A DNA stretch of 64,000 nt, taken from positions 682,001-746,000 of the forward strand of contig NZ_CP011533.1 of the NCBI RefSeq assembly GCF_001704275.1. The letters run 5' to 3'. Shown here piece after piece: positions 1 through 64,000 of this stretch; the stretch's first letter is position 1; each line of letters opens with the position of its first letter. Made by a program: the position numbers and the translations under genes. The notes under the pieces are model-generated. The model made no database searches. It was not told where the DNA came from and was given only the letters and a program-made list of their open reading frames with translations. This stretch comes from Streptomyces noursei ATCC 11455. Its GTDB lineage: Bacteria; Actinomycetota; Actinomycetes; Streptomycetales; Streptomycetaceae.

Positions 1-2
1 AC

Positions 3-1061
3 ATCCCCCTCACGGAGTTGGCCGCATCGTGTCGGCGCAACTGCGAGCTGGTGCTCCAGCAGCTGGTCGACGGCCGCGACGGGGACATGGCGCCGGCGCG
101 CGAGACCGGCCGCGAACGGGCCCGCCAGGGAACCCCGTTGGCCGAGGTGCTGCACGCCTATCGCGTCGGTTCCGAGATCCTGTGGTCCGCGATCGCCGCC
201 GAGGCCCGCTCCGCCCAGGGCCTCACCACCGAAACCATCATGGCCCTGGCCGCGTGGTGGGTGAACGGCGGTCTCGCCGCGTCGGCCAGCGACGCGTATC
301 GCGAGGAGGTCTCCGAGCTGGTGCTGCAACGCGAGCGGGAGCGCTCGGCGATGGTCGAGGCGCTGTTCACCGGCCTGCTCGCCGACCGTACGCCCCTGTG
401 GGACGCCGCCGATGTGCTCGGCCTGCCGACCGGTGGGCCGTATGTCGTGGTCGCCGCCGAGGTGCCCGGCCCCGGCCGGGAGGCGCTGCCCGGGATCGAG
501 GCCCGCCTGCGCGCCGAACAACTGCGGTCGGCCTGGCGCCTGTTGCCGGACCTACAGGTCGGCGTGGTCGCCGTTCCGCATCCGGAGGCCGATGGCGCGG
601 TGCTGCGCGTCCTGGAGCGGTCGCTCGCCGCCCATGTGGGCATCAGCCCCGCCTACCGCGACCTTCGGGAGACCCCCAAGGCGCTCCGGCTCGCCCGCCT
701 GGCGCTCACCGGCGCACGCGGTCGACCCACCACCGGCATCGCGCGCTTCGACAACAGCCCGGCCGCCCTACTGGTGGCGGCGGCCCCGGACGAGGCCGGA
801 CGGATCGCCCGAGCCGCCCTGGACGGCGTACTGCGGCTACCGGCCGACGAGCGGGACCGCCTGCTGGAGACCCTGGAGTGCTGGTTCGCGGCGGCCGGTT
901 CGACGGTCGCCGCGGCGGAGCTGCTGTACTGCCACCGCAACACCGTCCGCTACCGGCTGCGCCGACTGGAGGAGCTGACGGGGCGCTCACTGCGCGATCC
1001 CCGGGCGGTGGCCGACCTCGCCGTGGCCCTGCACGGACTGCGGCTGTCGCCCGGCGAATAG
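3..1061 (+). CDS. PucR/CdaR-type transcriptional regulator, 5' end outside window
   Basis: The frame is already open at base 3, so the N-terminus lies left of the window; about 350 residues remain, ending at TAG. The last ~60 residues form the PucR-type C-terminal helix-turn-helix, seen around YCHRNTVRYRLRRLEEL. The preceding part resembles the RsbRD-like N-terminal plus degenerate GGDEF-like middle region common in Streptomyces PucR proteins, but that is family knowledge rather than a clear motif here. It should be a cytoplasmic DNA-binding regulator; its target cannot be read from the sequence. It ends 27 bases before the convergent TetR gene. Confidence 0.85.
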   Translation: MPLTELAASCRRNCELVLQQLVDGRDGDMAPARETGRERARQGTPLAEVLHAYRVGSEILWSAIAAEARSAQGLTTETIMALAAWWVNGGLAASASDAYREEVSELVLQRERERSAMVEALFTGLLADRTPLWDAADVLGLPTGGPYVVVAAEVPGPGREALPGIEARLRAEQLRSAWRLLPDLQVGVVAVPHPEADGAVLRVLERSLAAHVGISPAYRDLRETPKALRLARLALTGARGRPTTGIARFDNSPAALLVAAAPDEAGRIARAALDGVLRLPADERDRLLETLECWFAAAGSTVAAAELLYCHRNTVRYRLRRLEELTGRSLRDPRAVADLAVALHGLRLSPGE

Positions 1062-1087
1062 GGCCTGGGGCGCCGGCCGGGGATCGT

Positions 1088-1744
1088 TCAGCCCCGCTGC
1101 GCCCCCAGGGCGCGCAACAGGAACGGGAGCAGTTCCCGGATCGCCGCCTCGCCGGACGAGGGGCCGTCCGTGGCGCTCCGGTGCGCCGCGTCGGGGGTCA
1201 GAAACAGGCGGCTGACCATCGAGCCCACGACGAGGTCGGCCAGCACCTGCGGATTCTCCAGCGGCGGGATGTCGCCGCGGTCGACGGCGCGGCGCACCAC
1301 AGTGGCGGACCGGTCCCGGACCGGCTCGATGATCGCGGTGTCCAGCACGCGGGCCAGCGCTTCGTTGTGTGCGGACTCACCGATCAGGACGTGCAACAGC
1401 CGTCCGCCGGGGCCCTCCAGCGTGTCGGCCTTGTCGCGCAGCAGCGCGGCCAGATCGCCTTCGAGGCTGCCGGTGTCCGGCTGCGGGCCGAGGTCGCTCG
1501 CCCAGCGCACGGCGGTGCCGACGACGAGGTCCTCCTTGGAGCGCCAGCGGCGGTAGAGGGTCGCGGTGGAGACTCTGGCCCGTTTGGCGACCGCGGCCGT
1601 GGTCAGCCCGCCGTAGCCGTTCTCCTGGAGGACCTGGACGGTGGCCTCCAGGAGGGCCCGGTCGCGTTCGGCGTCCCGCGGGCGGCCACGGGCGGGCCGC
1701 CGGCCGGCCGCGGCGGTCTGATTGCTCTCGGTACGTTCGCCCAC
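1088..1744 (-). CDS. TetR family transcriptional regulator
   Basis: A 218-residue protein with a classic TetR N-terminal DNA-binding domain: after a basic leader (residues ~15-25) comes the helix-turn-helix around TTAAVAKRARVSTATLYRRW, followed by a C-terminal domain of the TetR_C type that would bind a ligand. GTG start at 1744. It is divergent from the aldehyde dehydrogenase gene, and a near-perfect 21-base dyad lies in the 63-base gap, 27 bases from this start. The simplest reading is autorepression plus control of the dehydrogenase, with an aldehyde or its precursor as a possible inducer (inference). Confidence 0.9.
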   Translation of the reverse strand: MGERTESNQTAAAGRRPARGRPRDAERDRALLEATVQVLQENGYGGLTTAAVAKRARVSTATLYRRWRSKEDLVVGTAVRWASDLGPQPDTGSLEGDLAALLRDKADTLEGPGGRLLHVLIGESAHNEALARVLDTAIIEPVRDRSATVVRRAVDRGDIPPLENPQVLADLVVGSMVSRLFLTPDAAHRSATDGPSSGEAAIRELLPFLLRALGAQRG

Positions 1745-1770
1745 ACCGGGAGTCTATCGACCCGCATTAC

Positions 1771-1791
1771 GAAACGAAAAATTTTCGTTTC
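1771..1791. promoter_or_regulatory. TetR operator between tetR and aldehyde dehydrogenase
   Basis: Two perfectly complementary 10-base arms, GAAACGAAAA and TTTTCGTTTC, flank a single central A. The dyad lies 27 bases upstream of the TetR start and 17 bases upstream of the dehydrogenase start, so a bound dimer could block both promoters. It is AT-rich compared with its surroundings. Length and symmetry fit a TetR dimer site; binding itself is inferred. Confidence 0.75.
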
Positions 1792-1807
1792 ATGTAGCCT
1801 CGGCGAC

Positions 1808-3136
1808 ATGACCACCCTCGCCTCCACCCCCGACCTGGACGCGGCCACCGTCGTCGACCGGCTGCGCACCACCTTCGCCACCCGCCGCACCGCCGCCACC
1901 GACTGGCGCCGCGGCCAGCTCACGGCCCTGCGCACCCTGCTCACCGACCACCGCGACGAGCTCCTCGCCGCGCTCGCCGCCGACCTCGGCAAGGGCCCCG
2001 AGGAGGGCTACCGCACCGAGATCGGCTTCACCCTCAACGAGATCGACCACACCCTCGACCACCTCGACGCGTGGCTGGCGCCCCGGCCCGCGGAGCTCCC
2101 CGAGCGGCTGCTCCCGGCGACCGCGCACACCGTCCGCGAGCCCCTCGGCGTCGTCCTGGTGATCGCGCCCTGGAACTATCCGCTCCAGCTCGCGCTCAGC
2201 CCGCTCGTCGGCGCGCTGGCCGCCGGCAACTGCGCCGTCGTCAAGCCCAGCGAGCTCGCCCCGGCGACCTCGGCCGCACTCGCCCGGCTGCTCCCCCGCT
2301 ACCTGGACGCCGAGGCGGTGGCCGTCGTCGAGGGCGCCGTCCCGGAGACCACCGCACTGCTGGCCCAGCGCTTCGACCACATCTTCTACACCGGCAACGG
2401 CGCCGTCGGCCGGATCGTGATGGCCGCCGCCGCCCGCCATCTGACGCCGGTCACGCTGGAACTGGGCGGCAAGAGCCCCGTCGTCGTCGACCCGGGCGTG
2501 GACCTGGCCACCACCGCCCGGCGCCTGGTGGCCGGCAAGTTCCTCAACGCCGGCCAGACCTGCGTCGCCCCCGACTACGTGCTGGCCGTCGGCCACACCG
2601 CCAAGGACCTCGAACAACACCTCGCCGAGGCCGTACGCGAGGTCTACGGAGCGGATCCGGCAGCCGTCCCCGAGTACGGACGGATCGTCAACGAGCGCCA
2701 CTTCGACCGGCTCACCGCGCTCCTCGACGGCGGCCGTACGGTCATCGGCGGCACCCACCACCGCGCCGACCGCTATCTGGCACCCACCGTCCTCGCCGAC
2801 GTCTCCCCCGACGCCCCCGTGATGCAGGAGGAGATCTTCGGCCCTATCCTGCCGATCGTGGCGGTGCCCGATCTGGACGCGGCGATCACGTTCATCAACG
2901 AACGCGACAAGCCGCTCGCGCTGTACGCGTTCACCGACTCCGACGAGACCAAGCACCGACTGCTGACCGAGACCTCCTCCGGCGGCCTGGCCTTCGGCCT
3001 GCCGGTCGCCCATCTCACCGCGCCCGGCCTGCCGTTCGGCGGGGTGGGCGAGAGCGGCATGGGGCGCTACCACGGCGAGTACTCGTTGGAGACCTTCAGC
3101 CACACCAAGGCGGTGCTGGACAAGCCGCTGGGGTGA
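1808..3136 (+). CDS. NAD(P)-dependent aldehyde dehydrogenase family protein
   Basis: A 442-residue aldehyde dehydrogenase that should oxidise an aldehyde to its acid with NAD(P)+ in the cytoplasm. Visible signatures are the cofactor-site stretch VIAPWNYPLQLAL, the catalytic-base region ELGGKSPVVV (Glu near residue 218) and the nucleophile in NAGQTCVAPDYVL (Cys near residue 252). The C-terminal EEIFGPILPI and PFGGVGESGMG segments are also typical. The length and the lack of a long N-terminal extension match the class-3/coniferyl-aldehyde-dehydrogenase-like group. The ATG at 1808 lies just after the operator dyad; the same frame is open much further upstream, but that part is out of frame with family homology. 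Likely repressed by the divergent TetR. Confidence 0.93.
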   Translation: MTTLASTPDLDAATVVDRLRTTFATRRTAATDWRRGQLTALRTLLTDHRDELLAALAADLGKGPEEGYRTEIGFTLNEIDHTLDHLDAWLAPRPAELPERLLPATAHTVREPLGVVLVIAPWNYPLQLALSPLVGALAAGNCAVVKPSELAPATSAALARLLPRYLDAEAVAVVEGAVPETTALLAQRFDHIFYTGNGAVGRIVMAAAARHLTPVTLELGGKSPVVVDPGVDLATTARRLVAGKFLNAGQTCVAPDYVLAVGHTAKDLEQHLAEAVREVYGADPAAVPEYGRIVNERHFDRLTALLDGGRTVIGGTHHRADRYLAPTVLADVSPDAPVMQEEIFGPILPIVAVPDLDAAITFINERDKPLALYAFTDSDETKHRLLTETSSGGLAFGLPVAHLTAPGLPFGGVGESGMGRYHGEYSLETFSHTKAVLDKPLG

Positions 3137-3257
3137 CCGGACGGTCGGGGCGGTGAGAACCGGCACGGTGGTCGGGGCGGTCGGCGGTCCGGGCCGCCTG
3201 GATTGTCGGCCCCTCGGCGGTGCCGATCCCGGCGTCGCGGGCCGATCGGCTCCGGGG

Positions 3258-3692
3258 TCAACCGCCCAGGAGCAGCCTCTCCAACGCCGCCCGGGCCCGG
3301 GCGTCGGACGTGGCGCGGGCGGCGACGGCCTCGGCCAGTTCCCGCACCCACTCGTCCAGCTCGACCGGGCGGCGGGAGAGCACCACGCCCCGCACCTCCT
3401 TGCAGACCTCGCCGCCGGGGCGGCTGCCGGAGAGGTCGAGCACCAGGCGCTGCTCGCCGAGCGCGACCTCCAGCCGGGCCACCTTTCCCTCCCTGCCGGC
3501 CAGCCGGTCGGCCATGCCGCGCTTGCGCTCGACCGTCACCGCACCGGGTGGCAGCGCGTCCGCCAGCGCCCCGGTCAGCACCTGGGCGTACACCTCCAGG
3601 TCGGCGGCGTCCCGGCGCAGCGCGGCGGCGAGCATGTCGACGGTGGCAGCGCCGCCACCGGACTCGGACGGGACGGGGTCGTGGGAGGACAT
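3258..3692 (-). CDS. Conserved protein of unknown function, companion of YbjQ-like genes
   Basis: A 144-residue protein starting at ATG 3692 with an AAAGG about 12 bases upstream. No catalytic motif or membrane segment is visible. It is predicted mostly alpha-helical, with an acidic start and a central part rich in charged and hydrophobic residues that could form a small alpha/beta fold. It is the last gene of a leftward set: the YbjQ-like gene ends 50 bases upstream, and a third member lies 97 bases before that. I do not recognise the family; the job is presumed linked to the YbjQ proteins by position only. It converges on the aldehyde dehydrogenase. Confidence 0.75.
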   Translation of the reverse strand: MSSHDPVPSESGGGAATVDMLAAALRRDAADLEVYAQVLTGALADALPPGAVTVERKRGMADRLAGREGKVARLEVALGEQRLVLDLSGSRPGGEVCKEVRGVVLSRRPVELDEWVRELAEAVAARATSDARARAALERLLLGG

Positions 3693-3742
3693 CAGCGCGG
3701 CGGCCTTTCGTTTCGGTCTGCGGTCGGGGCGACGGGGCGTGC

Positions 3743-4576
3743 TCAGCCGTCGAGGCTGAGAACCATCGTCGGACGCTCGATGACATGGTCCTCGCGCAGC
3801 GGCCGCACGGCGGTGCCGATGGCGAAGAACTCCGTGGTGTGGCCGCCCCAGCGGTGGTTGTGCGAGTTGAGCTGTACGCCGACGATGCCTTCCGCGTGGA
3901 GTTCCTCGGCCTCGCGCTGCATCCGTTCCATCGCCAACTCCCGCGCGTCGTAGAGGGCCTGCGTGAACGGCTCGATCTCCACGTTCCTGCCGATGTTGGA
4001 GAACATCGAGCCGATCTTCTGGTGGGCGATGTGGTAGACGCAGGTGCCCATGACCATGCCCAGCGGGGCGTACCCGGCGCGGACCAGCGTCCAGAAGTCC
4101 TGTCCGCTGAGATCCGAAGTGAACGGCTGGCCCTTGGCGTTGCGCCAACTGCCGTTGCCGCCGGGCGCGGGCGCGTCGGCCTTCACCGCGGTGCCGATGG
4201 CGATGAACTCGGCGATGTCACTCCCAAAATCCCGCGCCTCGACCGAGAGCCGCACGCCCACGATGCCGTCGGCGCCCAGCTGCGCCGCCTCGGCCTCCAT
4301 CCGTGTCATGGCCAACTCCCGGGCGTGGTACATGGCCTGGCTCAGGGTGGTGAGCTCCTGGTTCTTCCCCCAGCGACCCAGCTGGATGCCCACGTGGTAG
4401 ATGGAGCTGCCGAGCACCAGGCCGAGCGGCCGGAACCCGGCCTCGCGCACGAGCAGGAACTCGTTGACCGACAGGTCGCTGGTGAAGATCGACCCCGGCT
4501 TGCCCGGCTGGAGCTCGGCCAGCCGCCGCATCGCATCGGCCGGGACGCCCTGGGCGGTCGGGTCGGTGGCGGTCAT
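3743..4576 (-). CDS. YbjQ-family (heavy-metal-binding domain) protein, two tandem domains
   Basis: A 277-residue protein made of two copies of the YbjQ/UPF0145 fold (PF01906). Copy 1 is near residues 30-130 and contains GLVLGSSIYHVG and ADGIVGVRLSV; copy 2 is near residues 150-265 and contains GMVMGTCVYHIA and AEGIVGVQLNS. The family forms pentameric rings and is named a heavy-metal-binding domain, but its biochemical role is not established. ATG at 4576 is preceded by a GGGG-rich segment. It sits between a related gene (4674-5612) and a small companion (3258-3692), all leftward with short gaps, so one transcript is likely. Confidence 0.88.
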   Translation of the reverse strand: MTATDPTAQGVPADAMRRLAELQPGKPGSIFTSDLSVNEFLLVREAGFRPLGLVLGSSIYHVGIQLGRWGKNQELTTLSQAMYHARELAMTRMEAEAAQLGADGIVGVRLSVEARDFGSDIAEFIAIGTAVKADAPAPGGNGSWRNAKGQPFTSDLSGQDFWTLVRAGYAPLGMVMGTCVYHIAHQKIGSMFSNIGRNVEIEPFTQALYDARELAMERMQREAEELHAEGIVGVQLNSHNHRWGGHTTEFFAIGTAVRPLREDHVIERPTMVLSLDG

Positions 4577-4673
4577 GAGCGGTTCCCCTCGTGAAAGTGC
4601 CTGGTGGTGATGGACGGGCGAGGATCGGCGGACGCCGACGGGGCGGAGCCGACGGGTGGTGTTCGGCGGTACG

Positions 4674-5612
4674 TCACGTGACACGCGCGCGGCGGCGGTT
4701 CGGATCCAGCGACATCATGGTCAGCGTGCGCGGCGGCTCCTGGCGCACGGTGAATCCGGCCACCGCGGTGCCGACCAAGGTGGCCTCGGCGACGTGGTCC
4801 TTCTGGTCGGAGTCGCTGTTGCGGCGGCGCGCCCGGACGCACTCCTCGCGCCAGATCCGCAGGCGGCTGTCGCCCAGCACCACGCCGTCCGCTCCGGTGT
4901 GCCACGCCTGCTCGCCGATCCGCGCCCGCGCGTCATGGCGGGTCGCCGAGACCAGTTGGCTCCAGCCGGTGACCTCCTGATTGCCGGCCCCGAACCAGTT
5001 CTGCCGCCGGGTCGTCCAGTCGTCGTGGCGGGTACCGATGGCCAGCCCCACCAGGAGTTCGACCGGCACCCAGCCCGCGGCGATCAGCTTGGCGAAGCCC
5101 TGGCCGTCCAGATGCGTGGTGAAGGGGCGATTGGGCCGCACCGCACCCTGTGCCCGCACGGCGGTGCCTATCACCTGGAACTCGAAGCAGTGCGGAGCGG
5201 AGGGGAACGGCGCCATGGTGAGGTCGGCGGCCACCACGCCGTCGCCGCCCAGTGCCGTGCATTCCGCCGTCATCCGCGCGAGCGCCGCATGCCGAGCGGC
5301 CAGCAGCACATCGACCAACGCCTTGGAGGCGGCTCCCTGACCCGATACGGCGACCGGCGCGGGCGTCGAGCCGCGCCCGGACCAACTGGCGTTCCCGTAG
5401 CCGCAGTCGTAGTAGCGCCAGGAACTCCCGCCACCTGCCACGTGGTAGACGGCCGTGCCCAGCACCTGCCCGACCGGCTCGAAGCCGACGGACCGGATCG
5501 CGGTGAACTCCCCCGTCGACAGCGCCGAGGACCACGTGCCCCGCCGCCGTGCCTCGGCCGTACGCGCCGCCGCCACCGGAGGCAGCCCCCCTGCCGTCCA
5601 CTCCCCGCTCAT
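4674..5612 (-). CDS. YbjQ-family-like protein, divergent two-domain paralogue
   Basis: A 312-residue protein with the same two-domain layout as its downstream neighbour. GQVLGTAVYHVAGG plus GGDGVVAADL mark the first domain. The second is more divergent: VELLVGLAIGTRHDD and GADGVVLGDSRLRI. Start chosen at ATG 5612, which has GGAG nine bases upstream; an in-frame ATG at 5672 lacks such a site. It heads the leftward cluster. A 10-base-arm dyad (5657-5686) lies 45-75 bases upstream of the start and may regulate it. The tandem arrangement points to an old gene duplication; the function is unknown beyond the family name. Confidence 0.82.
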   Translation of the reverse strand: MSGEWTAGGLPPVAAARTAEARRRGTWSSALSTGEFTAIRSVGFEPVGQVLGTAVYHVAGGGSSWRYYDCGYGNASWSGRGSTPAPVAVSGQGAASKALVDVLLAARHAALARMTAECTALGGDGVVAADLTMAPFPSAPHCFEFQVIGTAVRAQGAVRPNRPFTTHLDGQGFAKLIAAGWVPVELLVGLAIGTRHDDWTTRRQNWFGAGNQEVTGWSQLVSATRHDARARIGEQAWHTGADGVVLGDSRLRIWREECVRARRRNSDSDQKDHVAEATLVGTAVAGFTVRQEPPRTLTMMSLDPNRRRARVT

Positions 5613-5656
5613 GAACACCCACTCCGTTCCCCGGAACAAGCCCTCGCACAGCGAGT

Positions 5657-5686
5657 CTAGGGCCTGACCCATCGGACAGGCCCTAG
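5657..5686. promoter_or_regulatory. Perfect inverted repeat upstream of YbjQ-like cluster
   Basis: Arms CTAGGGCCTG (5657-5666) and CAGGCCCTAG (5677-5686) are perfectly complementary with a 10-base spacer. The dyad lies 45 bases upstream of the first leftward gene and about 160 bases before the rightward HAD-like gene. It could be an operator or a leader hairpin of the YbjQ cluster; the sequence alone does not decide. Confidence 0.5.
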
Positions 5687-5847
5687 GTCGCGGGTCCGCC
5701 AACGCCCCCGCCTGAGGCGTCACAAGAGGGCGCGCGACCGCTGCGTGGGCGCCGCCCCAGGGTGGCCCGGCCCCTCAACAATGCGCTGGGCGACCACGTG
5801 CCCGAGCGGTACGTTGCGCAGCAGGACGCGAGGATCGGAGCGAACTG

Positions 5848-6396
5848 ATGCGCCCAGTGCTGCTGGTGGACGTGGACGGACCGCTGAACCCCTATGCCGC
5901 AAAGCCGCAGCGACGCCCCGACGGCTATCAGACGCATCGGCTGCTGACGCCCCGCTGGGAGGCCGCCCAACGACGCCGGCTGACCGACTGGGGGCTGACC
6001 GACGGGCGCATCAAGCCGCTTCGTGTCTGGCTCAACCCGCACCACGGGCCGGGGCTGCTGGCGCTCCCCTTCGACCTGGTCTGGGCGACCACCTGGGAGC
6101 AGGAGGCCAACGACTTCATCGCCCCTGCTCTGGGGCTGCCCACGCTGCCCTTCGTCCCCTGGCGCTCGCCGCGGCCCGAGCCTGCGGGAGGCGTGTTCTG
6201 GAAGACACCGGAGATCGTCGCGTGGGCCAGGGGGTGCGCCTTCGCCTGGGTCGACGACAAGATCACCGACGCAGACCGGGCCTGGGTTGCGGAGCATCAC
6301 CGCGGCCCCGCTCTCCTGCGCCGGATAGACCCCCGCGTCGGACTGACCGCGGAGGATTTCGCCGTGCTGGGCGCATGGGCGACCGGCCTGGGCTGA
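5848..6396 (+). CDS. HAD-superfamily-like hydrolase
   Basis: A 182-residue protein opening with LLVDVDGPLNPY, the HAD motif I in which the first Asp would be the nucleophile. A second acidic segment, FAWVDDKITDADRAW near residue 135, fits HAD motif IV. The middle contains LVWATTWEQEANDFI, also conserved in actinobacterial members of this small HAD group. The substrate is unknown. ATG 5848 has GGAG eight bases upstream. It stands alone, converging on the membrane protein gene that ends at 6481. No signal peptide, so cytoplasmic. Confidence 0.85.
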   Translation: MRPVLLVDVDGPLNPYAAKPQRRPDGYQTHRLLTPRWEAAQRRRLTDWGLTDGRIKPLRVWLNPHHGPGLLALPFDLVWATTWEQEANDFIAPALGLPTLPFVPWRSPRPEPAGGVFWKTPEIVAWARGCAFAWVDDKITDADRAWVAEHHRGPALLRRIDPRVGLTAEDFAVLGAWATGLG

Positions 6397-6480
6397 CCTC
6401 CGAACGCACTCCGGCACCACCTCCGCCGACCCCGGACGAACCACCTGACAGGGGCGGGTCCTGCGAGGTGGCCGGCCTCG

Positions 6481-7257
6481 TCAGTTGTCGACGTACTTCC
6501 GCAGCACGGCCTGGTAGTCGGCGAACTCCGGCTCGGTGTGGAGCGTGTCGGTGCCCCGCTTGAGGTAGACCATCCCCGGGCAGTTCGGCTTTCGGGAGCC
6601 GCTCAGTTGCTCGCTGCCGACCTTCTTGCCCGTCTTCGCCTCGTACACGGTCACGTCGTACACACCGCGGTACAGCTTGATGCTGTCCGTCGTGAACTTG
6701 CAGTCGGTCAGGAACTCGCCCTCGTCGGGCGAGTCCAGGCAGGCGATCAGCTGGACCTGGTGCGGGTCGAGGCGGTTTCCGCTCCAGTAGTCCGCCGTGC
6801 CGGAAGCCGGGTAGGCGGGGTTGGGAGAGCCGGACTCGCTGATGGTGAACATCGCGATCGGGTGCGGTCCCGCGCCGGTGTGGTCGGCCGCCGTCGGGAA
6901 GTACTTGCGCGCCAGGCCGGCGCCGCAGCCGGTCTCGAAGTCGGAGACCCGGGTCAGCGCCTTGTCGTTGGCCTTCGGCTCGAACATCACCCAGTACACG
7001 CCGTAGCCCACCGCCACGACCATGACGAGCGCGATCCCCCGCAGGATCAGCGTCCGCTGACCACGCTGTTGCGGCCGCTGCCCCTGGGCGGCGGCCCCGC
7101 CGGCCCTGCGCCTGTTCACCACGGCATATCCGAGGAAGAGGACCGGAGCGGCCGCCACCACGACGAACAGGAGGCCCACCGGCACATTGCCGCCCTTGAA
7201 GGCGATCACCGAGAAGACCACCGCTATGCCGATGAACAGGACCATCAGCCTGGCCAT
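6481..7257 (-). CDS. Membrane protein of unknown function
   Basis: A 258-residue protein starting at ATG 7257 behind GGAAAGG. It has two N-terminal membrane segments (about residues 4-21 and 26-45), an Arg/Gln-rich cytoplasmic loop containing RRRAGG and QRPQQRGQR, and a third segment near residues 70-90 (LRGIALVMVVAVGYGVYWVM). A ~165-residue C-terminal domain with several Cys residues probably lies outside the membrane. No enzyme motif is visible and I do not recognise the family. The paired Cys in the outer domain (FETGCGAGL, LIACLDSP, LTDCKFTT, KPNCPGM) suggest disulfides. Confidence 0.8.
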   Translation of the reverse strand: MARLMVLFIGIAVVFSVIAFKGGNVPVGLLFVVVAAAPVLFLGYAVVNRRRAGGAAAQGQRPQQRGQRTLILRGIALVMVVAVGYGVYWVMFEPKANDKALTRVSDFETGCGAGLARKYFPTAADHTGAGPHPIAMFTISESGSPNPAYPASGTADYWSGNRLDPHQVQLIACLDSPDEGEFLTDCKFTTDSIKLYRGVYDVTVYEAKTGKKVGSEQLSGSRKPNCPGMVYLKRGTDTLHTEPEFADYQAVLRKYVDN

Positions 7258-7700
7258 GAACACACCTTTCCTTGAGACCAACAGCGAGCCCGAACCACCG
7301 GCGACACGCGACTTCGCCGGTGGAGATTCCGCGCCGCCGCACGACCGGTCGTTCGCCAGACGACCTCCCCATCCTCGCGGAAGGCGTTGAAATGCCGATG
7401 ACACGGCGATGAAGCGGGCGCGGGAAGACGTCGAGACGGACGAGAACTTCTCACCCCGGTCGGACGCGCCGTCACACCACTCCAGGTGATCGCATGCACG
7501 CGCACAGGCATGAGGAGGTATGCAGGCAGCCGCAAGTCCAGGCGCGACCGCCTCTTCGGCGACGCCAGGCACCCGGCCGGGACCGCCGGTCGCCCTGTCG
7601 CCACGCCGCACACCCATACGGCCGTTCCACGACTGGCAGCCGTCATCCGGCCCGAGGATGCTTGAGGTGTGGTACGGCACGACAGAGCGGGAGCGGGGAC
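7258..7700. other. Intergenic region, divergent promoters presumed
   Basis: This 443-base gap separates two divergent genes and must hold both promoters. I found no convincing dyad, RNA gene or protein. A frame open from 7494 joins the PP2C gene, but its translation is Arg/His-rich and unlike the family, so it is treated as upstream non-coding sequence. Confidence 0.5.
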
Positions 7701-8843
7701 GTGAGGACGTCGAGCGCGGGGCGCGCCACGCTCGGGCGCTGGTGTCTGCGCCACCTTCACTTCCTTCCCGTCCTCCTGCTCGTCGGAGGTGCCCTCTTCG
7801 ACTACGCCACCTCCCCGCACGTGAGTGCGGAAGCCTTCTACACAGCAGCGCCGATGACGGCTGCCGCGCTGCTGTCGCTCCGCGCGACCATCCTGGCGGG
7901 CATCGGCGCCTGTGCCGCCGATGTCGCGCTGCTCACCCACTTCGGCCTGATCGGGGATTCCGGTGGCTGGAGCGAGCTGGCGGCGGTCGTGACCGTCTCG
8001 GCCCTCGCCATCGTCGTCAACCGCCTCATGCACTACAGCTACGCGCGCATGCAGTCCGCACGCCGGATCGCCCTTGCCGCTCAGCGCGCGGTGCTGCCGC
8101 AGCCGCCGGCCTCGATCGGGCCGCTGCGGATCGCGGTGCGCTACCAGGCGGCCGTGAAGGACGCCCAGATCGGCGGCGACCTCTACGGCGCCCAGGACAC
8201 TCCGTACGGCGTGCGGTGTCTGGTGGGCGATGTACGGGGCAAGGGCCTGGACGCGGTCAAGGTGGTGGCCGTGGCCATGGGCGCGTTCCGGGAGGCCGCC
8301 GAGGAGGAACCCACGCTCGTCGGGGTCGCGGCCAGACTGGAGCGGGCCCTGCTCCGGGAAAGGCGCCAGCGGACGGGACCCGAGCACATCGAGGGTTTCG
8401 TCACCGCCGTCCTCGTCGAGATCCCGCACCGCCACGACCAACTGCGGCTGCTCAACCGCGGCCACCCGGCCCCGCTGGTGCTGCACGCCGGCCGGGTGCA
8501 CACCGCGGAACCGTCCGTACCGGCCCTTCCCCTGGGACTGGCGGAACTGGGCGCCGGCCAGGACCGGACCGACACCGTGCCCTTCCCCTCAGGGGCCACG
8601 CTCCTGCTGTACACCGACGGCCTGAACGAGGCGCGCAACCGCGCCGGAGACTTCTTCGACCCCACGGCCGGGCTGACCGGGGTCGAGTTCCCCGGGCCGG
8701 ACGCGCTGCTCGACGCCCTCCTCAGCGAGGTGAACCGCCACTCCGCAGGCCGCATCACCGACGACATGGCGCTGCTCGCCATCACCCGCACACCACCTTC
8801 GTCGGACCACGGGCCACGACGGCACACACACGGCGAACGATAG
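7701..8843 (+). CDS. SpoIIE/PP2C-type serine phosphatase, membrane-anchored
   Basis: A 380-residue protein from GTG 7701 with GGAGCGGGG just upstream. Residues ~15-110 hold several hydrophobic membrane segments (for example LPVLLLVGGALFDYA and AAALLSLRATILAGIGACAAD). From ~residue 140 it is a SpoIIE-type phosphatase: VKDAQIGGDLY, VGDVRGKGLDAV, LLNRGHPAP and LLLYTDGLNEAR carry the usual metal-binding Asp/Gly motifs, and RITDDMALLAI closes the domain. Such Streptomyces proteins dephosphorylate anti-sigma-factor antagonists or act in stress signalling. No antagonist or anti-sigma gene is adjacent, so its partner is unknown. Confidence 0.92.
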   Translation: MRTSSAGRATLGRWCLRHLHFLPVLLLVGGALFDYATSPHVSAEAFYTAAPMTAAALLSLRATILAGIGACAADVALLTHFGLIGDSGGWSELAAVVTVSALAIVVNRLMHYSYARMQSARRIALAAQRAVLPQPPASIGPLRIAVRYQAAVKDAQIGGDLYGAQDTPYGVRCLVGDVRGKGLDAVKVVAVAMGAFREAAEEEPTLVGVAARLERALLRERRQRTGPEHIEGFVTAVLVEIPHRHDQLRLLNRGHPAPLVLHAGRVHTAEPSVPALPLGLAELGAGQDRTDTVPFPSGATLLLYTDGLNEARNRAGDFFDPTAGLTGVEFPGPDALLDALLSEVNRHSAGRITDDMALLAITRTPPSSDHGPRRHTHGER

Positions 8844-9014
8844 GGCGCCGGCCCCGGCCCGCCCGGGGCGACCCAACGGACGCTACGCGTACCGCGAGTT
8901 CATGCCAGCCCTCGATGCGACCGCACGTCAACGACGAGAGGCCCGCGACGACCGGACACACCGCCCCGTGGCGCCGGATTCGTGTAGTAGTGGGTGAAGG
9001 TTTCTCCAAGCTCG

Positions 9015-9833
9015 ATGACCTGTGGGGTTACGTTGACCGATCTTGTGGAGTCCGTCGAATCGATGGAACAGCTCACCGTGGCCTGGCGCGCCCTGGTGCT
9101 CGACCGCGACGAAGCCGCGGACGTGCGGGACCTTCCGGGCATCGCCGTGCGCTGGGCCGACTGTCGGTTCCCCTTCTGGAACTGCCTCACCCTCACGGAT
9201 GTGGGCGCGGACGCGGCGCTCCTCGGACAACGCCTGGGCCAGGCAGCGGACATCATGCGCACGAAGAAGCGCCCCGGCTTCCTCTGGCTCTTCGAGGACC
9301 TGCTCGACGACGGGGCTCGCCGCGCGCTGGAGACCGCGGCGGAGCAGGCGGGGCTTCGGCACGCCTTCCCCGGTTGGGGCATGGCCGGGGACCTGCTCCC
9401 CCTCCCCGAGCCGGTCCACCCCGAGCTGACGTTCGTGCGGGTGACCACCGATGAGCATGTGCAGGTCTACGCGGACCTCAACTCGCGCGGCTACGGGTTC
9501 CCCTTGGCCACGGGCCGCGACGGTCTCGCCGGATCCGCGCTGTGGAAGAACGAGGCGTACGCCTACCTGGGCATGCGCGGCGACGTTCCGGTGACCTGCG
9601 CGGGAGCGGTCGAAGCAGCAGGCCGCCTGTTCGTCGCGCTGGTCGCGACGGACCCGGAGTGGCAGCGCCGGGGCTACGGCGAGGCGGTCACGCGCAAGGC
9701 ACTGTACGAGGGCGCCCGGGCCACCGGACTGACCCGCGCCACCTTGCACGCGACCGCCGCCGGGGCCCCCGTGTACCCGCGCATCGGGTTCACACCGAAC
9801 TCGCCGATCCACTTCTACGGCCTGAAAGCCTGA
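9015..9833 (+). CDS. GNAT family N-acetyltransferase
   Basis: About 272 residues. The C-terminal half has the GNAT acetyl-CoA-binding core: LFVALVATDPEWQRRGYG followed by EAVTRKAL, with the R/Q-x-x-G-x-G/A pyrophosphate loop read as QRRGYG, then VYPRIGFTPNSPIHFY. The N-terminal half is a second, degenerate acetyltransferase-like domain. The start is uncertain: GTG 8994, ATG 9015 and TTG 9033 are in frame; 9033 has a GGGG five bases upstream and matches where homologues usually begin. The substrate is unknown. It is a single-gene unit. Confidence 0.85.
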   Translation: MTCGVTLTDLVESVESMEQLTVAWRALVLDRDEAADVRDLPGIAVRWADCRFPFWNCLTLTDVGADAALLGQRLGQAADIMRTKKRPGFLWLFEDLLDDGARRALETAAEQAGLRHAFPGWGMAGDLLPLPEPVHPELTFVRVTTDEHVQVYADLNSRGYGFPLATGRDGLAGSALWKNEAYAYLGMRGDVPVTCAGAVEAAGRLFVALVATDPEWQRRGYGEAVTRKALYEGARATGLTRATLHATAAGAPVYPRIGFTPNSPIHFYGLKA

Positions 9834-10028
9834 TCCGACGCCGCGGGTCCCTGCCCCATCCGCCGGGCCCTGCCTGGGAGCGGCTCCGTTCGCCGTAACC
9901 GCATTGGTACAGAATGATTACCGGCCGTAACCTATCTCTCAGTCACCACGTTGGCCCTTGCGATCCGAATCCCAGGCGAACGGCTCACGGATCACTTCGG
10001 AGTCCGCTCACCCCGCAAGGAGCACCGT

Positions 10029-11018
10029 ATGAAGCTGCGTTGGTCGCGACTGCTCACCACCCTGCCTGCGGTCGCCCTGGCCGCCGGTCTCAGCACCTCG
10101 CCCGTCGCCGCCCACCCGCCGGCCACCGCGCTTCCCGGCAAACCACTCGGGTTGCCCCTCCCGGCGTCCTTCTCCTCCGCCCCCCGCGGGCCGTTGGGGC
10201 TGCCCCTCCTCAAGTCATCCGCCACAGGCACCCCGCGCCACGCGCCGTGGGCGGCCCCCGCCAGCAGTGGCTGGAACGACTTCTCCTGCCGGCCCTCCGC
10301 CCGGCACCCCCGCCCGGTCGTCCTCGTCCACGGCACCCTCGCCAACGCCGTCGACAACTGGCTGGGCCTGGCGCCCTACTTGGTGGCCCGCGGCTACTGC
10401 GTCTTCTCCCTGACGTACGGCCAGTTGCCCGGCCTCCCCCTCGTCGGCGGGCTCGGACCGATCGACGACTCGGCCAGGCAGCTCGCCGCATTCGTCGACC
10501 GGGTGCGGGCCGCAACGGACTCGCGGAAGGTCGACATCGTCGGCCAGTCGCAGGGCGGCATGATGCCGCGGGTGTACATGAAGTTCCACGGCGGGCGCCA
10601 CAAGGTGCACACACTGGTCGGACTGGCCCCCGACAACCACGGCACCGACCTGCACGGCCTGGCCACACTGGTGGACATCGCCCCGATCAAGCAGACCCTG
10701 CACACGCTCACCCCGGGGCTGATCCAGCAGAAGGCCGGCTCCCCGCTGCTGCGTCGCCTGAACGCCGGCGGCGACACCCTTCCCGGTATCCACTACACCG
10801 TCATCGCCACCAAGTACGACGAGGTCGTCACGCCCCTCGGCTCGGAGTTCCTGCACGGCCCCCGTGTCCACAACATTCTGATCCAGCACCTGTGCCCGGT
10901 CGACGTCTCCATGCACGCGAGCATCGGTCTGATCGACCGGATCGCCTTCCACGAGACCGCCAACGCGCTCGACCCGGCACACGCCATCCCCACCACCTGT
11001 GTCTCCGCCCTGAGCTGA
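10029..11018 (+). CDS. Secreted lipase/esterase, alpha/beta hydrolase (class 2 type)
   Basis: A 329-residue precursor with AAGGAG upstream of ATG 10029. Residues 1-33 form a Sec signal peptide (basic start, hydrophobic core, cleavage near VAAHP). The mature part is an alpha/beta hydrolase: VVLVHGT supplies the oxyanion loop, GQSQGG carries the nucleophile (Ser near 174), and KYDEVVTP (Asp near 264) and SMHAS (His near 296) complete the triad. Spacing and sequence fit the lipase class 2 (EstA/LipA-like) family that hydrolyses triacylglycerols and short esters outside the cell. It stands alone and is followed by a GC-rich hairpin. Confidence 0.92.
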   Translation: MKLRWSRLLTTLPAVALAAGLSTSPVAAHPPATALPGKPLGLPLPASFSSAPRGPLGLPLLKSSATGTPRHAPWAAPASSGWNDFSCRPSARHPRPVVLVHGTLANAVDNWLGLAPYLVARGYCVFSLTYGQLPGLPLVGGLGPIDDSARQLAAFVDRVRAATDSRKVDIVGQSQGGMMPRVYMKFHGGRHKVHTLVGLAPDNHGTDLHGLATLVDIAPIKQTLHTLTPGLIQQKAGSPLLRRLNAGGDTLPGIHYTVIATKYDEVVTPLGSEFLHGPRVHNILIQHLCPVDVSMHASIGLIDRIAFHETANALDPAHAIPTTCVSALS

Positions 11019-11413
11019 GCTCCGACCGGACGACAGGACGGCGGACTTGAGGCGGCGCCTCCGGGGAGGGGAGCGCCGCCCTGCGCCGTGCACAAGCAGG
11101 GGGGAGGTGCGGCCGGCGACGGCCGTCTCGGCAAGGTCGTACCGCGGACCCAGGGAAAGCCTTTGCCGTAGCCCGGTGTCTCCTTGACGCAGGGTTCACT
11201 ACTTTTCAATGGAGCCACCACTCAACGGGGTGGCACGACTGAGTGCACGTGCGCAACTCATCACCGGCAGAAGGCCCCTGACGGGACATCACGTCCGCGC
11301 ACAGCCAGTGAAATGTCATGCTCTTGACAGGACACACGTGTGCGCGGCACATGACGTGCATGCCACCCCGGGAGAGCCGTTCACCGGATCCTTCCCCCAC
11401 GGAGGTCGATCCC
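11019..11413. other. Intergenic region before the S53 peptidase
   Basis: This 395-base gap holds the lipase terminator hairpin at its left end. The rest is presumed promoter and leader of the peptidase gene, ending in a strong GGAGG at 11401-11405. I see no further gene or clear dyad. Confidence 0.5.
11051..11080 (+). terminator. Hairpin terminator after the lipase gene
   Basis: The left arm GGCGGCGCCTCC pairs with GGAGCGCCGCC on the right with one bulged base and a short GGGGAG loop. It lies 33 bases past the lipase stop. It has no T-run, as is usual for Streptomyces terminators. Confidence 0.6.
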
Positions 11414-12703
11414 TTGCGTTCGCTACGAAAGGGCAGATCCGATCGCACGAGAGGGCTGGCGCGCCGCGGCGTCCCGGCCCTGCTGTCGGCGGCAACCCTC
11501 GTCATCGGCGGCGTGATCGCCGCCAGCCCGTCCAGCGCCGCACCGGCGGCGCCCACGACCCACGCGTCCCTCACCGCATCCGCGGCCCGCGCGCACGTCC
11601 ACACCCACCGGCTGTGTGCGCACCCGTCGGAGCCCGGCTACATGGCCTGCAACGCGGTGGCCCGCACGGACGTCAAACAGCAGCTGTCCCTCCGGCCGCA
11701 CGCCGCCCCCTCCGGCTACGGCCCCAGCGACCTGCAGAGCGCGTACAATCTGCCCCAGTCGGGCGGCTCAGGCCAGACGGTGGCGATCATCGACGCCAAC
11801 GACGACCCCAATGCCGAGCAGGACCTGGCGACGTACCGCTCCCAGTACGGCCTGCCCGAATGCACCACCGCCAACGGGTGCTTCCAGAAGGTGGACCAGA
11901 ACGGCGGCAGCAACTACCCGGCGCCGGACTCGGGTTGGGCCGGTGAGATATCCCTCGACGTCGACATGGTCAGCGCCGCCTGCCCGCAGTGCCACATCCT
12001 GCTGGTCGAGGCGAACAGCGCCAGCATGGACGACCTGGGGACGGCGGTGAACCGCGCCGTCGCCATGGGCGCCAAGTTCGTCTCCAACAGCTACGGCGGT
12101 CCCGAGGACTCCACCGACCCCACCTCCGACGAGCAGTACTTCAACCACCCGGGCGTCGCCATCACCGTCAGCTCCGGTGACAGCGGCTACGGCGTCGAGT
12201 ACCCGGCGGCCTCGCAGTACGTCACCGCGGTCGGCGGCACCTCACTCCAGCAGGACAGCAGTGCCCGCGGCTGGAGCGAGTCGGTCTGGGGCACCAGTGC
12301 GGGTGGCGAGGGCGCCGGCTCCGGCTGTTCCCAGTACGACAACAAACCTGCCTGGCAGCAGGACTCCGGGTGCGCCAACCGCACCGTCGCGGACGTCGCC
12401 TCGGTCGCCGACCCGGCCACCGGCCTCGCGGTCTACGACACCTACCAGGCCAGCGGCTGGAACGTCTACGGCGGCACCAGCGCCTCGGCCCCCTTCATCG
12501 CCGGCGTCTACGCCCTCGCGGGCACCCCGGGCGCGAGCGACACCCCCGCCTCCTACCCGTACACCCACACCTCCGCGCTGAACGACGTCACCAACGGCGC
12601 CAACGGCTCCTGCTCCCCGTCGTACCTCTGCACCGCCGGCGACGGCTACGACGGCCCGACCGGCCTCGGCACCCCGAACGGCACCGCGGCCTTCACCAAG
12701 TGA
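11414..12703 (+). CDS. Secreted S53 (sedolisin-type) serine peptidase
   Basis: A 429-residue precursor. TTG 11414 is chosen because GGAGG lies eight bases upstream; earlier in-frame codons do not look like protein. Residues ~1-48 are a long Arg-rich signal peptide ending near SSAAPAA. The catalytic layout is sedolisin-like: E178 and D182 in GEISLDVD, the oxyanion Asp256 in SSGDSGYG, and Ser356 in GGTSASAP. The usual long pro-domain is very short or absent. A C-terminal calcium-site-like stretch (AGDGYDGPTGLGTP) is present. It should degrade protein outside the cell at acidic pH, as the family does. A perfect hairpin follows the gene. Confidence 0.92.
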   Translation: MRSLRKGRSDRTRGLARRGVPALLSAATLVIGGVIAASPSSAAPAAPTTHASLTASAARAHVHTHRLCAHPSEPGYMACNAVARTDVKQQLSLRPHAAPSGYGPSDLQSAYNLPQSGGSGQTVAIIDANDDPNAEQDLATYRSQYGLPECTTANGCFQKVDQNGGSNYPAPDSGWAGEISLDVDMVSAACPQCHILLVEANSASMDDLGTAVNRAVAMGAKFVSNSYGGPEDSTDPTSDEQYFNHPGVAITVSSGDSGYGVEYPAASQYVTAVGGTSLQQDSSARGWSESVWGTSAGGEGAGSGCSQYDNKPAWQQDSGCANRTVADVASVADPATGLAVYDTYQASGWNVYGGTSASAPFIAGVYALAGTPGASDTPASYPYTHTSALNDVTNGANGSCSPSYLCTAGDGYDGPTGLGTPNGTAAFTK

Positions 12704-12786
12704 GGTGGCACGAGTCGGCGCGGGACATCGTGGGCGACCAGTGACGCGGCAGGCCCTCGCGTAGCCGACTGCCATCCCACCGACAG

Positions 12787-12823
12787 CCACAGTCCGGCGG
12801 CCTTTCGAGGCGCCGGACTGTGG
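12787..12823 (+). terminator. Perfect 13-bp hairpin terminator after S53 peptidase
   Basis: CCACAGTCCGGCG (12787-12799) and CGCCGGACTGTGG (12811-12823) are exact complements with an 11-base loop. It lies 84 bases past the peptidase stop and 100 bases before the next gene. Confidence 0.8.
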
Positions 12824-12923
12824 CGCGGATCGGTGAGCGCCGACCGCCGTGCCCGAGTGTCAGTGCGCAGGAGTACTTTTCTTTCCGTCGGTTGCGGAGA
12901 TGACAGAAGCACGGGGGTTGCAC

Positions 12924-13148
12924 ATGGTGTTCTCACGCAAGGCGAGGGAGTCGGACGGCGGTTTCGGATTCGCTCTGGTGCGGCGGGGCTACGACCGCGG
13001 ACAGGTCGACGCGTACATCGAGCGGCTGTCCCAGGCCGCGCCGCCGGCCGGGCCGCCGGCGTTCGACCTGGTGCGGCGGGGTTACGACCGGGGGCAGGTC
13101 GACGCCCGCATCGAGGAGCTGCGGGCCCGCAGCACAGCCGGAGAATAG
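12924..13148 (+). CDS. Small protein with duplicated DivIVA-like motif
   Basis: A 74-residue protein from ATG 12924 (GGGGG seven bases upstream). It is almost entirely two copies of one motif: GFALVRRGYDRGQVDAYIERL near residues 15-35 and FDLVRRGYDRGQVDARIEEL near 47-66, joined by a Pro/Ala linker. This motif is the membrane-targeting N-terminal signature of DivIVA-like proteins, where an F/Y-x-x-V-x-R-G-Y-D/S core precedes the coiled coil. Here the long coiled coil is missing. It may bind membrane or a DivIVA-type partner (inference). No neighbour explains it. Confidence 0.7.
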   Translation: MVFSRKARESDGGFGFALVRRGYDRGQVDAYIERLSQAAPPAGPPAFDLVRRGYDRGQVDARIEELRARSTAGE

Positions 13149-13194
13149 TCGTCGCCGAGCCGGTGGCCGGCAGGGGCGGCGCCCAGCACCAGGA

Positions 13195-14250
13195 TCAGGC
13201 CGGACGCGGGATGTACGCCAGGCCGTGCGCGCCGGGGGCGCCGAGCTTGGCGATGTCCAGCCGGGCCAGGCACTCCAGCGTTTCCAGGTCGACGATGTCG
13301 ACGGTGGAGGAGACGACGCCCGCCACATAGGCGAGCCGGCCATCGGGCGACGACGTGATCGTCAGCGGCAGGAGCCCCACCTCGACCTCGCCCAGTTCCT
13401 TGCGGGTGTCGGCGGAGAACACCTTGAGGCGACCCGGTGCCTGGCGCCCGAGTCCGGAGTCCGGGTCGGGTTCCATGTGTGCCTCGCCGGCGAGCAGCTT
13501 GCCCGTCGACGTCATGTGCAGCGGCAGGACGACGTTCCCCATGGGCAGCGTGTCGACGACGGAGGCCGTGCGGGCGTCGATGACCCGGATTCCCGTGGCC
13601 GTCCGCTCCTCGGCAGCGCTGAAGAAGCGACCGGCGTAGGGCGAGGCCACGAAGACGTGGGCACCGTCGACGGACAGGGCCAGTCCCTCGCTCCCCGGCA
13701 CCTCGACCTTCGCGGCGAGGACTCCCCGTTCGAGGTTGACGACCGAGACGAACGGCGCCTCCTTGTTGGTGGCGTAACCCGTCCTTCCCGTCGGGTCGAC
13801 GGCGAACCAGTGCGGGCCGGGCGCGTCGGTGTCGATCCTGCCCGTGGGACGACGTGTCCGCGTGTCGATCACCACGACGCCGCCGGGGCGGTCCGCGGAG
13901 CCCTCCACGCTGACGTAGAGGCGGTGGCGTTCGGTGTCCAACGCCAGTCCGTGCGGGCCGTGTTCGGGGGCGAGGTCGACGACCTCGACGACGCTCCGCG
14001 TGTCGGGATCGATGACGACCACCTCGGTGCGTCGGCCGCTGTTGTCGTGGTAGTAGCCCGAGTGGTAGGTCGTGGTGCACCACAGCAGTCGCTGCGTCGG
14101 GTCGAAACACAGCTCGTGCGGCTCGGCGGGGACTTCCAATGTGTCGAGGTGTCGGTCCGAGGCGGCGTCGAAGAACGACACCGTCGGCCCGCTCTGGCTG
14201 ACCACGGCCAGCACATCGCCTTCCCGACCGGCGCGGGGGGACTGTTGCAC
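13195..14250 (-). CDS. YVTN-type beta-propeller repeat protein
   Basis: A 351-residue protein from GTG 14250 with AGGAG seven bases upstream. It consists of repeated ~45-residue blades with the pattern of a surface-layer/lactonase-like seven-blade propeller: GVVVIDTRTRRPTGRI, VSVVNLERGVLAAKV, IRVIDARTASVVDTL, and VDIVDLETLECLARL near the C-terminus. No signal peptide is visible, so it may be cytoplasmic. Members of this family act as lactonases, sugar- or cofactor-binding proteins, or scaffolds. It is divergent from a LysR regulator, with a near-perfect dyad in the gap, so it is a probable target of that regulator. Confidence 0.85.
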   Translation of the reverse strand: MQQSPRAGREGDVLAVVSQSGPTVSFFDAASDRHLDTLEVPAEPHELCFDPTQRLLWCTTTYHSGYYHDNSGRRTEVVVIDPDTRSVVEVVDLAPEHGPHGLALDTERHRLYVSVEGSADRPGGVVVIDTRTRRPTGRIDTDAPGPHWFAVDPTGRTGYATNKEAPFVSVVNLERGVLAAKVEVPGSEGLALSVDGAHVFVASPYAGRFFSAAEERTATGIRVIDARTASVVDTLPMGNVVLPLHMTSTGKLLAGEAHMEPDPDSGLGRQAPGRLKVFSADTRKELGEVEVGLLPLTITSSPDGRLAYVAGVVSSTVDIVDLETLECLARLDIAKLGAPGAHGLAYIPRPA

Positions 14251-14283
14251 AACGTACTCCTAGGACGTGGCGAAGGTGATGTC

Positions 14284-14306
14284 ATGTCACGCGGATCCGC
14301 GGACAT
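14284..14306. promoter_or_regulatory. Dyad between YVTN gene and LysR gene
   Basis: A perfect 12-base palindrome CGCGGATCCGCG (14290-14301) is flanked by ATGTC on the left (with one extra A) and GACAT on the right. It lies 34 bases upstream of the YVTN start and 92 bases upstream of the LysR start. Position and symmetry suit a LysR-type site. Confidence 0.55.
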
Positions 14307-14397
14307 CTCCACTCTCCGCGCCCCAAGATTCCGCGGCAATGCAAAGATCGGCATCACATCATTGCCTCAGGCGTAAAAGCGCAGCTCAGGAGCATCG

Positions 14398-15309
14398 ATG
14401 GACCTCAATCTGCTACGCGCCCTGGACGCCCTGCTCCAGGAGAACAGCGTCACCCGTGCCGCGGAGCGACTGGGCACCTCCCCCGCGGCGGCCAGTCGGA
14501 CGCTGGCACGTCTCCGCCGTGCCGTCGGCGACCCCCTGTTGGTCCGTGCGGGCCAGCAGATGGCCCCCACCCCGCGAGCCCTGGAACTCCGGGAGGAGGT
14601 CGGCGCGTTGCTGCGCAACTGCGACAACGTCCTGCGCCCCGGGGCCGGCTTCGATCCCGCGCAGCTCCAACGGACCTTCACCGTGCAGGCCACCGACCTG
14701 CTCCTGGCGGGGCTGGCCGGCACCCTGACCGACCGGATCCACACCGAAGCCCCACACGTGGACGTGGTCTTCCTGCCGGAGGCGGTGGAGGGCGGCCCCG
14801 CCCTGCGGCAGGGCTGGGTGGATGTCGAACTGGGCGTCCTCGGGCACCTCGACCCGGAGATCCAAACCCGACCGCTCACCAAGATCGCGCTGCTCGGCGT
14901 GGCCCGCAGCGATCATCCCCTCTTCGACCGGCCGATCGACGCCCGCCGTTTCGCCGAAGCCGGCCACATCGGCATCTCCCGGCTCGGCAAACGCCGCGGG
15001 CCGATCGACCTGGCACTCGCGGAACTCGGGCTGCGGCGCCGGATCGCGGTCGTCGTCCCCAGTCACACCAGCGCGATGATCCTCGCCCGGGACACCGACC
15101 TCGTCGCCCTCACCCTGGCCGACTGGCTCCCGGACGCCATCGCCGCACTGGGACTGCGTACCTTCCCCCTCCCCCTCGACGTGGCACCCCTCGACCTCGG
15201 AATGGCCTGGCACCCGCGCAACTCCGCCGATCCGGGCCATCGTTGGTTCCGCGACCGCCTGGCGGCAGCCGTCCCGGCCCCTTCGGGGACAGCGCACGAC
15301 GACTCTTGA
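14398..15309 (+). CDS. LysR family transcriptional regulator
   Basis: A 303-residue LysR-type regulator with AGGAG five bases before ATG 14398. The N-terminal winged helix is clear (MDLNLLRALDALLQE, then SVTRAAERLGTSPAAASRTL), followed by the linker helix and a periplasmic-binding-like effector domain. The start MDLNLLRALDALL and the effector domain resemble the NodD/NahR-like subgroup, which senses aromatic ligands (family knowledge). It is divergent from the YVTN propeller gene, its likely target. Confidence 0.9.
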   Translation: MDLNLLRALDALLQENSVTRAAERLGTSPAAASRTLARLRRAVGDPLLVRAGQQMAPTPRALELREEVGALLRNCDNVLRPGAGFDPAQLQRTFTVQATDLLLAGLAGTLTDRIHTEAPHVDVVFLPEAVEGGPALRQGWVDVELGVLGHLDPEIQTRPLTKIALLGVARSDHPLFDRPIDARRFAEAGHIGISRLGKRRGPIDLALAELGLRRRIAVVVPSHTSAMILARDTDLVALTLADWLPDAIAALGLRTFPLPLDVAPLDLGMAWHPRNSADPGHRWFRDRLAAAVPAPSGTAHDDS

Positions 15310-16001
15310 GGAGCACGCCGCCGCGCCACCGACAGGCAGGACGCCCCCTTTTGGCTCTTCTGGTGGAGGTTTCCGGCCACATGACCCATCGTGACCGGAG
15401 TCGGAGCCTGGGGAGACATCAGGCAGGTGCCAGGAATCGGGCAAAGGCCCGCTGAGCCGCAAGGGACCACGCCCGCCCCACCCGGCGCCGTCATACACAG
15501 GCGCCCGCCGTGGGCGCGTACTGCTGACGGGCAGTGATTCAGGAGGCCCCCTGTACACCCATGCAACGTTGCGCAATTCTTGTTCCGACCGACGAAGTGG
15601 CCGGAACCCACAGCTGACACACGCAGCCAAGTTCACCCGATGCTCTACCAGGCCCCTGAGGAGCATTGCCGTGCCGCAGACCGCGCATTTACCGCAAGTG
15701 CTGGACGCGCCGCCTCGTGATCGGCCCCACCCGCCCTCGTCCGTGGACGACCCGTGGCGATGGTCACGCTGGCGCTCCCTCCACCCGCCGCCAGTGGCCC
15801 TGAGGTCGGCCTCGCGATCGCCTCTCCCGCCCGCACCGCGGAATGCGTGCGAGGGCGACGCGGGCCTCGATTCCCCTTTGGCGTCCCCGGTTTCACGCTG
15901 ACACCGACTGCACTGATCAGCTGAGGCGCACTCCTCCGGACGACGGCGATCCAGCGAGACCGCGGCGGCCGCGCCTACGCGAAAGGAAGGCAACGACACA
16001 C
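15310..16001. other. Long untranslated region upstream of terpene synthase
   Basis: This 692-base gap has no convincing protein gene. A 23-codon ORF from ATG 15381 to TGA 15455 has GGAGG upstream and encodes an Arg-rich peptide. It could be a leader peptide or chance. I tested the 15370-15500 segment by eye against cobalamin, SAM, ZTP, c-di-AMP and c-di-GMP riboswitch consensus blocks and found no match. The promoter of the terpene synthase must lie here. Confidence 0.45.
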
Positions 16002-16970
16002 ATGCAACTCGAAGATTTCGGCAGCGCCATCCCCTTTCCTTCGCGCATCAATCCACACCTGGAAGAGATCCGCGCCGGACACGAAGAATGGCTTCGGCGG
16101 CACCACCTCATCTCGGATGACGCCGACGCCGAGAGCTTCAAGGAATGGAAGATGGTCGAGCTGGCCGCCCGGGCCTACCCGGAGGCAACCGCTCGCGGCC
16201 TTCGCATCGCCGCCGACGCGATGGGATGGTTCTTCCGGTTCGACGACCTCTTCGACGGCGGACCACTCGCCTGTGACATCACCCACGCATCGCAACTGAT
16301 CGCGATCGTCGCCGGCATCGCGGAGGATCCCGACGCCGCACCGGAGAGCGACGAAGCGCCAGTCATCAGCGCGTTCCGGGACATCCGCAGACGAAGTGTG
16401 CAAGGCATGTCGGCGGAATGGATCGCGCGATCGGCCGAACACTGGCGCGGATACTTCCAGGGCAACCTCAAGGAAATCGTGATCCGGACCGCCGGAGCCC
16501 CCATCTCGCTGAAGGAGCTGATCGGTCTGCGTCGCTACACGATCGCCGCCGCGCCTTCGGCCGACCTCAACGAGTGCGCGTGCGTCTTCGAGATTCCCGA
16601 GAAGGTGGCGCAGAATCCCTACTTCCAAGGCATGGAGGCGGACACCGCAGACGCGATCATCTTCGTCAACGACCTGTGGTCGGCGAGCAAGGAAGAGTCG
16701 GTCGGGGAGCCGTTCAACGCCATCTCGGTCATACAGGACGAAGCGCACTGCGATCGCCGCACGGCACAGTTCACCGTCGCCAGCCTCCTGGATGACTGCG
16801 TTCGACGGTTCACCCATCGAAAGGAGAGCTTCGAGGAGTGGCTGAGCACCCAGAGCTTGTCGGAACGTGAACGCTCGGCGGCAGTTCACCAGGCGGGGCA
16901 TCTACAGGACTGGATACGCGCCAACTACGACTGGTCACTCGAATCGTCCCGCTACCGCGCCTGCTCGTAG
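16002..16970 (+). CDS. Class I terpene synthase (sesquiterpene cyclase type)
   Basis: A 322-residue enzyme from ATG 16002, behind GAAAGGAAGG. It has both metal-binding signatures of class I terpene cyclases: the aspartate-rich motif FDDLFDGG (D81, D82, D85) and the NSE triad NDLWSASKE (N223, S227, E231), with the pyrophosphate-sensing Arg and RY region near the C-terminus (SSRYRA). Length and motif spacing fit bacterial sesquiterpene cyclases acting on farnesyl diphosphate; the exact product cannot be told. It converges on a conservon whose last gene is a P450. Bacterial terpene cyclases are often paired with a P450, but this one is on the opposite strand and is CYP157-like, so a biosynthetic link is only possible. 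Confidence 0.92.
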   Translation: MQLEDFGSAIPFPSRINPHLEEIRAGHEEWLRRHHLISDDADAESFKEWKMVELAARAYPEATARGLRIAADAMGWFFRFDDLFDGGPLACDITHASQLIAIVAGIAEDPDAAPESDEAPVISAFRDIRRRSVQGMSAEWIARSAEHWRGYFQGNLKEIVIRTAGAPISLKELIGLRRYTIAAAPSADLNECACVFEIPEKVAQNPYFQGMEADTADAIIFVNDLWSASKEESVGEPFNAISVIQDEAHCDRRTAQFTVASLLDDCVRRFTHRKESFEEWLSTQSLSERERSAAVHQAGHLQDWIRANYDWSLESSRYRACS

Positions 16971-17046
16971 CGCATGCCGAGCCGGCTCTGACCGAGTCCC
17001 GCACCCGTTCCCACCACTGATGGGACGCCGCCTCGCACACGCACCA

Positions 17047-17120
17047 AGAGGCGCACGCCGGGACACTGATACCTGCATCGGTGCCCCGGCGTGCGCCTCT
17101 GGGGGTTTCGAGAGGCGCAC
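17047..17120. terminator. Bidirectional terminator with competing hairpins
   Basis: AGAGGCGCACGCCGGG (17047-17062) pairs perfectly with CCCGGCGTGCGCCTCT (17085-17100), and the interior also pairs (CACTGAT with ATCGGTG). The same right-hand arm GTGCGCCTCT can instead pair with AGAGGCGCAC at 17111-17120. The set lies between the convergent terpene synthase and conservon P450, so it can serve both strands. Confidence 0.8.
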
Positions 17121-17142
17121 GATGTGCGCTCCCGTAACCGCG

Positions 17143-18609
17143 CTACTTCCCCGACAGCCACCCCTTCAGCCGGCTCCACCAGGGCGTGTGCGCCCTGGGC
17201 TCGTCGGCCGAGATCGACGCGAGCGAATCCCGTGCAGCCTCCCCGCTGCCGTCGGCGGTCCCCTGGGAGGCGGGTGCGTCGTCCACCTCGACCGCCGATG
17301 CACCGGTCGCCGTGGCGAGACTCTCCGGCCGGCTCGGGGTGAACTTCACCGGGAGCGAGGTCAGATGGCGGGCGATCCAATGGGACACCCACCTCAGCTC
17401 GCTCTCGGGAACGGCCAGCTCGATGTCGGGCAACCGCATCAGCAGGATGTCGATTCCCGTGTCGACGACGGCCCGACCGATCTCCTGGCCGGGGCACTCG
17501 TGCGGACCACCGGTGAAGGCGAGGTGGGAACGGTTGCCGTGCATGGGCACCGAGAGATCGGGGCGGATGACGGGATCGGCGTTACCGGCGGCCAGACCGA
17601 GGAGGAGCATGTCCCCGGCCTTGATGGACTGGCCGGCGAGTTCGGTGTCCCCGGTGGCCCACCGGGCCGGCGCGACCGAGGTCGGCGGTTCGTCCCACAG
17701 CATTTGTTCCAAGGCGTCGGGCAGGGTCATGCTGCCGCCCGTGAGCGAGGCCCGGAAGCGGGGATCGGTGAGCACCATGCGCAGGGTGTTCGCGATCAGA
17801 TTGGTGGTGTTCTCGTTCGCGGCGATGGCGACGAGTCGGAGATGCTGTGCGACCTCCTCGTCCGTGAGGTCGGCCGAGTGGCCGATCAACCACGAGGTGA
17901 TGTCGGGACCGGGCGCCGCGCGTTTGCGAGCCACCAGCTCGTCCAGCGTCGCCACGAGGTATTCGTTGCTCTTGAAGGCCGTCTCCGAGCCCCTGAGGAG
18001 GTCCCGGGTGGCCTCGACCAGTCGCGGACCGGTCTCGTCGGGCATGCCGAGGAGCTGCGACACCACGCGCAGCGGCAGTTGCTCCGCGAACTGGCTCACG
18101 AGATCGGCTTGTCCGCTGCCGATGAATTCGTCGATCAGTTGATTGGCGGATCGGGTGACGCAGCGGCGGATTCCGCGGCGGTCGAATCGCGTCATGCTGT
18201 CGGTGAGCGCGACACGAAGCCGCTCGTGCTCCGAGCCGTCCATGAAGAGGCAGACGGGCTGCCAGGCGAGCGCCGGCATCAGCGGTGAGTCCGCCGCGAC
18301 CTTGTTCTCCTTGAAACAGTGCCAGATACGGGAGTCGTGGCTGAAGCGGGTGGGCGTGCGCAGTACTTCGAGGTTCTCCCGATAACCGAGGACCAGCCAG
18401 GCCGGCAGGTCGCCGTCCACCAGAACGGGCGCCACGGCCCCGTGCTTGGCGCGCAGTCGCTCGTAGAAGCCCGTCGCGTCGTTCACCGCCTCGGGCCCGA
18501 AGAGCCGCGCCAGTCCGTCGGTGTCCCAGACTCGGGCGTGAGCGGGACATTCCGGGGGCGGTACGGATGCGGATGTCGTGCTGGGCTGGTTCGTGTCAGA
18601 GGCGGTCAA
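17143..18609 (-). CDS. Conservon cytochrome P450, CYP157-like, lacking ExxR
   Basis: A 488-residue P450. The heme-binding loop FTGGPHECPGQEIG is intact (Cys near 372). The I-helix reads AANENTTN. The K-helix site that normally holds ExxR instead reads EQMLW (E301-W305). This is the documented peculiarity of the CYP157 family, in which EQSLW replaces ExxR (Rupasinghe et al., on S. coelicolor CYP157C1, from memory). The C-terminal ~75 residues are a non-conserved Ala/Ser/Glu-rich tail ending WWSRLKGWLSGK. TTG start at 18609 overlaps the cvnD stop by three bases, so the two are translationally coupled. The physiological substrate is unknown; conservon P450s may sense or modify a signal rather than make a product. 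Confidence 0.9.
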   Translation of the reverse strand: MTASDTNQPSTTSASVPPPECPAHARVWDTDGLARLFGPEAVNDATGFYERLRAKHGAVAPVLVDGDLPAWLVLGYRENLEVLRTPTRFSHDSRIWHCFKENKVAADSPLMPALAWQPVCLFMDGSEHERLRVALTDSMTRFDRRGIRRCVTRSANQLIDEFIGSGQADLVSQFAEQLPLRVVSQLLGMPDETGPRLVEATRDLLRGSETAFKSNEYLVATLDELVARKRAAPGPDITSWLIGHSADLTDEEVAQHLRLVAIAANENTTNLIANTLRMVLTDPRFRASLTGGSMTLPDALEQMLWDEPPTSVAPARWATGDTELAGQSIKAGDMLLLGLAAGNADPVIRPDLSVPMHGNRSHLAFTGGPHECPGQEIGRAVVDTGIDILLMRLPDIELAVPESELRWVSHWIARHLTSLPVKFTPSRPESLATATGASAVEVDDAPASQGTADGSGEAARDSLASISADEPRAHTPWWSRLKGWLSGK

Positions 18610-19229
18610 CGGGGCTCCGAGGCTGTGGTGGTGAGGGCGTACAGATAGCGCATGAGGGTCAGCAGGGCATCGCGGCTGGAGGCGCGGTCACGGGCGTCGC
18701 AATCGACCATGGGAACGTCGTCGGGGAGATCCATGGCCGCGCGGAGCTCCGACATCGGGTAGGCAGGGGCGTCCGGGAAGGCGTTGATGGCGACGACGAA
18801 AGGCAGGCCGCGTTCCTCCAGCCGGCCGATCACGTCGAAGCTGTCGTCCAGGCGTCGGGTGTCGATCAGGACCACGGCTCCCAGCGCGCCCTCGAAGAGG
18901 CCGTTCCACAGGAACCAGAAGCGCTGCTGGCCCGGAGTGCCGAAGAGATACAGCACCAGTTCGGTACTGAGGCTGATCCGGCCGAAGTCCATCGCCACCG
19001 TGGTCTCGGTCTTGCGCTCGACTCCGACGATGTCGTCCACTCCGACACCGGCCTGCGTCATGGTCTCCTCGGTGGTCAGCGGGCGAATTTCGCTCACCGA
19101 GCCGACCAGAGTGGTCTTCCCCACTCCGAAGCCACCGACGATCACTACCTTGACCGCCGTGGAGACCGAGGCCGGTAGGGTGTCCTCGCTCCGGGGGCCG
19201 ACGACGGGCTCAGAGATTTTGCAGTCCAT
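18606..19229 (-). CDS. cvnD: Conservon GTP-binding protein CvnD
   Basis: A 207-residue Ras-like small GTPase. The P-loop is GGFGVGKTTL near residue 32. The G3 region is degenerate (FGTPGQQRFWFLW), and NKxD is replaced by NAFPD. These traits match CvnD proteins of Streptomyces conservons, which form a membrane heterocomplex with CvnA-C resembling a G-protein-coupled system (Komatsu et al. on Cvn9, from memory). It overlaps cvnC by 20 bases and the P450 start by three, so the four downstream genes form one operon. Confidence 0.94.
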   Translation of the reverse strand: MDCKISEPVVGPRSEDTLPASVSTAVKVVIVGGFGVGKTTLVGSVSEIRPLTTEETMTQAGVGVDDIVGVERKTETTVAMDFGRISLSTELVLYLFGTPGQQRFWFLWNGLFEGALGAVVLIDTRRLDDSFDVIGRLEERGLPFVVAINAFPDAPAYPMSELRAAMDLPDDVPMVDCDARDRASSRDALLTLMRYLYALTTTASEPR

Positions 19230-19581
19230 GCATCACCGCCTCCAATAGTTCGACATCGGGCAACGAGGCCGTCGGGATCGGCGCCCGGGCTTCGGCGTGG
19301 CCGCTCTCCAGCAGATCCGCGAGTAATACCGTGACCACACTGACCGGCAGATGGACGTATGCGGAGATCTCGGCGATCGACAGCGGGTAGTCGCATATCC
19401 GGAGGATGGCGGCCTGCTCCGGCTGCATGCTCGCAGTGGGCCGATGCCGGGTCACGATCAGCGTGACCATGTCCAGAGGCGCTGCTTCGGATGGCGCGCT
19501 CCGGCCGGACGTTAGGACATAGAGCCGCTCGGGACCGCCTTCTTCCCAATTCCGGTGCTTTTCCGGTTTCGAGTCGCTCAC
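19210..19581 (-). CDS. cvnC: Conservon DUF742 protein CvnC
   Basis: A 123-residue DUF742 protein with a winged-helix-like core (LSIAEISAYVHLPVSVVTVL). GTG start at 19581 overlaps the cvnB stop in a GTGA arrangement. It sits between cvnB and cvnD in the invariable conservon order. CvnC is thought to bridge the CvnA-CvnB complex and the GTPase; no enzymatic function is known. Confidence 0.93.
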   Translation of the reverse strand: MSDSKPEKHRNWEEGGPERLYVLTSGRSAPSEAAPLDMVTLIVTRHRPTASMQPEQAAILRICDYPLSIAEISAYVHLPVSVVTVLLADLLESGHAEARAPIPTASLPDVELLEAVMHGLQNL

Positions 19582-19988
19582 GGGACCTGCCGGTCGGCCC
19601 GCGGCGGGCTTGTGAGATGTTGACCGATCCGGGCGACCAGGTCCCGCATCCCCTGTCCCATGAGGCCGGCGTCCACGTCGTCATCGGCCAGTACCGCCAG
19701 GTACGCCCCGGCACCGGCCGCCATCAGATAGAAGAAGCCGCCGTTGACCTCGATGACGACCAGCTTCATCTGCCCGTCGCCGTGCGGGAATTCGGCGGCG
19801 ATGGCCGCCGACAGGCTCTGCAGGCCGGCACAGGCAGCGGCGAGGCGATCCGCGGTGTCCTCGTCCGTACCGTACTGAGCCATACACAAACCGTCCGAGG
19901 ACAGCACCACGACGTCACGGGTGTGCGGAACACTGGACGCCAGGCCCTCGAGCATCCAGTTCATATTGAGTCGCTGCTGTGTCACCAC
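19578..19988 (-). CDS. cvnB: Conservon roadblock/LC7 protein CvnB
   Basis: A 136-residue roadblock/LC7 domain protein (LNMNWMLEGLASSVPHTRDVVVLSSDG, then LVVIEVNGGFFYLMAAG). Roadblock proteins act as GAP-like or scaffold partners of Ras-like GTPases, here CvnD. GTG start at 19988 (a second GTG follows at 19985). It lies 26 bases downstream of cvnA and overlaps cvnC by four bases. Confidence 0.93.
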   Translation of the reverse strand: MVTQQRLNMNWMLEGLASSVPHTRDVVVLSSDGLCMAQYGTDEDTADRLAAACAGLQSLSAAIAAEFPHGDGQMKLVVIEVNGGFFYLMAAGAGAYLAVLADDDVDAGLMGQGMRDLVARIGQHLTSPPRADRQVP

Positions 19989-20014
19989 TTACTTACTCAT
20001 CCTTACCTAATGAC

Positions 20015-21514
20015 TCAGTTACGCTCGGACTCTTTATCGCTCAGGCCGTCGGGACGAGGTGCGGGGGACTCAGCTCGGGGCTCGCCGGAGATGCCCTCCT
20101 GGAAGGCGGCCAGCCACAACCCGGCCTGCGGGGGTGGAGCGGCTGACACCGAGGTGTCGGATTCCGTGGAGGTCGAGGCCACGGGCTTCTGCCGCAGGGG
20201 CGGAATCACGGCACGGGTACGGCGCCTGCGCTGCGGCAGCCCGTTGGCGTTGCGCGGAGAGACGGCGGGCACGGGCTCCTCGGCGAGCCCCTCCACGCGG
20301 CGCATCGGACCACCGGGGCGCCGGGGCGGCGGCAGCACGGCGGCCTTGGCCATGGCCCCGCCGGGCACCGGAGTCGCGGTGATCATCTCCGGCGGAACGA
20401 TCAGGACCACGCGCACCCCGCCGTACGCGGAACTCCGGAAGGAGACCTTGAAGTTGTTGGTGCGGGCCAGCCGGCCGACCACGGCCAGGCCGAGTCGCGG
20501 TGACTCGCCCAGGTCGTCCAGGTCGAGTCCGGTGGGCGAGTCCTGCGCCAGGGCCCGCTCGGCGCGCAGTCGGGCCTCATCGGTCAGGCCGATCCCGGCG
20601 TCCTCCATCTCGATGGCCACACCGGTCTGGATCTCGGTCGCGGTCAGATGGACCCGGGTCTGGGGCGGTGAATAACGGGTGGCGTTGTCCAGCAGTTCGG
20701 ACAGGGCGTGGATCAGCGGTTCGACACCGCGTCCGAGAATGCCGACCTCGGCCACGGAGTGCAGATCGACGCGCTGGTAGTCGATGATCCGGGACATCGC
20801 GCCGCGGAGCACGTTGAACAGCGGGATGGTCTGCTGCCACTGACGGCCGGGCCGGGCCCCACCGAGTACGGCGATGCTGTCCGCGAGCCGACCGACCAGC
20901 GCGGTGCGGTGGTCGAGGCGCAGCAAGTCACCGAAGACTTCGGGGTCCTGGCCGTGCTTGTCCTCCATCTCCCGCAGTTCCTGGGCCTGTTGGTGGACGA
21001 TGGCCTGGACGCGCCGAGCGATGTTGACGAAGGCCCGCTGGGCGGAGTCGCGCAGGTCTTCCTCGGCCTCGACGGCCTCCAGGACGTAGCGCAGCACTGC
21101 CCGGTAGGCGGCCTCGAACTCGGGGCTGACGCGGGAGACATGGACGACGTTGCGGAGCACGTCCTCGGCACGGGAGCCCTGCTGGAGCTGGGCCATGGCC
21201 GTGGGCAGGGTCTCCTTTGCCATCCGCACGGTTTCGGCTTCCTGCTGGGCGAGGTGGCCGAGCAGGACGGACTCTCGCTTGGCGTACTGCTTGCGCAGTT
21301 CGTCGAGCACACGTCCTCGGCGTGCCGCCTCCCCGCCTGCGACAGCCACAACCAGCGTCGCCACGACGCCGATCACGACGACCGGGGCACGAGCCATTGA
21401 CGGCGTCAGCGCCACGGCCACGGCCGTGCACACGGCCAGCAGTACGGACGGCAACAGCCATATCGGGGCGGAAGAGGGCCCCGAACTTCCGGGGGGTGAA
21501 CCAGCACGAACCAT
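20015..21514 (-). CDS. cvnA: Conservon sensor-kinase-like membrane protein CvnA
   Basis: A 499-residue protein from ATG 21514, chosen for GAGG six bases upstream. Two membrane segments lie near residues 18-58 (WLLPSVLLAVCTAVAVAL and VVVIGVVATLVVAVAGG) with almost no extracellular loop. A long helical linker leads to a HATPase domain: N-box ELLDNATRYSPP, G-box EDAGIGL and GLAVVGRLA. The tail is Pro/Arg-rich and low in complexity. No phospho-accepting His box is obvious, as in other conservon CvnA proteins. It heads the cvnABCD-P450 operon. Confidence 0.93.
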   Translation of the reverse strand: MVRAGSPPGSSGPSSAPIWLLPSVLLAVCTAVAVALTPSMARAPVVVIGVVATLVVAVAGGEAARRGRVLDELRKQYAKRESVLLGHLAQQEAETVRMAKETLPTAMAQLQQGSRAEDVLRNVVHVSRVSPEFEAAYRAVLRYVLEAVEAEEDLRDSAQRAFVNIARRVQAIVHQQAQELREMEDKHGQDPEVFGDLLRLDHRTALVGRLADSIAVLGGARPGRQWQQTIPLFNVLRGAMSRIIDYQRVDLHSVAEVGILGRGVEPLIHALSELLDNATRYSPPQTRVHLTATEIQTGVAIEMEDAGIGLTDEARLRAERALAQDSPTGLDLDDLGESPRLGLAVVGRLARTNNFKVSFRSSAYGGVRVVLIVPPEMITATPVPGGAMAKAAVLPPPRRPGGPMRRVEGLAEEPVPAVSPRNANGLPQRRRRTRAVIPPLRQKPVASTSTESDTSVSAAPPPQAGLWLAAFQEGISGEPRAESPAPRPDGLSDKESERN

Positions 21515-22583
21515 CGACATCCTCAGAGCACTAAAGGGAATGGACAGGGCGATGTACATGGCGTTCATGGGCGCCATGAGAAGGCCACCTGCACAAGGTC
21601 GACGACCGTCGGAGCACGCTCACCAATTGCTTGGTGGCAGCGCATTCCAAGGCGGCGTTCCGCACGTCTGAGGCCGGGTCCCAGGACGCCCGAGCCCTTG
21701 TGCGATTCGGCGGCACCACAACAGCAAGCGACGACGTGCGGTAATCGCCACAACTCGCTGCGCGACAGCGAGCATAGCGGGGTCGAGGTGTTTCTGCGGC
21801 CCGAGTGCGTATAACACACAACTGCACTCGTGTACGAAATTTAGAATGTGCGTTTGACTCGGGGATTCGATGCAATCGGAGATCACCCAAGCCGCTGCCG
21901 CGCCGGCGAAGGGAAGGGAGTTGACCTGCGACGACGCGAGGACATGCGCGTCAAGGTCGGCTTCGACATCGAAGTCGGAGCGCATTGCGGCGGTCGAGCG
22001 TGGCCGGCGAGCTCGCCAACTGCCGCCGACTGGAAGGCATCAAGAGGCCGTCGGGGATGCGAACCGGCGGGCCGTGGTGGTATGCGCGACGCGCCAGGTT
22101 GACGAATGGCGAGGCCAGGCGCAACCCGGCACTCCTCCCCCGCCCCCGCCCCTGGGGTCAAACGCCCGACTCGTCCACTCCCCCGGGAAAGAACTCGGCC
22201 AATTTCCGAGATCAATGATTCCCGACCGGAAAAATGCCCGGAAAAGCGCACCGCCGCGGCACGGGAGGATCACCGGCACGCGAACATCAGGGATTTCGCA
22301 CGGCAACCGCGCACGGTAATCCCCGGAGGAAGACGGCATTTTCCCGCACCCACATAGGCCGAGCACCCTGTTGTGGAGCGCGCAACTATTGCGCTCCGCG
22401 CGGAAGAAGTCGCGACGCCGCTTGGAAGGACGGTCGAAAAGTACGGGGATTGCGCCAGTCTTCGCGTGCATCGGATTGACAGCACCGCCGACGCCCCGCC
22501 TGAGGACGCGCCTCCCACCGCCCCGAGGGCCATGAACCCTGCGCCCCACCCCACGCGCGGAATGCTCGCGGCAGGTACGGGCG
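21515..22583. other. Unassigned 1.07-kb intergenic region
   Basis: No protein or RNA gene could be supported. The left part must hold the conservon promoter. Local composition is less GC-rich than nearby coding DNA (around 21770-21850 and 22310-22470). Scattered short open frames have no ribosome site or family resemblance. Confidence 0.45.
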
Positions 22584-23741
22584 TCAGGTGGCTCGGCGGG
22601 CGGGAAGGGGGCGGAAGGCGGGGCCGTAGGTCCCTCCGCCGCCGGGGATCTCGGTCTCCATCAGTTCCACGGCGGGAGCCTCCAGGCCCCGCATGGCGTG
22701 GATGGCCGCTCCCAAGGCACGGTCGTCGCCCGTCTCCCAGGCACGGTCGAGGAAGTCGAGCGTGGTGGAGTAGATGTCGTCGAAGCGTTGCAGAAGTCCC
22801 AGCACGGGCTCCGGGGGGTTCGGCCAGCCACCGGCCGGTACCGGGGCCATGGGGCGCGCCTCCGGGAAGGGCACGGGCTCGCCGGTGTACTCCCATCTGT
22901 CCCCCGTCCTGCGCAGCCGCCGACCGTGGTAGATCTCGCTGAAGGCGTAGTAGTGGGCCGGATGGTCGTCCTCGAACGTATCGGATGGGGAACCGGCGGT
23001 GCCCTCGCCCTGCTCCTTGATGATCTCCATCACGCGGTCGACGTCGTCGAGGTTCTCGACCGGCCTCAAGACGTCCGAGCCGATGTGCTGGAACAGTTGC
23101 CCCCGCGTGGACAGTTCGGGTGCCGCGGTCCGGAACGCCCGCTGCAGTTCGCCGTAGAAGAGACCGATGCTGAGGGAGTTGTCCAGGCCCTGGGCGAGCG
23201 GCACTTCGGGGGCCTCGATCGCCATCATCACGTCGTGCACGAACGACTTGGTGAGCCCTGACAGGTAGACGGTCACGCCGGTGCGCACCCCGCCGGGCAG
23301 CGGGCCGGGGTAGACGGGTGCCGCGTCGCTGATTCTCGGCCTTCCGCCCACCGCGACGAGCAGGTTGGACACCGCTCCCAGGTGGTACATCTCGTCGCCG
23401 ACGATGCGTCGGATCAGCCGGGCGGCCTCGCTGTCGCGGTCCTTGACGGACCACCAACCGCACAAGTAGGCCGGAATGGTGGCGAGTTCGAGTGTCACGG
23501 CCACCTGGAGGGCCGACCTGATCCAGGACACCCCGCGGTCCGGTTCCGGAACGGCGAGCAGGCGTCCCACGGAGCCGCGGCCGGGCGTGGGCGTCCTGCC
23601 GTCCGCCGGCGGTTCGGTTGCCTGTGCGGTCCCCGCGACGGAGACGGGCGTGGCGGCCGCGGCGGCGGCCGAGGCCAGGAAGGTCCGGCGTCCGAAGCGG
23701 CTGCCGGTCGGCGCGTCCGGCCCTTGCAGTGCGTCAGTCAT
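22584..23741 (-). CDS. Tat-exported ferritin-like domain protein, VioB-like
   Basis: A 385-residue precursor from ATG 23741 with GGAGG four bases upstream. Residues ~18-45 are a Tat signal (GRRTFLASAAAAAATPVSVAGTAQA is its core, shown here in two parts: the RR motif GRRTFLAS, then a long Ala stretch ending near AQATEP). The mature part is a ferritin-like domain of the VioB/RebD type: TLELATIPAYLCGWW and GDEMYHLGAVSNLLVAVGG carry the metal-ligand Glu and E-x-x-H, with a second pair in AIEAPEVPL and FEDDHPAHYYAF. It is divergent from a Tat-exported amino-acid oxidase. In violacein and indolocarbazole routes a VioA/RebO oxidase works with a VioB/RebD partner, so a secreted analogue is suggested. 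Confidence 0.85.
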   Translation of the reverse strand: MTDALQGPDAPTGSRFGRRTFLASAAAAAATPVSVAGTAQATEPPADGRTPTPGRGSVGRLLAVPEPDRGVSWIRSALQVAVTLELATIPAYLCGWWSVKDRDSEAARLIRRIVGDEMYHLGAVSNLLVAVGGRPRISDAAPVYPGPLPGGVRTGVTVYLSGLTKSFVHDVMMAIEAPEVPLAQGLDNSLSIGLFYGELQRAFRTAAPELSTRGQLFQHIGSDVLRPVENLDDVDRVMEIIKEQGEGTAGSPSDTFEDDHPAHYYAFSEIYHGRRLRRTGDRWEYTGEPVPFPEARPMAPVPAGGWPNPPEPVLGLLQRFDDIYSTTLDFLDRAWETGDDRALGAAIHAMRGLEAPAVELMETEIPGGGGTYGPAFRPLPARRAT

Positions 23742-24089
23742 CCTGCCTCCGCTCACCACCGTGGCCCGGCCTCGGCCGCCAAGGCCGCAGTTCCCGCCGG
23801 CCCTCGAACAGTTCGCGAAGTTAGCAGCAGGCATCACGGTTCCCGCGGTACACGGCTTCGGGCAGCGCGTCCACCACCCTGTCGGTCCAGTCGGGGAGAG
23901 GCGCCGAGGCGGGGCCCCGACGGTCCGCGGCGCGAACGCCCCTTGTCCGTAAGGTCGTTGACCGGACGAGCGCACGATGTAGCCGTGTGGGTGGTTTGGC
24001 GTCCCCGTTCGTGTGAACGCAGTGGCCCCACGGCTCTCCTGAGCCAAGTGTGATGAGCGATCAATTCACACGATAGGAGCACTCCGAGC
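23742..24089. promoter_or_regulatory. Divergent promoter region between ferritin-like gene and oxidase
   Basis: This 348-base gap holds both promoters. An 8-base inverted pair CGTGTGAA (24010-24017) and TTCACACG (24065-24072) is present, with a third half-site GTGTGA at 24048-24053. All lie within 85 bases of the oxidase start, so they may be binding sites for a common regulator. The signal is modest. Confidence 0.4.
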
Positions 24090-26120
24090 GTGACCAATCC
24101 GAGCACGAAGAACACCGGCGTATCGAGCGGGGAACAACTCGCATCGGACGCTTCGCCCGCCTCGCCCCCCTCGCCTCGGCCGCCCGGCGCGCACCTCTCG
24201 CGCCGCACCGTGGTCACGGCGACCGGCGCCTCCGCGCTCGCCGCCGGCCTCACCGGCGCCTCCGTCGCGCCCGCGACCGCGCTGAGCCCTGCCGTCGCAC
24301 CCTTGACGGCGCCCGCCGCGGCGCCGCCCGGCACCGATCCCACGGCGTACACCACGGTCGCCCGTGCCATCGCCGTCTACGACGAGCACGACAGACCGCT
24401 CGTGCCGACCTATCTGAAGGCCGTCGAGAACGGCCTGCCCGCCCGCAGGGGCAGGGCGACGAAGCGGGTGTTGGTCGTCGGGGCCGGGCCGGCCGGTCTG
24501 CTCGCCGCCGACCTGCTCAACCGGGCGGGCCATGACGTCGTCGTGATCGAGGCCAACGGCAACCGCGTCGGCGGCCGCATCAAGACGTTCCGCAAGGGCG
24601 GCCACGAGGAGGGCGAGCAGCCGTTCGCCGACCCCGGACAGTACGCCGAGGCCGGGGCCATGCGGCTGCCCGGGAGCCACCCGCTGCTGATGGCGCTGAT
24701 CAAGAAGCTCGGCCTTGAGCTCCAGGAGTTCTACCTGGTGGACGTGGCGGTCGACGACCCGAAGAAGCAGGCCAACCGCGCCTGGATCCACGTCAATGGC
24801 GTCCACATGCGCCGCGCCGACTACGAGAAGAACCCCGCGAAGATCAACGACACGTTCGGTGTCACCGGCCCCAACCGCACCAGGACCGCGGCCGCCATCC
24901 TCGCGCAGGCCCTGGAACCCGCGCACCGCCTCATCCGGGGCAAGGAGGGGACGGCCCTGGTCAAGGGGTGGGCCAAGGTCCTCAAGAAGTACGGCCACTG
25001 GTCCATGTACCGGTATCTGACGGAGGTCGCCAGGCTCGACACCAGGACCATCGACCTCATCGGCACCATCCAGAACCTGACCTCACGGCTGCATCTGTCC
25101 TTCACGCACAGCTTCCTGTCCAGCGCGCTGATCGACCCCAAGACCACGTTCTGGGAGATCAAGGGCGGCACGGCGCTGCTCGCCGACGCACTGTACAAGC
25201 CGGTGAAGGGGAAGGTGCGGCTCGACCGGCGTGCCGTACGCATCGAACGCCGCGCCGGCAAGGTCAGGGTGCACACCGTTTCCGAGGACTCCCAGACCGG
25301 CAAGGGCGGCGTCACCGAGGTGTTCGAGGGCGACGAGGCGATCATCACCGTCCCGTTCTCCGGGCTGCGCCACGTGACCTTCGAGCCTCCGCTCTCCTAC
25401 GGAAAGCGCCGGGCGATCACGGAACTGCACTACGACGCCGCGACCAAGGTGCTGTTGGAGTTCTCCCAGCGCTGGTGGGAGTTCACCGAGGCGCAGTGGA
25501 AGGAGGCGTTGAACTCCATCGAGGACAAGCTGTACGACAAGTACCGGGCGGGCGCGGTCGACGACGGCGCGTACCTCGGTGCGCACGAGTCCGTGAAGAA
25601 GCTGGGGGTGACGCTCCCCGACGAACTCAAGAAGTCCTTCGCCGCCTTCCGGCCCGTCGCGGGTGGCGACCCGGACGCCGCGCATGTCCGTGGCGGCGGC
25701 AACGTCAGCGACAACGCCAACCGCTTCATGTACTTCGAGCACGCGCACCCCATGGAGGGCTGCGACGGCGGGATCGTGCTCGCCTCCTACAGCTGGTCCG
25801 ACGACGCCCTCAAGTGGGATTCCTTCGCCGACGACGAGCGGTATCTGCGTGCGCTGGCCGGGGTGCAGGCCGTCTTCGGCCGCCGGTGCGAGGTGTTCTT
25901 CACCAACAAGTGCAAGACCCAGTCGTGGATGCGCGACCACTACGCCTACGGTGAGGCTTCGGTGCTCCTGCCCGGCCAGCACACCGAGCTCTTCCCCGAC
26001 GTCCCCACGTCCGAAGGGCCGCTGCACTTCGCGGGGGACCACACGTCCATCAAACCCGCCTGGATCGAGGGCGCGTTGGAGTCCGCCGTCCGGGCGGCGC
26101 TGACGGTCCACACGGGCTGA
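24090..26120 (+). CDS. Tat-exported L-amino-acid oxidase, L-glutamate-oxidase-like
   Basis: A 676-residue flavoprotein from GTG 24090 (AGGAG ten bases upstream). A Tat signal lies near residues 35-75 ([18 protein letters not shown]). The FAD site is [17 protein letters not shown] (~residue 126), with the [14 protein letters not shown] flavin-contact segment and the C-terminal [20 protein letters not shown]. It aligns by eye along its length with Streptomyces L-glutamate oxidase. The Arg and His that I recall as Arg305 and His312 of that enzyme are retained as R333 and H340 in [12 protein letters not shown]. It would deaminate an L-amino acid outside the cell, releasing H2O2 and ammonia. Substrate specificity is not proven. 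A strong hairpin follows. Confidence 0.9.
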
Positions 26121-26149
26121 CGCGGGGCACGGGGACCGGATGCGGTGCG

Positions 26150-26191
26150 CTTGTCCAGCAGGGCGGCACAGGCGCGGCCCTGCTGGACAAG
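26150..26191. terminator. Perfect 15-bp bidirectional terminator
   Basis: CTTGTCCAGCAGGGC (26150-26164) and GCCCTGCTGGACAAG (26177-26191) are exact complements with a 12-base loop. It sits between the convergent oxidase and lipoprotein genes and can stop both. Confidence 0.85.
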
Positions 26192-26266
26192 TCGGTCCCG
26201 CGACGCGAGGGACTTCGTGGTGCCCGTGCCGTCCCGCGGTCGGTCGAGGCCCGGGACGGCGGTCAC

Positions 26267-27817
26267 TCAGGGACGCTTCGCGGGCGTGCGCACCGCGCCC
26301 TCTCCGCCGGCGAGCCGCCACTCGTGGTTGAGCGGACCGAGCGGAATGCTCCGCTCGAAGACGGGCGTGCCGAAGATGTCGAGGTGCGCCCGGAGCGCGC
26401 CGGACAGGTCCACTCCGCCGTACGCGGCCCACTTGCCGACGAGTGCGCCCGTGCCGTTCGAGGCGCCGGTGGCCGTGCCGTCGACCTCGGCGCGCAGGTA
26501 CGGGGCAAGGGTGCCGGTGATGCCGACGCTGCCGTAGAGGCCGACGCTGGCCTCCGCGCCGAGCGTGGCCTTCACGCGTCCGGCGGCCGTCGCGGTGGCG
26601 GTCACCGGGGTGCCGCGCAGGTCGGCGCGGGCTATGGGCGTCCAGCCCTTGGCCCGGCTGTACGAGCCGCCGACCCGGAAGTCGCCCTTCACGTCCTGCT
26701 TGACGTCGACGCTGACCTTTCCGTCCGCATCGACCTGGAGGTAGCAGGTGAGGTCGAGGTTGACCACGACCGGCACCACACCGACCTGGATGACGGGGTC
26801 GGCGTGCAACTTGGCGAACGGCACCCGCAGCGGCGCGCCGTCCGAAGTGGACGCCGCCGCCTGGCCCTTGAGCTCCCACTGCGAGGACCAGTCGCCCGCC
26901 AGGCTCACCGACGCGGTCCCCGGTGTGCCGGTGGTGTTGCCCTTGCCGTCGTAGGAGAACTCGACCTGGGGTGCGAGCTGGACGAAGCCCGAGGCCGAGG
27001 CGTCGACGGAACCGGCCCGCGTCTTGAGGGTGGGCAGCGCGGCGTTGACGTCCACCCGCAGGCTGCCCAGCGGCAGTTGCGCCCCCTCGGGCCCGAAGTG
27101 CAAGCTGCCGGTCTTCGCCCAGGAGACCGCCACCTTGGGGGCGAGCGGCTCGACCTTCACCGTGGCGGGGTCGACGGGCACCCGCCCGTTGGCCGTGGAA
27201 CCGCCCAGCAGCGCGCCCAGCGTCGCCGGCGCGGTCTTCACCTCGGTGCCCCGCGGGGTCGTACCGACGACTTCGGTGACCTTGGCCAAGGTTCCGTGCG
27301 GCGCGCCCGGAGCGGGTGCGCTGGCGAAGACGTCCCCGACGGCAACGGCGGCCGGGCGCTTGCCCGTTGAGTCCTTGCCCCCTTCGTGCCCCTGGCCTCC
27401 GTTGCCGCCCTTGTCGCCGCTGTCGCCGTGACCGCCCTTGTCGGGCCGGCCCTCCTTGCGCGCGTGGTCACCCTTGCCGGACTTGTCCTTCGACGGGGTG
27501 CCGACGGTCGGCCCGGCGAGGACGGCCCGGCCGCTGCGCCCGTCGAACTCGACGATCCGCAGTGCCGACTTCGCCGCGGGGCGGTGGCCCGCGGACGGCG
27601 TCGCGACGGCGCTGGGGGTGCCCGCCCCGGTGGGCGCCGGGGCGACGGCCAGTGGCGCGTCCGCGTCCGTGTCCTTGACATTGGACATCGATTCGTCGGC
27701 GCCGCTCTTCCCGGCGGCGGAGGTGCCGGACGAGGGCCCCGCCGCGCACCCGGTGACGACGAGCAGGGACGCGGCGGTCAGCGCCGGCAGAACGGCATAC
27801 CTCAGGGGATGACGCAC
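26267..27817 (-). CDS. Lipoprotein of unknown function with charged linker
   Basis: A 516-residue precursor from GTG 27817 with GAGG eight bases upstream. The signal peptide ends in a lipobox, SLLVVTGCAAG, so Cys near residue 23 should be lipidated. A Pro/Ala-rich region is followed by a His/Gly/Lys-rich low-complexity stretch near residues 105-160 (for example KGDHARKEGRPDKGG), which might bind metal. The C-terminal ~350 residues have alternating small and hydrophobic residues that look all-beta. No enzyme motif is seen and I do not recognise the family. A 16-base palindrome lies 67 bases upstream. Confidence 0.8.
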   Translation of the reverse strand: MRHPLRYAVLPALTAASLLVVTGCAAGPSSGTSAAGKSGADESMSNVKDTDADAPLAVAPAPTGAGTPSAVATPSAGHRPAAKSALRIVEFDGRSGRAVLAGPTVGTPSKDKSGKGDHARKEGRPDKGGHGDSGDKGGNGGQGHEGGKDSTGKRPAAVAVGDVFASAPAPGAPHGTLAKVTEVVGTTPRGTEVKTAPATLGALLGGSTANGRVPVDPATVKVEPLAPKVAVSWAKTGSLHFGPEGAQLPLGSLRVDVNAALPTLKTRAGSVDASASGFVQLAPQVEFSYDGKGNTTGTPGTASVSLAGDWSSQWELKGQAAASTSDGAPLRVPFAKLHADPVIQVGVVPVVVNLDLTCYLQVDADGKVSVDVKQDVKGDFRVGGSYSRAKGWTPIARADLRGTPVTATATAAGRVKATLGAEASVGLYGSVGITGTLAPYLRAEVDGTATGASNGTGALVGKWAAYGGVDLSGALRAHLDIFGTPVFERSIPLGPLNHEWRLAGGEGAVRTPAKRP

Positions 27818-27883
27818 AGTTGGTTCCTCAGGGGGCGTGATGTGGGGGCGGCCGTAGGGCGGAAGCACATCTCCGGCCGGACG

Positions 27884-27899
27884 ATTACCCATGGGTAAT
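27884..27899. promoter_or_regulatory. Perfect 16-base palindrome upstream of lipoprotein gene
   Basis: ATTACCCATGGGTAAT is an exact palindrome with eight-base arms, AT-rich at its ends. It is 67 bases from the lipoprotein start and 150 bases from the M55 peptidase stop, so it is a strong operator candidate for the lipoprotein gene. Confidence 0.65.
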
Positions 27900-28047
27900 G
27901 ATCGGCATGATCGTGCCATGCGCTACCGGCACGCAGCGCCGAATAGCGGGCCACATGGTGATGATCTGGATCACATCAGGGAGGAACTACGGCAATTCCC
28001 CGCCAGTGCCTGGCCGGTTCACTTCGCCGCGGCGTCACTCCACGGTG

Positions 28048-28872
28048 TCACTCCGCGATGCCCCGGGTGAGCAGGACGGCGGTGACGAACCTGCGGTAGA
28101 GCCGGATCGGGTCCTCGTCCGTCGTGCGGACGGTCACGGCGTCGGCGCGTTCGATGCCGTTGATCCACGTCGCCATCTCGGCGAGATCGGGGTTGCGGAA
28201 GCGCACGCTGAGCGTGGCCGGCAGGGCGATACGCGGCGGTGTGGCCCGCGGCAGGTCACGCACCGCTGCTTCCGCGGCCTGGTGGATCAGTTCGCGAGCG
28301 GTGGTGGGGTGCAGGCTGTCCGCGGCGAAGCGGCTCACCGACGACTTGACCACGGCGCTGCGGATGCCCGGGCAGAACGGCTCGATCTCGGCGGCCGTCG
28401 TGTCGTCCCCGGTGATCAGCACGACCGGCACGCCATGCCCCAGCGCCACCAGCGCATTGATCCCGCTCTCCCCCGCGGTGACGCCGTTGAGCAGCACCTC
28501 GCTGATGGCCTGGGGATTGTAGGTGTGCGAGAGGGCCGCCGGCGCGCCCGCCATGGAGCCGTGGTACGAGACGAAGAAGACGCCGTCGAACGAGGCGTCC
28601 AGGCCCTGCATCATGTACAGGGGCTTGTGCCGTCCGGACAGGTAACGCGCCCGGCCCGCAAGGGCGTCGGGGCGCAGGTTCGCCATCTTCGAGTGCGAGT
28701 CGTTGACCAGGAACTCGGTCGCGCCGCCCGCCATCGCCCCCTCGATGGCGGCGTTGACCTCCTCTTGCAGCAGGCCCCGGTAGTAGGCGTACTCGGGCTC
28801 CGTGGGCCGGCACTGCGACCAGTCGACGACCCCCGCGGTGCCCTCCATGTCGGACGAGACGAAGACCTTCAC
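28048..28872 (-). CDS. M55 family metallopeptidase, DppA-like D-aminopeptidase
   Basis: A 274-residue protein from GTG 28872 with GGAG six bases upstream. VFVSSDMEGTAGVV supplies the D-x-E zinc ligands, and NDSHSKM and YHGSMAG supply His ligands. Such peptidases form decameric rings and release D-amino acids, often in peptidoglycan or dipeptide use. It is leftward and lies upstream of the lipoprotein gene with 230 bases between, so probably a separate unit. Confidence 0.9.
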   Translation of the reverse strand: MKVFVSSDMEGTAGVVDWSQCRPTEPEYAYYRGLLQEEVNAAIEGAMAGGATEFLVNDSHSKMANLRPDALAGRARYLSGRHKPLYMMQGLDASFDGVFFVSYHGSMAGAPAALSHTYNPQAISEVLLNGVTAGESGINALVALGHGVPVVLITGDDTTAAEIEPFCPGIRSAVVKSSVSRFAADSLHPTTARELIHQAAEAAVRDLPRATPPRIALPATLSVRFRNPDLAEMATWINGIERADAVTVRTTDEDPIRLYRRFVTAVLLTRGIAE

Positions 28873-28931
28873 CACCGGCTCCAGGTATGAGGTGTTGTCC
28901 TTCGACCTACCCCGCTGGCGCCGTGCGTACC

Positions 28932-28994
28932 GTCGAGGGCGTGGAACGCGCCGAGAGCGCGTCGAGGACGCGTCGAGAGCGCGTCGAGGGGCGT
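28932..28994. repeat. Short direct repeats of GCGTCGAG
   Basis: The octamer GCGTCGAG recurs three times at ~11-base spacing, with related CGTCGAGGGCGTG sequence on either side. It separates the M55 gene from the truncated molybdoenzyme fragment and may mark the deletion point. Confidence 0.5.
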
Positions 28995-29052
28995 GACCGA
29001 CCGACACTCGTCCTCCCGGTAGGAGCACCGCAGGCCGGCCCACGGATCGGCA

Positions 29053-29233
29053 TCGTCGTCGTGGGGAGGGCGGCGATCTCGTCCAACGTCCAGGCGTATG
29101 TGGTGCCGCTCGCGGTGGCCCCGAAGACCTGGAGTCTCCAGGTGTCCTGACGAAACCCGGGGACCGGACCGTAGTGCGAGACGGGCCAGCCCTTGACCCT
29201 TCGCTGCCCTGGGGGGAGCGGTTCGGTCCCCAC
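29053..29233 (-). pseudogene. N-terminal remnant of a sulfite-oxidase-like molybdoenzyme
   Basis: From GTG 29233 about 60 residues resemble the start of a YedY/sulfite-oxidase-like protein: LPPGQRRVKGWPVSHYGP, then WRLQVFGATASG and WTLDEIAALPTTT. After that the translation becomes Arg/Ser-rich and unrelated, and no molybdopterin-binding Cys or remainder follows. The rest of the gene has been lost, apparently at the repeat tract near 28994. Confidence 0.65.
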
Positions 29234-29398
29234 GACGACGCACCTCAGCTTCGTTCACTGTGACGCCGCTTCGGCATGTGCCAGCCTGAAGCGGCGATCA
29301 CCCTCGCAGATATGAGCCATTGTGGCAGGTTTGCCTGACCGGTGGTCATCTTGTGCCGTCCGCACCACCGGGACGCCGTACCGGGGACCGGTCCGCTG

Positions 29399-32203
29399 TC
29401 AGCCGAAGCTCTTGCCGTGCAGCTGGATGCGGGAGGTGATGCCGAGCTTGGGGAAGAGTTTGTACAGGTGGTAACCGACGGTGCGGGGGCTGAGGAAGAG
29501 TCGGGCGGCGATGTCCCGGTTGCTCATGCCCTGGGCGGCCAGCCGGGCTATCTCAAGCTCCCGTGAAGTGAGCCGACCGGCTTCGGCAGACGGCTCGGGG
29601 GCCGGCTGGTCCGGGGCACGGTCGCCGGCGGCGCGCAGCTCCTGACGGGCCAACTCCACCCAGGGACGGGCGCCGAGCATGCGCAGATACGTCTCGGCCT
29701 GGTGCAGGTGGTCCCGGGCCGACTTGATGCGGCGGTTGCGGCGCAGCCACTCGCCGTAGAGAAGGTGCGTCCGGCCGGTGTCGAACGTCGAGGGATGGGG
29801 GGCCTCCAGGGCTTCGGTGAACAGGTCGTCGGCGTCCTCGCTCGATGCGAGCAGCGCCCGGCACCGGAGCCACATGGCGTGCAGGTGCGGGAGGTGGGCG
29901 GGCGCGGCCCGTTCCTCGAAGCGGTGCAGCGCCGCCCGGGCCTGCGCCGGCTCCCCGGCCCGCACCGCCGCCTCGACCAGGTCCGGCAGCACCAGCCAGC
30001 CCACCATGAAGTGCTCGGCGGGTGCGCCCGGGGCGGCCACCTCGCCCAGCAGCCGGGCGGCTCGGTCCGGTTGGCCCTCGGCGAGGGCCTGGAGTCCCAG
30101 CGCCCATCGGGCCAGTGCGATGGCGGAGGTGATGCGGCGCGGGACCGACAGCGTCAGGGACTCCTCGGCCAGGGCGCGGCAGCGGTCACCGTCCCCGCGG
30201 GCCGCGGCGGCCCAGGCCAGCATCGCCCGCAGATGGCTGGCGGCGCCGAGTTGGCCGGTGTCGTCGGCGAGGGTGAGTGCCTCGCCGGCGTGGGACACCG
30301 CCGCGGGCCACTGGCCGGTGACCAGTTGCAGCGCCACCAGCGGGGCGAGCGACATCGGCAGCGCACCGACGGCGCCGACCTTGCGCAGCTCGTCGACCGT
30401 GCGCTGGTGGGCGTCCAGCATCTCCTCGGTGGTCCCGGTCAGGTAGGGGAGGAACACCGGCGGCCAGATCCAGGGCCTGGGGTGTACGGGGGACAGCCAG
30501 GACATCCGGGTGGCCGGAACGTCCGGGGGGCACGGGTGGGCCGTTGCGCTGCTGCCGGGGGCGAGGCTGCCCAGGTAGTGGAAGTGGCGGGAGAACCGGT
30601 GGGCGGTGGCGGCCCGGTCGTCGTTCGCGGGGGCCGGCCCGTCCGCGTCGCCGGCCGTGGCACCGTCACCGGAATCGGCCGCCCCGGGGTGCAGGCGGCC
30701 GATCAGGTCGCCGATCTCCGTCAGCCGCGCCGGGGCACCCGCCACCCAGGCCGAGCGGGCCGCCATCACCAGCAGCTCCCCCGCCAACTCCGGGTCCGAC
30801 TCCCCCACCAGTCGGGCGCCGTCCAACAACATCCGGCAGGCCACGGCCGGATCGCTGCTGGCGTGGGTGATGGCGCCGCGCATCCGGGCGGCGCGCGCCC
30901 GCAGCGCCGGGTCGTCCGTCAGCGTCTCGGCGCGGTCCAGCAGCGCCTCGGCCTCGGATGTCCGTGCCGCCGTCCACGCGCACTCGGCCGCGTCCACCAA
31001 CCACCGGGCCCGGCGGCGACGGTCGGAGGCCAGCGCGGCGGCACGGCACAGCATCTGGGTCGCGGTGGCCACCCCGCCGGTGCGCCGGGTGCGTTCGGCG
31101 AGTGCGGCCAGCAGCTCGGCGACGGTGTCGTCGGTACCTACCGCGGCCGCCGCCGCGTGCCAGACGTACCGGTCGTCCTGACGCCCGACGGCGTCGGCCA
31201 GCGCCAGGTGGGCGGCGCGCCGGTCGTTGAGCGGGGCGCCCTGGTAGAGCGCGGAGCGGACCAGGGGGTGCCGGAACCGCACCTGCTGCTGGTCCAGGTG
31301 GACCAGCCCCTGGGAGGCGGCGGCGCTCAGCACCTCCATGGCCGCCTCGGTGTCGCCGGCGGCGCCGAGGACGGTGCCGAGGTCGCCCGCGCTCTCCGCC
31401 GCGGCGAGCAGCAGCACCCGGTGGTGGTCGGCCGGCAGGCTCAGCGCGCGGTGCCGGAAGATCTGGTGCAACCGCTCGCTGAGCGGCAGGTGTTCGGGCA
31501 GCGGGGCGCTGCCGTCGACATGCTCGGGGCGCAGCGTGGTGGGCAGTTCCATGAGGGCCAGCGGGTTGCCGTCGGCCTCGCGCAGCAGTCGTTCGCGGAC
31601 GGTGGGGGCGGCCTGCGGCAGGTGCCGGGCCAGCAGGTCCGACGCCTCCCGCTGGGTCAGCGGTGCCACCCGCAGGGTGCGGAGGCCGGGTGCGGGGAAG
31701 GGGCGGGAGCCGTCCCGGACCGCGAAGACCAGGGCCGCGCTCTCCCGCTCCATCCGCCGGGCGACGAAGGTCAACGCGTCCGCGGTCGCCGCGTCCAGCC
31801 AGTGGGCGTCGTCCACGACGAGCAGCAGCGGCACGTCCTCGGAGGCGTCGGAGAGCAGGGTCAACACGGCCAGGGCCACCAGGAACGGATCGGCGAAGGC
31901 GGTGGCCAATCCGAGCGCGCCGTGCAGCGCGGCGGCTTGCGGCTCGGGCAGCCGTGTCACGTACGGCATCAGGGGTAACAGCAGTTGGTGCAGTGCGGCG
32001 AACGGCAGCTCCACCTCACCTTCCACGCCCACCGCGCGGAGCACCCGCACGTCCGGCTCGGCCCGTTGCACCACGTCCGCCAGGAGCGCGCTCTTGCCGA
32101 TCCCCGCGGGTCCGCGCAGCACCAGCGTGCCGCTGTTCCCCTTGCGCGCGTCGTCGAGGAGCCTGCCCAGTTCGTCCCGCTCCAGCTCTCTCCCGACCAG
32201 CAT
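29399..32203 (-). CDS. LAL-family LuxR-type transcriptional activator with AAA ATPase
   Basis: A 934-residue regulator from ATG 32203 with AAGGA nine bases upstream. Residues ~1-250 are an ATPase module: Walker A GPAGIGKSALL near residue 31 and Walker B LLLVVDDAHWLD near 120. A long TPR-like helical middle follows. The last ~65 residues are a LuxR helix-turn-helix (LTSRELEIARLAAQGMSN, then IAARLFLSPRTVGYHLYKLF). LAL proteins commonly control secondary-metabolite clusters. It is divergent from the RiPP-like locus starting at 32453, which makes it the candidate pathway activator. Confidence 0.94.
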   Translation of the reverse strand: MLVGRELERDELGRLLDDARKGNSGTLVLRGPAGIGKSALLADVVQRAEPDVRVLRAVGVEGEVELPFAALHQLLLPLMPYVTRLPEPQAAALHGALGLATAFADPFLVALAVLTLLSDASEDVPLLLVVDDAHWLDAATADALTFVARRMERESAALVFAVRDGSRPFPAPGLRTLRVAPLTQREASDLLARHLPQAAPTVRERLLREADGNPLALMELPTTLRPEHVDGSAPLPEHLPLSERLHQIFRHRALSLPADHHRVLLLAAAESAGDLGTVLGAAGDTEAAMEVLSAAASQGLVHLDQQQVRFRHPLVRSALYQGAPLNDRRAAHLALADAVGRQDDRYVWHAAAAAVGTDDTVAELLAALAERTRRTGGVATATQMLCRAAALASDRRRRARWLVDAAECAWTAARTSEAEALLDRAETLTDDPALRARAARMRGAITHASSDPAVACRMLLDGARLVGESDPELAGELLVMAARSAWVAGAPARLTEIGDLIGRLHPGAADSGDGATAGDADGPAPANDDRAATAHRFSRHFHYLGSLAPGSSATAHPCPPDVPATRMSWLSPVHPRPWIWPPVFLPYLTGTTEEMLDAHQRTVDELRKVGAVGALPMSLAPLVALQLVTGQWPAAVSHAGEALTLADDTGQLGAASHLRAMLAWAAAARGDGDRCRALAEESLTLSVPRRITSAIALARWALGLQALAEGQPDRAARLLGEVAAPGAPAEHFMVGWLVLPDLVEAAVRAGEPAQARAALHRFEERAAPAHLPHLHAMWLRCRALLASSEDADDLFTEALEAPHPSTFDTGRTHLLYGEWLRRNRRIKSARDHLHQAETYLRMLGARPWVELARQELRAAGDRAPDQPAPEPSAEAGRLTSRELEIARLAAQGMSNRDIAARLFLSPRTVGYHLYKLFPKLGITSRIQLHGKSFG

Positions 32204-32452
32204 CCAACAGTGTCCTTTCTCCCTGGGGTCCCCCGTCGCATGACGGGTGTGTATAGCGGTGGGTTGCGTCTGGCCGAAGGTGACTAGCCGCTGGTCACGG
32301 CCGGTTTTCGGGGGTCGGGGTGGGGCGCGGCCCAGTCGGCGGGCAGGTCGTTCGACAGATGCCGGCGGAACGGCGAGCCGAACAGAATGACGGCATGTAA
32401 CCACCGCACCAGAAGGGGGCGTCACCGAGTGCCTCCATAGCGAGGAGCAGTC

Positions 32453-33582
32453 ATGCAGTTCGGAGTGTCCTTCCTCCCTGACTGCCGCGAAGAGTGGAAG
32501 TCGGCGGCGGAGTACTTCTCCGACGCGTTGGCGCTCTGCACACTCGCGGAGTCGGCCGGATTCGTCTCGGTCAAGATGACCGAGCACTGCCCGACCGACT
32601 ACGGCGGCTACTGCCCGAGCCCCCTGTCCTTCCTCAGCGCGGTCGCGGCCCGCACCACACGGATGCGGCTGATCACCGACGCTCTCCTGCCCGCCTTCCA
32701 CCACCCCGTGCGACGTGCCGCCGAGATCGCCACGGTGGACGCGATCAGCGGCGGCCGGCTGGAGGTGGGTTTCGCCCGAGCCTACCTGCCCCAGGAGTTC
32801 GAGACGTTCGGGTCGTCCCTGGACGAGTCCACCGCGCGCTATCAGGACACCATCCGGGCGGTGCTGCGTCTGTGGACCGAGCGGCGGATCGACGAGAAGA
32901 CGCCATTTTTCTCCCACCGACAGGCCACCGGACGCCCGTCCCCCGTGCAGCGTCCGCACCCGCCGGTGGGGGGCGGCGCCACCAGTCGGGCGCCGGACGG
33001 TTTCCCGTGGCTGGGCGGCAACGGCTGCGGACTGCCGACGCCCCCTCGCTCGAACCGCCGGCGCGCATGCGGCCGTTGGTGGACCGCTACCGCGACGCCG
33101 CGACCGCCGCGGGGCACACGCCGCGGATCGCCATCACCCTGCCGCTGGCCGTCGCCGACACCGACACGGAGGCGGAGCACCTGGCCGACCGGCACATCGC
33201 GCGCCATCTGGAGGTGTGGCGGGAGGCCGTGGAGTCCTGGAACGAGCACGAGTCCGACGAGTACCCCGACTTCGGCCGAAAACTGGCGGGAATCGGACCC
33301 GAGCACATCCGGGACGGCAACGCAGCGATCGTCGGCTCCCCCGCCACCGTCGCCACGCGCATCCTCCGTCTGGTGCGCGACTTCGGCGGAGTGGACCAGA
33401 TCCTGTGGCAGGTCGACATCGGCGCGATGCCGCCGGCGCAGGCGCACCGCTCGATCGAGCTGTTCCGCGACGCGGTGGTGCCCCTGCGGGGAGAAGGCCG
33501 CGGCCTCCCGCGCCGGGGTCCCCTTCCAGGCCGCCGCCGGCTGACCGAACGGTGCCGCATCCCCACAGGCTCCCGGTCCTGA
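32453..33582 (+). pseudogene. Luciferase-like (LLM class) flavin-dependent oxidoreductase, frameshifted
   Basis: From ATG 32453 the first ~190 residues read as an LLM-class flavin oxidoreductase (MQFGVSFLPDC, VSVKMTEHCPTDYGGY, ISGGRLEVGFARAYLP). Family homology then moves to the +2 frame: after GLPTP near 33036 the other frame continues with MRPLVDRYRDAATAAGHTP and RHLEVWREAVESWNEHES to a stop at 33582. A one-base indel near 33030-33045 explains this. The gene is either broken or the base call is wrong. It has a good position for an operon with the precursor peptide 55 bases downstream. The enzyme would oxidise a bound substrate using reduced flavin. Confidence 0.75.
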
Positions 33583-33637
33583 CGGGACCGGAGGAGTCAG
33601 AGCCCACCAGAAAGTCCTTTCAAGGAGGCGAAGACCG

Positions 33638-33817
33638 ATGTCCCCCGCTGCTGTCCTCAGCCTGGACCTCGAAGGGGTCGAGGCCGCGGACTTCGAGGTC
33701 GTCGAGGCCAACGAGTACTCCTCGGCCTTGATGCCCGCCATCGGACCCCTGCCCGGCGGCACCGACGGCCGACTCCGGGTGCGCAGGGACGACAACGGGC
33801 CCGGCAACTACCGCTGA
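33638..33817 (+). CDS. RiPP-precursor-like peptide, 59 residues
   Basis: ATG 33638 has a textbook AAGGAGG nine bases upstream. The peptide has an acidic leader-like first half (LDLEGVEAADFEVVEAN, residues ~9-25) and a Gly/Pro/Arg/Asn-rich second half after SSALMPAIGP, ending DDNGPGNYR. There is no Cys and only one Thr and two nearby Ser in the second half. Position between a flavin oxidoreductase and a leader-binding F-type protein is the main argument. The leader pattern resembles TOMM and thiopeptide precursors (D/E-rich, with E/D-F-E-V). Cleavage site and modified residues are unknown. Confidence 0.7.
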   Translation: MSPAAVLSLDLEGVEAADFEVVEANEYSSALMPAIGPLPGGTDGRLRVRRDDNGPGNYR

Positions 33818-33977
33818 TACCGATGCCCCGGTCGCCGCACCCGACAGGCGACCGAGGTGGTGGGGCGCCCGCGCCGAGCGGCGGGGCACGGTCACCACCG
33901 ACGGGCACGGACGAATCGACCCACTTTCCCGAAACGACGTCGAGGCCATGGAAGAAAAACGTCGAACACGACGAGCC

Positions 33978-35981
33978 ATGACTGTCCAGACCACCAACGC
34001 GGTGCGCCCGCGGCTGCGCGGCGACGTGTACTTCACCGCGATGCCCGACGGCGCCTTCGTCCGCAGCACCCGGGGCAGCGTGTTCCTCAAGGGCGCCTCG
34101 GTCCACCGGCTGCTGACCGCGCTCGCCCCGGCCCTGACCGGCGCCGCGACGCTGACGGAGCTGCTGGCCGCCGTGCCCACGCCCCAGCGCCCCTCGGTAC
34201 GGAAGCTGGTCGGCACGCTGCTGGAGCGCGGATTCGTCCGCGACACCGGCTCCGACCTGCCGCACTCCCTCGATGACGACGCGGCGGAACGGTACGCCGG
34301 GCCGGTCCAGTTCATCGACTCCTTCACCGACTCGGCCGCGCGCCGCTTCCAGGACTTCCGCGCCGCCCGCCTGGTCTGCGTCTGTGGCCCCGATGCGGCC
34401 CGCGGCTTCCTGAGCGCGCTGACCGACTGCGGCGCCACCCGCCTGACCCTCGTCCTCCCCGACCCCGACAGCATGCTGACGGTCCATCGATTCGCCGCCA
34501 CGCTGCCGGAGGTGCCGGCCGAGCTGGCGTTCGTGCCGGCGCCCAGCACCACCGACGGGGCGGACGCGACGGACTGGGAGACGCTGCTGCGCACGGCCGA
34601 CGCCGTGCTGCACCTCGCCGACCGACCCGGGGCCGGCAGCCGTGAGGCCGTGGCCCGGCTCTGCGCCCGACTCGGCAGGCCGCTGGTCCAGGGCCTGGCG
34701 ACCGCGGACGCGGTGTGGATCTGGCCGGTCCGCACGCCCGCCGCCCCCGACGGCGACGGGGACGGGGACGCGCCGTGGCGGCGACTGCTGGCCACCCGCA
34801 CGGCGGCCGAGCGCCGGACACTGCGCGCCGGCCCCTGCTCCGACGGGCTCCACCGCGGCCCGGTGGCGGAGTTGGCCGCGATCCAGCTCACGTTCCGGGC
34901 GTACTGCCATCTGACCGGGGTGACCACGCCGGAACTGGCCGCGATGGCCCGGCTGGACACCACGACGCTGGAGGTCGACCACCACCCCGTCCTCGGTCCG
35001 GCACCCGCCTCTTCCGACGCCGGACCGCGGAAGCCCGGAGCCGAGCAGGACCCCGCCCGCCGGGTCCGCCTCCTCCGTGCCGCCGATCCCGTACCGGACC
35101 CGCTGTTCCTGGAGCGACTCGCGGTGGCCTGCGACCGCCACGTGGGCCCGATCCCGGACGTGCGGGAGCGCGACCACCCCCAGTCGCCACTGTTCGTCAC
35201 CGAGGCCAAGGTCGCCGACCCGGGCCTGCGCACCGAGCCGCGGGCCGTCCTGGGCGCGGCGCACACCGCCCACGATGCCCGTGCGGACGCGCTGCGGCGC
35301 GCCGCCGCCACCGCCCTGGAGCTGGCCCGGCAGGCGGCCCCGCGGCCCGCGCCGGAACCGGGCTGGGACCTCGCCGCCGAGCGGGCACGCCCGGTACCGG
35401 CCCCCGGGAACGGCCGCTACGCGCACGGGGTGGCCGCCGAGGCCGACCTGGACCGTTCGGCGCTGGCCTGCACACTGGCCGCGCTGGCCCGGCTCGTGCC
35501 CGTGCAGGCCGCCGGGGACGCTGCCCCCGTGCCGCCGGCCGAACTGACCGCCGCGGACCGCCAGTGTGTGGAGCTGCTGACGACCGCCGATGCGCACTGG
35601 TCGGTCCACCGGGTCGCCTCGCCCGCCGCGGCACTGCCGGCGTTCGCGTTCCTGCTCGACGGTGCGACGGTCGCCGTCCAGGTCCACCCCGACGCCGCGA
35701 CCGCGCTGTCCGCCGGTCTGCTCGACACCTTGCTCGCCTGGCAATTGGCCCGCCACCGGCGGGAGTCCGGCGACCCGGACCCCACCGGGGGCACGACCCC
35801 CGAAGCCGTACCGTCGGTGCAGCCCCGATTGGCCGCGACCGACGGAGCCGACCAGCTGGCCACGACGCTGGAGCAGCTGCGCGCCGCCGGCCTGTGCGCG
35901 GTGCTCCAGGTGCTGGACGACGACCCGGCCCTGGCCGAACTGGTCCGCTTCGGCGTCCGGGTGGTGATCGACGACGCCTGA
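33978..35981 (+). CDS. Ocin-ThiF-like / TOMM F-type leader-peptide-binding protein
   Basis: About 667 residues. ATG 33978 is preferred because homologues begin at this point; ATG 33948 is in frame and would add ten basic residues. Residues ~8-90 look like a RiPP recognition element (RPRLRGDVYFTAMPDGAF, then a winged-helix segment to LLERGFVRD). Residues ~115-200 form a Rossmann-like E1 fold (RLVCVCGPDAARG) lacking a clean GxGxxG. F-type proteins hold the leader peptide for a YcaO cyclodehydratase. No YcaO, dehydrogenase or protease gene is nearby. It follows the precursor by 160 bases. Confidence 0.78.
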   Translation: MTVQTTNAVRPRLRGDVYFTAMPDGAFVRSTRGSVFLKGASVHRLLTALAPALTGAATLTELLAAVPTPQRPSVRKLVGTLLERGFVRDTGSDLPHSLDDDAAERYAGPVQFIDSFTDSAARRFQDFRAARLVCVCGPDAARGFLSALTDCGATRLTLVLPDPDSMLTVHRFAATLPEVPAELAFVPAPSTTDGADATDWETLLRTADAVLHLADRPGAGSREAVARLCARLGRPLVQGLATADAVWIWPVRTPAAPDGDGDGDAPWRRLLATRTAAERRTLRAGPCSDGLHRGPVAELAAIQLTFRAYCHLTGVTTPELAAMARLDTTTLEVDHHPVLGPAPASSDAGPRKPGAEQDPARRVRLLRAADPVPDPLFLERLAVACDRHVGPIPDVRERDHPQSPLFVTEAKVADPGLRTEPRAVLGAAHTAHDARADALRRAAATALELARQAAPRPAPEPGWDLAAERARPVPAPGNGRYAHGVAAEADLDRSALACTLAALARLVPVQAAGDAAPVPPAELTAADRQCVELLTTADAHWSVHRVASPAAALPAFAFLLDGATVAVQVHPDAATALSAGLLDTLLAWQLARHRRESGDPDPTGGTTPEAVPSVQPRLAATDGADQLATTLEQLRAAGLCAVLQVLDDDPALAELVRFGVRVVIDDA

Positions 35982-36023
35982 GCGGGTCATCGGACCCACC
36001 TCGCCGACGCCGGTGGCCCGCTC

Positions 36024-36052
36024 CGGGAGGATCCGCCCGGCAGGTCCTCCCG
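36024..36052. terminator. Bidirectional hairpin between F-type gene and MBL gene
   Basis: CGGGAGGA (36024-36031) and TCCTCCCG (36045-36052) are exact complements with a 13-base loop. The two flanking genes converge here. Confidence 0.6.
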
Positions 36053-36068
36053 CTGCCCTCGTTTGCCC

Positions 36069-36962
36069 TCACCCCCCGTGCTCGGCGCACAGGCACGCGA
36101 CGCCGGTGTCGATCCACTCCTGGCCGACCCACTCGGGGTGCCGCTCGATCAACGCCGCGCGCACCTCCTCGACCATCGTCTCCCGGCCCACCGCCGAGTC
36201 CCGGCGGGCCCAGGTCTCGTCGCGCAGTTCCCGCAGGTAGTCGAGTACACCCTCGACCCTCTGCGTTCCGCCGACGTCGCCGTGGCCCGGAACCACGATC
36301 CGCGGTGCGGCCGCCACCAGCCGGGCCAGGACCTCGATCCAGCGCAGTCCGCTCACGTCGGTGTCGTGCGGCGGGAACCACGGGAAGACCGCGAACCGCC
36401 CGGTCTCGACGAGGTCACCGGTGAACAGCACCTCGGCGTCGGGCACCGTGATCACCTGGTCGCCCCTGCTGTGCGCGCGGCCGACGGCCCGTAGACGCAC
36501 CACCCGCCCGCCCAGGTCGAGGTCGTGGGACTCCTCGTAGACGACGTCCGGCGTGGGCACCCGTACGCCTTCCAGACGCCGGGCGACGGTCGGGCCGAGC
36601 CCCCGGAACATCGCGAGGTATCCGTCCCCCTTGTCGGCCAGGTCCTCGGCCTGCGCCCGGTTCACCAGGAACGTCGCCTCGCCGGCGAAGACCTGCGCCC
36701 CGAAGGCGTGCTCGGGGTGGAAGTGCGTGGTGGTCAGGTACAGCTTGCGCCCCTTGGCGTAGTCGCGGGCGAAGGCCAGCACGCTCTCGGCGTTCTCCGG
36801 CCCCAGGCCGGTGTCGACCACCAGGACCGCGTGCTTCCCGCCGATGACGCCGATGTTCGGGACCAACTCCGTGTGCCGGTTGGGCACGACCACCACGTCA
36901 GACGCGATCTCCTGGGCACCGGAGGTCCGCACCACGGGGTCGGGCAACTGATGGTCGGTCAT
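36069..36962 (-). CDS. Metallo-beta-lactamase-fold hydrolase
   Basis: A 297-residue MBL-fold protein from ATG 36962, with AAGGAG eight bases upstream. The zinc-binding core is TTHFHPEHAFGA, with further ligands in AHSRGDQ and VLFTGDLVE and the distal IVVPGHGDVGG. No signal peptide, so cytoplasmic. The substrate is not evident; relatives include thioester, lactone and glyoxalase-like hydrolases. It is divergent from a LysR gene with a T-N11-A type dyad between them, so probably controlled by that regulator. Confidence 0.9.
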   Translation of the reverse strand: MTDHQLPDPVVRTSGAQEIASDVVVVPNRHTELVPNIGVIGGKHAVLVVDTGLGPENAESVLAFARDYAKGRKLYLTTTHFHPEHAFGAQVFAGEATFLVNRAQAEDLADKGDGYLAMFRGLGPTVARRLEGVRVPTPDVVYEESHDLDLGGRVVRLRAVGRAHSRGDQVITVPDAEVLFTGDLVETGRFAVFPWFPPHDTDVSGLRWIEVLARLVAAAPRIVVPGHGDVGGTQRVEGVLDYLRELRDETWARRDSAVGRETMVEEVRAALIERHPEWVGQEWIDTGVACLCAEHGG

Positions 36963-37083
36963 GACACACACTCCTTGCCTTGCCGGACCGGTGGGAATGC
37001 CGAACCGATCCGCGCCTGCTCTCACTTACCCCTCACTGCACCTCCGGGCCCGGCCCGGCGTCCAATACTTGTCGAGCCCACCC

Positions 37084-37100
37084 GATACCGCTCGGGTATC
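37084..37100. promoter_or_regulatory. LysR box (T-N11-A) upstream of lysR
   Basis: GATACC (37084-37089) and GGTATC (37095-37100) form a dyad with a five-base spacer. T at 37086 and A at 37098 give the classic T-N11-A of LysR sites. It lies 10 bases before the LysR start and 122 bases from the divergent MBL start. Confidence 0.65.
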
Positions 37101-37110
37101 GTGCCTGGTG

Positions 37111-38016
37111 ATGGACCTCCGCCTCCTGCGCTACTTCATGGCCGTCTCCGAGGAGCGCCACTTCGGCCGGGCCGCCGCCCGGTTGCACATGACCCAGCCC
37201 CCGCTGACCCGTGCCATCAAGCGGTTGGAAGCGGACCTGGGTACCGCCCTGCTGCACCGCTCGGCCGCCGGCGTGACGTTGACCGCCGCCGGGAACGCCC
37301 TGTACGACGAAGCCCGCACCCTGCTGGCGCAGGCCGATCGTGCCCGGGCCCGCGTCGCCGCCGCGGCCGGCGTCGTGAGCCTGACCATCGGCACCCTCGG
37401 CGACAGCGTGGAACGCGCCGGCGCCGGCACACCGCTCGCGGCCGCCTTCCGTCAGCGCCATCCCGGTGTCAACGTCCGTCTCCACGAGGCCGATTTCACC
37501 GATCCGACCACGGGACTGCGCTCCGGCCTGGTCGATGTCGCCGTGACCCGGGCGCCGTTCGACGACACCGGGTTCAGCTCCCGGGTGATCCGCTCCGACC
37601 CCGTCGGGGTGGTGCTCCGCACCGACGACCCGCTCGCCGCGCGCGAGTTGCTGCGCCTGGCCGACCTCGACGACCGGACGTGGTTCCGCTTTCCGGACGG
37701 CACCGACACCGTCTGGCGCGCCTATTGGAACGGCACCGGACCCGGCGCGCCGCTGCGCGAGGGTCCGGTGGTGCGTACCGTCCACGAATGCATCCGTGCC
37801 GTGCAGTGGAACGGCACGGTCGGACTGGTGCCGCTCGGCCATGTGTGGGCACCGCACGGCCAGGAGTCCCCCGACGGCCTCACCGTGGTCCCGCTGGCCG
37901 ACATGCCACCGAGCCGCCTGATCGTCGCCTGGCGCACCGGCGACCCCAACCCCTTGGTCCGTTCCTTCGTCGAACTGGCCGTTCCGGGCAACCGCCGTCA
38001 CCGCACGGCGAGATGA
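37111..38016 (+). CDS. LysR family transcriptional regulator
   Basis: A 301-residue LysR regulator from ATG 37111. The winged helix is typical (MDLRLLRYFMAVSEERHFGR, then LHMTQPPLTRAIKRLEADLG), and the remainder is a type 2 periplasmic-binding effector domain. No strong ribosome site precedes the start; GTG 37108 is an alternative. It is divergent from the MBL-fold gene and overlapped upstream by a LysR box, so autoregulation and control of that gene are likely. Confidence 0.92.
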   Translation: MDLRLLRYFMAVSEERHFGRAAARLHMTQPPLTRAIKRLEADLGTALLHRSAAGVTLTAAGNALYDEARTLLAQADRARARVAAAAGVVSLTIGTLGDSVERAGAGTPLAAAFRQRHPGVNVRLHEADFTDPTTGLRSGLVDVAVTRAPFDDTGFSSRVIRSDPVGVVLRTDDPLAARELLRLADLDDRTWFRFPDGTDTVWRAYWNGTGPGAPLREGPVVRTVHECIRAVQWNGTVGLVPLGHVWAPHGQESPDGLTVVPLADMPPSRLIVAWRTGDPNPLVRSFVELAVPGNRRHRTAR

Positions 38017-38045
38017 CCACGGCCCGCGGCCCTCGCCCGGACCGG

Positions 38046-38079
38046 GCCCGGCTCACCGCCGTCGTGCGGCGAGCCGGGC
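38046..38079. terminator. Bidirectional hairpin between LysR and reductase genes
   Basis: GCCCGGCTC (38046-38054) pairs exactly with GAGCCGGGC (38071-38079); inner bases can extend the stem. The flanking genes converge, so it can act on both strands. Confidence 0.7.
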
Positions 38080-38091
38080 CGGACGGCTCGG

Positions 38092-38802
38092 TCAGCGGAC
38101 GACCTTGACGCCGAAGTGCGTGCCGAAACCCAGCGCGAAGCCGATGGCGCCGTGCATGTGGGCGTACATCTCCATGCCGCGGGCGGCGACGATGTCGCCC
38201 AGGTCGAGGATGTCCGTCCAGCCGTAGGACGTCAGCAGGTCGGTGACGGTCTGCTTGGCGTCGGCGTCCTGGCCGGCGACGAACATGGTGTGATCGCCGC
38301 CGCCGATGGACCTGGGGTCGACGACCGTGGCCTGCTCCTGGGTCACGAACGCCTTGACGACCTTGGTGTCGGGCAGGGCCCGCTGGATCTGCTCGCCGAG
38401 GCTGTCGCTGTCGCACACACCGAGGATCGGGTTGACGCCCCACGGGGTGGGCCAGGGCCGCTCGATGTCGGGGTTGTAGAGGTAGGGCACGGCGTAGTCG
38501 ACGAGGGTCTTGCCCGCCAGGTCGCCCGCGACGGCGGTCAGGGCCCGGACGGCGTTGTGCCCGTCGATGCCGTTGATCACCAGCTCGGCCCCGGCCGCGG
38601 CGTCGCCGAAGGTGGCCAACGGGATGCCCGGGCGGTCGGCCAGCCACTGACCGTAGGGCGGGTTCTGCATCATGTCGGGCCCGGTGCGGGCGAGGGTGGC
38701 CTCGGGGTCGCGGGTGCCGACGATGACGTCATGACCGAGTTCGGCGAGCTTGGCGATGTGGCAGCGGGCGCCGCCGCCGGTGCCGAGAACTGCGATCTTC
38801 AT
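38092..38802 (-). CDS. F420-reductase-like NAD(P)-binding protein, paralogue 1
   Basis: A 236-residue Rossmann protein from ATG 38802 with AAGGAG upstream. MKIAVLGTGGGARCHIAKLAE is the dinucleotide-binding start; VGTRDP is the NADP-type second strand; ELVINGIDGHNA follows. It fits the F420_oxidored family (NADPH-dependent F420 reductase or related dehydrogenase). A close paralogue lies at 55812-56528 and shares long identical stretches such as DSLGEQIQRALP and GGGDHTMFVAG. Role unknown. Confidence 0.87.
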   Translation of the reverse strand: MKIAVLGTGGGARCHIAKLAELGHDVIVGTRDPEATLARTGPDMMQNPPYGQWLADRPGIPLATFGDAAAGAELVINGIDGHNAVRALTAVAGDLAGKTLVDYAVPYLYNPDIERPWPTPWGVNPILGVCDSDSLGEQIQRALPDTKVVKAFVTQEQATVVDPRSIGGGDHTMFVAGQDADAKQTVTDLLTSYGWTDILDLGDIVAARGMEMYAHMHGAIGFALGFGTHFGVKVVR

Positions 38803-38866
38803 GGGGTAACTCCTTTTGCGCTGAGGGGTGTTCGCTGAATGCGTCGGGGTGTTCGGCGTTCGGTGC

Positions 38867-39040
38867 TCAGCTGCGGGCGCTGAAGCAGAACGGCTGACCG
38901 GAGGGGTCGAGCAGCACGGTCCAGTACGCGCCGCCGGGCTGGTGGTCCGGCTTGGTGGCGCCCAGCTCGATGAGGCGCCGCTCCGCCGCCTCGACGTCGT
39001 CGAAGGCCAGGTCGAGGTGGAAGGGCAGCCCGTCCGGCTC
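38867..39040 (-). pseudogene. C-terminal remnant of a VOC/glyoxalase-like protein
   Basis: The last ~58 residues (GLPFHLDLAFDDVEAAERR, then LDPSGQPFCFSARS) match the second half of a vicinal-oxygen-chelate domain. The first half, needed for a complete metal site, is missing: the frame upstream to 39166 has no homology. The fragment is leftward and ends 64 bases before the reductase gene. Confidence 0.6.
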
Positions 39041-39212
39041 AGACGGGCGGGGTGCGGGACAGTGCGCCCGGATCCGCGTCACCGCGGATGGCACCTTCCA
39101 CCTTTCAAGTAGTACATCAGTACCGTAACCCACTCGCCGCAAGTGCGCAATGCGGACATAGGGCACCTAGCGTGCGGCAACCATCACACCCCACCGCACC
39201 TCAGGGGCCTGT

Positions 39213-39230
39213 ACAGTACGAACGTACTGT
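39213..39230. promoter_or_regulatory. TetR-type operator upstream of AlkZ-like gene
   Basis: ACAGTACG (39213-39220) and CGTACTGT (39223-39230) are exact complements around AA. The core GTACG-N2-CGTAC is the same as that upstream of the tetR gene at 40623-40636. It lies 76 bases before the AlkZ-like start. Confidence 0.7.
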
Positions 39231-39305
39231 TCGATGCATCGCGTCACCTCTCGCCCCCATCCCGTCCCCACCCCACCCCACCCCACCTCATCCCGGAGGA
39301 GAAGC

Positions 39306-40487
39306 TTGAGCACCGCCCGCCGCCGCATCACCCCCGCCGAGCGCCGCGCCCGACTGGTCCGGCGCCATCTGCTCGCCCCCTCTCTCCGCGCCAAGACGCC
39401 CGAGGAGGTCGCCGACGCCCTCGTCGCCCTGCACGCCACCGACCCGGCCACGGTCTACCTCTCCTTCGCCGCCCGCTGCGCCGAGCCCGAAGTCGCCGCA
39501 CTGGAGCGGGCGTTGTACCAGGAACGGACCCTGGCCCGGATTCGATGCATGCGCCGCACGGTCTTCGTCCTCCCCCACGGCCTGGCCCCCGTCGCATACG
39601 CCGCAACCGCCCGCCCACTGGCCGCCAAGCAACGCACCCAGACCGCCCACCAGCTGCATGCGGCGTGCGGCTGGGACGAGCGCCGCTACGCCGCCGTGGA
39701 GGCCGCCACCCTCGCGGCCCTGGCGCGGCGCGGCGCGGCCGGCGCCGCCGAACTCGCCGCCGAAGTACCGGAGTTGCGCGAGCAGATCGTCACCTTCCCT
39801 GGAAAGCCCTACGAATCGCGTCAGCGGCTCTCCGCTCCGGTGCTGGGCGTACTGGCCGCCGAGGGGCGGATCCGCCGGGCCCGGCCGCTGGGCTCATGGA
39901 CCTCCGCCCAGTTCCGCTGGGCCCCGGCCGACCCGCTGCCGCACCTGCCCGCCGGGGACGCCAAGACCGAGCTGGCCCGCCGCTACGTGGCCACCTTCGG
40001 CCCCGTCACCGTCGAGGACCTCAAGTGGTGGACCGGCTGGAACCTGACCGACACCCGCAGGGCACTGGCCGCCACCGGCGCCGAACAGGTCGCCCTCGAC
40101 GAAGGGACCGGCTACCTCCTGCCCGAGGACGTCGACGACCGGGGCTCCGCGACCGACGTCGAGCCGGCCGCGGCGCTGCTGCCCGGCCTGGACCCCACTG
40201 CCATGGGCTGGCGCCACCGCGACTGGCACCTGGACCCCGCGCACAAGAAGGCGCTTTTCGACCGCAACGGCAACATCGGTCCCACGGTGTGGTGGGAAGG
40301 CCGCATCATCGGCGCGTGGGCCCAGCGTCGCGACGGCTGCCTGGCCTGGGAGCCGCTCGCCGCCCGCCCCGACCGCACCGCACGCGCCGCCGTCGAGGCC
40401 GAGATCGCCCGCCTGACCGCGTTCCTCGGTACCACCCGCGTCACGCCGTGCTACCGCACCCCGCTGGAACGCCGCCTCGCCGGTTAG
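39306..40487 (+). CDS. AlkZ-like winged-helix DNA-binding protein (putative DNA glycosylase)
   Basis: A 393-residue protein of the AlkZ/YcaQ family (PF06224). TTG 39306 is chosen because GGAGGAG lies four bases upstream. The start RRITPAERRARLVRRHLL, the ALHATDPATVYLSF segment, and VTVEDLKWWTGWNLTD in the middle are typical. Family members AlkZ and YcaQ unhook DNA interstrand crosslinks, and AlkZ-type enzymes often protect producers of DNA-alkylating products (family knowledge). A separate TetR gene 186 bases downstream has the same operator, so the two appear co-regulated. Confidence 0.87.
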   Translation: MSTARRRITPAERRARLVRRHLLAPSLRAKTPEEVADALVALHATDPATVYLSFAARCAEPEVAALERALYQERTLARIRCMRRTVFVLPHGLAPVAYAATARPLAAKQRTQTAHQLHAACGWDERRYAAVEAATLAALARRGAAGAAELAAEVPELREQIVTFPGKPYESRQRLSAPVLGVLAAEGRIRRARPLGSWTSAQFRWAPADPLPHLPAGDAKTELARRYVATFGPVTVEDLKWWTGWNLTDTRRALAATGAEQVALDEGTGYLLPEDVDDRGSATDVEPAAALLPGLDPTAMGWRHRDWHLDPAHKKALFDRNGNIGPTVWWEGRIIGAWAQRRDGCLAWEPLAARPDRTARAAVEAEIARLTAFLGTTRVTPCYRTPLERRLAG

Positions 40488-40502
40488 CGTCGGCGGCTCG
40501 GA

Positions 40503-40546
40503 GGGAGCACCCAGGGAGCACCCAGGGAGCACCCAGGGAGCGCGGA
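40503..40546. repeat. Eleven-base tandem repeat, three copies plus partial
   Basis: The unit GGGAGCACCCA repeats at 40503, 40514 and 40525, followed by a diverged partial GGGAGCGCGGA. It lies just downstream of the AlkZ-like stop and upstream of the tetR promoter. Confidence 0.7.
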
Positions 40547-40622
40547 GGAACGCGGACGGAATACGCAGGCGCCGCAGATTCGCTGCGGGGGCGATTCGGA
40601 CGACGGGAGGTCACCCGGGTAC

Positions 40623-40636
40623 GGTACGTCCGTACC
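40623..40636. promoter_or_regulatory. TetR-type operator upstream of tetR
   Basis: GGTACG (40623-40628) and CGTACC (40631-40636) are exact complements with TC between. Core GTACG-N2-CGTAC equals the site at 39213-39230. It is 37 bases upstream of the tetR start, suggesting autorepression. Confidence 0.7.
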
Positions 40637-40672
40637 ACATCAGCAGCTCGGCACACCTGGGAGTCAGACAGC

Positions 40673-41305
40673 ATGGCGGCCAACCAGCCCGCCCGGCGCC
40701 GCCGGGACCCGCAGCGACGGATCGCCGAGATCGTCGAGGCGACGGAGCGGGTGATCGCCGCCCGCGGCATCGAAGGACTCACCCATCGCGCCGTCGCCGA
40801 AGAGGCGGGCGTACCGCTGGGCGCGACCACGTACCACTTCGCCACCAAGGACGACCTCATCGAGGCCGCCCTGCGTCGCACCCACGAGCGCTACGCCGCC
40901 ACCTTGGAAGAGTGGGCCGCCCAGCGCCCCACGCTCACCACCAACCAACTCTCCGTACTGCTCACCGACGCCCTCATGGGCTGCTTCGGCCCGAACCGCG
41001 ACTACGAGGTCGTGGAGCTGGAGCTCTACGTCGCCGCGGTGCGCCGCCCCGCGCTGCGCACCATCGCCGACCAGTACACCGAGACCACCACCGGCCTGCT
41101 GCTGCGCTACGTCGACCCGGCCACCGCCCACGCCGCCACCGCCGCCATGAACGGCCTGACCCTGCGCGGCCTGGCCTCGTCCCAGCCCCCCGGCCGGGAC
41201 GAGGTCGAGGCCATCCTCACCCGCGTCCTCACCCCCAACCCCGCACTGCCCGCCACCCTGCCCACCGCCGCCGAGAACCAGGCAATCGCCCAGCACGGCC
41301 AGTGA
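40673..41305 (+). CDS. TetR family transcriptional regulator
   Basis: A 210-residue TetR regulator from ATG 40673. The N-terminal helix-turn-helix reads IEGLTHRAVAEEAGVPLGAT followed by TYHF. The C-terminal ligand domain is of the type with a conserved ELELYVAAVRRP segment. It follows the AlkZ-like gene by 186 bases, and an identical operator core is found upstream of both. It is therefore probably an autorepressor that also represses the AlkZ-like gene. Confidence 0.93.
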   Translation: MAANQPARRRRDPQRRIAEIVEATERVIAARGIEGLTHRAVAEEAGVPLGATTYHFATKDDLIEAALRRTHERYAATLEEWAAQRPTLTTNQLSVLLTDALMGCFGPNRDYEVVELELYVAAVRRPALRTIADQYTETTTGLLLRYVDPATAHAATAAMNGLTLRGLASSQPPGRDEVEAILTRVLTPNPALPATLPTAAENQAIAQHGQ

Positions 41306-41453
41306 CACCCGGCCGGACGGACTCCCGCGCCCGCCTGGGGCCGACACGCCAGGGCGGGCGGGGAACAGACACTGCCCCCCGCTCACCGGCCCGGGCGCCA
41401 TACTTGGCACGGGGCTCAGCGCATCCGTCCCGACGTTGCTGGAGGACAGGCCC

Positions 41454-42224
41454 ATGGGTGACGGACTCCTCGACCTGGCGATCGCCGAGGCCGGCGGCCA
41501 CCGGCTGTGGAATTCCCTGCGCGGCCTGAAGGTGGACCTCTCCATCGGCGGCCCCATCTGGGCGTTGAAGGGCTGGCCGCCGGAGCGGACTTTCGACCAG
41601 ACCCTCAGCCTGGACACGGCACGCGAGCACATCGCGTTCAGCCCGTTCACCCGTACCGACCGGCGGATGGTCTTCGACGCCGCCACCGACAGCGTCACCA
41701 TGGAGACCCTCGACGGTGAGCCGGTGGAAACCCTCGCCCCCGCACGCGCCGGCTTCCGGGGCATGCTGCGCAACAGCCCCTGGGACGCGCTGCACCTCGG
41801 CTATTTCCTGGGCTACGCGTGCTGGAACTACTTCACCACCCCGTTCCTGTTCGCCTACCCCGGTGTCCGCGCGCACGAGCTCGAACCGTGGCACGAGGCC
41901 GGCCAGACCTGGCGGCGCCTGAAGGTGCGGTTCCCACCCGGGATCGCCACCCACAGTCCCGACCAGGTCTTCTACTTCGACGCCCTCGGCAGGCAACGCC
42001 GGATGGACTACGTCGCCGAGGTCAACGGCAGCACCCTGGTCGGCCACTACACCAGCCGCCATCGACGTTTCGGCGGTCTGCTGGTGGCCACACGCCGCCG
42101 CGTCTTCCGCCGCAACCCCGACGACACCGTCAATCTCAATCTGCCGTCGATCACCCTCGACATCCACGACGTCGCGCTGATCCACGCCGACGGCGACCCG
42201 ACACCCGCACGGGACCAGGCATGA
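41454..42224 (+). CDS. Protein of unknown function, first of a three-gene operon
   Basis: A 256-residue protein from ATG 41454 with GGAGG eight bases upstream. No signal peptide, membrane segment or catalytic motif is clear. The C-terminal half has an amphipathic beta pattern (RRMDYVAEVNGSTLVGHYTS) reminiscent of ligand-binding beta-barrels, but I cannot name the family. Its stop overlaps the start of the DUF302-like gene in ATGA, so the two are translationally coupled. Confidence 0.8.
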   Translation: MGDGLLDLAIAEAGGHRLWNSLRGLKVDLSIGGPIWALKGWPPERTFDQTLSLDTAREHIAFSPFTRTDRRMVFDAATDSVTMETLDGEPVETLAPARAGFRGMLRNSPWDALHLGYFLGYACWNYFTTPFLFAYPGVRAHELEPWHEAGQTWRRLKVRFPPGIATHSPDQVFYFDALGRQRRMDYVAEVNGSTLVGHYTSRHRRFGGLLVATRRRVFRRNPDDTVNLNLPSITLDIHDVALIHADGDPTPARDQA

Positions 42225-42739
42225 CCACACCCAGCAGCGCCCTCGACCACCCCGCCCGACGGCTCGTCGTGTCGCTCCCCGCACCGTACGACGCGGCCCG
42301 CGAGCACTACGAAACCCTCGTCCCCGAGGTCGATCTCGCCCGCTTCCACCAGATGGCGTCCTGGACGGCCACACTGGAGCTGGCCGAGATCAACGCCCCG
42401 CACGGCTTCATGCGTTACTACCGCAGCGACCTCACCGCCGTCATGGCCGGATCGCCGTCCTTCTGGCAGGCCACGCAGTATCTGATGGGCAATCACACCA
42501 TCGCCGAGCGCATGTTCCGCCACGACCCGGCGGTCATGTTGCACGCGCCGCTGAGGACCCTCCTCTACACCGACCCCGACGGCGACACCCGATTCGCCAT
42601 CGACCAGCCCAGTCTGCTGTTCGCCAGCTACCACAACCCGCAGATCGCCGATGTCGGGCTCGAACTCGACGCCCTGGTAGCCGAGTTGATCGCACTGCTC
42701 GGCGGCGACGTACCACGACAGCTGAAAGGTGCCCGATGA
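42221..42739 (+). CDS. DUF302 domain protein
   Basis: A 172-residue protein. The stretches PAPYDAAREHYETLVPEVDL, YLMGNHTIAERMFRHDP and LHAPLRTLLYTD match the DUF302 family, whose fold is known but function is not. ATGA overlaps exist at both ends (start with the upstream gene, stop with the downstream oxidoreductase), so translation is coupled across all three genes. Confidence 0.85.
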   Translation: MTTPSSALDHPARRLVVSLPAPYDAAREHYETLVPEVDLARFHQMASWTATLELAEINAPHGFMRYYRSDLTAVMAGSPSFWQATQYLMGNHTIAERMFRHDPAVMLHAPLRTLLYTDPDGDTRFAIDQPSLLFASYHNPQIADVGLELDALVAELIALLGGDVPRQLKGAR

Positions 42740-43668
42740 GTGACACGCCGATGTTTCTGACCACCGGGGCCGGCGGCGGGGTGGGCGGGGTCAGCAGACT
42801 CGTCGCCGAGGGGCTGCTGGCACGCGGACAGCGCGTGCGGGCCACGGTGCACCGCGACGACGAGCGCGCCGAGGCGTTGCGCGCGCTCGGCGCCGAGGTA
42901 CTCGTCGGCGACCTCACCGACCCCGTGCACGTCACCGCCGCACTGGACGGTGTCAGCCGCATGTTCTTCAGCATGAGCGTCTCGCCGGACTACCTGGAGG
43001 CCACCGCCGTGGTGTGCGCGGCGGCCCGGGAGCGGCCGGGTCTGGAGGTGCTGGTCAACATGTCGCAGATGACCGTGTCGCAGATGACCGCGACCAGCAC
43101 GGAGGAGTCGCGGCAGCAGCGCCTGCACTGGCTGGCCGAGCACGTCATCGACTGGTCCGCGGTGCCGCGCGTGCACATCAGGCCCACCGTGTTCCTGGAC
43201 AACCCGCTGTTCACCCTGCTCGCCGCCGGGCCGATCCGCGACCGCGGGGTGCTGGCGCTGCCGTTCGGTTCGGGCCGTACGTCGCCCATCGCGTCGAGCG
43301 ATGTCGCCGAGGTGGTCATGGCCGTGCTGCTCGCACCGCACGACCACGTCGGTTCCGTGTACGAACTGACCGGCCCCACGACCCTGGACCTCGACGGACT
43401 CGCCGACCAGTACGCGCGCGCCCTGGGCCGGCCGATCACCGCGGAGCGCCTGCCCTACGACCAGTGGGCCGATCAACTGGCCGGCTCCCCGCTGACGCCG
43501 CACGTGCAGCAGCACATCGCGACCATGGCCAGACTGCACCGGGAGGACCGCTACAACCGCTCCACCACCGACGTGGAACGGATCACCGGCCGACCACCGC
43601 GCACCGTCGAACAGTACGTCCGTGAACGACGTGACCTGTTCGACAGTCATCGCGACGACGGGGCCTGA
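42736..43668 (+). CDS. NAD(P)H-binding NmrA-like protein
   Basis: A 310-residue protein of the atypical short-chain dehydrogenase (NmrA/NAD(P)H azoreductase-like) group. The N-terminal TTGAGGGVGGVSRLVAEGLL is the nucleotide site (G-x-x-G-x-x-G), and VLVGDLTDP follows. The C-terminal half (TVFLDNPLFTLLAAGP, SPIASSDVAEVVMAVL) is typical. It may sense redox or reduce a small substrate. It ends the three-gene operon. Confidence 0.9.
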   Translation: MSDTPMFLTTGAGGGVGGVSRLVAEGLLARGQRVRATVHRDDERAEALRALGAEVLVGDLTDPVHVTAALDGVSRMFFSMSVSPDYLEATAVVCAAARERPGLEVLVNMSQMTVSQMTATSTEESRQQRLHWLAEHVIDWSAVPRVHIRPTVFLDNPLFTLLAAGPIRDRGVLALPFGSGRTSPIASSDVAEVVMAVLLAPHDHVGSVYELTGPTTLDLDGLADQYARALGRPITAERLPYDQWADQLAGSPLTPHVQQHIATMARLHREDRYNRSTTDVERITGRPPRTVEQYVRERRDLFDSHRDDGA

Positions 43669-43994
43669 GATCGTCCGCTGGGGCGGGGCCGGGACAGGCC
43701 GGGCCGGATCCTCATGCGGAATCAGGAAGCACAGATTGGTCGGTGTCCACCTCAAAGCCGTCGAAGGTCATGCCTCCCCCCGACCTCAGGTCTCGTACCT
43801 CTTGCCTTGGCACGCCGCCGACGATCATTGCGGCCCGCGGTGGTGACCACGGCATACAGGACTGACAAACGCCCTGGTGGCGACACGATCCAGCCACGCG
43901 GCAACCCTTTCCGACGGCAATCCCAGGACCAAAGTCGTAAGCCCCCTGCCGGCGGATGCCGGTAGAGGGCTCATGCACCGATGGCCTGAAGCGC
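43669..43994. other. Intergenic region with terminator hairpin
   Basis: A 326-base gap. The imperfect stem at 43941-43970 (GCCCCCTGCCGGC against GCCGGTAGAGGGC, one mismatch) lies next to the convergent small membrane gene and probably ends transcription from either side. A 19-codon leftward ORF (43726-43772 region) with a G-rich site is seen but not convincing. No other feature. Confidence 0.45.
43941..43970. terminator. Hairpin terminator
   Basis: Arms GCCCCCTGCCGGC and GCCGGTAGAGGGC pair over 13 positions with one mismatch and one G-T pair, around a four-base loop. It lies 25 bases past the stop of the leftward membrane protein. Confidence 0.55.
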
Positions 43995-44219
43995 TCAGAC
44001 CTGAGTGTCGTCGTCGGGGTCGGGGATCTTGTGTGTCGGCGTCACGCGCTGGTGAGCGTCAACGCCGAGCCATAAGGCTGCGAGGGCGACTCCGGCGCCG
44101 ATCACGGTTTCGTTGACGGCCATGTCGGCCAGGGCTGGTACGGCGGTCCCCAGGAGGGACAGCACGGCGACGATGATGGAGCGAACCATCACCGGGTTGT
44201 TGCGGAGGAAATCGCGCAC
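43995..44219 (-). CDS. Small two-segment membrane protein, holin-like
   Basis: A 74-residue protein from GTG 44219 with GGAG five bases upstream. It has two hydrophobic helices (VRSIIVAVLSLLGTAVPALAD and VIGAGVALAALWLGVDAH, the first near residues 12-32 and the second near 37-57) and a short charged tail. The pattern RDFLRNNPVMVRS at the start resembles small Streptomyces phage-related holin-like proteins. The identity is a guess. Tandem 15-base repeats lie just upstream. Confidence 0.6.
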   Translation of the reverse strand: MRDFLRNNPVMVRSIIVAVLSLLGTAVPALADMAVNETVIGAGVALAALWLGVDAHQRVTPTHKIPDPDDDTQV

Positions 44220-44264
44220 GTCGGCTCCATGAATGTCGACTCCATAAGTGTCGGCTCCGTGAAC
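44220..44264. repeat. Three tandem 15-base repeats
   Basis: Units GTCGGCTCCATGAAT, GTCGACTCCATAAGT and GTCGGCTCCGTGAAC run head to tail (44220-44234, 44235-44249, 44250-44264). The block abuts the start of the small membrane protein and contains its GGAG site on the minus strand. Confidence 0.7.
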
Positions 44265-44499
44265 GGGGTGAGGGAAGGGCGCGCAGGGCTTCGGCGACTG
44301 CTGTGCCGAGCGCGGTGAGCCGGGCCAGGGGTAGGGCGCACTTCCAGCGCTCCAGCGCGCGGGGCCGGTCTGCGTGGTCGGTGAAGGTGCCGCGGACGCT
44401 GTCGGAGTTCTGGACGACGCAGCGCACGTCTTCGCGGAGGCCGACGACCTCGTCGTAGACGGCCGCCGACGGCCCCCGGACACCCACGGCACCCGGCCC

Positions 44500-44772
44500 C
44501 GGGGGAACACGGCAGGAGGTGTTCGGCAGAGGAAACGCCAGCGGGGCGTAGGGAGCCCGGCCAGGGTTGCCGGTGTGGGCGAACGCGACCCAGGCGCCGT
44601 GTATCCGGGCTGCGAGTCCTGGTGGGGCGGGGTCGGGGCCGAGGAGGCAGGTGTCCCCGTGCAGCCAGGGTTCGTCGGCGATGTCGAACACGAAGGGCAG
44701 TTCGACGGTGTGGGCGGCGCCGAGGCGCCCGTCCAGGGCCGTCGAGCGGTACCCGAAGGAGTAGACGTACGA
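44500..44772 (-). pseudogene. C-terminal remnant of a type B carboxylesterase
   Basis: Read leftward, VYSFGYRSTALDGRLGAAHT, ELPFVFDIADEPW and IHGAWVAFAHTGNPG match the C-terminal part of a carboxylesterase, after the nucleophile and most of the catalytic core. The N-terminal ~350 residues are absent, and the homology begins at 44772, exactly where a rightward XRE remnant also begins. After GNPGRAPYAP the homology weakens. Confidence 0.65.
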
Positions 44773-45480
44773 GGTCCTCGACGCGATCGCCCGCGCTCTC
44801 CTGCTCGACGACCACGAGCGCGAGCACCTCGACCGGTTCGCCGGTGGCGCCCGCCGCGCGCCCCTGCTGCGCCGCCCGCGGCCCGAGAAGCCCGCCGACG
44901 CGACACACGACCTCCTCCGCGCCGTCGACGGCGTCCCGGCGACAGTGCTCGGCCGCCGTACGGACGTGCTGGCCTGGAATACCCTCGGGCATGCGCTGCT
45001 GGCCGGGCACCTGGACTTCCGGGACCCGGATGACCCGGCGCGACGCCCGAACATGAGCCGGATGCTGTTCCTTGACCCGCACTGTCAGGAGCTGTACGCG
45101 GACTGGAAGCGCAAGGCGCGCGCGGTGGTGGGCAACCTGCGTATCGCCGTCGGCAGGCACCCGGAGGACCCGCTGCTCGCGGAGCTGATCGGCGAACTGA
45201 CGATGAAGAGCCCGCAGTTCGTCGCACTGTGGGGCGACCACCGTGTGGCGCCGTGCGATGCCGCGGACTACGAGCTGCACCTCCCCTCGTCGGCACGGTG
45301 ACGGTGACACAGCAGACACTGTCGATCGCCCGTTCACCGGAGCAGGCGCTCAACGTGTGCACAACCCCCGCCGGCTCCTCATCCGAGGAGGCCCTCGCAC
45401 TGCTCCGGCAGGCGAGCGACAGCCGGGCGCCGTACGCGCGCAGCGTCGGCGTTCCCGAGAAACCATCCCGACAGGTGTAG
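44765..45480 (+). pseudogene. MmyB-like XRE regulator remnant: 5'-truncated and frameshifted
   Basis: Homology begins at the end of the XRE helix-turn-helix (TYEVLDAIARALLLDDHERE), so the DNA-binding N-terminus (~75 residues) is gone. The MmyB-like ligand domain then reads VLAWNTLGHALLAGHLDF and so on until 45301, where the frame stops. The expected C-terminal strand (VGTVTVTQQTLSIA, ALALLRQASD) continues in another frame to 45480, so an indel lies near 45285-45300. Confidence 0.65.
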
Positions 45481-45571
45481 GCAGCCGGGCAGGCCCCCGG
45501 CGGGGGAAGTGACCCGAGACGGTAGGACAGAACGCCTCAGCCAAGCCGTGAGACAGCCGACGATCCCCAAG

Positions 45572-45781
45572 TCATCGGGCTGACCGGTCCGCTGGGAGGA
45601 CTGTGCCGCCCAGAAGCCAGGAGCCGACTCTTTCGAGGCCGCCGGTGATCTGGTTGGTTCCGACCTGAGGAGCGACTCCGACATTGCGCTCGTAGTCGTC
45701 GTCGGCGTTGGCGGTGCCAGCCCCAAGGACGATCAGTGCTGAGGCCGCTACTGCTGTCGCGAGAACGGTCAGGTGCTTCAT
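45572..45781 (-). CDS. Small secreted protein
   Basis: A 69-residue precursor from ATG 45781 with GGAGG six bases upstream. Residues 1-26 are a strong signal peptide (MKHLTVLATAVAASALIVLG, then AGTANA). The mature 43-residue part begins DDDYERNVGVAPQVG and contains GLERVGSWLLGGT. No Cys. Such small secreted proteins are common in Streptomyces aerial-growth and surface layers; its specific function is unknown. Confidence 0.75.
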   Translation of the reverse strand: MKHLTVLATAVAASALIVLGAGTANADDDYERNVGVAPQVGTNQITGGLERVGSWLLGGTVLPADRSAR

Positions 45782-46109
45782 GAGGGACCTCCGCTGATCA
45801 AGGCGACTTTTCGGCAGGATCATTCGCCGCCCCTTCCCCCGCCACCCGAACCTCCTCCAGATGGCGGTCATCTCACTCCCGCGGTGCGCCGGTGCTACCC
45901 GGGCGACTCCGGCTCAAGGCGCCCCCTGGCCTGCTTCACGGAGTTCCTCATCGAGGTCCTGGGCCCGTGTGTTTCGACCTGTGGGCGGTTCGTCACCCGC
46001 AGTCTGCGGCAGGCAGTCGACGGCCCACTGCACGGTGACGACGCTCCGAGCTGGCACACACCTATGACATATGACCATCGCCACCGCACGTCATGCCGGA
46101 CGCCGGCCG
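45782..46109. other. Intergenic region, nothing recognised
   Basis: This 328-base gap lies upstream of the small secreted protein and downstream of the sigma-factor partner gene, both leftward. It must hold the promoter for the small protein. I see no gene, clear dyad or repeat. Confidence 0.45.
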
Positions 46110-47378
46110 TCAGGCGCCCTGCCACCACTTCGGACTGAGGGCCATCTCCCGCATCTGCCGCATCGTCAGGGCGGGCGTCGAGCGGGTCGCCGCGCTGTGC
46201 TGGGTATCGGAGTTGAAGGCGGTGATGACCACGCGCTTGCCGTCGGCCCGCATGGTGTCCACGGTCCACATCACCACGCCGTCGACGCCCTTCTCGCCGG
46301 GGCCCTGCTGGACGGCGATGCGGGTGCCGTCGGCGAGGGACTCGTCCCCGGGGTGGAAGAGGTCTCCGGCGACGTCCCGCATGTCCGGCTGGACGTTGAC
46401 CTGGACCAGGCTGCGCCCCCGACCGTCGTCGACGACGACATAGGCGTATTCGGGGTCGCCGCCGCCGCTCTTCTTGACGACCTCTACGCCCTTGGGGAGC
46501 AGATCGGACAGGGTGTCGGCAGCCGCGCCCCCGGTGGGAGCGGACGGCTGCTCCGCGCGCTTCCGGGGGCTTTCGGGGATGGCAGCGGCGATCCTGCGCC
46601 ACTCCTGCGCCGTCGTCAGGTGCTTCAACTGCGCGGGGGACAGCGGAGGTTCGGCACGACTGACCGGGGCGCCCTTCTCGGCGGCGGCGTTCCACTCCCG
46701 CACGGAGACGCTCCGCCCGCCCGGTGTGACCAGGTTCGCGGTCCACAGCTTGGTGTCCTCCCGTCGGTCTGGGTACTCGTAGCCTTGGAGAACCATGAAC
46801 ACCGACCCGTCGGGCAGTCGGTCGGTGGCGCAGGCGTCGTACGGGACGAGCGTCCTGTCCGGGCACTGGGTCAGCTCCCGGGCCTGCCGGCCGCCGGGCT
46901 CGGCCCGGTCCACGGAGACGGAGAGGACCGCGGGCCCCTTGCCGTCGTCGTAGACGACCGACGCGTACGGCCGCGCATCCGGGTCCTGCCCCGCACCCCG
47001 ACCCTCCTCGTTGCTGAACGTGCCCTTGGGAAGCAGCTGCTCCAGCGTGCGGATCACCTCCTTCTCGCCGACCGCGGGGGTCGACGGGGAGGAGGGGGCC
47101 GCGTGCCGGGCGGCGGCCACGGACGAGGGCCGCGCGGCCGACGAGCCGTCCCAGGGCACCACCAGTACACCGCCCACACCGGCGAGCGCGACGCCGGCCG
47201 CGCCCGAGACGAAGGCGGCCCGGCGCCGCATCCGCAGTCGCCGTCCGTGGGCCGCCCCGGCGGCGCCGAGCGCGGCGCGGTCGCCGTGGAAGGTCCCGCC
47301 GACCTGGTGCAGGGCGGTGGAGAGCCGCTCCTCGAAGAGATGCTCCTCGGAGGGATCGCTGTGCTGTTCAACGGGCAT
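46110..47378 (-). CDS. Membrane partner of SigE-family sigma factor, putative anti-sigma or sensor
   Basis: A 422-residue protein from ATG 47378. About 50 cytoplasmic residues precede one membrane segment (FVSGAAGVALAGVGGVLVV, near residues 54-74). The extracellular part has two related repeats, each with LEQLLPKG or SDLLPKG and a YASVVYDDG or YAYVVVDDG strand. The layout (sigma gene directly upstream, single-pass protein downstream) is typical of Streptomyces SigE-family loci, where the membrane protein restrains or senses for the sigma factor. I see no zinc-finger anti-sigma motif. Confidence 0.8.
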   Translation of the reverse strand: MPVEQHSDPSEEHLFEERLSTALHQVGGTFHGDRAALGAAGAAHGRRLRMRRRAAFVSGAAGVALAGVGGVLVVPWDGSSAARPSSVAAARHAAPSSPSTPAVGEKEVIRTLEQLLPKGTFSNEEGRGAGQDPDARPYASVVYDDGKGPAVLSVSVDRAEPGGRQARELTQCPDRTLVPYDACATDRLPDGSVFMVLQGYEYPDRREDTKLWTANLVTPGGRSVSVREWNAAAEKGAPVSRAEPPLSPAQLKHLTTAQEWRRIAAAIPESPRKRAEQPSAPTGGAAADTLSDLLPKGVEVVKKSGGGDPEYAYVVVDDGRGRSLVQVNVQPDMRDVAGDLFHPGDESLADGTRIAVQQGPGEKGVDGVVMWTVDTMRADGKRVVITAFNSDTQHSAATRSTPALTMRQMREMALSPKWWQGA

Positions 47379-47403
47379 GACGCACCACCGTTTCCGCGAG
47401 GTC

Positions 47404-47520
47404 GAGAGAGTGGAAGAGCAAGGGATGAGAGGGAAGGGCAAGGAAAGAGAAGGTGGGAGTCGGAGTGGGAGTCGGAGTGGGGATGAAGGTGACTGTGGAG
47501 GTGGAAGCGGAGGTTGAGGT
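47404..47520. repeat. Homopurine low-complexity tract between sigma factor and partner
   Basis: For over 110 bases the plus strand is almost only A and G. It includes the unit GGGAGTCGGAGT twice in a row (around 47455-47478). It lies between the sigma gene (stop 47561) and the partner start (47378), inside their presumed common transcript, where the leftward RNA is pyrimidine-rich. Confidence 0.7.
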
Positions 47521-47560
47521 GACTGTGACTGCGCGCGTGGGGCGGGCGCCGGGTGTGCCG

Positions 47561-48070
47561 TCAGGGGTGGGCATACGCCCCGATGTCCTCGCCCAGCAGG
47601 TCCCGTAGCCGTCCGAGGGCGCGTACGCACCGCGTGCGTACGGCGGCCTGACTGGCGTTGAGCACATCGGCGGTCTCCGCAATGGACCGGTCCTCCCAGT
47701 AGCGCAGGACGACCACCGCCCGGTCCTTCGCGGGCAACCGGCCGAGCGCGTCCAGCAGCGTGAGCCGCAGGACTGCGTCCCCGCCCGCCGCGTCGGCCCG
47801 GTCGGGCAACACGTCCATGGTTCGCTCGGTGCTGCTGCGCCGCCGATGGTGGGCGAGAAACGCCCGGGTCAGCACGGTCTGTGCGTACGCGGCGGGATTC
47901 TCGGCCCGACTGACCCGCCCCCAGTGGACGTACACCCGACCCAGCGTCTCCTGCACCAGGTCCTCCGCAAGATGCGTGTCGCCCGCCGTGAGCAGACATG
48001 CGGCCCGGTACAGGTGTCCGGCCCGCGCCACCGCGAACTCCGCGCACGCCTCCGCGCGGCCCTGCCTCAT
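47561..48070 (-). CDS. SigE-family (ECF-type) RNA polymerase sigma factor
   Basis: A 169-residue sigma factor from ATG 48070. Region 2 includes LVQETLGRVYVHWGRV, and region 4 reads LPAKDRAVVVLRYWEDRSIA followed by ETADVLNASQAAVRTRCVRAL. No extra C-terminal domain. Such actinobacterial SigE-family factors are controlled by neighbouring membrane proteins; here the gene at 46110-47378 follows with a 182-base purine-rich spacer. The signal is unknown. Confidence 0.93.
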   Translation of the reverse strand: MRQGRAEACAEFAVARAGHLYRAACLLTAGDTHLAEDLVQETLGRVYVHWGRVSRAENPAAYAQTVLTRAFLAHHRRRSSTERTMDVLPDRADAAGGDAVLRLTLLDALGRLPAKDRAVVVLRYWEDRSIAETADVLNASQAAVRTRCVRALGRLRDLLGEDIGAYAHP

Positions 48071-48227
48071 CTGCTCCCCTTGCCCCGGTGTCCCGGTATA
48101 CGTGCGTGTGTCCTGCTGTCCTCACTACTTCGATGCGGCGGGAGGGGAAAATGTTTCACGGGGTTTCCATCGAATTGCGACACTCGGTCGCCGCAGGTCG
48201 CCGCAGGCCATCGCAGGCCATGGCAGG

Positions 48228-48845
48228 TCATCGGAGGATGACTTGGACTCCGTGCTCTTCGAGGATTTCCAGGAGCAGGTCGAACAGGGTCGTTGTCTCG
48301 CCCTCGCCGGTGGGGACGGGCTCCGCCAGTCGTGCCCTGGCCTCGGCCGCGTGCTGCCAGTCCACCGTGAACGGGGGTGCGGCGCCCCAGCCGCCCCGCA
48401 GGCAGTCGTCGAGGGCAGACAGGTTCCAACCGAAGTACCCACCAGGCCCGTTGACGGCCTCACCGAGCGCGCAGCAGAAGCTGTCCTCGTCGACGACCTG
48501 GCGGCCTTCCAGGGTGAATGTCCGGCCGGCGGGCGCGTCCGGCTCGCCCCGATGCCGATACACCCGCGACCACAACGCGACGGACAGCCAGGCATGCCTG
48601 TCTTCGGGGACGAGCGTGTGCCACATTCCCTTGCGATTCAGGCGACCCGTGCGGAGCAGGTCCCAGAGGGAGTCGATCCCACCGATGTCGGTACCGAGGT
48701 GCGCAGCCGGCGGCGCCGGCCACGCACCGCAGACGCGTCGGTGGCGGCTGCGGTGCGTGCGCGGAGAGTTGGTGGTGCGCGACAGAGTGTTGACTTCCGT
48801 CGGTCCGGCAGCGTGTGCGGCGTGTCGCCTCAACCTGACGGCCAT
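48228..48845 (-). CDS. Barstar-family protein (putative RNase inhibitor)
   Basis: The C-terminal ~95 residues match barstar: FTLEGRQVVDEDSFCCALGE, GGYFGWNLSALDDCLRGG and the closing LLEILEEHGVQVIL. The N-terminal part (SLWDLLRTGRLNRKGMWHT) may be another small domain. The start is uncertain: ATG 48845 gives 205 residues, ATG 48626 about 132; neither has a strong ribosome site. Barstar proteins inhibit a cognate RNase toxin; no barnase-like gene is adjacent, so it may be an orphan immunity protein. Confidence 0.8.
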   Translation of the reverse strand: MAVRLRRHAAHAAGPTEVNTLSRTTNSPRTHRSRHRRVCGAWPAPPAAHLGTDIGGIDSLWDLLRTGRLNRKGMWHTLVPEDRHAWLSVALWSRVYRHRGEPDAPAGRTFTLEGRQVVDEDSFCCALGEAVNGPGGYFGWNLSALDDCLRGGWGAAPPFTVDWQHAAEARARLAEPVPTGEGETTTLFDLLLEILEEHGVQVILR

Positions 48846-48904
48846 CAGATGCGTCTTACTGGCAGCAGTATTCCGCAGCCCGTACTGCATACTCCGTACC
48901 CCAT

Positions 48905-48939
48905 ACTCCGAAGTCCGTACTCCGTAGTCCGTAGTCCGC
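48905..48939. repeat. Seven-base tandem repeats
   Basis: Five units of ACTCCGA/AGTCCGT/ACTCCGT type run head to tail, with related TACTCCG segments back to about 48881. The block lies upstream of both the barstar-like gene and the divergent MmpS-like gene. Confidence 0.7.
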
Positions 48940-48961
48940 ACGACAGAAGGCCCGGCCGTAC

Positions 48962-49429
48962 ATGTCCTCGCAGGCTCGTCGCCGTTCCCGTGGCACCCTC
49001 TACCTCGCGCTGTGCGGGCTCGTCCTCGCCTGCCTTGGATTCGGCGCCGTACTGTGGGCGCAGGACCACACCATGTGGTTCAAGCGCCTGAGGGGCGGGA
49101 ATGCCTGGTCCCTGACCTACCAGGGGGACGCCGTCGGCGGCCAGGGCAGCGCCCTCACCATCCGCTATCGGTTCAATCCGGACAGCTTCAAGCCGGCTCA
49201 CCGTATCGAACAGCTCGGCCGCACGCACCTCCCGTGGAGTGTGCACGCGCTGGTCAACACCGGGGAGGTGGCCAGGGTGGAGGTGGAGCCGGAAGGGGAC
49301 ACGGTCGCGACGTGCCGGATCCTCCTCGACGATGTCCGCGTCGTCGCCCAGGGCAAGTCCCCCGCCCCCGGCCGCCCCGCCGTCTGCGACGTCACGACCA
49401 GCAGCACCCCGGAGAAGTGGCCTCGTTGA
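48962..49429 (+). CDS. MmpS-like single-pass membrane protein
   Basis: A 155-residue protein from ATG 48962. One N-terminal membrane helix (LYLALCGLVLACLGFGAVLWA, near residues 13-33) precedes a beta-rich extracellular domain containing LPWSVHALVNTGEVARVEV and ATCRILLDDVRVV, close to the MmpS family pattern. Two Cys may pair. In mycobacteria MmpS proteins assist MmpL transporters; no MmpL gene is present here. Confidence 0.7.
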   Translation: MSSQARRRSRGTLYLALCGLVLACLGFGAVLWAQDHTMWFKRLRGGNAWSLTYQGDAVGGQGSALTIRYRFNPDSFKPAHRIEQLGRTHLPWSVHALVNTGEVARVEVEPEGDTVATCRILLDDVRVVAQGKSPAPGRPAVCDVTTSSTPEKWPR

Positions 49430-49612
49430 TCGAGGCCGGGGCCGGCGATGCCTGTTGTTTCTACGCAACCCGGTCACGGACTGCACGCCCTCTCCAAATG
49501 CTCCACAAGAAGTTCGAGAGTTGATCGAGCCTCCTTGCGTTACCTTCCTCTCGTCGCCTGACCGACGCCGCTACGGCCCTCTTGCTCAGGCGCGACGTCG
49601 ATGGGGGGAACC

Positions 49613-52600
49613 ATGGACATCGCACTTCCGACCGACGACACCGGCAGCCCTGCGCGCTGCTGTGTGTTTCTCTCCGACAACAGGACCGGCGGCCCCGTAT
49701 CCGGGGCGTTGGCCTTCCTCGAAGCCCAACTGACCGTCACCGACGGGGGTTCGGGCAGCGACGTGGGGATCGCTGCCGGTACCGGGAATCCGGTCCGTAT
49801 CCCGTTGGGACTGCTCGGCAGTGACCACGCCGGGTACCTCTCGTGGGACCTGGCGCCACTGTGGCGGCAGGCCCTGCAACTGGCCGAGCGGCCCGACGGC
49901 TCCACCGCCGAGGTCCGGCTCGCCCATGTGTGGCTGTACCTGGGCGGTCCGCTGCAGAGCGCGGTGGACGTCCTGGCCGAGGCCGACGAACGGGCGCAGG
50001 CACTGGTCCTGCGGCTCGGCGTGGACCGGGGCGGAGTCTTCACCGGCTCCGCCACCGGCTTCCCCGCCATGCAGTCACCCTCTCTCCTGGACTGGTACCT
50101 CTCGCCGGGCTCCTTCGCCTACGTACCGGCCGAACTCATCGGTCAGGGCGGCTGCGAGACCCTGCTGCCCTCCAATGTGGCCACCCAGCAGTACCAGGTG
50201 CACCAGATCGTGACCGTCCCGCATCTCCTGGCCAACCTGGACTACGGCGCGCAGTACGCGTCCGCGGCCGGGGACCGCGTCGGCACCGACTCGACCGGTG
50301 TTCCGGTGCCGATCGCCCTGGTGATCAGCTACGACGTCACCTGGATTCCGGTGGGGCACGGGCTCGGCCAGGTGACCTACAGCCTTCCGCTGGCGCCGGG
50401 CGAACAGGTGCAGCTCGCGGTGGTGGACTGGTCGCGCACCTCGACGGACAGTCGGCTGGAGGACATCGCGCTCACCGATGACCTGGAGCACGCGCTCACC
50501 CGCGACCGGACGGTCGACGAGGTGGTCAAGGGCGCCGTCAACGAGTGGCAGCGCGGTGGGTCGGTGATGGCCGGCGTGGCCGGGGCGGCGTCGATGGGCA
50601 TGTTCGGCGGGTCCGCCGCGATCGGCGGCGGCTACGCCACCACGACCGGCGACCGCAGCGTGTCGGCGGACACCGTGCAGAACCTGCACGACCAGATCCG
50701 CCAGCACTCCACCTCCGTGCGCGACATGCGCAGCACGGTCGTCGTGCAGTCCCGCCAGGCGGAGCACTCCACCGCCCAGACCAGGACCGTGCGCAACCAC
50801 AATCACGCGCATGCGATGACGCTGCTCTATTACGAGGTGCTGCGGCACTTCCGGGTGCTCGTCGAGCGCGGCACGGTCCGTCCGGCCGTCCTGCTGCCCG
50901 CCGCGTCCCCGAACCTCGACGACGAACTGGTCATCGTCCGCTACCGCCGCCTCCTTCAGGCCGGGCTGCTCGACCCGCAGCTGGCCGGCGGATTCGACGC
51001 GGTGGAGAAGTACGCCGCCTGGCAGGAGCTGCAGCCCGAGGTGCCGGTTCCGCCCGACCCGGGCAGCGTCGAGTTCATCCTCTTCCAGTTCCGCTTCACC
51101 ATCGGTGATCTGTCCAATTTCCAGGACCGGGTGCCCACGACGGTCGCCCTGACCCAGCGGGCGCCGGACGGCGGTCAGAGGGTCACGTACCTGGTCCGTC
51201 CGCAGCACAGTGACTGGGACCCCGACCCGACCCACCTGCAGAACCCCGGCGACTTCCAGCACACCCACGCCATGGTCGATCTCGCCGGGGTGCCCCGCTC
51301 CGACGAGCGCGTCAACTGGCGTGATCTGCGGACGATTTCGGTGACCCTCACGCCGCCCTACACCGAGGGCCGCAACGACGACGTCGCCGTGGAGCACCTG
51401 GTCGTCACGGCCGTGGACACCGCGGGCAACACCCACCTCCTGGTGGACGAGCCCAGCGGCAAACTGTTCCAGAAGCCGTCCACGACCTGGGCCCTGGCGG
51501 TCCGCCAGGCACCGGAGCCGGCGCCGGCGCCGACCCCGTTCCAACGGCTCGGCGACGAGGAGAACCTGCTCCGGATCCGGCTGCGCCGGCATCTGGTGCA
51601 GAACCGCGAGCACTACTACCGGCTGATCCGGCTCGGCGAGGACCCCAACGCCCGGTGGACGGAGCTGGCGGGCAGCAGTCTCACCGTCGGCGGCACCACA
51701 CGCCCGCTGTTCCAGGCCGTCGAGAACCGCGCCGTGGAGGTACTCGGGGACGCCACGGCCTTCCCGCTCGATCCCGCCCTGTTCGACGGCTCGGGCGAGG
51801 GACGGGTACGCCTTCCGAAGGTGGATCCCGCCCGCAGTGAACAACTGATCAGCCTGCCCACCCGTGGGATCTTCGCCGAGGCCAAGCTCGGCCACTGCAA
51901 CTCCGCCGAGGTCATCGACAACACCCGGTTCTGGGACTGGCAGAAGTCGCCGGATCCGGACAGCGCCCCACAGATCGCCCCGGTGTCCACGGCGAGCCGC
52001 GAGGTGGTCGTCTCCACCACGCCCTCGGGGCTGCCCGCCTCGGCGGTGACCATCGTCCAGCCGCCGCAGGCCCCGGACCCGGTGGGGATGGCGGCGGCTC
52101 TGCAACTCCTCGGCAAGGGCGACATCTTCCGCGACGAGTCGATGCAGAAGGAGGTCGCCGCGCTGCTGACCTCGCTCGCGAGCAACGCGGCCGGCCTGGC
52201 GGGCAAGAACCCCGGCACGCCCGGTACTTCCGGCACGCCCGGCACCGGCTCGACGCCAGGCGGCGGGGCGGGTACGGGCGCTCCCGGCACCGGAACGGGT
52301 ACCGGCCCCGGCGCTCCGTCCGGCGGCGCGGGTACCCCGGGCGGCGGTACGCCCGGCGGTGGCACCGGAACCGGAGGCACCACGTCCCCGGGCACCGGCG
52401 GAACGCCCCCCGGTACGGGCGGCACCCCGGGTGCCCCGGGTCCCGGTACGCAACCCGGCACGGGTGACGGCGGCCCCGGCGCTCCGAAGCCGCCCGCTCC
52501 CGCGCCGCACCCCACGCCCCGGCCACCCGTGCCGATCGGCTCCGGCAACCGGTCGTTCGTCTTCAGCTTCGCCCCGGTCAGCTTCGGCCCCAGCGAGGCG

Positions 52601-53152
52601 GACTGGGAGCGCGGCAGGTTCGCCGTCGCGATCTTCCAGGACGGCAAGCCGGTCCTCGGCCAGGACAATGTGGTGCCGGCGGCGCCCAGCATCATCCTCA
52701 ACGGCAAGGTCGCCCTGGACAAACCGCTGGACATCGTGGTCGACGGCTCCTCCACCCACTGGGTGGCCTACCCCTCGATCTACTCGTCCGCCATGGCGGG
52801 CAACCCGGCCACCGTCGGGACGGCGCCCGGCATCCTGATCACCACGCATCTCGTCGGCAAGCTGACGCTCGCCAGTCTCGATCCCGGACAGCGCAGCTAC
52901 GTCTTCTCGATCCAACGGGACGTCAAGTTCACCTCGGTGACGCTGAGCGAGCAGCAGATCCGCCAGCAGGGACTGGAGCAGGTGGTGTCGGGGCAGATCA
53001 ACGCCAGCTTCGACAAGGTGATCTCGTTCGGTGCCGGGCTCAGCTCGTCGGAGACGTCGTCCACCAGCACAGGGACGACCACCAACAAGACCGACACCGT
53101 GCCGGTCACCTACTTCAGCGGACTGATGTCCATCAATCCGGTCAAGAGCTGA
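49613..53152 (+). CDS. 1179-residue protein of unknown function with Gly/Thr/Pro-rich linker
   Basis: ATG 49613 follows GGGGGGAACC. There is no signal peptide. Residues ~1-315 are an alpha/beta part with TQQYQVHQIVTVPHLLANLD and SYDVTWIPVGHGLGQ. A Gly-rich segment (~315-350, GVAGAASMGMFGGSAAIGGG) and a helical segment around VRNHNHAHAMTLLYYEVLRHF (~395-415) follow. After a mixed region to ~860 comes a ~115-residue linker of GTPG/GTGTG type (nucleotides ~52204-52550). The last ~200 residues form a separate beta-rich domain ending in SSSETSSTSTGTTTNKTD. I do not recognise any family. A perfect hairpin follows. Confidence 0.88.
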   Translation: MDIALPTDDTGSPARCCVFLSDNRTGGPVSGALAFLEAQLTVTDGGSGSDVGIAAGTGNPVRIPLGLLGSDHAGYLSWDLAPLWRQALQLAERPDGSTAEVRLAHVWLYLGGPLQSAVDVLAEADERAQALVLRLGVDRGGVFTGSATGFPAMQSPSLLDWYLSPGSFAYVPAELIGQGGCETLLPSNVATQQYQVHQIVTVPHLLANLDYGAQYASAAGDRVGTDSTGVPVPIALVISYDVTWIPVGHGLGQVTYSLPLAPGEQVQLAVVDWSRTSTDSRLEDIALTDDLEHALTRDRTVDEVVKGAVNEWQRGGSVMAGVAGAASMGMFGGSAAIGGGYATTTGDRSVSADTVQNLHDQIRQHSTSVRDMRSTVVVQSRQAEHSTAQTRTVRNHNHAHAMTLLYYEVLRHFRVLVERGTVRPAVLLPAASPNLDDELVIVRYRRLLQAGLLDPQLAGGFDAVEKYAAWQELQPEVPVPPDPGSVEFILFQFRFTIGDLSNFQDRVPTTVALTQRAPDGGQRVTYLVRPQHSDWDPDPTHLQNPGDFQHTHAMVDLAGVPRSDERVNWRDLRTISVTLTPPYTEGRNDDVAVEHLVVTAVDTAGNTHLLVDEPSGKLFQKPSTTWALAVRQAPEPAPAPTPFQRLGDEENLLRIRLRRHLVQNREHYYRLIRLGEDPNARWTELAGSSLTVGGTTRPLFQAVENRAVEVLGDATAFPLDPALFDGSGEGRVRLPKVDPARSEQLISLPTRGIFAEAKLGHCNSAEVIDNTRFWDWQKSPDPDSAPQIAPVSTASREVVVSTTPSGLPASAVTIVQPPQAPDPVGMAAALQLLGKGDIFRDESMQKEVAALLTSLASNAAGLAGKNPGTPGTSGTPGTGSTPGGGAGTGAPGTGTGTGPGAPSGGAGTPGGGTPGGGTGTGGTTSPGTGGTPPGTGGTPGAPGPGTQPGTGDGGPGAPKPPAPAPHPTPRPPVPIGSGNRSFVFSFAPVSFGPSEADWERGRFAVAIFQDGKPVLGQDNVVPAAPSIILNGKVALDKPLDIVVDGSSTHWVAYPSIYSSAMAGNPATVGTAPGILITTHLVGKLTLASLDPGQRSYVFSIQRDVKFTSVTLSEQQIRQQGLEQVVSGQINASFDKVISFGAGLSSSETSSTSTGTTTNKTDTVPVTYFSGLMSINPVKS

Positions 53153-53162
53153 CGACCCGCGA

Positions 53163-53196
53163 CGGGGCCGGCGGCAGGTACGCACCGCCGGCCCCG
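53163..53196. terminator. Perfect 12-bp bidirectional terminator
   Basis: CGGGGCCGGCGG (53163-53174) and CCGCCGGCCCCG (53185-53196) are exact complements with a 10-base loop. It stands between the convergent 1179-residue protein and methyltransferase genes. Confidence 0.85.
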
Positions 53197-53205
53197 CCCG
53201 GGCGA

Positions 53206-53964
53206 TCAGCTCGGCTTGGTGCCGGACACCACCGCGGTCGGTATCCAGGGGCCGCTCCACCACATCCGGGCTCCCGCGGCACGACGGGTGAGGCTGCGCA
53301 TCCCCAGCCGCTGCAGATCAGCGCCGTACTGGCGGGTGTTGCGGATATCGGCGAGGACGAGGCGGCCGCCCGGCCGGAGCACGCGGACCGCCTCCTCGAT
53401 CGCCGAGGTACGGCCGGCCCGATCGGAGATGTTGTGCAGCGCCAGGCTGCTGACCACGACGTCGAACTGATCGCATTCGAAAGGGAGTTGCGTCATGTCG
53501 GCGGTGTGCAGCTCGATCCGGTCGGCCACGCCCTCGGCCCGCGCGTTGCGCTCGGTGGCGGCCGGGTCGTTGCCAGTCTGGTCCTGGCTGCGCCACAGGT
53601 CGACGCCGTACGCCCGGCCGTCGGGGAGGCGGCGGGCGGCCGCCAGGAGCACCGCGCCCCGCCCGCAGCCCAGATCGAGGACGCGCTCGTCCCCGCGTAA
53701 CGCCAGTTGGTCCAGGAGCTTCTCCCAGACCACGAACTTGCCGCGGCGGGTCGTGTACAGGTACACCCCCGCGCAGACGAGCGCGGCGCAGCCGGCGAAG
53801 AGCGCCCAGGGTGCGGGGGTCAGACCGGCCACGGCAAAGGTGACGACGCCCCAGGCCAACAGCCCGATGCCCACGGCCCCGTACAGCGTCGGTACATAGG
53901 GGGCGTCCACGCCGTACTTGCCCTGACGCCGGGCAGCGGGTCGATGTGACGTACGGTGAGTCAA
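53206..53964 (-). CDS. Class I SAM-dependent methyltransferase, membrane-anchored
   Basis: A 252-residue protein from TTG 53964 with AAGGAG five bases upstream. Two hydrophobic helices near residues 20-65 (GAVGIGLLAWGVVTFAVAGL and ALFAGCAALVCAGVYLYTT) precede the catalytic part. VLDLGCGRGAVLLAAARRL is the SAM-binding motif I; GVDLWRSQDQTG and DVVVSSLALHNI follow. The acceptor is unknown. It is leftward and its upstream region borders the ABC-F remnant. Confidence 0.9.
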   Translation of the reverse strand: MTHRTSHRPAARRQGKYGVDAPYVPTLYGAVGIGLLAWGVVTFAVAGLTPAPWALFAGCAALVCAGVYLYTTRRGKFVVWEKLLDQLALRGDERVLDLGCGRGAVLLAAARRLPDGRAYGVDLWRSQDQTGNDPAATERNARAEGVADRIELHTADMTQLPFECDQFDVVVSSLALHNISDRAGRTSAIEEAVRVLRPGGRLVLADIRNTRQYGADLQRLGMRSLTRRAAGARMWWSGPWIPTAVVSGTKPS

Positions 53965-54123
53965 GATGGCTCCTTGTTGGTGATGGGTGCCGTGGCCGTG
54001 CCGTGACTGTGCCGCGGCCGGTGGCCGGCGCCGCACTCGCCGGCCCGGTCGCGGCGGATTCCGACACTCAGAAGTCGTCCGCGGCGCATTTCCCCTACGG
54101 AGCACGGGGATTGGCCGTGGAGA

Positions 54124-54506
54124 TCAGAACATTGTGGCCTCCTGACACTGTGTGAGTCGACCGGTGTTCAGTTCCAGACGGGTGCCGGAGAAGCGGGTGC
54201 GCAGACGGCGGTCTTGGGTGACGACGACCACCGCGCCTCGGTATGCGGCCAGCGCTCCCTCCAGTTCCTCGACCAGGGCCGGGGAGAGATGGTTGGTGGG
54301 CTCGTCCAGCAACAGCGTGGCGGCCGGCGCGAGGCGCGATCGCTCACCGCCGGACAGCGTGAGGCGTCCAGTGCGGCCGTCAGCCGGGCTCCGGCCAGGC
54401 ACTGGAGCTCGGCCTCGGCTCGGTGCATCCGCGCTTCGAGATCGCGCAGATCGGCGAGTGCCACGTCCACGGCGTCCTGGACGGTCGCCCCACCGGGCAC
54501 CTCCAT
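54124..54506 (-). pseudogene. Remnant of an ABC-F ATPase
   Basis: Two pieces in different frames match an ABC-F protein: GATVQDAVDVALADLRDLEARM from a middle helix region (frame starting 54506), and the C-terminal signature LTLSGGERSRL, LLLDEPTNHLSPALVEELEG and AYRGAVVVVTQDRRL. The Walker A segments and the first ATPase domain are missing, with an internal deletion and frame change near 54370. ABC-F proteins protect ribosomes from antibiotics; this copy cannot. Confidence 0.7.
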
Positions 54507-54515
54507 GACGGGCGT

Positions 54516-54848
54516 TCAGTCGACGGTCGGCCAGTCCCAACCGAGTTGGAGGAACAGCCCCAGTCGGTCGGACACGCCGCGGATCTCACTGATGCGGCCG
54601 TCGGCGACGGTGAAGACGAATATCGCCTCGTTCTCGAAGCTGCGGCCGGTCGGTACGGGCATGCGGGGGTACGCACCGGAGCTGACACCGCTCTGGGTGA
54701 TGCGGGCGACGACCCTGTCGCCCTCGGCGATCAGCTCGTCGATCCGGGCCCGGTAGGGCGCGAGTGCCGCGAGTTGGGTGGCGATCGCGGCGAAGGCGGC
54801 GCCGGGTTCGTCCGGCTCGCCATGGATGACCTTGTTGTGGTCCACCAC
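54516..54848 (-). pseudogene. SnoaL-like protein missing its N-terminus
   Basis: From GTG 54848 (110 residues) the frame reads VVDHNKVIHGEPDEPGAAF, then FENEAIFVFTVADGRISEI and the C-terminal GLFLQLGWDW, the SnoaL/NTF2-like fold. The first ~30 residues (helix 1) are gone. Homology stops at ~54850, where the rightward TetR remnant starts. It might still be translated. Confidence 0.55.
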
Positions 54849-54849
54849 G

Positions 54850-55321
54850 TCCGCCGGCCCTGCTGGACGGCCTCGTGGAGCGAGTGGTCGCGACCGTTCG
54901 ACCGTCATTCGACGGGCCGGCGGGCGAGTGGCCGCAGCACCTGCGGGCCTTCGCGGCCGCCTTCCGGGACGAGCTGCTGCGGCACCCCGGCGTGATCGTG
55001 CTGATCGCCACCCGCCCCGCCCGGTCCCCCGCCGCACTCAAGGCGGTCGAGGACACCGCCGCCGCACTCGGACGCGCCGGAATCGCACCGCTCCGGGCAC
55101 TGAGGATCGTCAACTCCGTGGCCACCTTCGTGATCGGCCACTGCCTCGCCGAGGCCGCCACCACACCGGGGCACCCCGAGCAGGTCACGGACGACGCGCT
55201 CGATCTCGCGACCTTCCCCACCCTCGCCGCCGCCGTCGAAGCCGGACTGGGCACCCCCGCAGACCACCAGGCGCGCTTCGACCTCGCCCTGGATGCCCTG
55301 TTGTCCGGCCTCGGCCACTGA
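54850..55321 (+). pseudogene. TetR regulator C-terminal remnant
   Basis: The frame reads LLDGLVERVVATVRPSFDG onward: a TetR C-terminal ligand-binding domain (AFAAAFRDELLRHPG, ALRIVNSVATFVIGHCLAEA) ending at 55321. The helix-turn-helix is absent. An ATG/GTG inside (54875) would give ~148 residues without DNA-binding. The remnant faces away from the SnoaL remnant with no gap. Confidence 0.6.
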
Positions 55322-55427
55322 CCGCCGCCGACCGGGTCCCGGCCCGACGCCGGGGCCCCTCAAGGCCCTCCGCTGCTCGGCCTGTTGACCTGCTCGCGCG
55401 CGTACCTGGGGAGGGACGGAACGCCGC

Positions 55428-55619
55428 TTACCGGATCCAAGGGTTCGCGCTGGCGGCTCTGTTGGGAGACCGCTTGGCGGGCGGGGCGAGGTGAGCGGCC
55501 GCCACCGCGGTCGTGAGACGAGCGGCCCGAGCCGCGTGGAACGGCGTGGTGCTCACCTCTTCACTCCCCGCCGCACCGCCGGCGGCATGGTCCTCTGGAG
55601 CAGTGTCGTGTTCCGCCAT
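55428..55619 (-). CDS. Small hypothetical protein, weak support
   Basis: ATG 55619 has AAAGG nine bases upstream and GAGG three bases upstream; the frame gives 63 residues starting MAEHDTAPEDHAAGGAAGSE. It has no membrane segment or known motif. The acidic N-terminal half and the Ala/Arg/Pro-rich second half could be a chance frame. Confidence 0.3.
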   Translation of the reverse strand: MAEHDTAPEDHAAGGAAGSEEVSTTPFHAARAARLTTAVAAAHLAPPAKRSPNRAASANPWIR

Positions 55620-55811
55620 GATCCTCGACCTTTCTGGCCGCCCCTCGGCGCCAGCCACATCCTGCAGCCCACCCCGGTACGCTGACCGGGAAATCACTTA
55701 AATTCCCCCGCACGCGCAGCCTTGGCCCGAGCTCCCGCTCCCCCCGCGTGCGCCGGCCGCGCCTATGGCCGGCCCGCGAGCTGTCCGAGCCCCGGAAACG
55801 TCGGCGCCCCC

Positions 55812-56528
55812 TCAGCGGACGACCTTGATGCCGAAGTGGCCGCCGAACTTCTGGCCGAGTCCGAAACCGATGGCGGAGTGCATGTGGGCGTACATCTCCA
55901 TGCCGCGGGCGCAGACCAGGGGGCCGAGGTCGAGGATGTCGTTCCACCCGTAGGACTTCAGCAGGTCGATGGTCTGCTGCTTGGCATCGGCGTGCTCGCC
56001 GGCGACGAACATGGTGTGGTCGCCCCCGCCGATCGCCTGCGGGTCGACCACGGTGGACTGCTCCTGGGTGACGAATGACTTGACGACCTTGGTCTGCGGC
56101 AGGGCGCGTTGGATCTGCTCGCCGAGGCTGTCGGTGTCGCACGGGTCGAGCTTCGGCATGACGCCCCATGGGGTGGGCCAGGGATGCTCGCTCCGGTGCT
56201 GGTAGACGAAGGGCACGGCGTAGTCGATCAGGGTCTTGCGGGTCAGTTGGTCGGCGCTGGCGGTGAGCGTGGCGACGGCGTTGTGTCCGTCGATGCCGTT
56301 GATGACCAGTTCGGCCGCGGCCGCGGCCGCGCCGAAAGGCAGCAGGGTGAGGCCGGGGTGGTCGGCGAGGAACTGCTTGTAGGGCGGGTTGCCCATCATG
56401 TCCGGCTCGCTGCGGGCCAGGGTGGCCTCCGGGTCGCGGGTGCCGACGAACACGTCGTGGCCGAGTTCGGCGAGTTTGGCGGCGTGCGCGCGGCCACCGC
56501 CGCCGGTGCCGAGAACTGCGATCTTCAT
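55812..56528 (-). CDS. F420-reductase-like NAD(P)-binding protein, paralogue 2
   Basis: A 238-residue Rossmann protein from ATG 56528. MKIAVLGTGGGGRAHAAKLAE is the NAD(P)-binding start. It is very similar along its length to the protein at 38092-38802 (for example GIDGHNAV, DSLGEQIQRALP, GGGDHTMFVAG). It lies alone next to a run of gene remnants and is divergent from the GH5 gene. Substrate and cofactor are not known from sequence. Confidence 0.87.
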   Translation of the reverse strand: MKIAVLGTGGGGRAHAAKLAELGHDVFVGTRDPEATLARSEPDMMGNPPYKQFLADHPGLTLLPFGAAAAAAELVINGIDGHNAVATLTASADQLTRKTLIDYAVPFVYQHRSEHPWPTPWGVMPKLDPCDTDSLGEQIQRALPQTKVVKSFVTQEQSTVVDPQAIGGGDHTMFVAGEHADAKQQTIDLLKSYGWNDILDLGPLVCARGMEMYAHMHSAIGFGLGQKFGGHFGIKVVR

Positions 56529-56974
56529 GGCGAACCTTCCGTTTCGATCTCGGGGGCGAAGCCGTGCTCGGACCGGTTGCGGACGCCCTTCGTCCCAGGG
56601 CTGCCGGCCGTGGAACACGTCGCCATCTTGATCACTGCTCGTTCCCGCGGTGGCCGCCGCGAGCCGTGAACGTCCTCTTTCACCCGGGCAGCCGGCGCAT
56701 CGGCGTGTCCGAGCAGCGGGGACGGCGGATTCTCACGCGCCCCGCTGGTGCACCCGGCGTCGGCGGGGGTGCACGGGCATCCGGCCGTACCGGGGCGGCG
56801 CCGTCCTTCCACCGGGCCGCGCGGCACACCTCCGTCATAGGTCTTCCGTCTGTGCCTTCCCTGGCGCAGAATCCCAGCGACCTGCCGACCCACCGCCATC
56901 GACCGCCCGATCGCCGAGTCCCAGACAGCCACGGCCACACCCACAGGGCACGGTCGCAGCCATTGGAGGCCGCC
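56529..56974. other. Divergent intergenic region, nothing recognised
   Basis: This 446-base gap separates the leftward reductase and the rightward GH5 gene. It must hold both promoters. Frames open into the GH5 gene from 56564 are not protein-like. No clear dyad is seen. Confidence 0.45.
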
Positions 56975-58537
56975 ATGCGTCTACGCCGCGTCGCCACGAC
57001 CGTCGTCCTCGGCGTGGCCCTGGTGTGTGTCGCCCCTGCTCCCAGTCCCGCCGTCGGGCGGGAAGTGGCGGGAGCGGCGGGGCCGGCGGCAGGGGCGACC
57101 GCCGGGCTCGGCTCGGCTGCCGCCCTCCGGACTGGGCAACCGTCGGGCTCCCGGCCCGGTGCGGCAGCCGCCTGGCCCGTGCCCACCGGCACCGTCACCG
57201 CGCCCGACGGCCGTACGCTCTTCGCCGACCGGCAGGGCCGGGTCCTGCGACTGCGCGGGCTCAACCTCGGCAAGACCGACACGGTGACCGAGGAGCACAT
57301 CGCCCATCTGGCACGCGACGGTTTCGACCTGGTGCGGCTCAACATCCAGTGGGAGAAGGTCGAACCGCACCGAGGGCGCTACGACACCGGCTATCTGCGC
57401 TACCTCGACCACATCCTGGACTGGGCCGACCGCTACCGGGTGCTGGTCCTGATCGACTGGCATCAGGACGTCTACGGCCCGGCGTTCGGCCACAACGGCA
57501 TCCCCGGCTGGGCCACCCGCACGGACGGCCTGCCCTTCGAGCCCAACCCCGACGACTGGTTCGCGGACTACTTCCAGCCCGCCGTTCAGGCCGCCTTCAG
57601 CCATCTGTACGACGACGCCGACCTGCGCGCCGCGCAGGGGGCCGCCTACGCCAAGGTCGCCGAGGTGCTGCGCGGACACCGTTCCCTGCTGGGCTACGAC
57701 CTGTTCAACGAACCGTTCGGGCCGGTGCCCGGCGACCCGGCCGACCCCCAGGACCAGATCGACGCCTCCGCCGCCCTGGAGCGAGGCCGCTTGGCGGACA
57801 TGTACCGGCGGCTTATCCACGCCGTCCGCTCCAGCGACCGCGATGCCTGGCTCTTCCTCGAACCCACCGTCCTGATCGGCCAGGGCGTTCCCACCAGCCT
57901 GCCCGCCTTCGACGACCCACGGCCCGGGGCGGACCGGCTCGGCTATGCCCCGCACTACTACGACACCGCCGTCGAATCGGGCGCCGACTGGGACCCGTCC
58001 TCCCGCTTCATCGAGCGCTACGAAGCCGCCGTAGCCGACTACCCCAGCACCAACCGGCTGCCGGTGCTGGTCGGCGAATGGGGTCCGCCGCAGGCCACCA
58101 CCCCCGGCAACGCACAGCTGATGCAGCGTCAAGTGGCGTCCATGGACCGCTTCGCCGCGGGCTGGGCCCTGTGGTATGACTGCCGCGCCGACAACGGCGG
58201 CGGCTACTGCGCCTACGACCGCAGCGGCGGCCCCGCCCCCGGCAAGGAGCCGGCCTTCGCCCCGTACGCCCCTGCGGTGGCCGGCATCCCGGACTCCGAG
58301 AGCTACGCCCCCACCACCCGGACCTACACGCTCACCATGACCGCGGACCGCACCACTCGGCATGCCTGGACGGTGCTGTCGCTCCCCGCGACGGCCTTTC
58401 CCCGCGGTGCCCGGGTGTCCGTCACGGGCGGTGGCCCGGCGGTGGTGGTGGGCGCCGGCGGCCCCGGCCGGGCCGGACTGCTGCTGCCGACGGCACGGCC
58501 GGGGGCCGCGGTACGCGCGACGGTGACCGCCCGATAG
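56975..58537 (+). CDS. Secreted GH5 glycoside hydrolase, endoglycoceramidase-like
   Basis: A 520-residue precursor from ATG 56975 with GGAGG five bases upstream. The signal peptide covers residues 1-27. The catalytic domain is GH5: LRLRGLNLGKTD, FDLVRLNIQWEKVEP, VLIDWHQDVYGP, acid/base E246 in YDLFNEPFGP and nucleophile E368 in VLVGEWGPP. The aromatic and HQDVYG pattern resembles endoglycoceramidases and related GH5 enzymes. A C-terminal ~85-residue domain has a beta-sandwich pattern. It would act on glycosides outside the cell; the exact substrate is uncertain. Confidence 0.9.
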   Translation: MRLRRVATTVVLGVALVCVAPAPSPAVGREVAGAAGPAAGATAGLGSAAALRTGQPSGSRPGAAAAWPVPTGTVTAPDGRTLFADRQGRVLRLRGLNLGKTDTVTEEHIAHLARDGFDLVRLNIQWEKVEPHRGRYDTGYLRYLDHILDWADRYRVLVLIDWHQDVYGPAFGHNGIPGWATRTDGLPFEPNPDDWFADYFQPAVQAAFSHLYDDADLRAAQGAAYAKVAEVLRGHRSLLGYDLFNEPFGPVPGDPADPQDQIDASAALERGRLADMYRRLIHAVRSSDRDAWLFLEPTVLIGQGVPTSLPAFDDPRPGADRLGYAPHYYDTAVESGADWDPSSRFIERYEAAVADYPSTNRLPVLVGEWGPPQATTPGNAQLMQRQVASMDRFAAGWALWYDCRADNGGGYCAYDRSGGPAPGKEPAFAPYAPAVAGIPDSESYAPTTRTYTLTMTADRTTRHAWTVLSLPATAFPRGARVSVTGGGPAVVVGAGGPGRAGLLLPTARPGAAVRATVTAR

Positions 58538-58612
58538 GGCGCTGAGCGGAGGGTGCGCCGACGGCAGCGGCCCCGTCTCTTGGTGACGGCGTGGCCGCAG
58601 CGCGGCCCGCGC

Positions 58613-59619
58613 TCAGAGCTGTACCACGGCCTTTCCGGTGTTGCGGCCGTCCAGCAGGCCGAGGAAGGCGTCGACCGCGCCCGTGATGCCGTGTTCGACG
58701 GTCTCGCGGAAGGTGATCTGCCCTTCGGCCAGCCAGGAGGCCATCTGCCGGGCGAAGCGCGGGTGGAGGTCCCTGTGGTCGCCGACCTCGAAGCCGCGGA
58801 GGGTGAGCCGTTTCTTCACCAGTTCGATCATGTTGCGCGGCCCCGGAGGTGGCTCGCTGAGGTGGTATCCGGAGATGGCGCCGCACAGGGCAGCCCGACC
58901 GTCCAAGTTGAGGGCGTCGATGGCGGCCTCCAGGTGGTCGCCTCCCACGTTGTCGAAGTACACCTCGATGCCCTCCGGGGCGGCCTGTGCGAGTTGGGTG
59001 CGCACGTCGCCGGCCTTGTAGTCGAAGGCGGTGCTGAAGCCCAGTTCGGTGGTCAGGTACGCCACCTTCTCCTCGGATCCGGCGCTGCCGATGACCTCCT
59101 TCGCCCCGAGCAGCCGGGCCATCTGACCGGCCAGACTGCCCACCGCGCCGGCCGCACCGGAGATGAACACCCGGTCACCAGGCTCCAGTTGGGCAATCCT
59201 GGTGAGTCCGACGTAGGCACTGAGCCCGGTCATCCCCAAGACGCCGAGGAACGCGGAGTCGGGCACGCCGCGCACGCGTTCCAGGCGGGTGAGGCGTCGG
59301 GCCGGGGCGACCGCGGCGGTGCGCCAGCCGAGGTCGCTGAGCACCAGGTCGCCGGGGGCCAGGCCGGGCGCCCGCGAGGCGACGACCACGCCGACCGCTC
59401 CGCCCGTCATCGGCCGGTTCAACGGGTAGACGGGCACGCCGGGTTGCGCGGTGCCCATCAGTACCGCATGTAGGGGTCGACGGAGAGAAAGCTGTTGCGG
59501 ACCAGCACCTCGCCCTCGTCCGGAGCCGGCAACTCCCGCTCGACGAGCCGGAAGTCCGCAGGCTCCGGGCGCCCCTCCGGTCGGCTGCTCAGCTGCCATT
59601 CCTGCGCGGTGTATGTCAT
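58613..59619 (-). pseudogene. MDR-type NADP-dependent oxidoreductase, frameshifted
   Basis: From ATG 59619 (GGAGG ten bases upstream) the N-terminus reads MTYTAQEWQLSSRPEGRPEP and on to SFLSVDPYMRY, then a TGA. Family homology resumes at once in the next frame (VLMGTAQPGVPVYPLNRPMT, then GGAVGVVVASRAPG) and runs to 58613, with FISGAAGAVGSLAGQMARLL and YFDNVGGDHLEAAI. A single base lost near 59461-59466 restores one frame of normal length (~334 residues). The intact enzyme is of the curcumin/prostaglandin-reductase-like type. Confidence 0.75.
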
Positions 59620-59722
59620 ACGGCGCCGCCCTCCGCGTGGTCGTTGTCCGCGATCACCCTCGACCTCGGGGCAGGTCGACCGCGGCCGTGCCGCGGTCGC
59701 GCAGCGCCGTACGCGCGGGTGA

Positions 59723-60673
59723 TCAGGTCGTCGTGATCACCAGTTTGCCGGTGGTGCGGCCGGTTTCCCCGAGTGCGTGCGCGGCGGCCGCCTCGGCGAG
59801 CGGGAACGTCCCGGCGATGTGCGCCACCAGCTTGCCCGTGGCGGCGAGATCGGCGATCGCGGTCATGCCCGCATGGTCGGCCTCGACCAGGAGCGCCTCG
59901 ACCCGTACCCCGCGCCGGGCCGCCTCGGCATGCAGCTCCTGCCCCCTGAACTTGATGGTGACCAACAGGCCGCCGAGGCGCAGGGTGGCCAGGGACCGGT
60001 TGCCGTATTCGCCGCCCATGGCGTCCAGTACGACGTCGACGTCGCGGACGGCTTCGGCGAAGTCCACCGTGCGGTAGTCGATCAGTTCGTCGGCACCGAG
60101 ACCGCGCAGGAACGCGTGCTTGCCCTCGCTCGCGGTGCCGATGACGTGGGCGCCCCGGGACTTCGCGATCTGCACGGCCAGGTGGCCGACCCCGCCCGCG
60201 GCGGCATGGATCAGGACCCGTTGGCCGGGCTGGACGTTCGCGGTGTCCACGAGCGCCTGCCACGCGGTGAGCGCGGCCAGCGGGAGGGCGCCCGCCTGGA
60301 CGTGGTCGATGCCGGCCGGCTTGCGGGCGAAGGCTCGCGTCGGCCCGACGACGTAGGTGGCGAAGGAGCCGTGGCCGTGCGGGTAGGGCAGCATGCCGAA
60401 CACCTCGTCACCGGGCTTGAACAGGGTGACTCCGGGTCCGGTCGCCTCGACCACTCCGGAGACGTCCCAGCCCAGGACGAACGGGGGCTCGGGGAGGAAC
60501 AGATGCCGATGGGAGCGGTGGAGCCAGTCGGTCGGGTTGATGCCGGCCGCGTGGACGCGGATGAGGAGCTGGCTCGGGCCCGGTTCCGGGCGGGGCAGCT
60601 CGACCTCCCGCAGGACTTCCGGTCCGCCCAGGACGTCCTGGCTGATCGCGCGCATGGTGGGTGCTGAGTTCAT
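59723..60673 (-). CDS. MDR/quinone-oxidoreductase-like NADP-dependent dehydrogenase
   Basis: A 316-residue protein. The GroES-like N-terminal domain (AGINPTDWLHRSH, LGWDVSGVVEATGPGV) precedes the NADP domain (QRVLIHAAAGGVGHLAVQIA). No zinc-ligand set, so a zinc-independent quinone-reductase type. ATG 60673 is chosen; ATG 60655 is possible. Neither has a ribosome site, so it may be leaderless. It is divergent from the AraC regulator with a 69-base gap, so probably under its control. Confidence 0.88.
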   Translation of the reverse strand: MNSAPTMRAISQDVLGGPEVLREVELPRPEPGPSQLLIRVHAAGINPTDWLHRSHRHLFLPEPPFVLGWDVSGVVEATGPGVTLFKPGDEVFGMLPYPHGHGSFATYVVGPTRAFARKPAGIDHVQAGALPLAALTAWQALVDTANVQPGQRVLIHAAAGGVGHLAVQIAKSRGAHVIGTASEGKHAFLRGLGADELIDYRTVDFAEAVRDVDVVLDAMGGEYGNRSLATLRLGGLLVTIKFRGQELHAEAARRGVRVEALLVEADHAGMTAIADLAATGKLVAHIAGTFPLAEAAAAHALGETGRTTGKLVITTT

Positions 60674-60742
60674 GATCCCAGGCTGCCGTCGCCCGCCCGC
60701 GAACGAAATGGCCTGATAGCCAATATCCGATAGGATCGTGCC

Positions 60743-61699
60743 ATGCATCGTGTGGTGGTCCTGGCCCTGGACGGCGTCTACCCGTTCGAACTCGGCATCC
60801 CCAAGCGGATCTTCGGCAATGCCGGGGACCGCTACGAGGTGCTGACCTGCTCGGCGGACGGCGGTCCGGTGCGGACCTGCGCCGATTTCACGATCACGGT
60901 CGAGCACGGCCCACAGGCGTTGCGCACCGCGGACACCGTGGTGATCCCGCCCTGCGACCTCGCACTGAGCACCACGCCACTCCCCCCGCAGGTCGCCGAC
61001 GCACTGGCGCTGATCCGGCCGGGCACCCGGATCGTGTCGATCTGCACCGGCGCGTTCGTGCTCGCCGCGGCCGGTCTGCTGGACGGCCGCCCGGCGACCA
61101 CCCATTGGCAGTTGGCCGAGATCTTCCGCGAGCGGTTCCCCCGGGTGGCGCTCGATCCGGAAGTACTGTTCGTCGACGACGGGGACATCCTGACCTCGGC
61201 CGGGGCGGCCTCCGGAGTGGATGTGTGCCTGCACGTCGTGCGGGCGGACCACGGCAGCGAGGTGGCCAACCGGGTGGCCCGGAGCTGCGTGGTACCGCCT
61301 TGGCGCGATGGCGGTCAGGCGCAGTACATCGAACAGCCCGTGCCCGACGCCGCCACGACGGGCACGGCCCCGACCCGGCAGTGGGCACTGGAGAATCTGC
61401 ATCTGCCCCTGACGTTGGCCGAGCTCGCCGAGCACGCCAGGATGAGTCGGCGCACCTTCGCCCGCAAGTTCAGCAACGAGGTGGGCATGAGCCCCGGCCG
61501 CTGGCTCATCGCCCAGCGGGTGGCGCGCGCCAGGCACCTGTTGGAGTCGAGCGATCTGTCCGTCGACCACATCGCGGGCCGGGTGGGCTTCGCGACGGGA
61601 ACCTCCCTTCGCCAGCACTTCCATGCCGCCCTCGGCGTCGCCCCGCTGGCCTACCGACGGACGTTCCGGGTGACCGTGGACGGCAGGGCGGTCGCCTGA
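60743..61699 (+). CDS. GlxA-type AraC family regulator with DJ-1/PfpI domain
   Basis: A 318-residue regulator from ATG 60743. Residues ~1-170 are a DJ-1/PfpI-like domain (VVVLALDGVYPFELGIPKRI, VSICTGAFVLAAAGLL). The C-terminal ~100 residues contain two AraC helix-turn-helix motifs (LAELAEHARMSRRTFARKFS and HIAGRVGFATGTSLRQHF). It is divergent from the quinone-oxidoreductase-like gene. Such regulators sense small metabolites; the ligand is unknown. Confidence 0.93.
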   Translation: MHRVVVLALDGVYPFELGIPKRIFGNAGDRYEVLTCSADGGPVRTCADFTITVEHGPQALRTADTVVIPPCDLALSTTPLPPQVADALALIRPGTRIVSICTGAFVLAAAGLLDGRPATTHWQLAEIFRERFPRVALDPEVLFVDDGDILTSAGAASGVDVCLHVVRADHGSEVANRVARSCVVPPWRDGGQAQYIEQPVPDAATTGTAPTRQWALENLHLPLTLAELAEHARMSRRTFARKFSNEVGMSPGRWLIAQRVARARHLLESSDLSVDHIAGRVGFATGTSLRQHFHAALGVAPLAYRRTFRVTVDGRAVA

Positions 61700-61711
61700 C
61701 GCCTCGTCAGG
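61695..61711 (+). terminator. Short hairpin overlapping the AraC stop
   Basis: CCTGACG (61695-61701) and CGTCAGG (61705-61711) are exact complements with a three-base loop. It includes the TGA of the AraC gene and may end its transcript. Confidence 0.5.
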
Positions 61712-61800
61712 TCGTCCGGTCCGCGCAGGCCGTTTCCTTCCCTCCGGCTCAGCCGTTGGTCCGGGTGCCATTCGTTACCTCTGCTCATGAAAGGCACATG

Positions 61801-62118
61801 ATGCGCCTGTTCCACCCGATTACCATCGGTCTTGGCAGCATTGTCCTGGCCCTGGCCCTCCCCGCCGGTACGGCGCTCGCCGCTACCGGGAAGTTCGGAT
61901 GGGTGGGGCCCAAGGGCCGGCCGTACTTCATCCAGAACCCGCCGAACAGCAAGTGCCTCACCATGAGCCAGGAGGCACGCGCCCCGCACAACTCGACGAA
62001 GCAGACCGTCGCCGTCTACAGCGGCAAGCACTGCGACGGGCGGGTGACGCGCCTCGCCCCGGGCAAGTCCGCGCCGTCCGGCACGCACTTCTCCAGCGTC
62101 GTCTTCAACCCGCGGTAG
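61801..62118 (+). CDS. Small secreted protein
   Basis: A 105-residue precursor. ATG 61798 and 61801 are adjacent; AAAGG is six bases before the second. The signal peptide (LFHPITIGLGSIVLALALPA) ends near ALAATG. The mature part has two Cys, one near each end (SKCLTMSQ and KHCDGRVT), likely a disulfide. No domain is recognised. It is followed by a large hairpin. Confidence 0.75.
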   Translation: MRLFHPITIGLGSIVLALALPAGTALAATGKFGWVGPKGRPYFIQNPPNSKCLTMSQEARAPHNSTKQTVAVYSGKHCDGRVTRLAPGKSAPSGTHFSSVVFNPR

Positions 62119-62145
62119 GGCATCGTCGCGAGGCGGTGCACCAGC

Positions 62146-62212
62146 GCCGAACGCACCGTCCAGATCGCCGGTCACGGCGTCGCCGTACGGCGAACCGGGC
62201 GGTGCGTTCGGC
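62146..62212 (+). terminator. Long stem terminator
   Basis: GCCGAACGCACCG (62146-62158) and CGGTGCGTTCGGC (62200-62212) are exact 13-base complements. The 41-base interior holds a second small stem (CGCCG and CGGCG). It lies between the small secreted protein and the phosphatase gene. Confidence 0.7.
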
Positions 62213-62337
62213 ATTGTGCGACGGGCGTCCGGGCGGAACTCCCCGGCTCCGCCGCATGGTTGGTCACGGCGGCGCCGAGTGCCGCAGAGCCACCCCACGG
62301 CCACCCCGCATTCACCTCAGGGCAAAATCATGGGTTC

Positions 62338-63741
62338 ATGAGACGTATCGCCCCCGCAGTCCTCGTCGCGTCCTGGACGTTGCTCGTCGGCTCCGTGCCG
62401 GCCCATGCCGCGCCCACCGCTGACGCACACACCCGTCTCCCCCACGACAACAACCCCGGCCGCAGCTACAGCTACAGCTACAGCACCAAGGTGTCGTACG
62501 AGCCCGGGCAGAATCCGCGGACCTATCAGCGCGCGCCCAGGGGCTTCGTGCCCGTGTTCACCGAGAACGTCTCCCGGCACGGTTCCCGGGCCGCCGGCGA
62601 CAGCGACGACGGCGACCTCCTCCTCACGTTGTGGGACCGCGCTCGCGAGGAGGGCCAGCTCACGCGCCTCGGCAAGGACTTCGGGCCGGACGTGCGCGCC
62701 CTGCTCGCCGCCATGGGCAAGGTGGGATACGGCAATCTCAGCGGCCGCGGCAAGCAGGAACTCCACGACACGGCCGTGCGGATGGCGCAACGGCTGCCGC
62801 AACTGCTCGACACGATCGTCAAGAACGGCGAGTCGATCGATGTCGTCAGCTCCGGGCAAGGACGCGCCGTCGACAGCGGAAGCGTCTTCACCGACGCGCT
62901 CACCCAGGCCGATCCGGCACTGAAGCCGCTGGTCGGGCCCGCCCGTACGGACAAGGACCTGCTCTACTTCCACAAGTCGGCCGGCGGCGCCGCCTACCGG
63001 AAGTGGCTCGCCGACGACCAGCGCCTGGCGAGCACCCTCAAGGACCTCACCGACCGGCCCGCCACCCGCGCCGCCGCCCGCCGCGTACTGGAGAAGATCT
63101 TCAAGCCGGCCTTCGTGCAGCGCGTCGTGGACGGGGAGTTCCCCTCCGTCGGCGACGACGTCACCGCCGCGAAGGCCGTCTACAACCTCTACGGCATCGC
63201 CCCGGCGATGCGCGCGGAGAGCCCGAACGGCCGCGGCTGGCACCTGGACCGGTACCTCGCGCCACGCGACGCCGAGTGGTTCGGGTACCTGAACGACGCC
63301 GAGGAGTTCTACGAGAAGGGCCCCAGCTTCGCCGACAGCGACATCACCTACAAGATGGCCGATGTCCTACTCGACGACTTCTTCAAGCAGGTCGAGGCCA
63401 AGCGGGACGGCACCGGCAAACTGGGCGCCGAACTGCGCTTCACCCATGCCGAGGAAATCATCCCGCTCGCCGCGCTGATGGGCCTTCCCGGCAGCACCGT
63501 GCCTGCCGCGCCCCGGGAGCCCTACACCTACGCCGACAACCCCTGGCGCGGCGCGTCCGTGGCTCCCATGGCCACGAACATCCAGTGGGACGTGTTCCGC
63601 AAGGGCGGCACCTACCTCGTGCGCATGCTCTACAACGAGAAGGAGACCTCCTTCAAGGCGGGCTGCCGGCCCATCGCCAAGGACAGCTTCTTCTACGACG
63701 TGCAGGAGTTGGAGCGCTGCTTCGGCCGAACGGCCACCTGA
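62338..63741 (+). CDS. Secreted histidine-type phosphatase, MINPP/phytase-like
   Basis: A 467-residue precursor from ATG 62338. The signal peptide spans residues 1-25 (ending near AHAAPTA). The catalytic RHGxR box is SRHGSRAAG (R80-H81), and the proton donor is HAEE (H370-A-E372). HAE rather than HD points to the multiple inositol polyphosphate phosphatase (MINPP) group, which removes phosphates from phytate. A short SYSYSYS tract lies near residue 45. It acts outside the cell and probably supplies phosphate or inositol. Confidence 0.88.
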   Translation: MRRIAPAVLVASWTLLVGSVPAHAAPTADAHTRLPHDNNPGRSYSYSYSTKVSYEPGQNPRTYQRAPRGFVPVFTENVSRHGSRAAGDSDDGDLLLTLWDRAREEGQLTRLGKDFGPDVRALLAAMGKVGYGNLSGRGKQELHDTAVRMAQRLPQLLDTIVKNGESIDVVSSGQGRAVDSGSVFTDALTQADPALKPLVGPARTDKDLLYFHKSAGGAAYRKWLADDQRLASTLKDLTDRPATRAAARRVLEKIFKPAFVQRVVDGEFPSVGDDVTAAKAVYNLYGIAPAMRAESPNGRGWHLDRYLAPRDAEWFGYLNDAEEFYEKGPSFADSDITYKMADVLLDDFFKQVEAKRDGTGKLGAELRFTHAEEIIPLAALMGLPGSTVPAAPREPYTYADNPWRGASVAPMATNIQWDVFRKGGTYLVRMLYNEKETSFKAGCRPIAKDSFFYDVQELERCFGRTAT

Positions 63742-63854
63742 ACCGTCAGCTGACCGGACTGGGCAATCGTCGGGCGGTTCCGGGACGGAGCCGGAGCCGG
63801 CGGTCGGGAAAAGCGATTGACGCCGGTCGGCGTCCGGCGATCGGATGGCGCACC

Positions 63855-64000
63855 ATGAGTACAGGGCAGAGACGTCCGGGCGAGCGGGCGGAGACACGTC
63901 CGGACGGGCATCCGGACAGGCAACCCGCCATGCATGCGGGCATGCACCCCGTCGACGAAGACCTCGTGCGGCGGCTGATTGACCGTCAGTTCCCGCGGTG
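63855..64000 (+). CDS. Aminoglycoside-phosphotransferase-like protein, 3' end outside window
   Basis: Forty-eight residues are visible before the right edge. After a charged leader the frame reads HPVDEDLVRRLIDRQFPR, the typical N-terminus of APH/YcbJ-type kinases. ATG 63855 is the first start; ATG 63930 or 63942 fit family length better. The catalytic part lies beyond the window, so the substrate is unknown. Confidence 0.6.
   Translation, partial: MSTGQRRPGERAETRPDGHPDRQPAMHAGMHPVDEDLVRRLIDRQFPR

Follow-up and report, generated by a model that had tools for sequence, protein, structure and literature searches.

In the literature, F proteins assist F-dependent YcaO cyclodehydratases, and a locus in Streptomyces noursei ATCC 11455 raises the question of what such a protein does where no YcaO gene stands beside it. 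We analysed the locus within a window of 64,000 bases (the whole stretch of DNA considered here; coordinates count from its first base). A first-pass annotation had read three genes, i.e., an LLM oxidoreductase, a 59-residue leader-like peptide and an F-type protein, and had left three options for the missing YcaO: supply in trans, decay, or a different modification scheme. Decay fits best, supply in trans is disfavoured, and a different scheme may have operated in the ancestor or may operate in sister species.

Gene content and the oxidoreductase gene

A LAL-type LuxR regulator (29399-32203, reverse strand; Pfam AAA_16 8.6e-21, GerE 7.3e-16) diverges from the locus, and the downstream neighbour is the convergent MBL-fold gene (36069-36962) that had been proposed. 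On the forward strand, the F gene, the 59-aa reading frame (33638-33817) and its ribosome-binding site AAGGAGG (33622-33628) exist as annotated; the oxidoreductase gene is frameshifted. No sigma-70-like promoter was found at the locus, which means little in Streptomyces.

The N-terminal part of the LLM (bacterial luciferase family) oxidoreductase (32453-33040, forward; PF00296 positions 1-174) and its C-terminal part (33034-33582, forward; PF00296 positions 192-309) lie in different frames. The frame is lost near 33030-33045, where the PF00296 match passes from the frame of 32453 to that of 32494, and the gene has no single uninterrupted reading frame. An intact relative, P0011 (367 aa), is 84% identical over residues 1-194. 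Strain A-2-1 of S. noursei shows zero indels against the window across 32453-33487, so the break is common to both strains; P0010, on a contig of 6279 bases, enters the same out-of-frame tail and carries one more deletion. Between the two strains dN/dS is 0.97 for the N-terminal part (32453-33031) and 2.04 for the C-terminal part (33034-33480), as compared to 0.34 for F and 0.12 for the LAL regulator. Judged by these ratios the LLM divergence is neutral and, judged by its frames, the S. noursei gene is a pseudogene.

The F protein

The F gene (33948-35981, forward) encodes a TOMM F protein, an ocin-ThiF-like scaffold, of 677 aa (667 aa from 33978); 33948 is probably the true start, because its MEEK... 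lines up with where P0004 and P0005 begin. Counted from 33978, an RRE domain (aa 9-91; 34002-34250) is followed by an E1/ThiF-like domain (about aa 96-344; 34263-35009) and a YcaO-like domain (about aa 371-666; 35088-35975), and the structural model has a LynD-like fold composed of these three. The annotated RRE and ocin-ThiF-like identities were both upheld. The N-terminus matches the crystallised PbtF RRE (8t19_A) at E 2.1e-12 (phmmer), and the RRE model superposes on it with a TM of 0.88 by target length, an rmsd of 1.4 and 41% identity (Foldseek). TIGR03693 matches the N-terminal half at E 3.5e-25, its 88.3 bits being far below the curated cut-off of 561.9; six other F proteins, some adjoining a YcaO, also fall below it (68-156 bits).

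In active YcaO domains (PF02624), ExxER motifs in two helices have a role in Mg-ATP binding. At least two such motifs occur in all three real YcaO domains used for comparison and none in the corresponding region (window F 422-512) of the 17 aligned F proteins, two of which, L011 and L010, have partial gaps at that point of the alignment. The YcaO-like domain of F is probably non-catalytic.

F is under constraint, with a dN/dS of 0.34 against A-2-1 and 0.36 against the sister genome G345 (over 313 codons). Its RRE is 90-93% identical to those of P0002-P0004, the other two domains 71-79%. Four pairs from YcaO-bearing loci also have a better conserved RRE (72-81% vs 58-70%), so this excess is not specific to the clade. 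The F clade of S. noursei has a support of 100/100, and the stem leading to it is long (1.58 changes per site).

The precursor peptide

The 59-aa peptide bears a leader of the thiopeptide type, with a putative RRE-recognition motif LDLEGVEAADFE (33662-33697, forward). Its Vx4F has Val where the Lx4F rule of PbtA/TbtA leaders, e.g., the PbtA 13-mer NLNDLPMDVFEMA (described in PMC12710340), has Leu. Only 16 of 2118 short ORFs across 23 loci match the leader motif, and all 16 adjoin an F gene: 14 are Cys-containing precursors near F and YcaO genes, and two are S. noursei peptides. No match occurs in L056, L060 and L064, nor in the distant F loci L010, L050, L054, L055 and L057, so the motif misses some precursors.

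The presumed core, GPLPGGTDGRLRVRRDDNGPGNYR (33743-33814, forward), holds no Cys, no Ser and one Thr, and is not the Cys/Ser/Thr-rich core of a thiopeptide. By eye the +2 frame of the core is richer in Ser, Thr and Cys; we rejected it, as codon-position GC of leader and core agrees with the annotated frame and this frame is kept indel-free in the window and A-2-1. The two strains differ at only six sites of the gene (4 non-synonymous, 2 synonymous), too few to reveal selection. A search of the protein database for relatives matched the query alone, and none was found on plasmids. A candidate in G345 (L060 7667-7720; 18 residues, 67%, E 8e-4) lies outside the locus, on the strand opposite another gene, and was taken as chance.

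YcaO genes at this and related loci

The annotated absence of a YcaO near the locus was borne out: tblastn with three YcaO domains found no match inside the 64-kb window at E 1e-3, and a genome-wide PF02624 search of S. noursei found matches at two places only, 4.41-4.42 Mb. These two YcaOs lie 3.7 Mb from the locus in another thiopeptide-type cluster (4.41-4.43 Mb) with TIGR03882-type proteins, Lant_dehydr_N and Lant_dehydr_C genes and three precursors whose leaders (LDLNALEISDLIED) resemble that of the window precursor. The A-2-1 genome has two YcaOs as well. As for a LanB-type dehydratase and a pyridine synthase, tblastn at E 0.01 with the LanB of S. pathocidini and its two Lant_dehydr_C proteins gave no match in the window.

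F-profile matches of any kind, many of them weak or N-terminal only, occur in 94 of 295 Streptomyces genomes. Among the 22 loci that we opened (20 distant F loci, A-2-1 without a YcaO, and L056 without an F match), a YcaO adjoins F in 20 of the 20 distant ones (at most 19 distinct contigs), vs none of the four loci of the S. noursei clade (the scan took in 64 kb at the window locus and about 20-50 kb at the remaining three). This largely agrees with the counter-case raised in the first-pass annotation, that homologous loci always carry an adjacent YcaO and this one shows loss. No relative showing the loss in progress was found, so the clade ancestor may never have had a YcaO at the locus.

Comparison with known systems

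Among the closest described systems are cyclothiazomycin-type clusters (S. huiliensis L006, S. pathocidini L004, S. ruber L005 and others), whose F is about 32-33% identical to window F and whose leader, LDLxDLSVxELD, aligns to the window motif without gaps. They carry a SagB-like gene and a fused YcaO, and their core, SNCTS(T/R)GTPASCCSCCCC, we take to be that of cyclothiazomycin; all of these are absent from the S. noursei locus, as are the LanB and two subsequent LanB-C genes of L004, L005, L007, L047 and L048 (checked with Pfam for L004). For S. huiliensis, a cluster matching that of cyclothiazomycin C with 100% similarity is reported (PMC8600237).

With PbtF, TbtF, HcaF and TclI (TOMM F, TIGR03693/IPR022291; thiopeptides and heterocycloanthracin) window F shares the PbtF-matching RRE and E1/ThiF-like middle, and its partner leader is close to their Lx4F kind; unlike those systems, the locus has no YcaO partner. 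Micrococcin TclI is likewise an ocin-ThiF-like scaffold with an RRE, and it offers the precursor to the modifying enzymes; it is far shorter (C-terminal domain, residues 85-242) and acts together with the YcaO TclJ and the dehydrogenase TclN (TclI details from PMC10634744). The fused cyclodehydratases LynD and TruD are 11-13% identical to window F, whose YcaO-like domain differs in missing ExxER. In a 2015 survey, a TOMM F protein occurred outside HCA or thiopeptide clusters in two cases only (PMC4603692). We found no published YcaO-free thiopeptide or F locus in the literature covered, mostly outside subscription journals; PMC6273380, considered as a precedent for LLM with a thiopeptide, describes an NRPS-type cluster.

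Sister genomes

Three overlapping genus draws (392 genomes each) yielded a close F in S. noursei (G000), G345 and G563 only. In both sister genomes the LAL regulator stands beside the locus (84% identity). In G345, F is truncated, LLM survives as remnants, and the middle of LLM lies about 180 bases from F, vs about 790 in the window; in G563, F and LLM are reduced to fragments. F is truncated in P0005 too. Both LLM (P0011) and F (P0002) are apparently intact in NPDC090442; these two proteins come from contigs of 108954 bases, which suggests that they adjoin.

A 327-aa gene and a SagB-like gene adjoin F in G345. The 327-aa protein has no Pfam or NCBIfam match and was recovered in one of 294 genomes, G345 itself (G563 was recognised by its neighbourhood); the profile that recovers G345 finds no relative in the S. 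noursei genome. A LanB-C-like identity was a guess that we dropped: hhalign gave probabilities of 14% and 6%, for alignments that cover short stretches at the two ends, unlike three real Lant_dehydr_C proteins, which match Pfam at E 1e-28 to 1e-40.

Interpretation

Could the locus be, or recently have been, a working YcaO-free RiPP pathway, in which F would bind the leader and pass a core free of Cys and Ser on to LLM, intact in, e.g., NPDC090442 and recently broken in S. noursei? We consider this rather unlikely. The intact pair in NPDC090442, the RRE conservation across species, the constraint on F and the precursor frame kept in two strains speak for it, and so does G345, which has the 327-aa and SagB-like genes beside F yet no PF02624 match in its genome; in the ancestor these two proteins may also have received the core. 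However, the S. noursei LLM is dead, F is truncated in P0005 and G345, the precursor search for those species returned the query alone, the adjacency of P0011 and P0002 is presumed, and the 327-aa protein was recovered in one genome of 294 and has no Pfam or NCBIfam match. The fuller proposal, that the clade adopted the leader and F scaffold of thiopeptides but swapped YcaO chemistry, an RRE-E1-pseudo-YcaO protein presenting its Cys/Ser-free core to LLM in species with LLM and F intact while the system is dying in S. noursei, we regard as unlikely.

The remaining readings are less credible still. That F and leader are re-used without enzymatic modification, e.g., as a peptide-binding partner of the LAL regulator, would suit the well-conserved regulator and RRE and the outlasting of LLM by F and peptide in S. 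noursei, but G345 and G563 keep the regulator despite a truncated or fragmentary F and no precursor was found there; we hold it improbable. Supply of YcaO in trans from the 4.41-4.43 Mb cluster is highly improbable, even though both strains have two YcaOs, the leaders there are similar and heterocycloanthracin precursors are often distant from their cyclodehydratase (as stated in PMC4603692): the core offers one Thr and neither Cys nor Ser, both YcaOs sit with their own precursors and partner genes, and G345 has no YcaO match. Single-base indels do occur in assemblies, and yet a sequencing error behind the frameshift, with the small ORF a product of chance, is next to inconceivable given the same frame layout in A-2-1 and P0010 and the confinement of the leader motif to F-adjoining ORFs.

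On balance, we favour a thiopeptide-derived locus that lacks a YcaO and a heterocyclisable core and is now degenerating. The RRE match, LynD-like fold, leader motif and 20/20 vs 0/4 distribution of YcaO argue for this reading, together with the shared LLM frameshift, neutral dN/dS, erosion in G345 and G563 and the long stem of the F clade. An ancestral operon next to the LAL regulator would have encoded LLM, a precursor with a thiopeptide leader and F (RRE, E1-like and probably non-catalytic YcaO-like domains), probably descending from a YcaO-containing cluster. In the ordinary pathway the leader is bound by the RRE and the core is brought to a YcaO cyclodehydratase by the remainder of F; in the S. 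noursei clade this enzyme is absent at the locus, and the S. noursei core is without the Cys and Ser that it would mainly use. In S. noursei itself LLM has become inactivated since, leaving precursor, F scaffold and regulator, probably with no finished product. The constraint on F, with the RRE its best-kept part, argues against full decay, as a dead locus predicts otherwise; the apparently intact LLM and F of NPDC090442 and the precursor frame intact in two strains also count against decay.

The locus offers graded stages of RiPP-locus decay, from the window and A-2-1 to G345 and G563, and its modelled structure shows that an F protein can hold its own, apparently non-catalytic, YcaO fold. 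A clade in which the F scaffold and the leader motif are constrained while YcaO is absent lets the scaffold's own role be tested.

Organization of the locus

The S. noursei ATCC 11455 genome (9.82 Mb, single contig) shares this region with S. noursei A-2-1 at ~96% nucleotide identity. A LAL-type LuxR regulator (29399-32203, minus strand) is divergent from the locus, which comprises on the plus strand an LLM oxidoreductase (32453-33040 and 33034-33582, Pfam PF00296), a 59-aa precursor ORF (33638-33817) and the gene of an F protein (33948-35981), i.e., an ocin-ThiF-like scaffold. The three-gene RiPP-like locus of the first-pass annotation is real, but one gene was misread, as the oxidoreductase lies in two frames. 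The convergent MBL-fold gene that it placed after F is confirmed (36069-36962) and, like the LysR gene following it, is read as an ordinary neighbor. Between the two strains, dN/dS is 0.38 for the MBL gene, 0.12 for the regulator and 0.26 for a further gene (28051-28872).

Elsewhere in the window, two similar minus-strand genes 17 kb apart (38092-38802 and 55812-56528) encode products of 236 and 238 aa, both MKIAVLGTGGG..., that look by eye like NADPH/F420-type reductases. Also by eye, a P450-like gene adjoins a conservon-like set (GTPase, small proteins, sensor-like protein) on the minus strand (17143-21310). At 49664-53152 (plus strand) lies an ORF of 1162 aa whose coding signal is strong.

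Positions 1-174 of PF00296 match in one frame of the oxidoreductase and 192-309 in another. A-2-1 shows no indels across 32453-33487, so the break is common to both strains and not a single-assembly error; in a third sequence (P0010) the frame leads into that tail too, and more of the gene is gone. The two pieces have dN/dS values of 0.97 and 2.04 (window versus A-2-1).

Precursor peptide

The leader LDLEGVEAADFE can be aligned gap-free both with LDLADLSVDELD of cyclothiazomycin-type precursors and with the PbtA 13-mer NLNDLPMDVFEMA. The Leu and Phe of that 13-mer make up the Lx4F motif recognized by thiopeptide RREs (PMC12710340); the window leader has Vx4F instead. Of 2118 short ORFs (35-120 aa) taken from 23 loci, 16 match the pattern [LIVM][DNE][LIVM]xx[LIVM]xxxx[FLIMV][DE]; as the pattern was drawn up after examples had been seen, this count measures its specificity but is no blind test. 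In 14 of the matches the motif is followed by 2 to 9 Cys and the locus holds F and YcaO; the remaining two are the S. noursei ORFs. No match came from L010, L050, L054, L055 or L057, five of the distant F loci included. GPLPGGTDGRLRVRRDDNGPGNYR, the C-terminal part of the window peptide, contains a single Thr, no Cys and no Ser, and its codon-position GC (0.79, 0.62, 0.92) fits the annotated frame. Four non-synonymous and two synonymous changes separate the precursor from that of A-2-1 (ratio 0.70), too few to judge.

YcaO and F across relatives

F homologues were sought among proteins, genome contigs (ten loci) and Streptomyces genomes, 94 of 295 of the last having a match (E 1e-3). Each of the 20 distant loci opened (no more than 19 different ones, as L004 and L053 share a contig) has a YcaO next to F. 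In L004, L005, L007, L047 and L048 the order is F, SagB-like, precursor, fused YcaO, LanB and two LanB-C, identified by Pfam in L004 (Lant_dehydr_N, Lant_dehydr_C twice, nitroreductase, YcaO) and by likeness in the others. In Thermogemmatispora (Chloroflexota), a tandem pair of nearly identical, Cys-rich precursors of thiopeptide type adjoins F and YcaO (L009, 8962-9537). With L004 as positive control, no YcaO was found at any of the four S. noursei-clade loci searched. Its reported absence near the window locus holds. The refuting case named in the first-pass annotation, homologous loci always with an adjacent YcaO and loss at this one, largely applies, since the distant loci opened carry one and this clade does not. 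In the F tree the clade has 100/100 support, and its stem measures 1.58 changes per site. Genome-wide, ATCC 11455 and A-2-1 each encode two YcaOs, far from the locus, and the sister genome G345 has no PF02624 match.

Between clade species the RRE of F is 90-93% identical and the other two domains 71-79%. The RRE is also the best-kept domain in four pairs that do have YcaO (72-81% versus 58-70%), its lead there being similar or smaller, which shows ordinary leader-binding constraint and nothing special to the clade.

Decay in sister genomes

G345 retains the regulator (84%), broken pieces of the oxidoreductase and an F truncated as in the F protein P0005, and no precursor was found in its locus. 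A 327-aa protein follows, and then a SagB-like protein (TIGR03605, 80.4 bits versus a cut-off of 78.4). A second sister genome, G563, holds the regulator, fragments of both LLM and F and the 327-aa protein; no SagB match was found there. The 327-aa protein (L060 13134-14117 and L064 8757-9710; 81% identity between the two genomes) has no Pfam or NCBIfam match, weakly resembles LanB-C proteins at its two ends in profile comparison, was not found in ATCC 11455, and among 294 Streptomyces genomes drawn was detected only in G345 itself. Genes found right of the G345 locus lie left of it in the window (3255-13796), and this comparison indicates that the flank is rearranged, either the regulator-LLM-precursor-F block or its flanks having moved.

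Interpretation

Both YcaOs (4.41-4.42 Mb) belong to a separate thiopeptide-type cluster (ATCC 11455, about 4411701-4428400), together with one gene each for Lant_dehydr_N (860 aa) and Lant_dehydr_C. Of its two TIGR03882-type proteins, one scores right at the cut-off, and the other falls below it and carries a fused SagB-like domain. Its three tandem precursors have Ser/Thr/Cys-rich cores, two ending ASTTTTGCTTSSCSSSSS and one ASCVGCAGSCSSTSSSS. That one of these YcaOs acts in trans with the window F is very improbable, as both are supplied with substrates by their own cluster and the window core offers just one Thr.

The main rival is a YcaO-free pathway, still intact wherever LLM and F are intact. 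F is still constrained (dN/dS 0.34 versus A-2-1, and 0.36 over 313 codons versus G345), and Streptomyces sp. NPDC090442 has an intact LLM relative (P0011, 367 aa, 84% identity over the N-terminal 194 residues) plus an F protein (P0002), each on a 108954-base contig. This constraint fits a scaffold that retained its leader-binding role for a while without YcaO, hence the rival. We do not class the window locus as a thiopeptide cluster because it lacks the core, YcaO and LanB of one. Judging by its leader and F scaffold, it may nonetheless work like a portion of a thiopeptide pathway, and the description that suits it best is a thiopeptide-derived RiPP locus that lacks YcaO, whose core has almost nothing to heterocyclise and which is degenerating in S. 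noursei.
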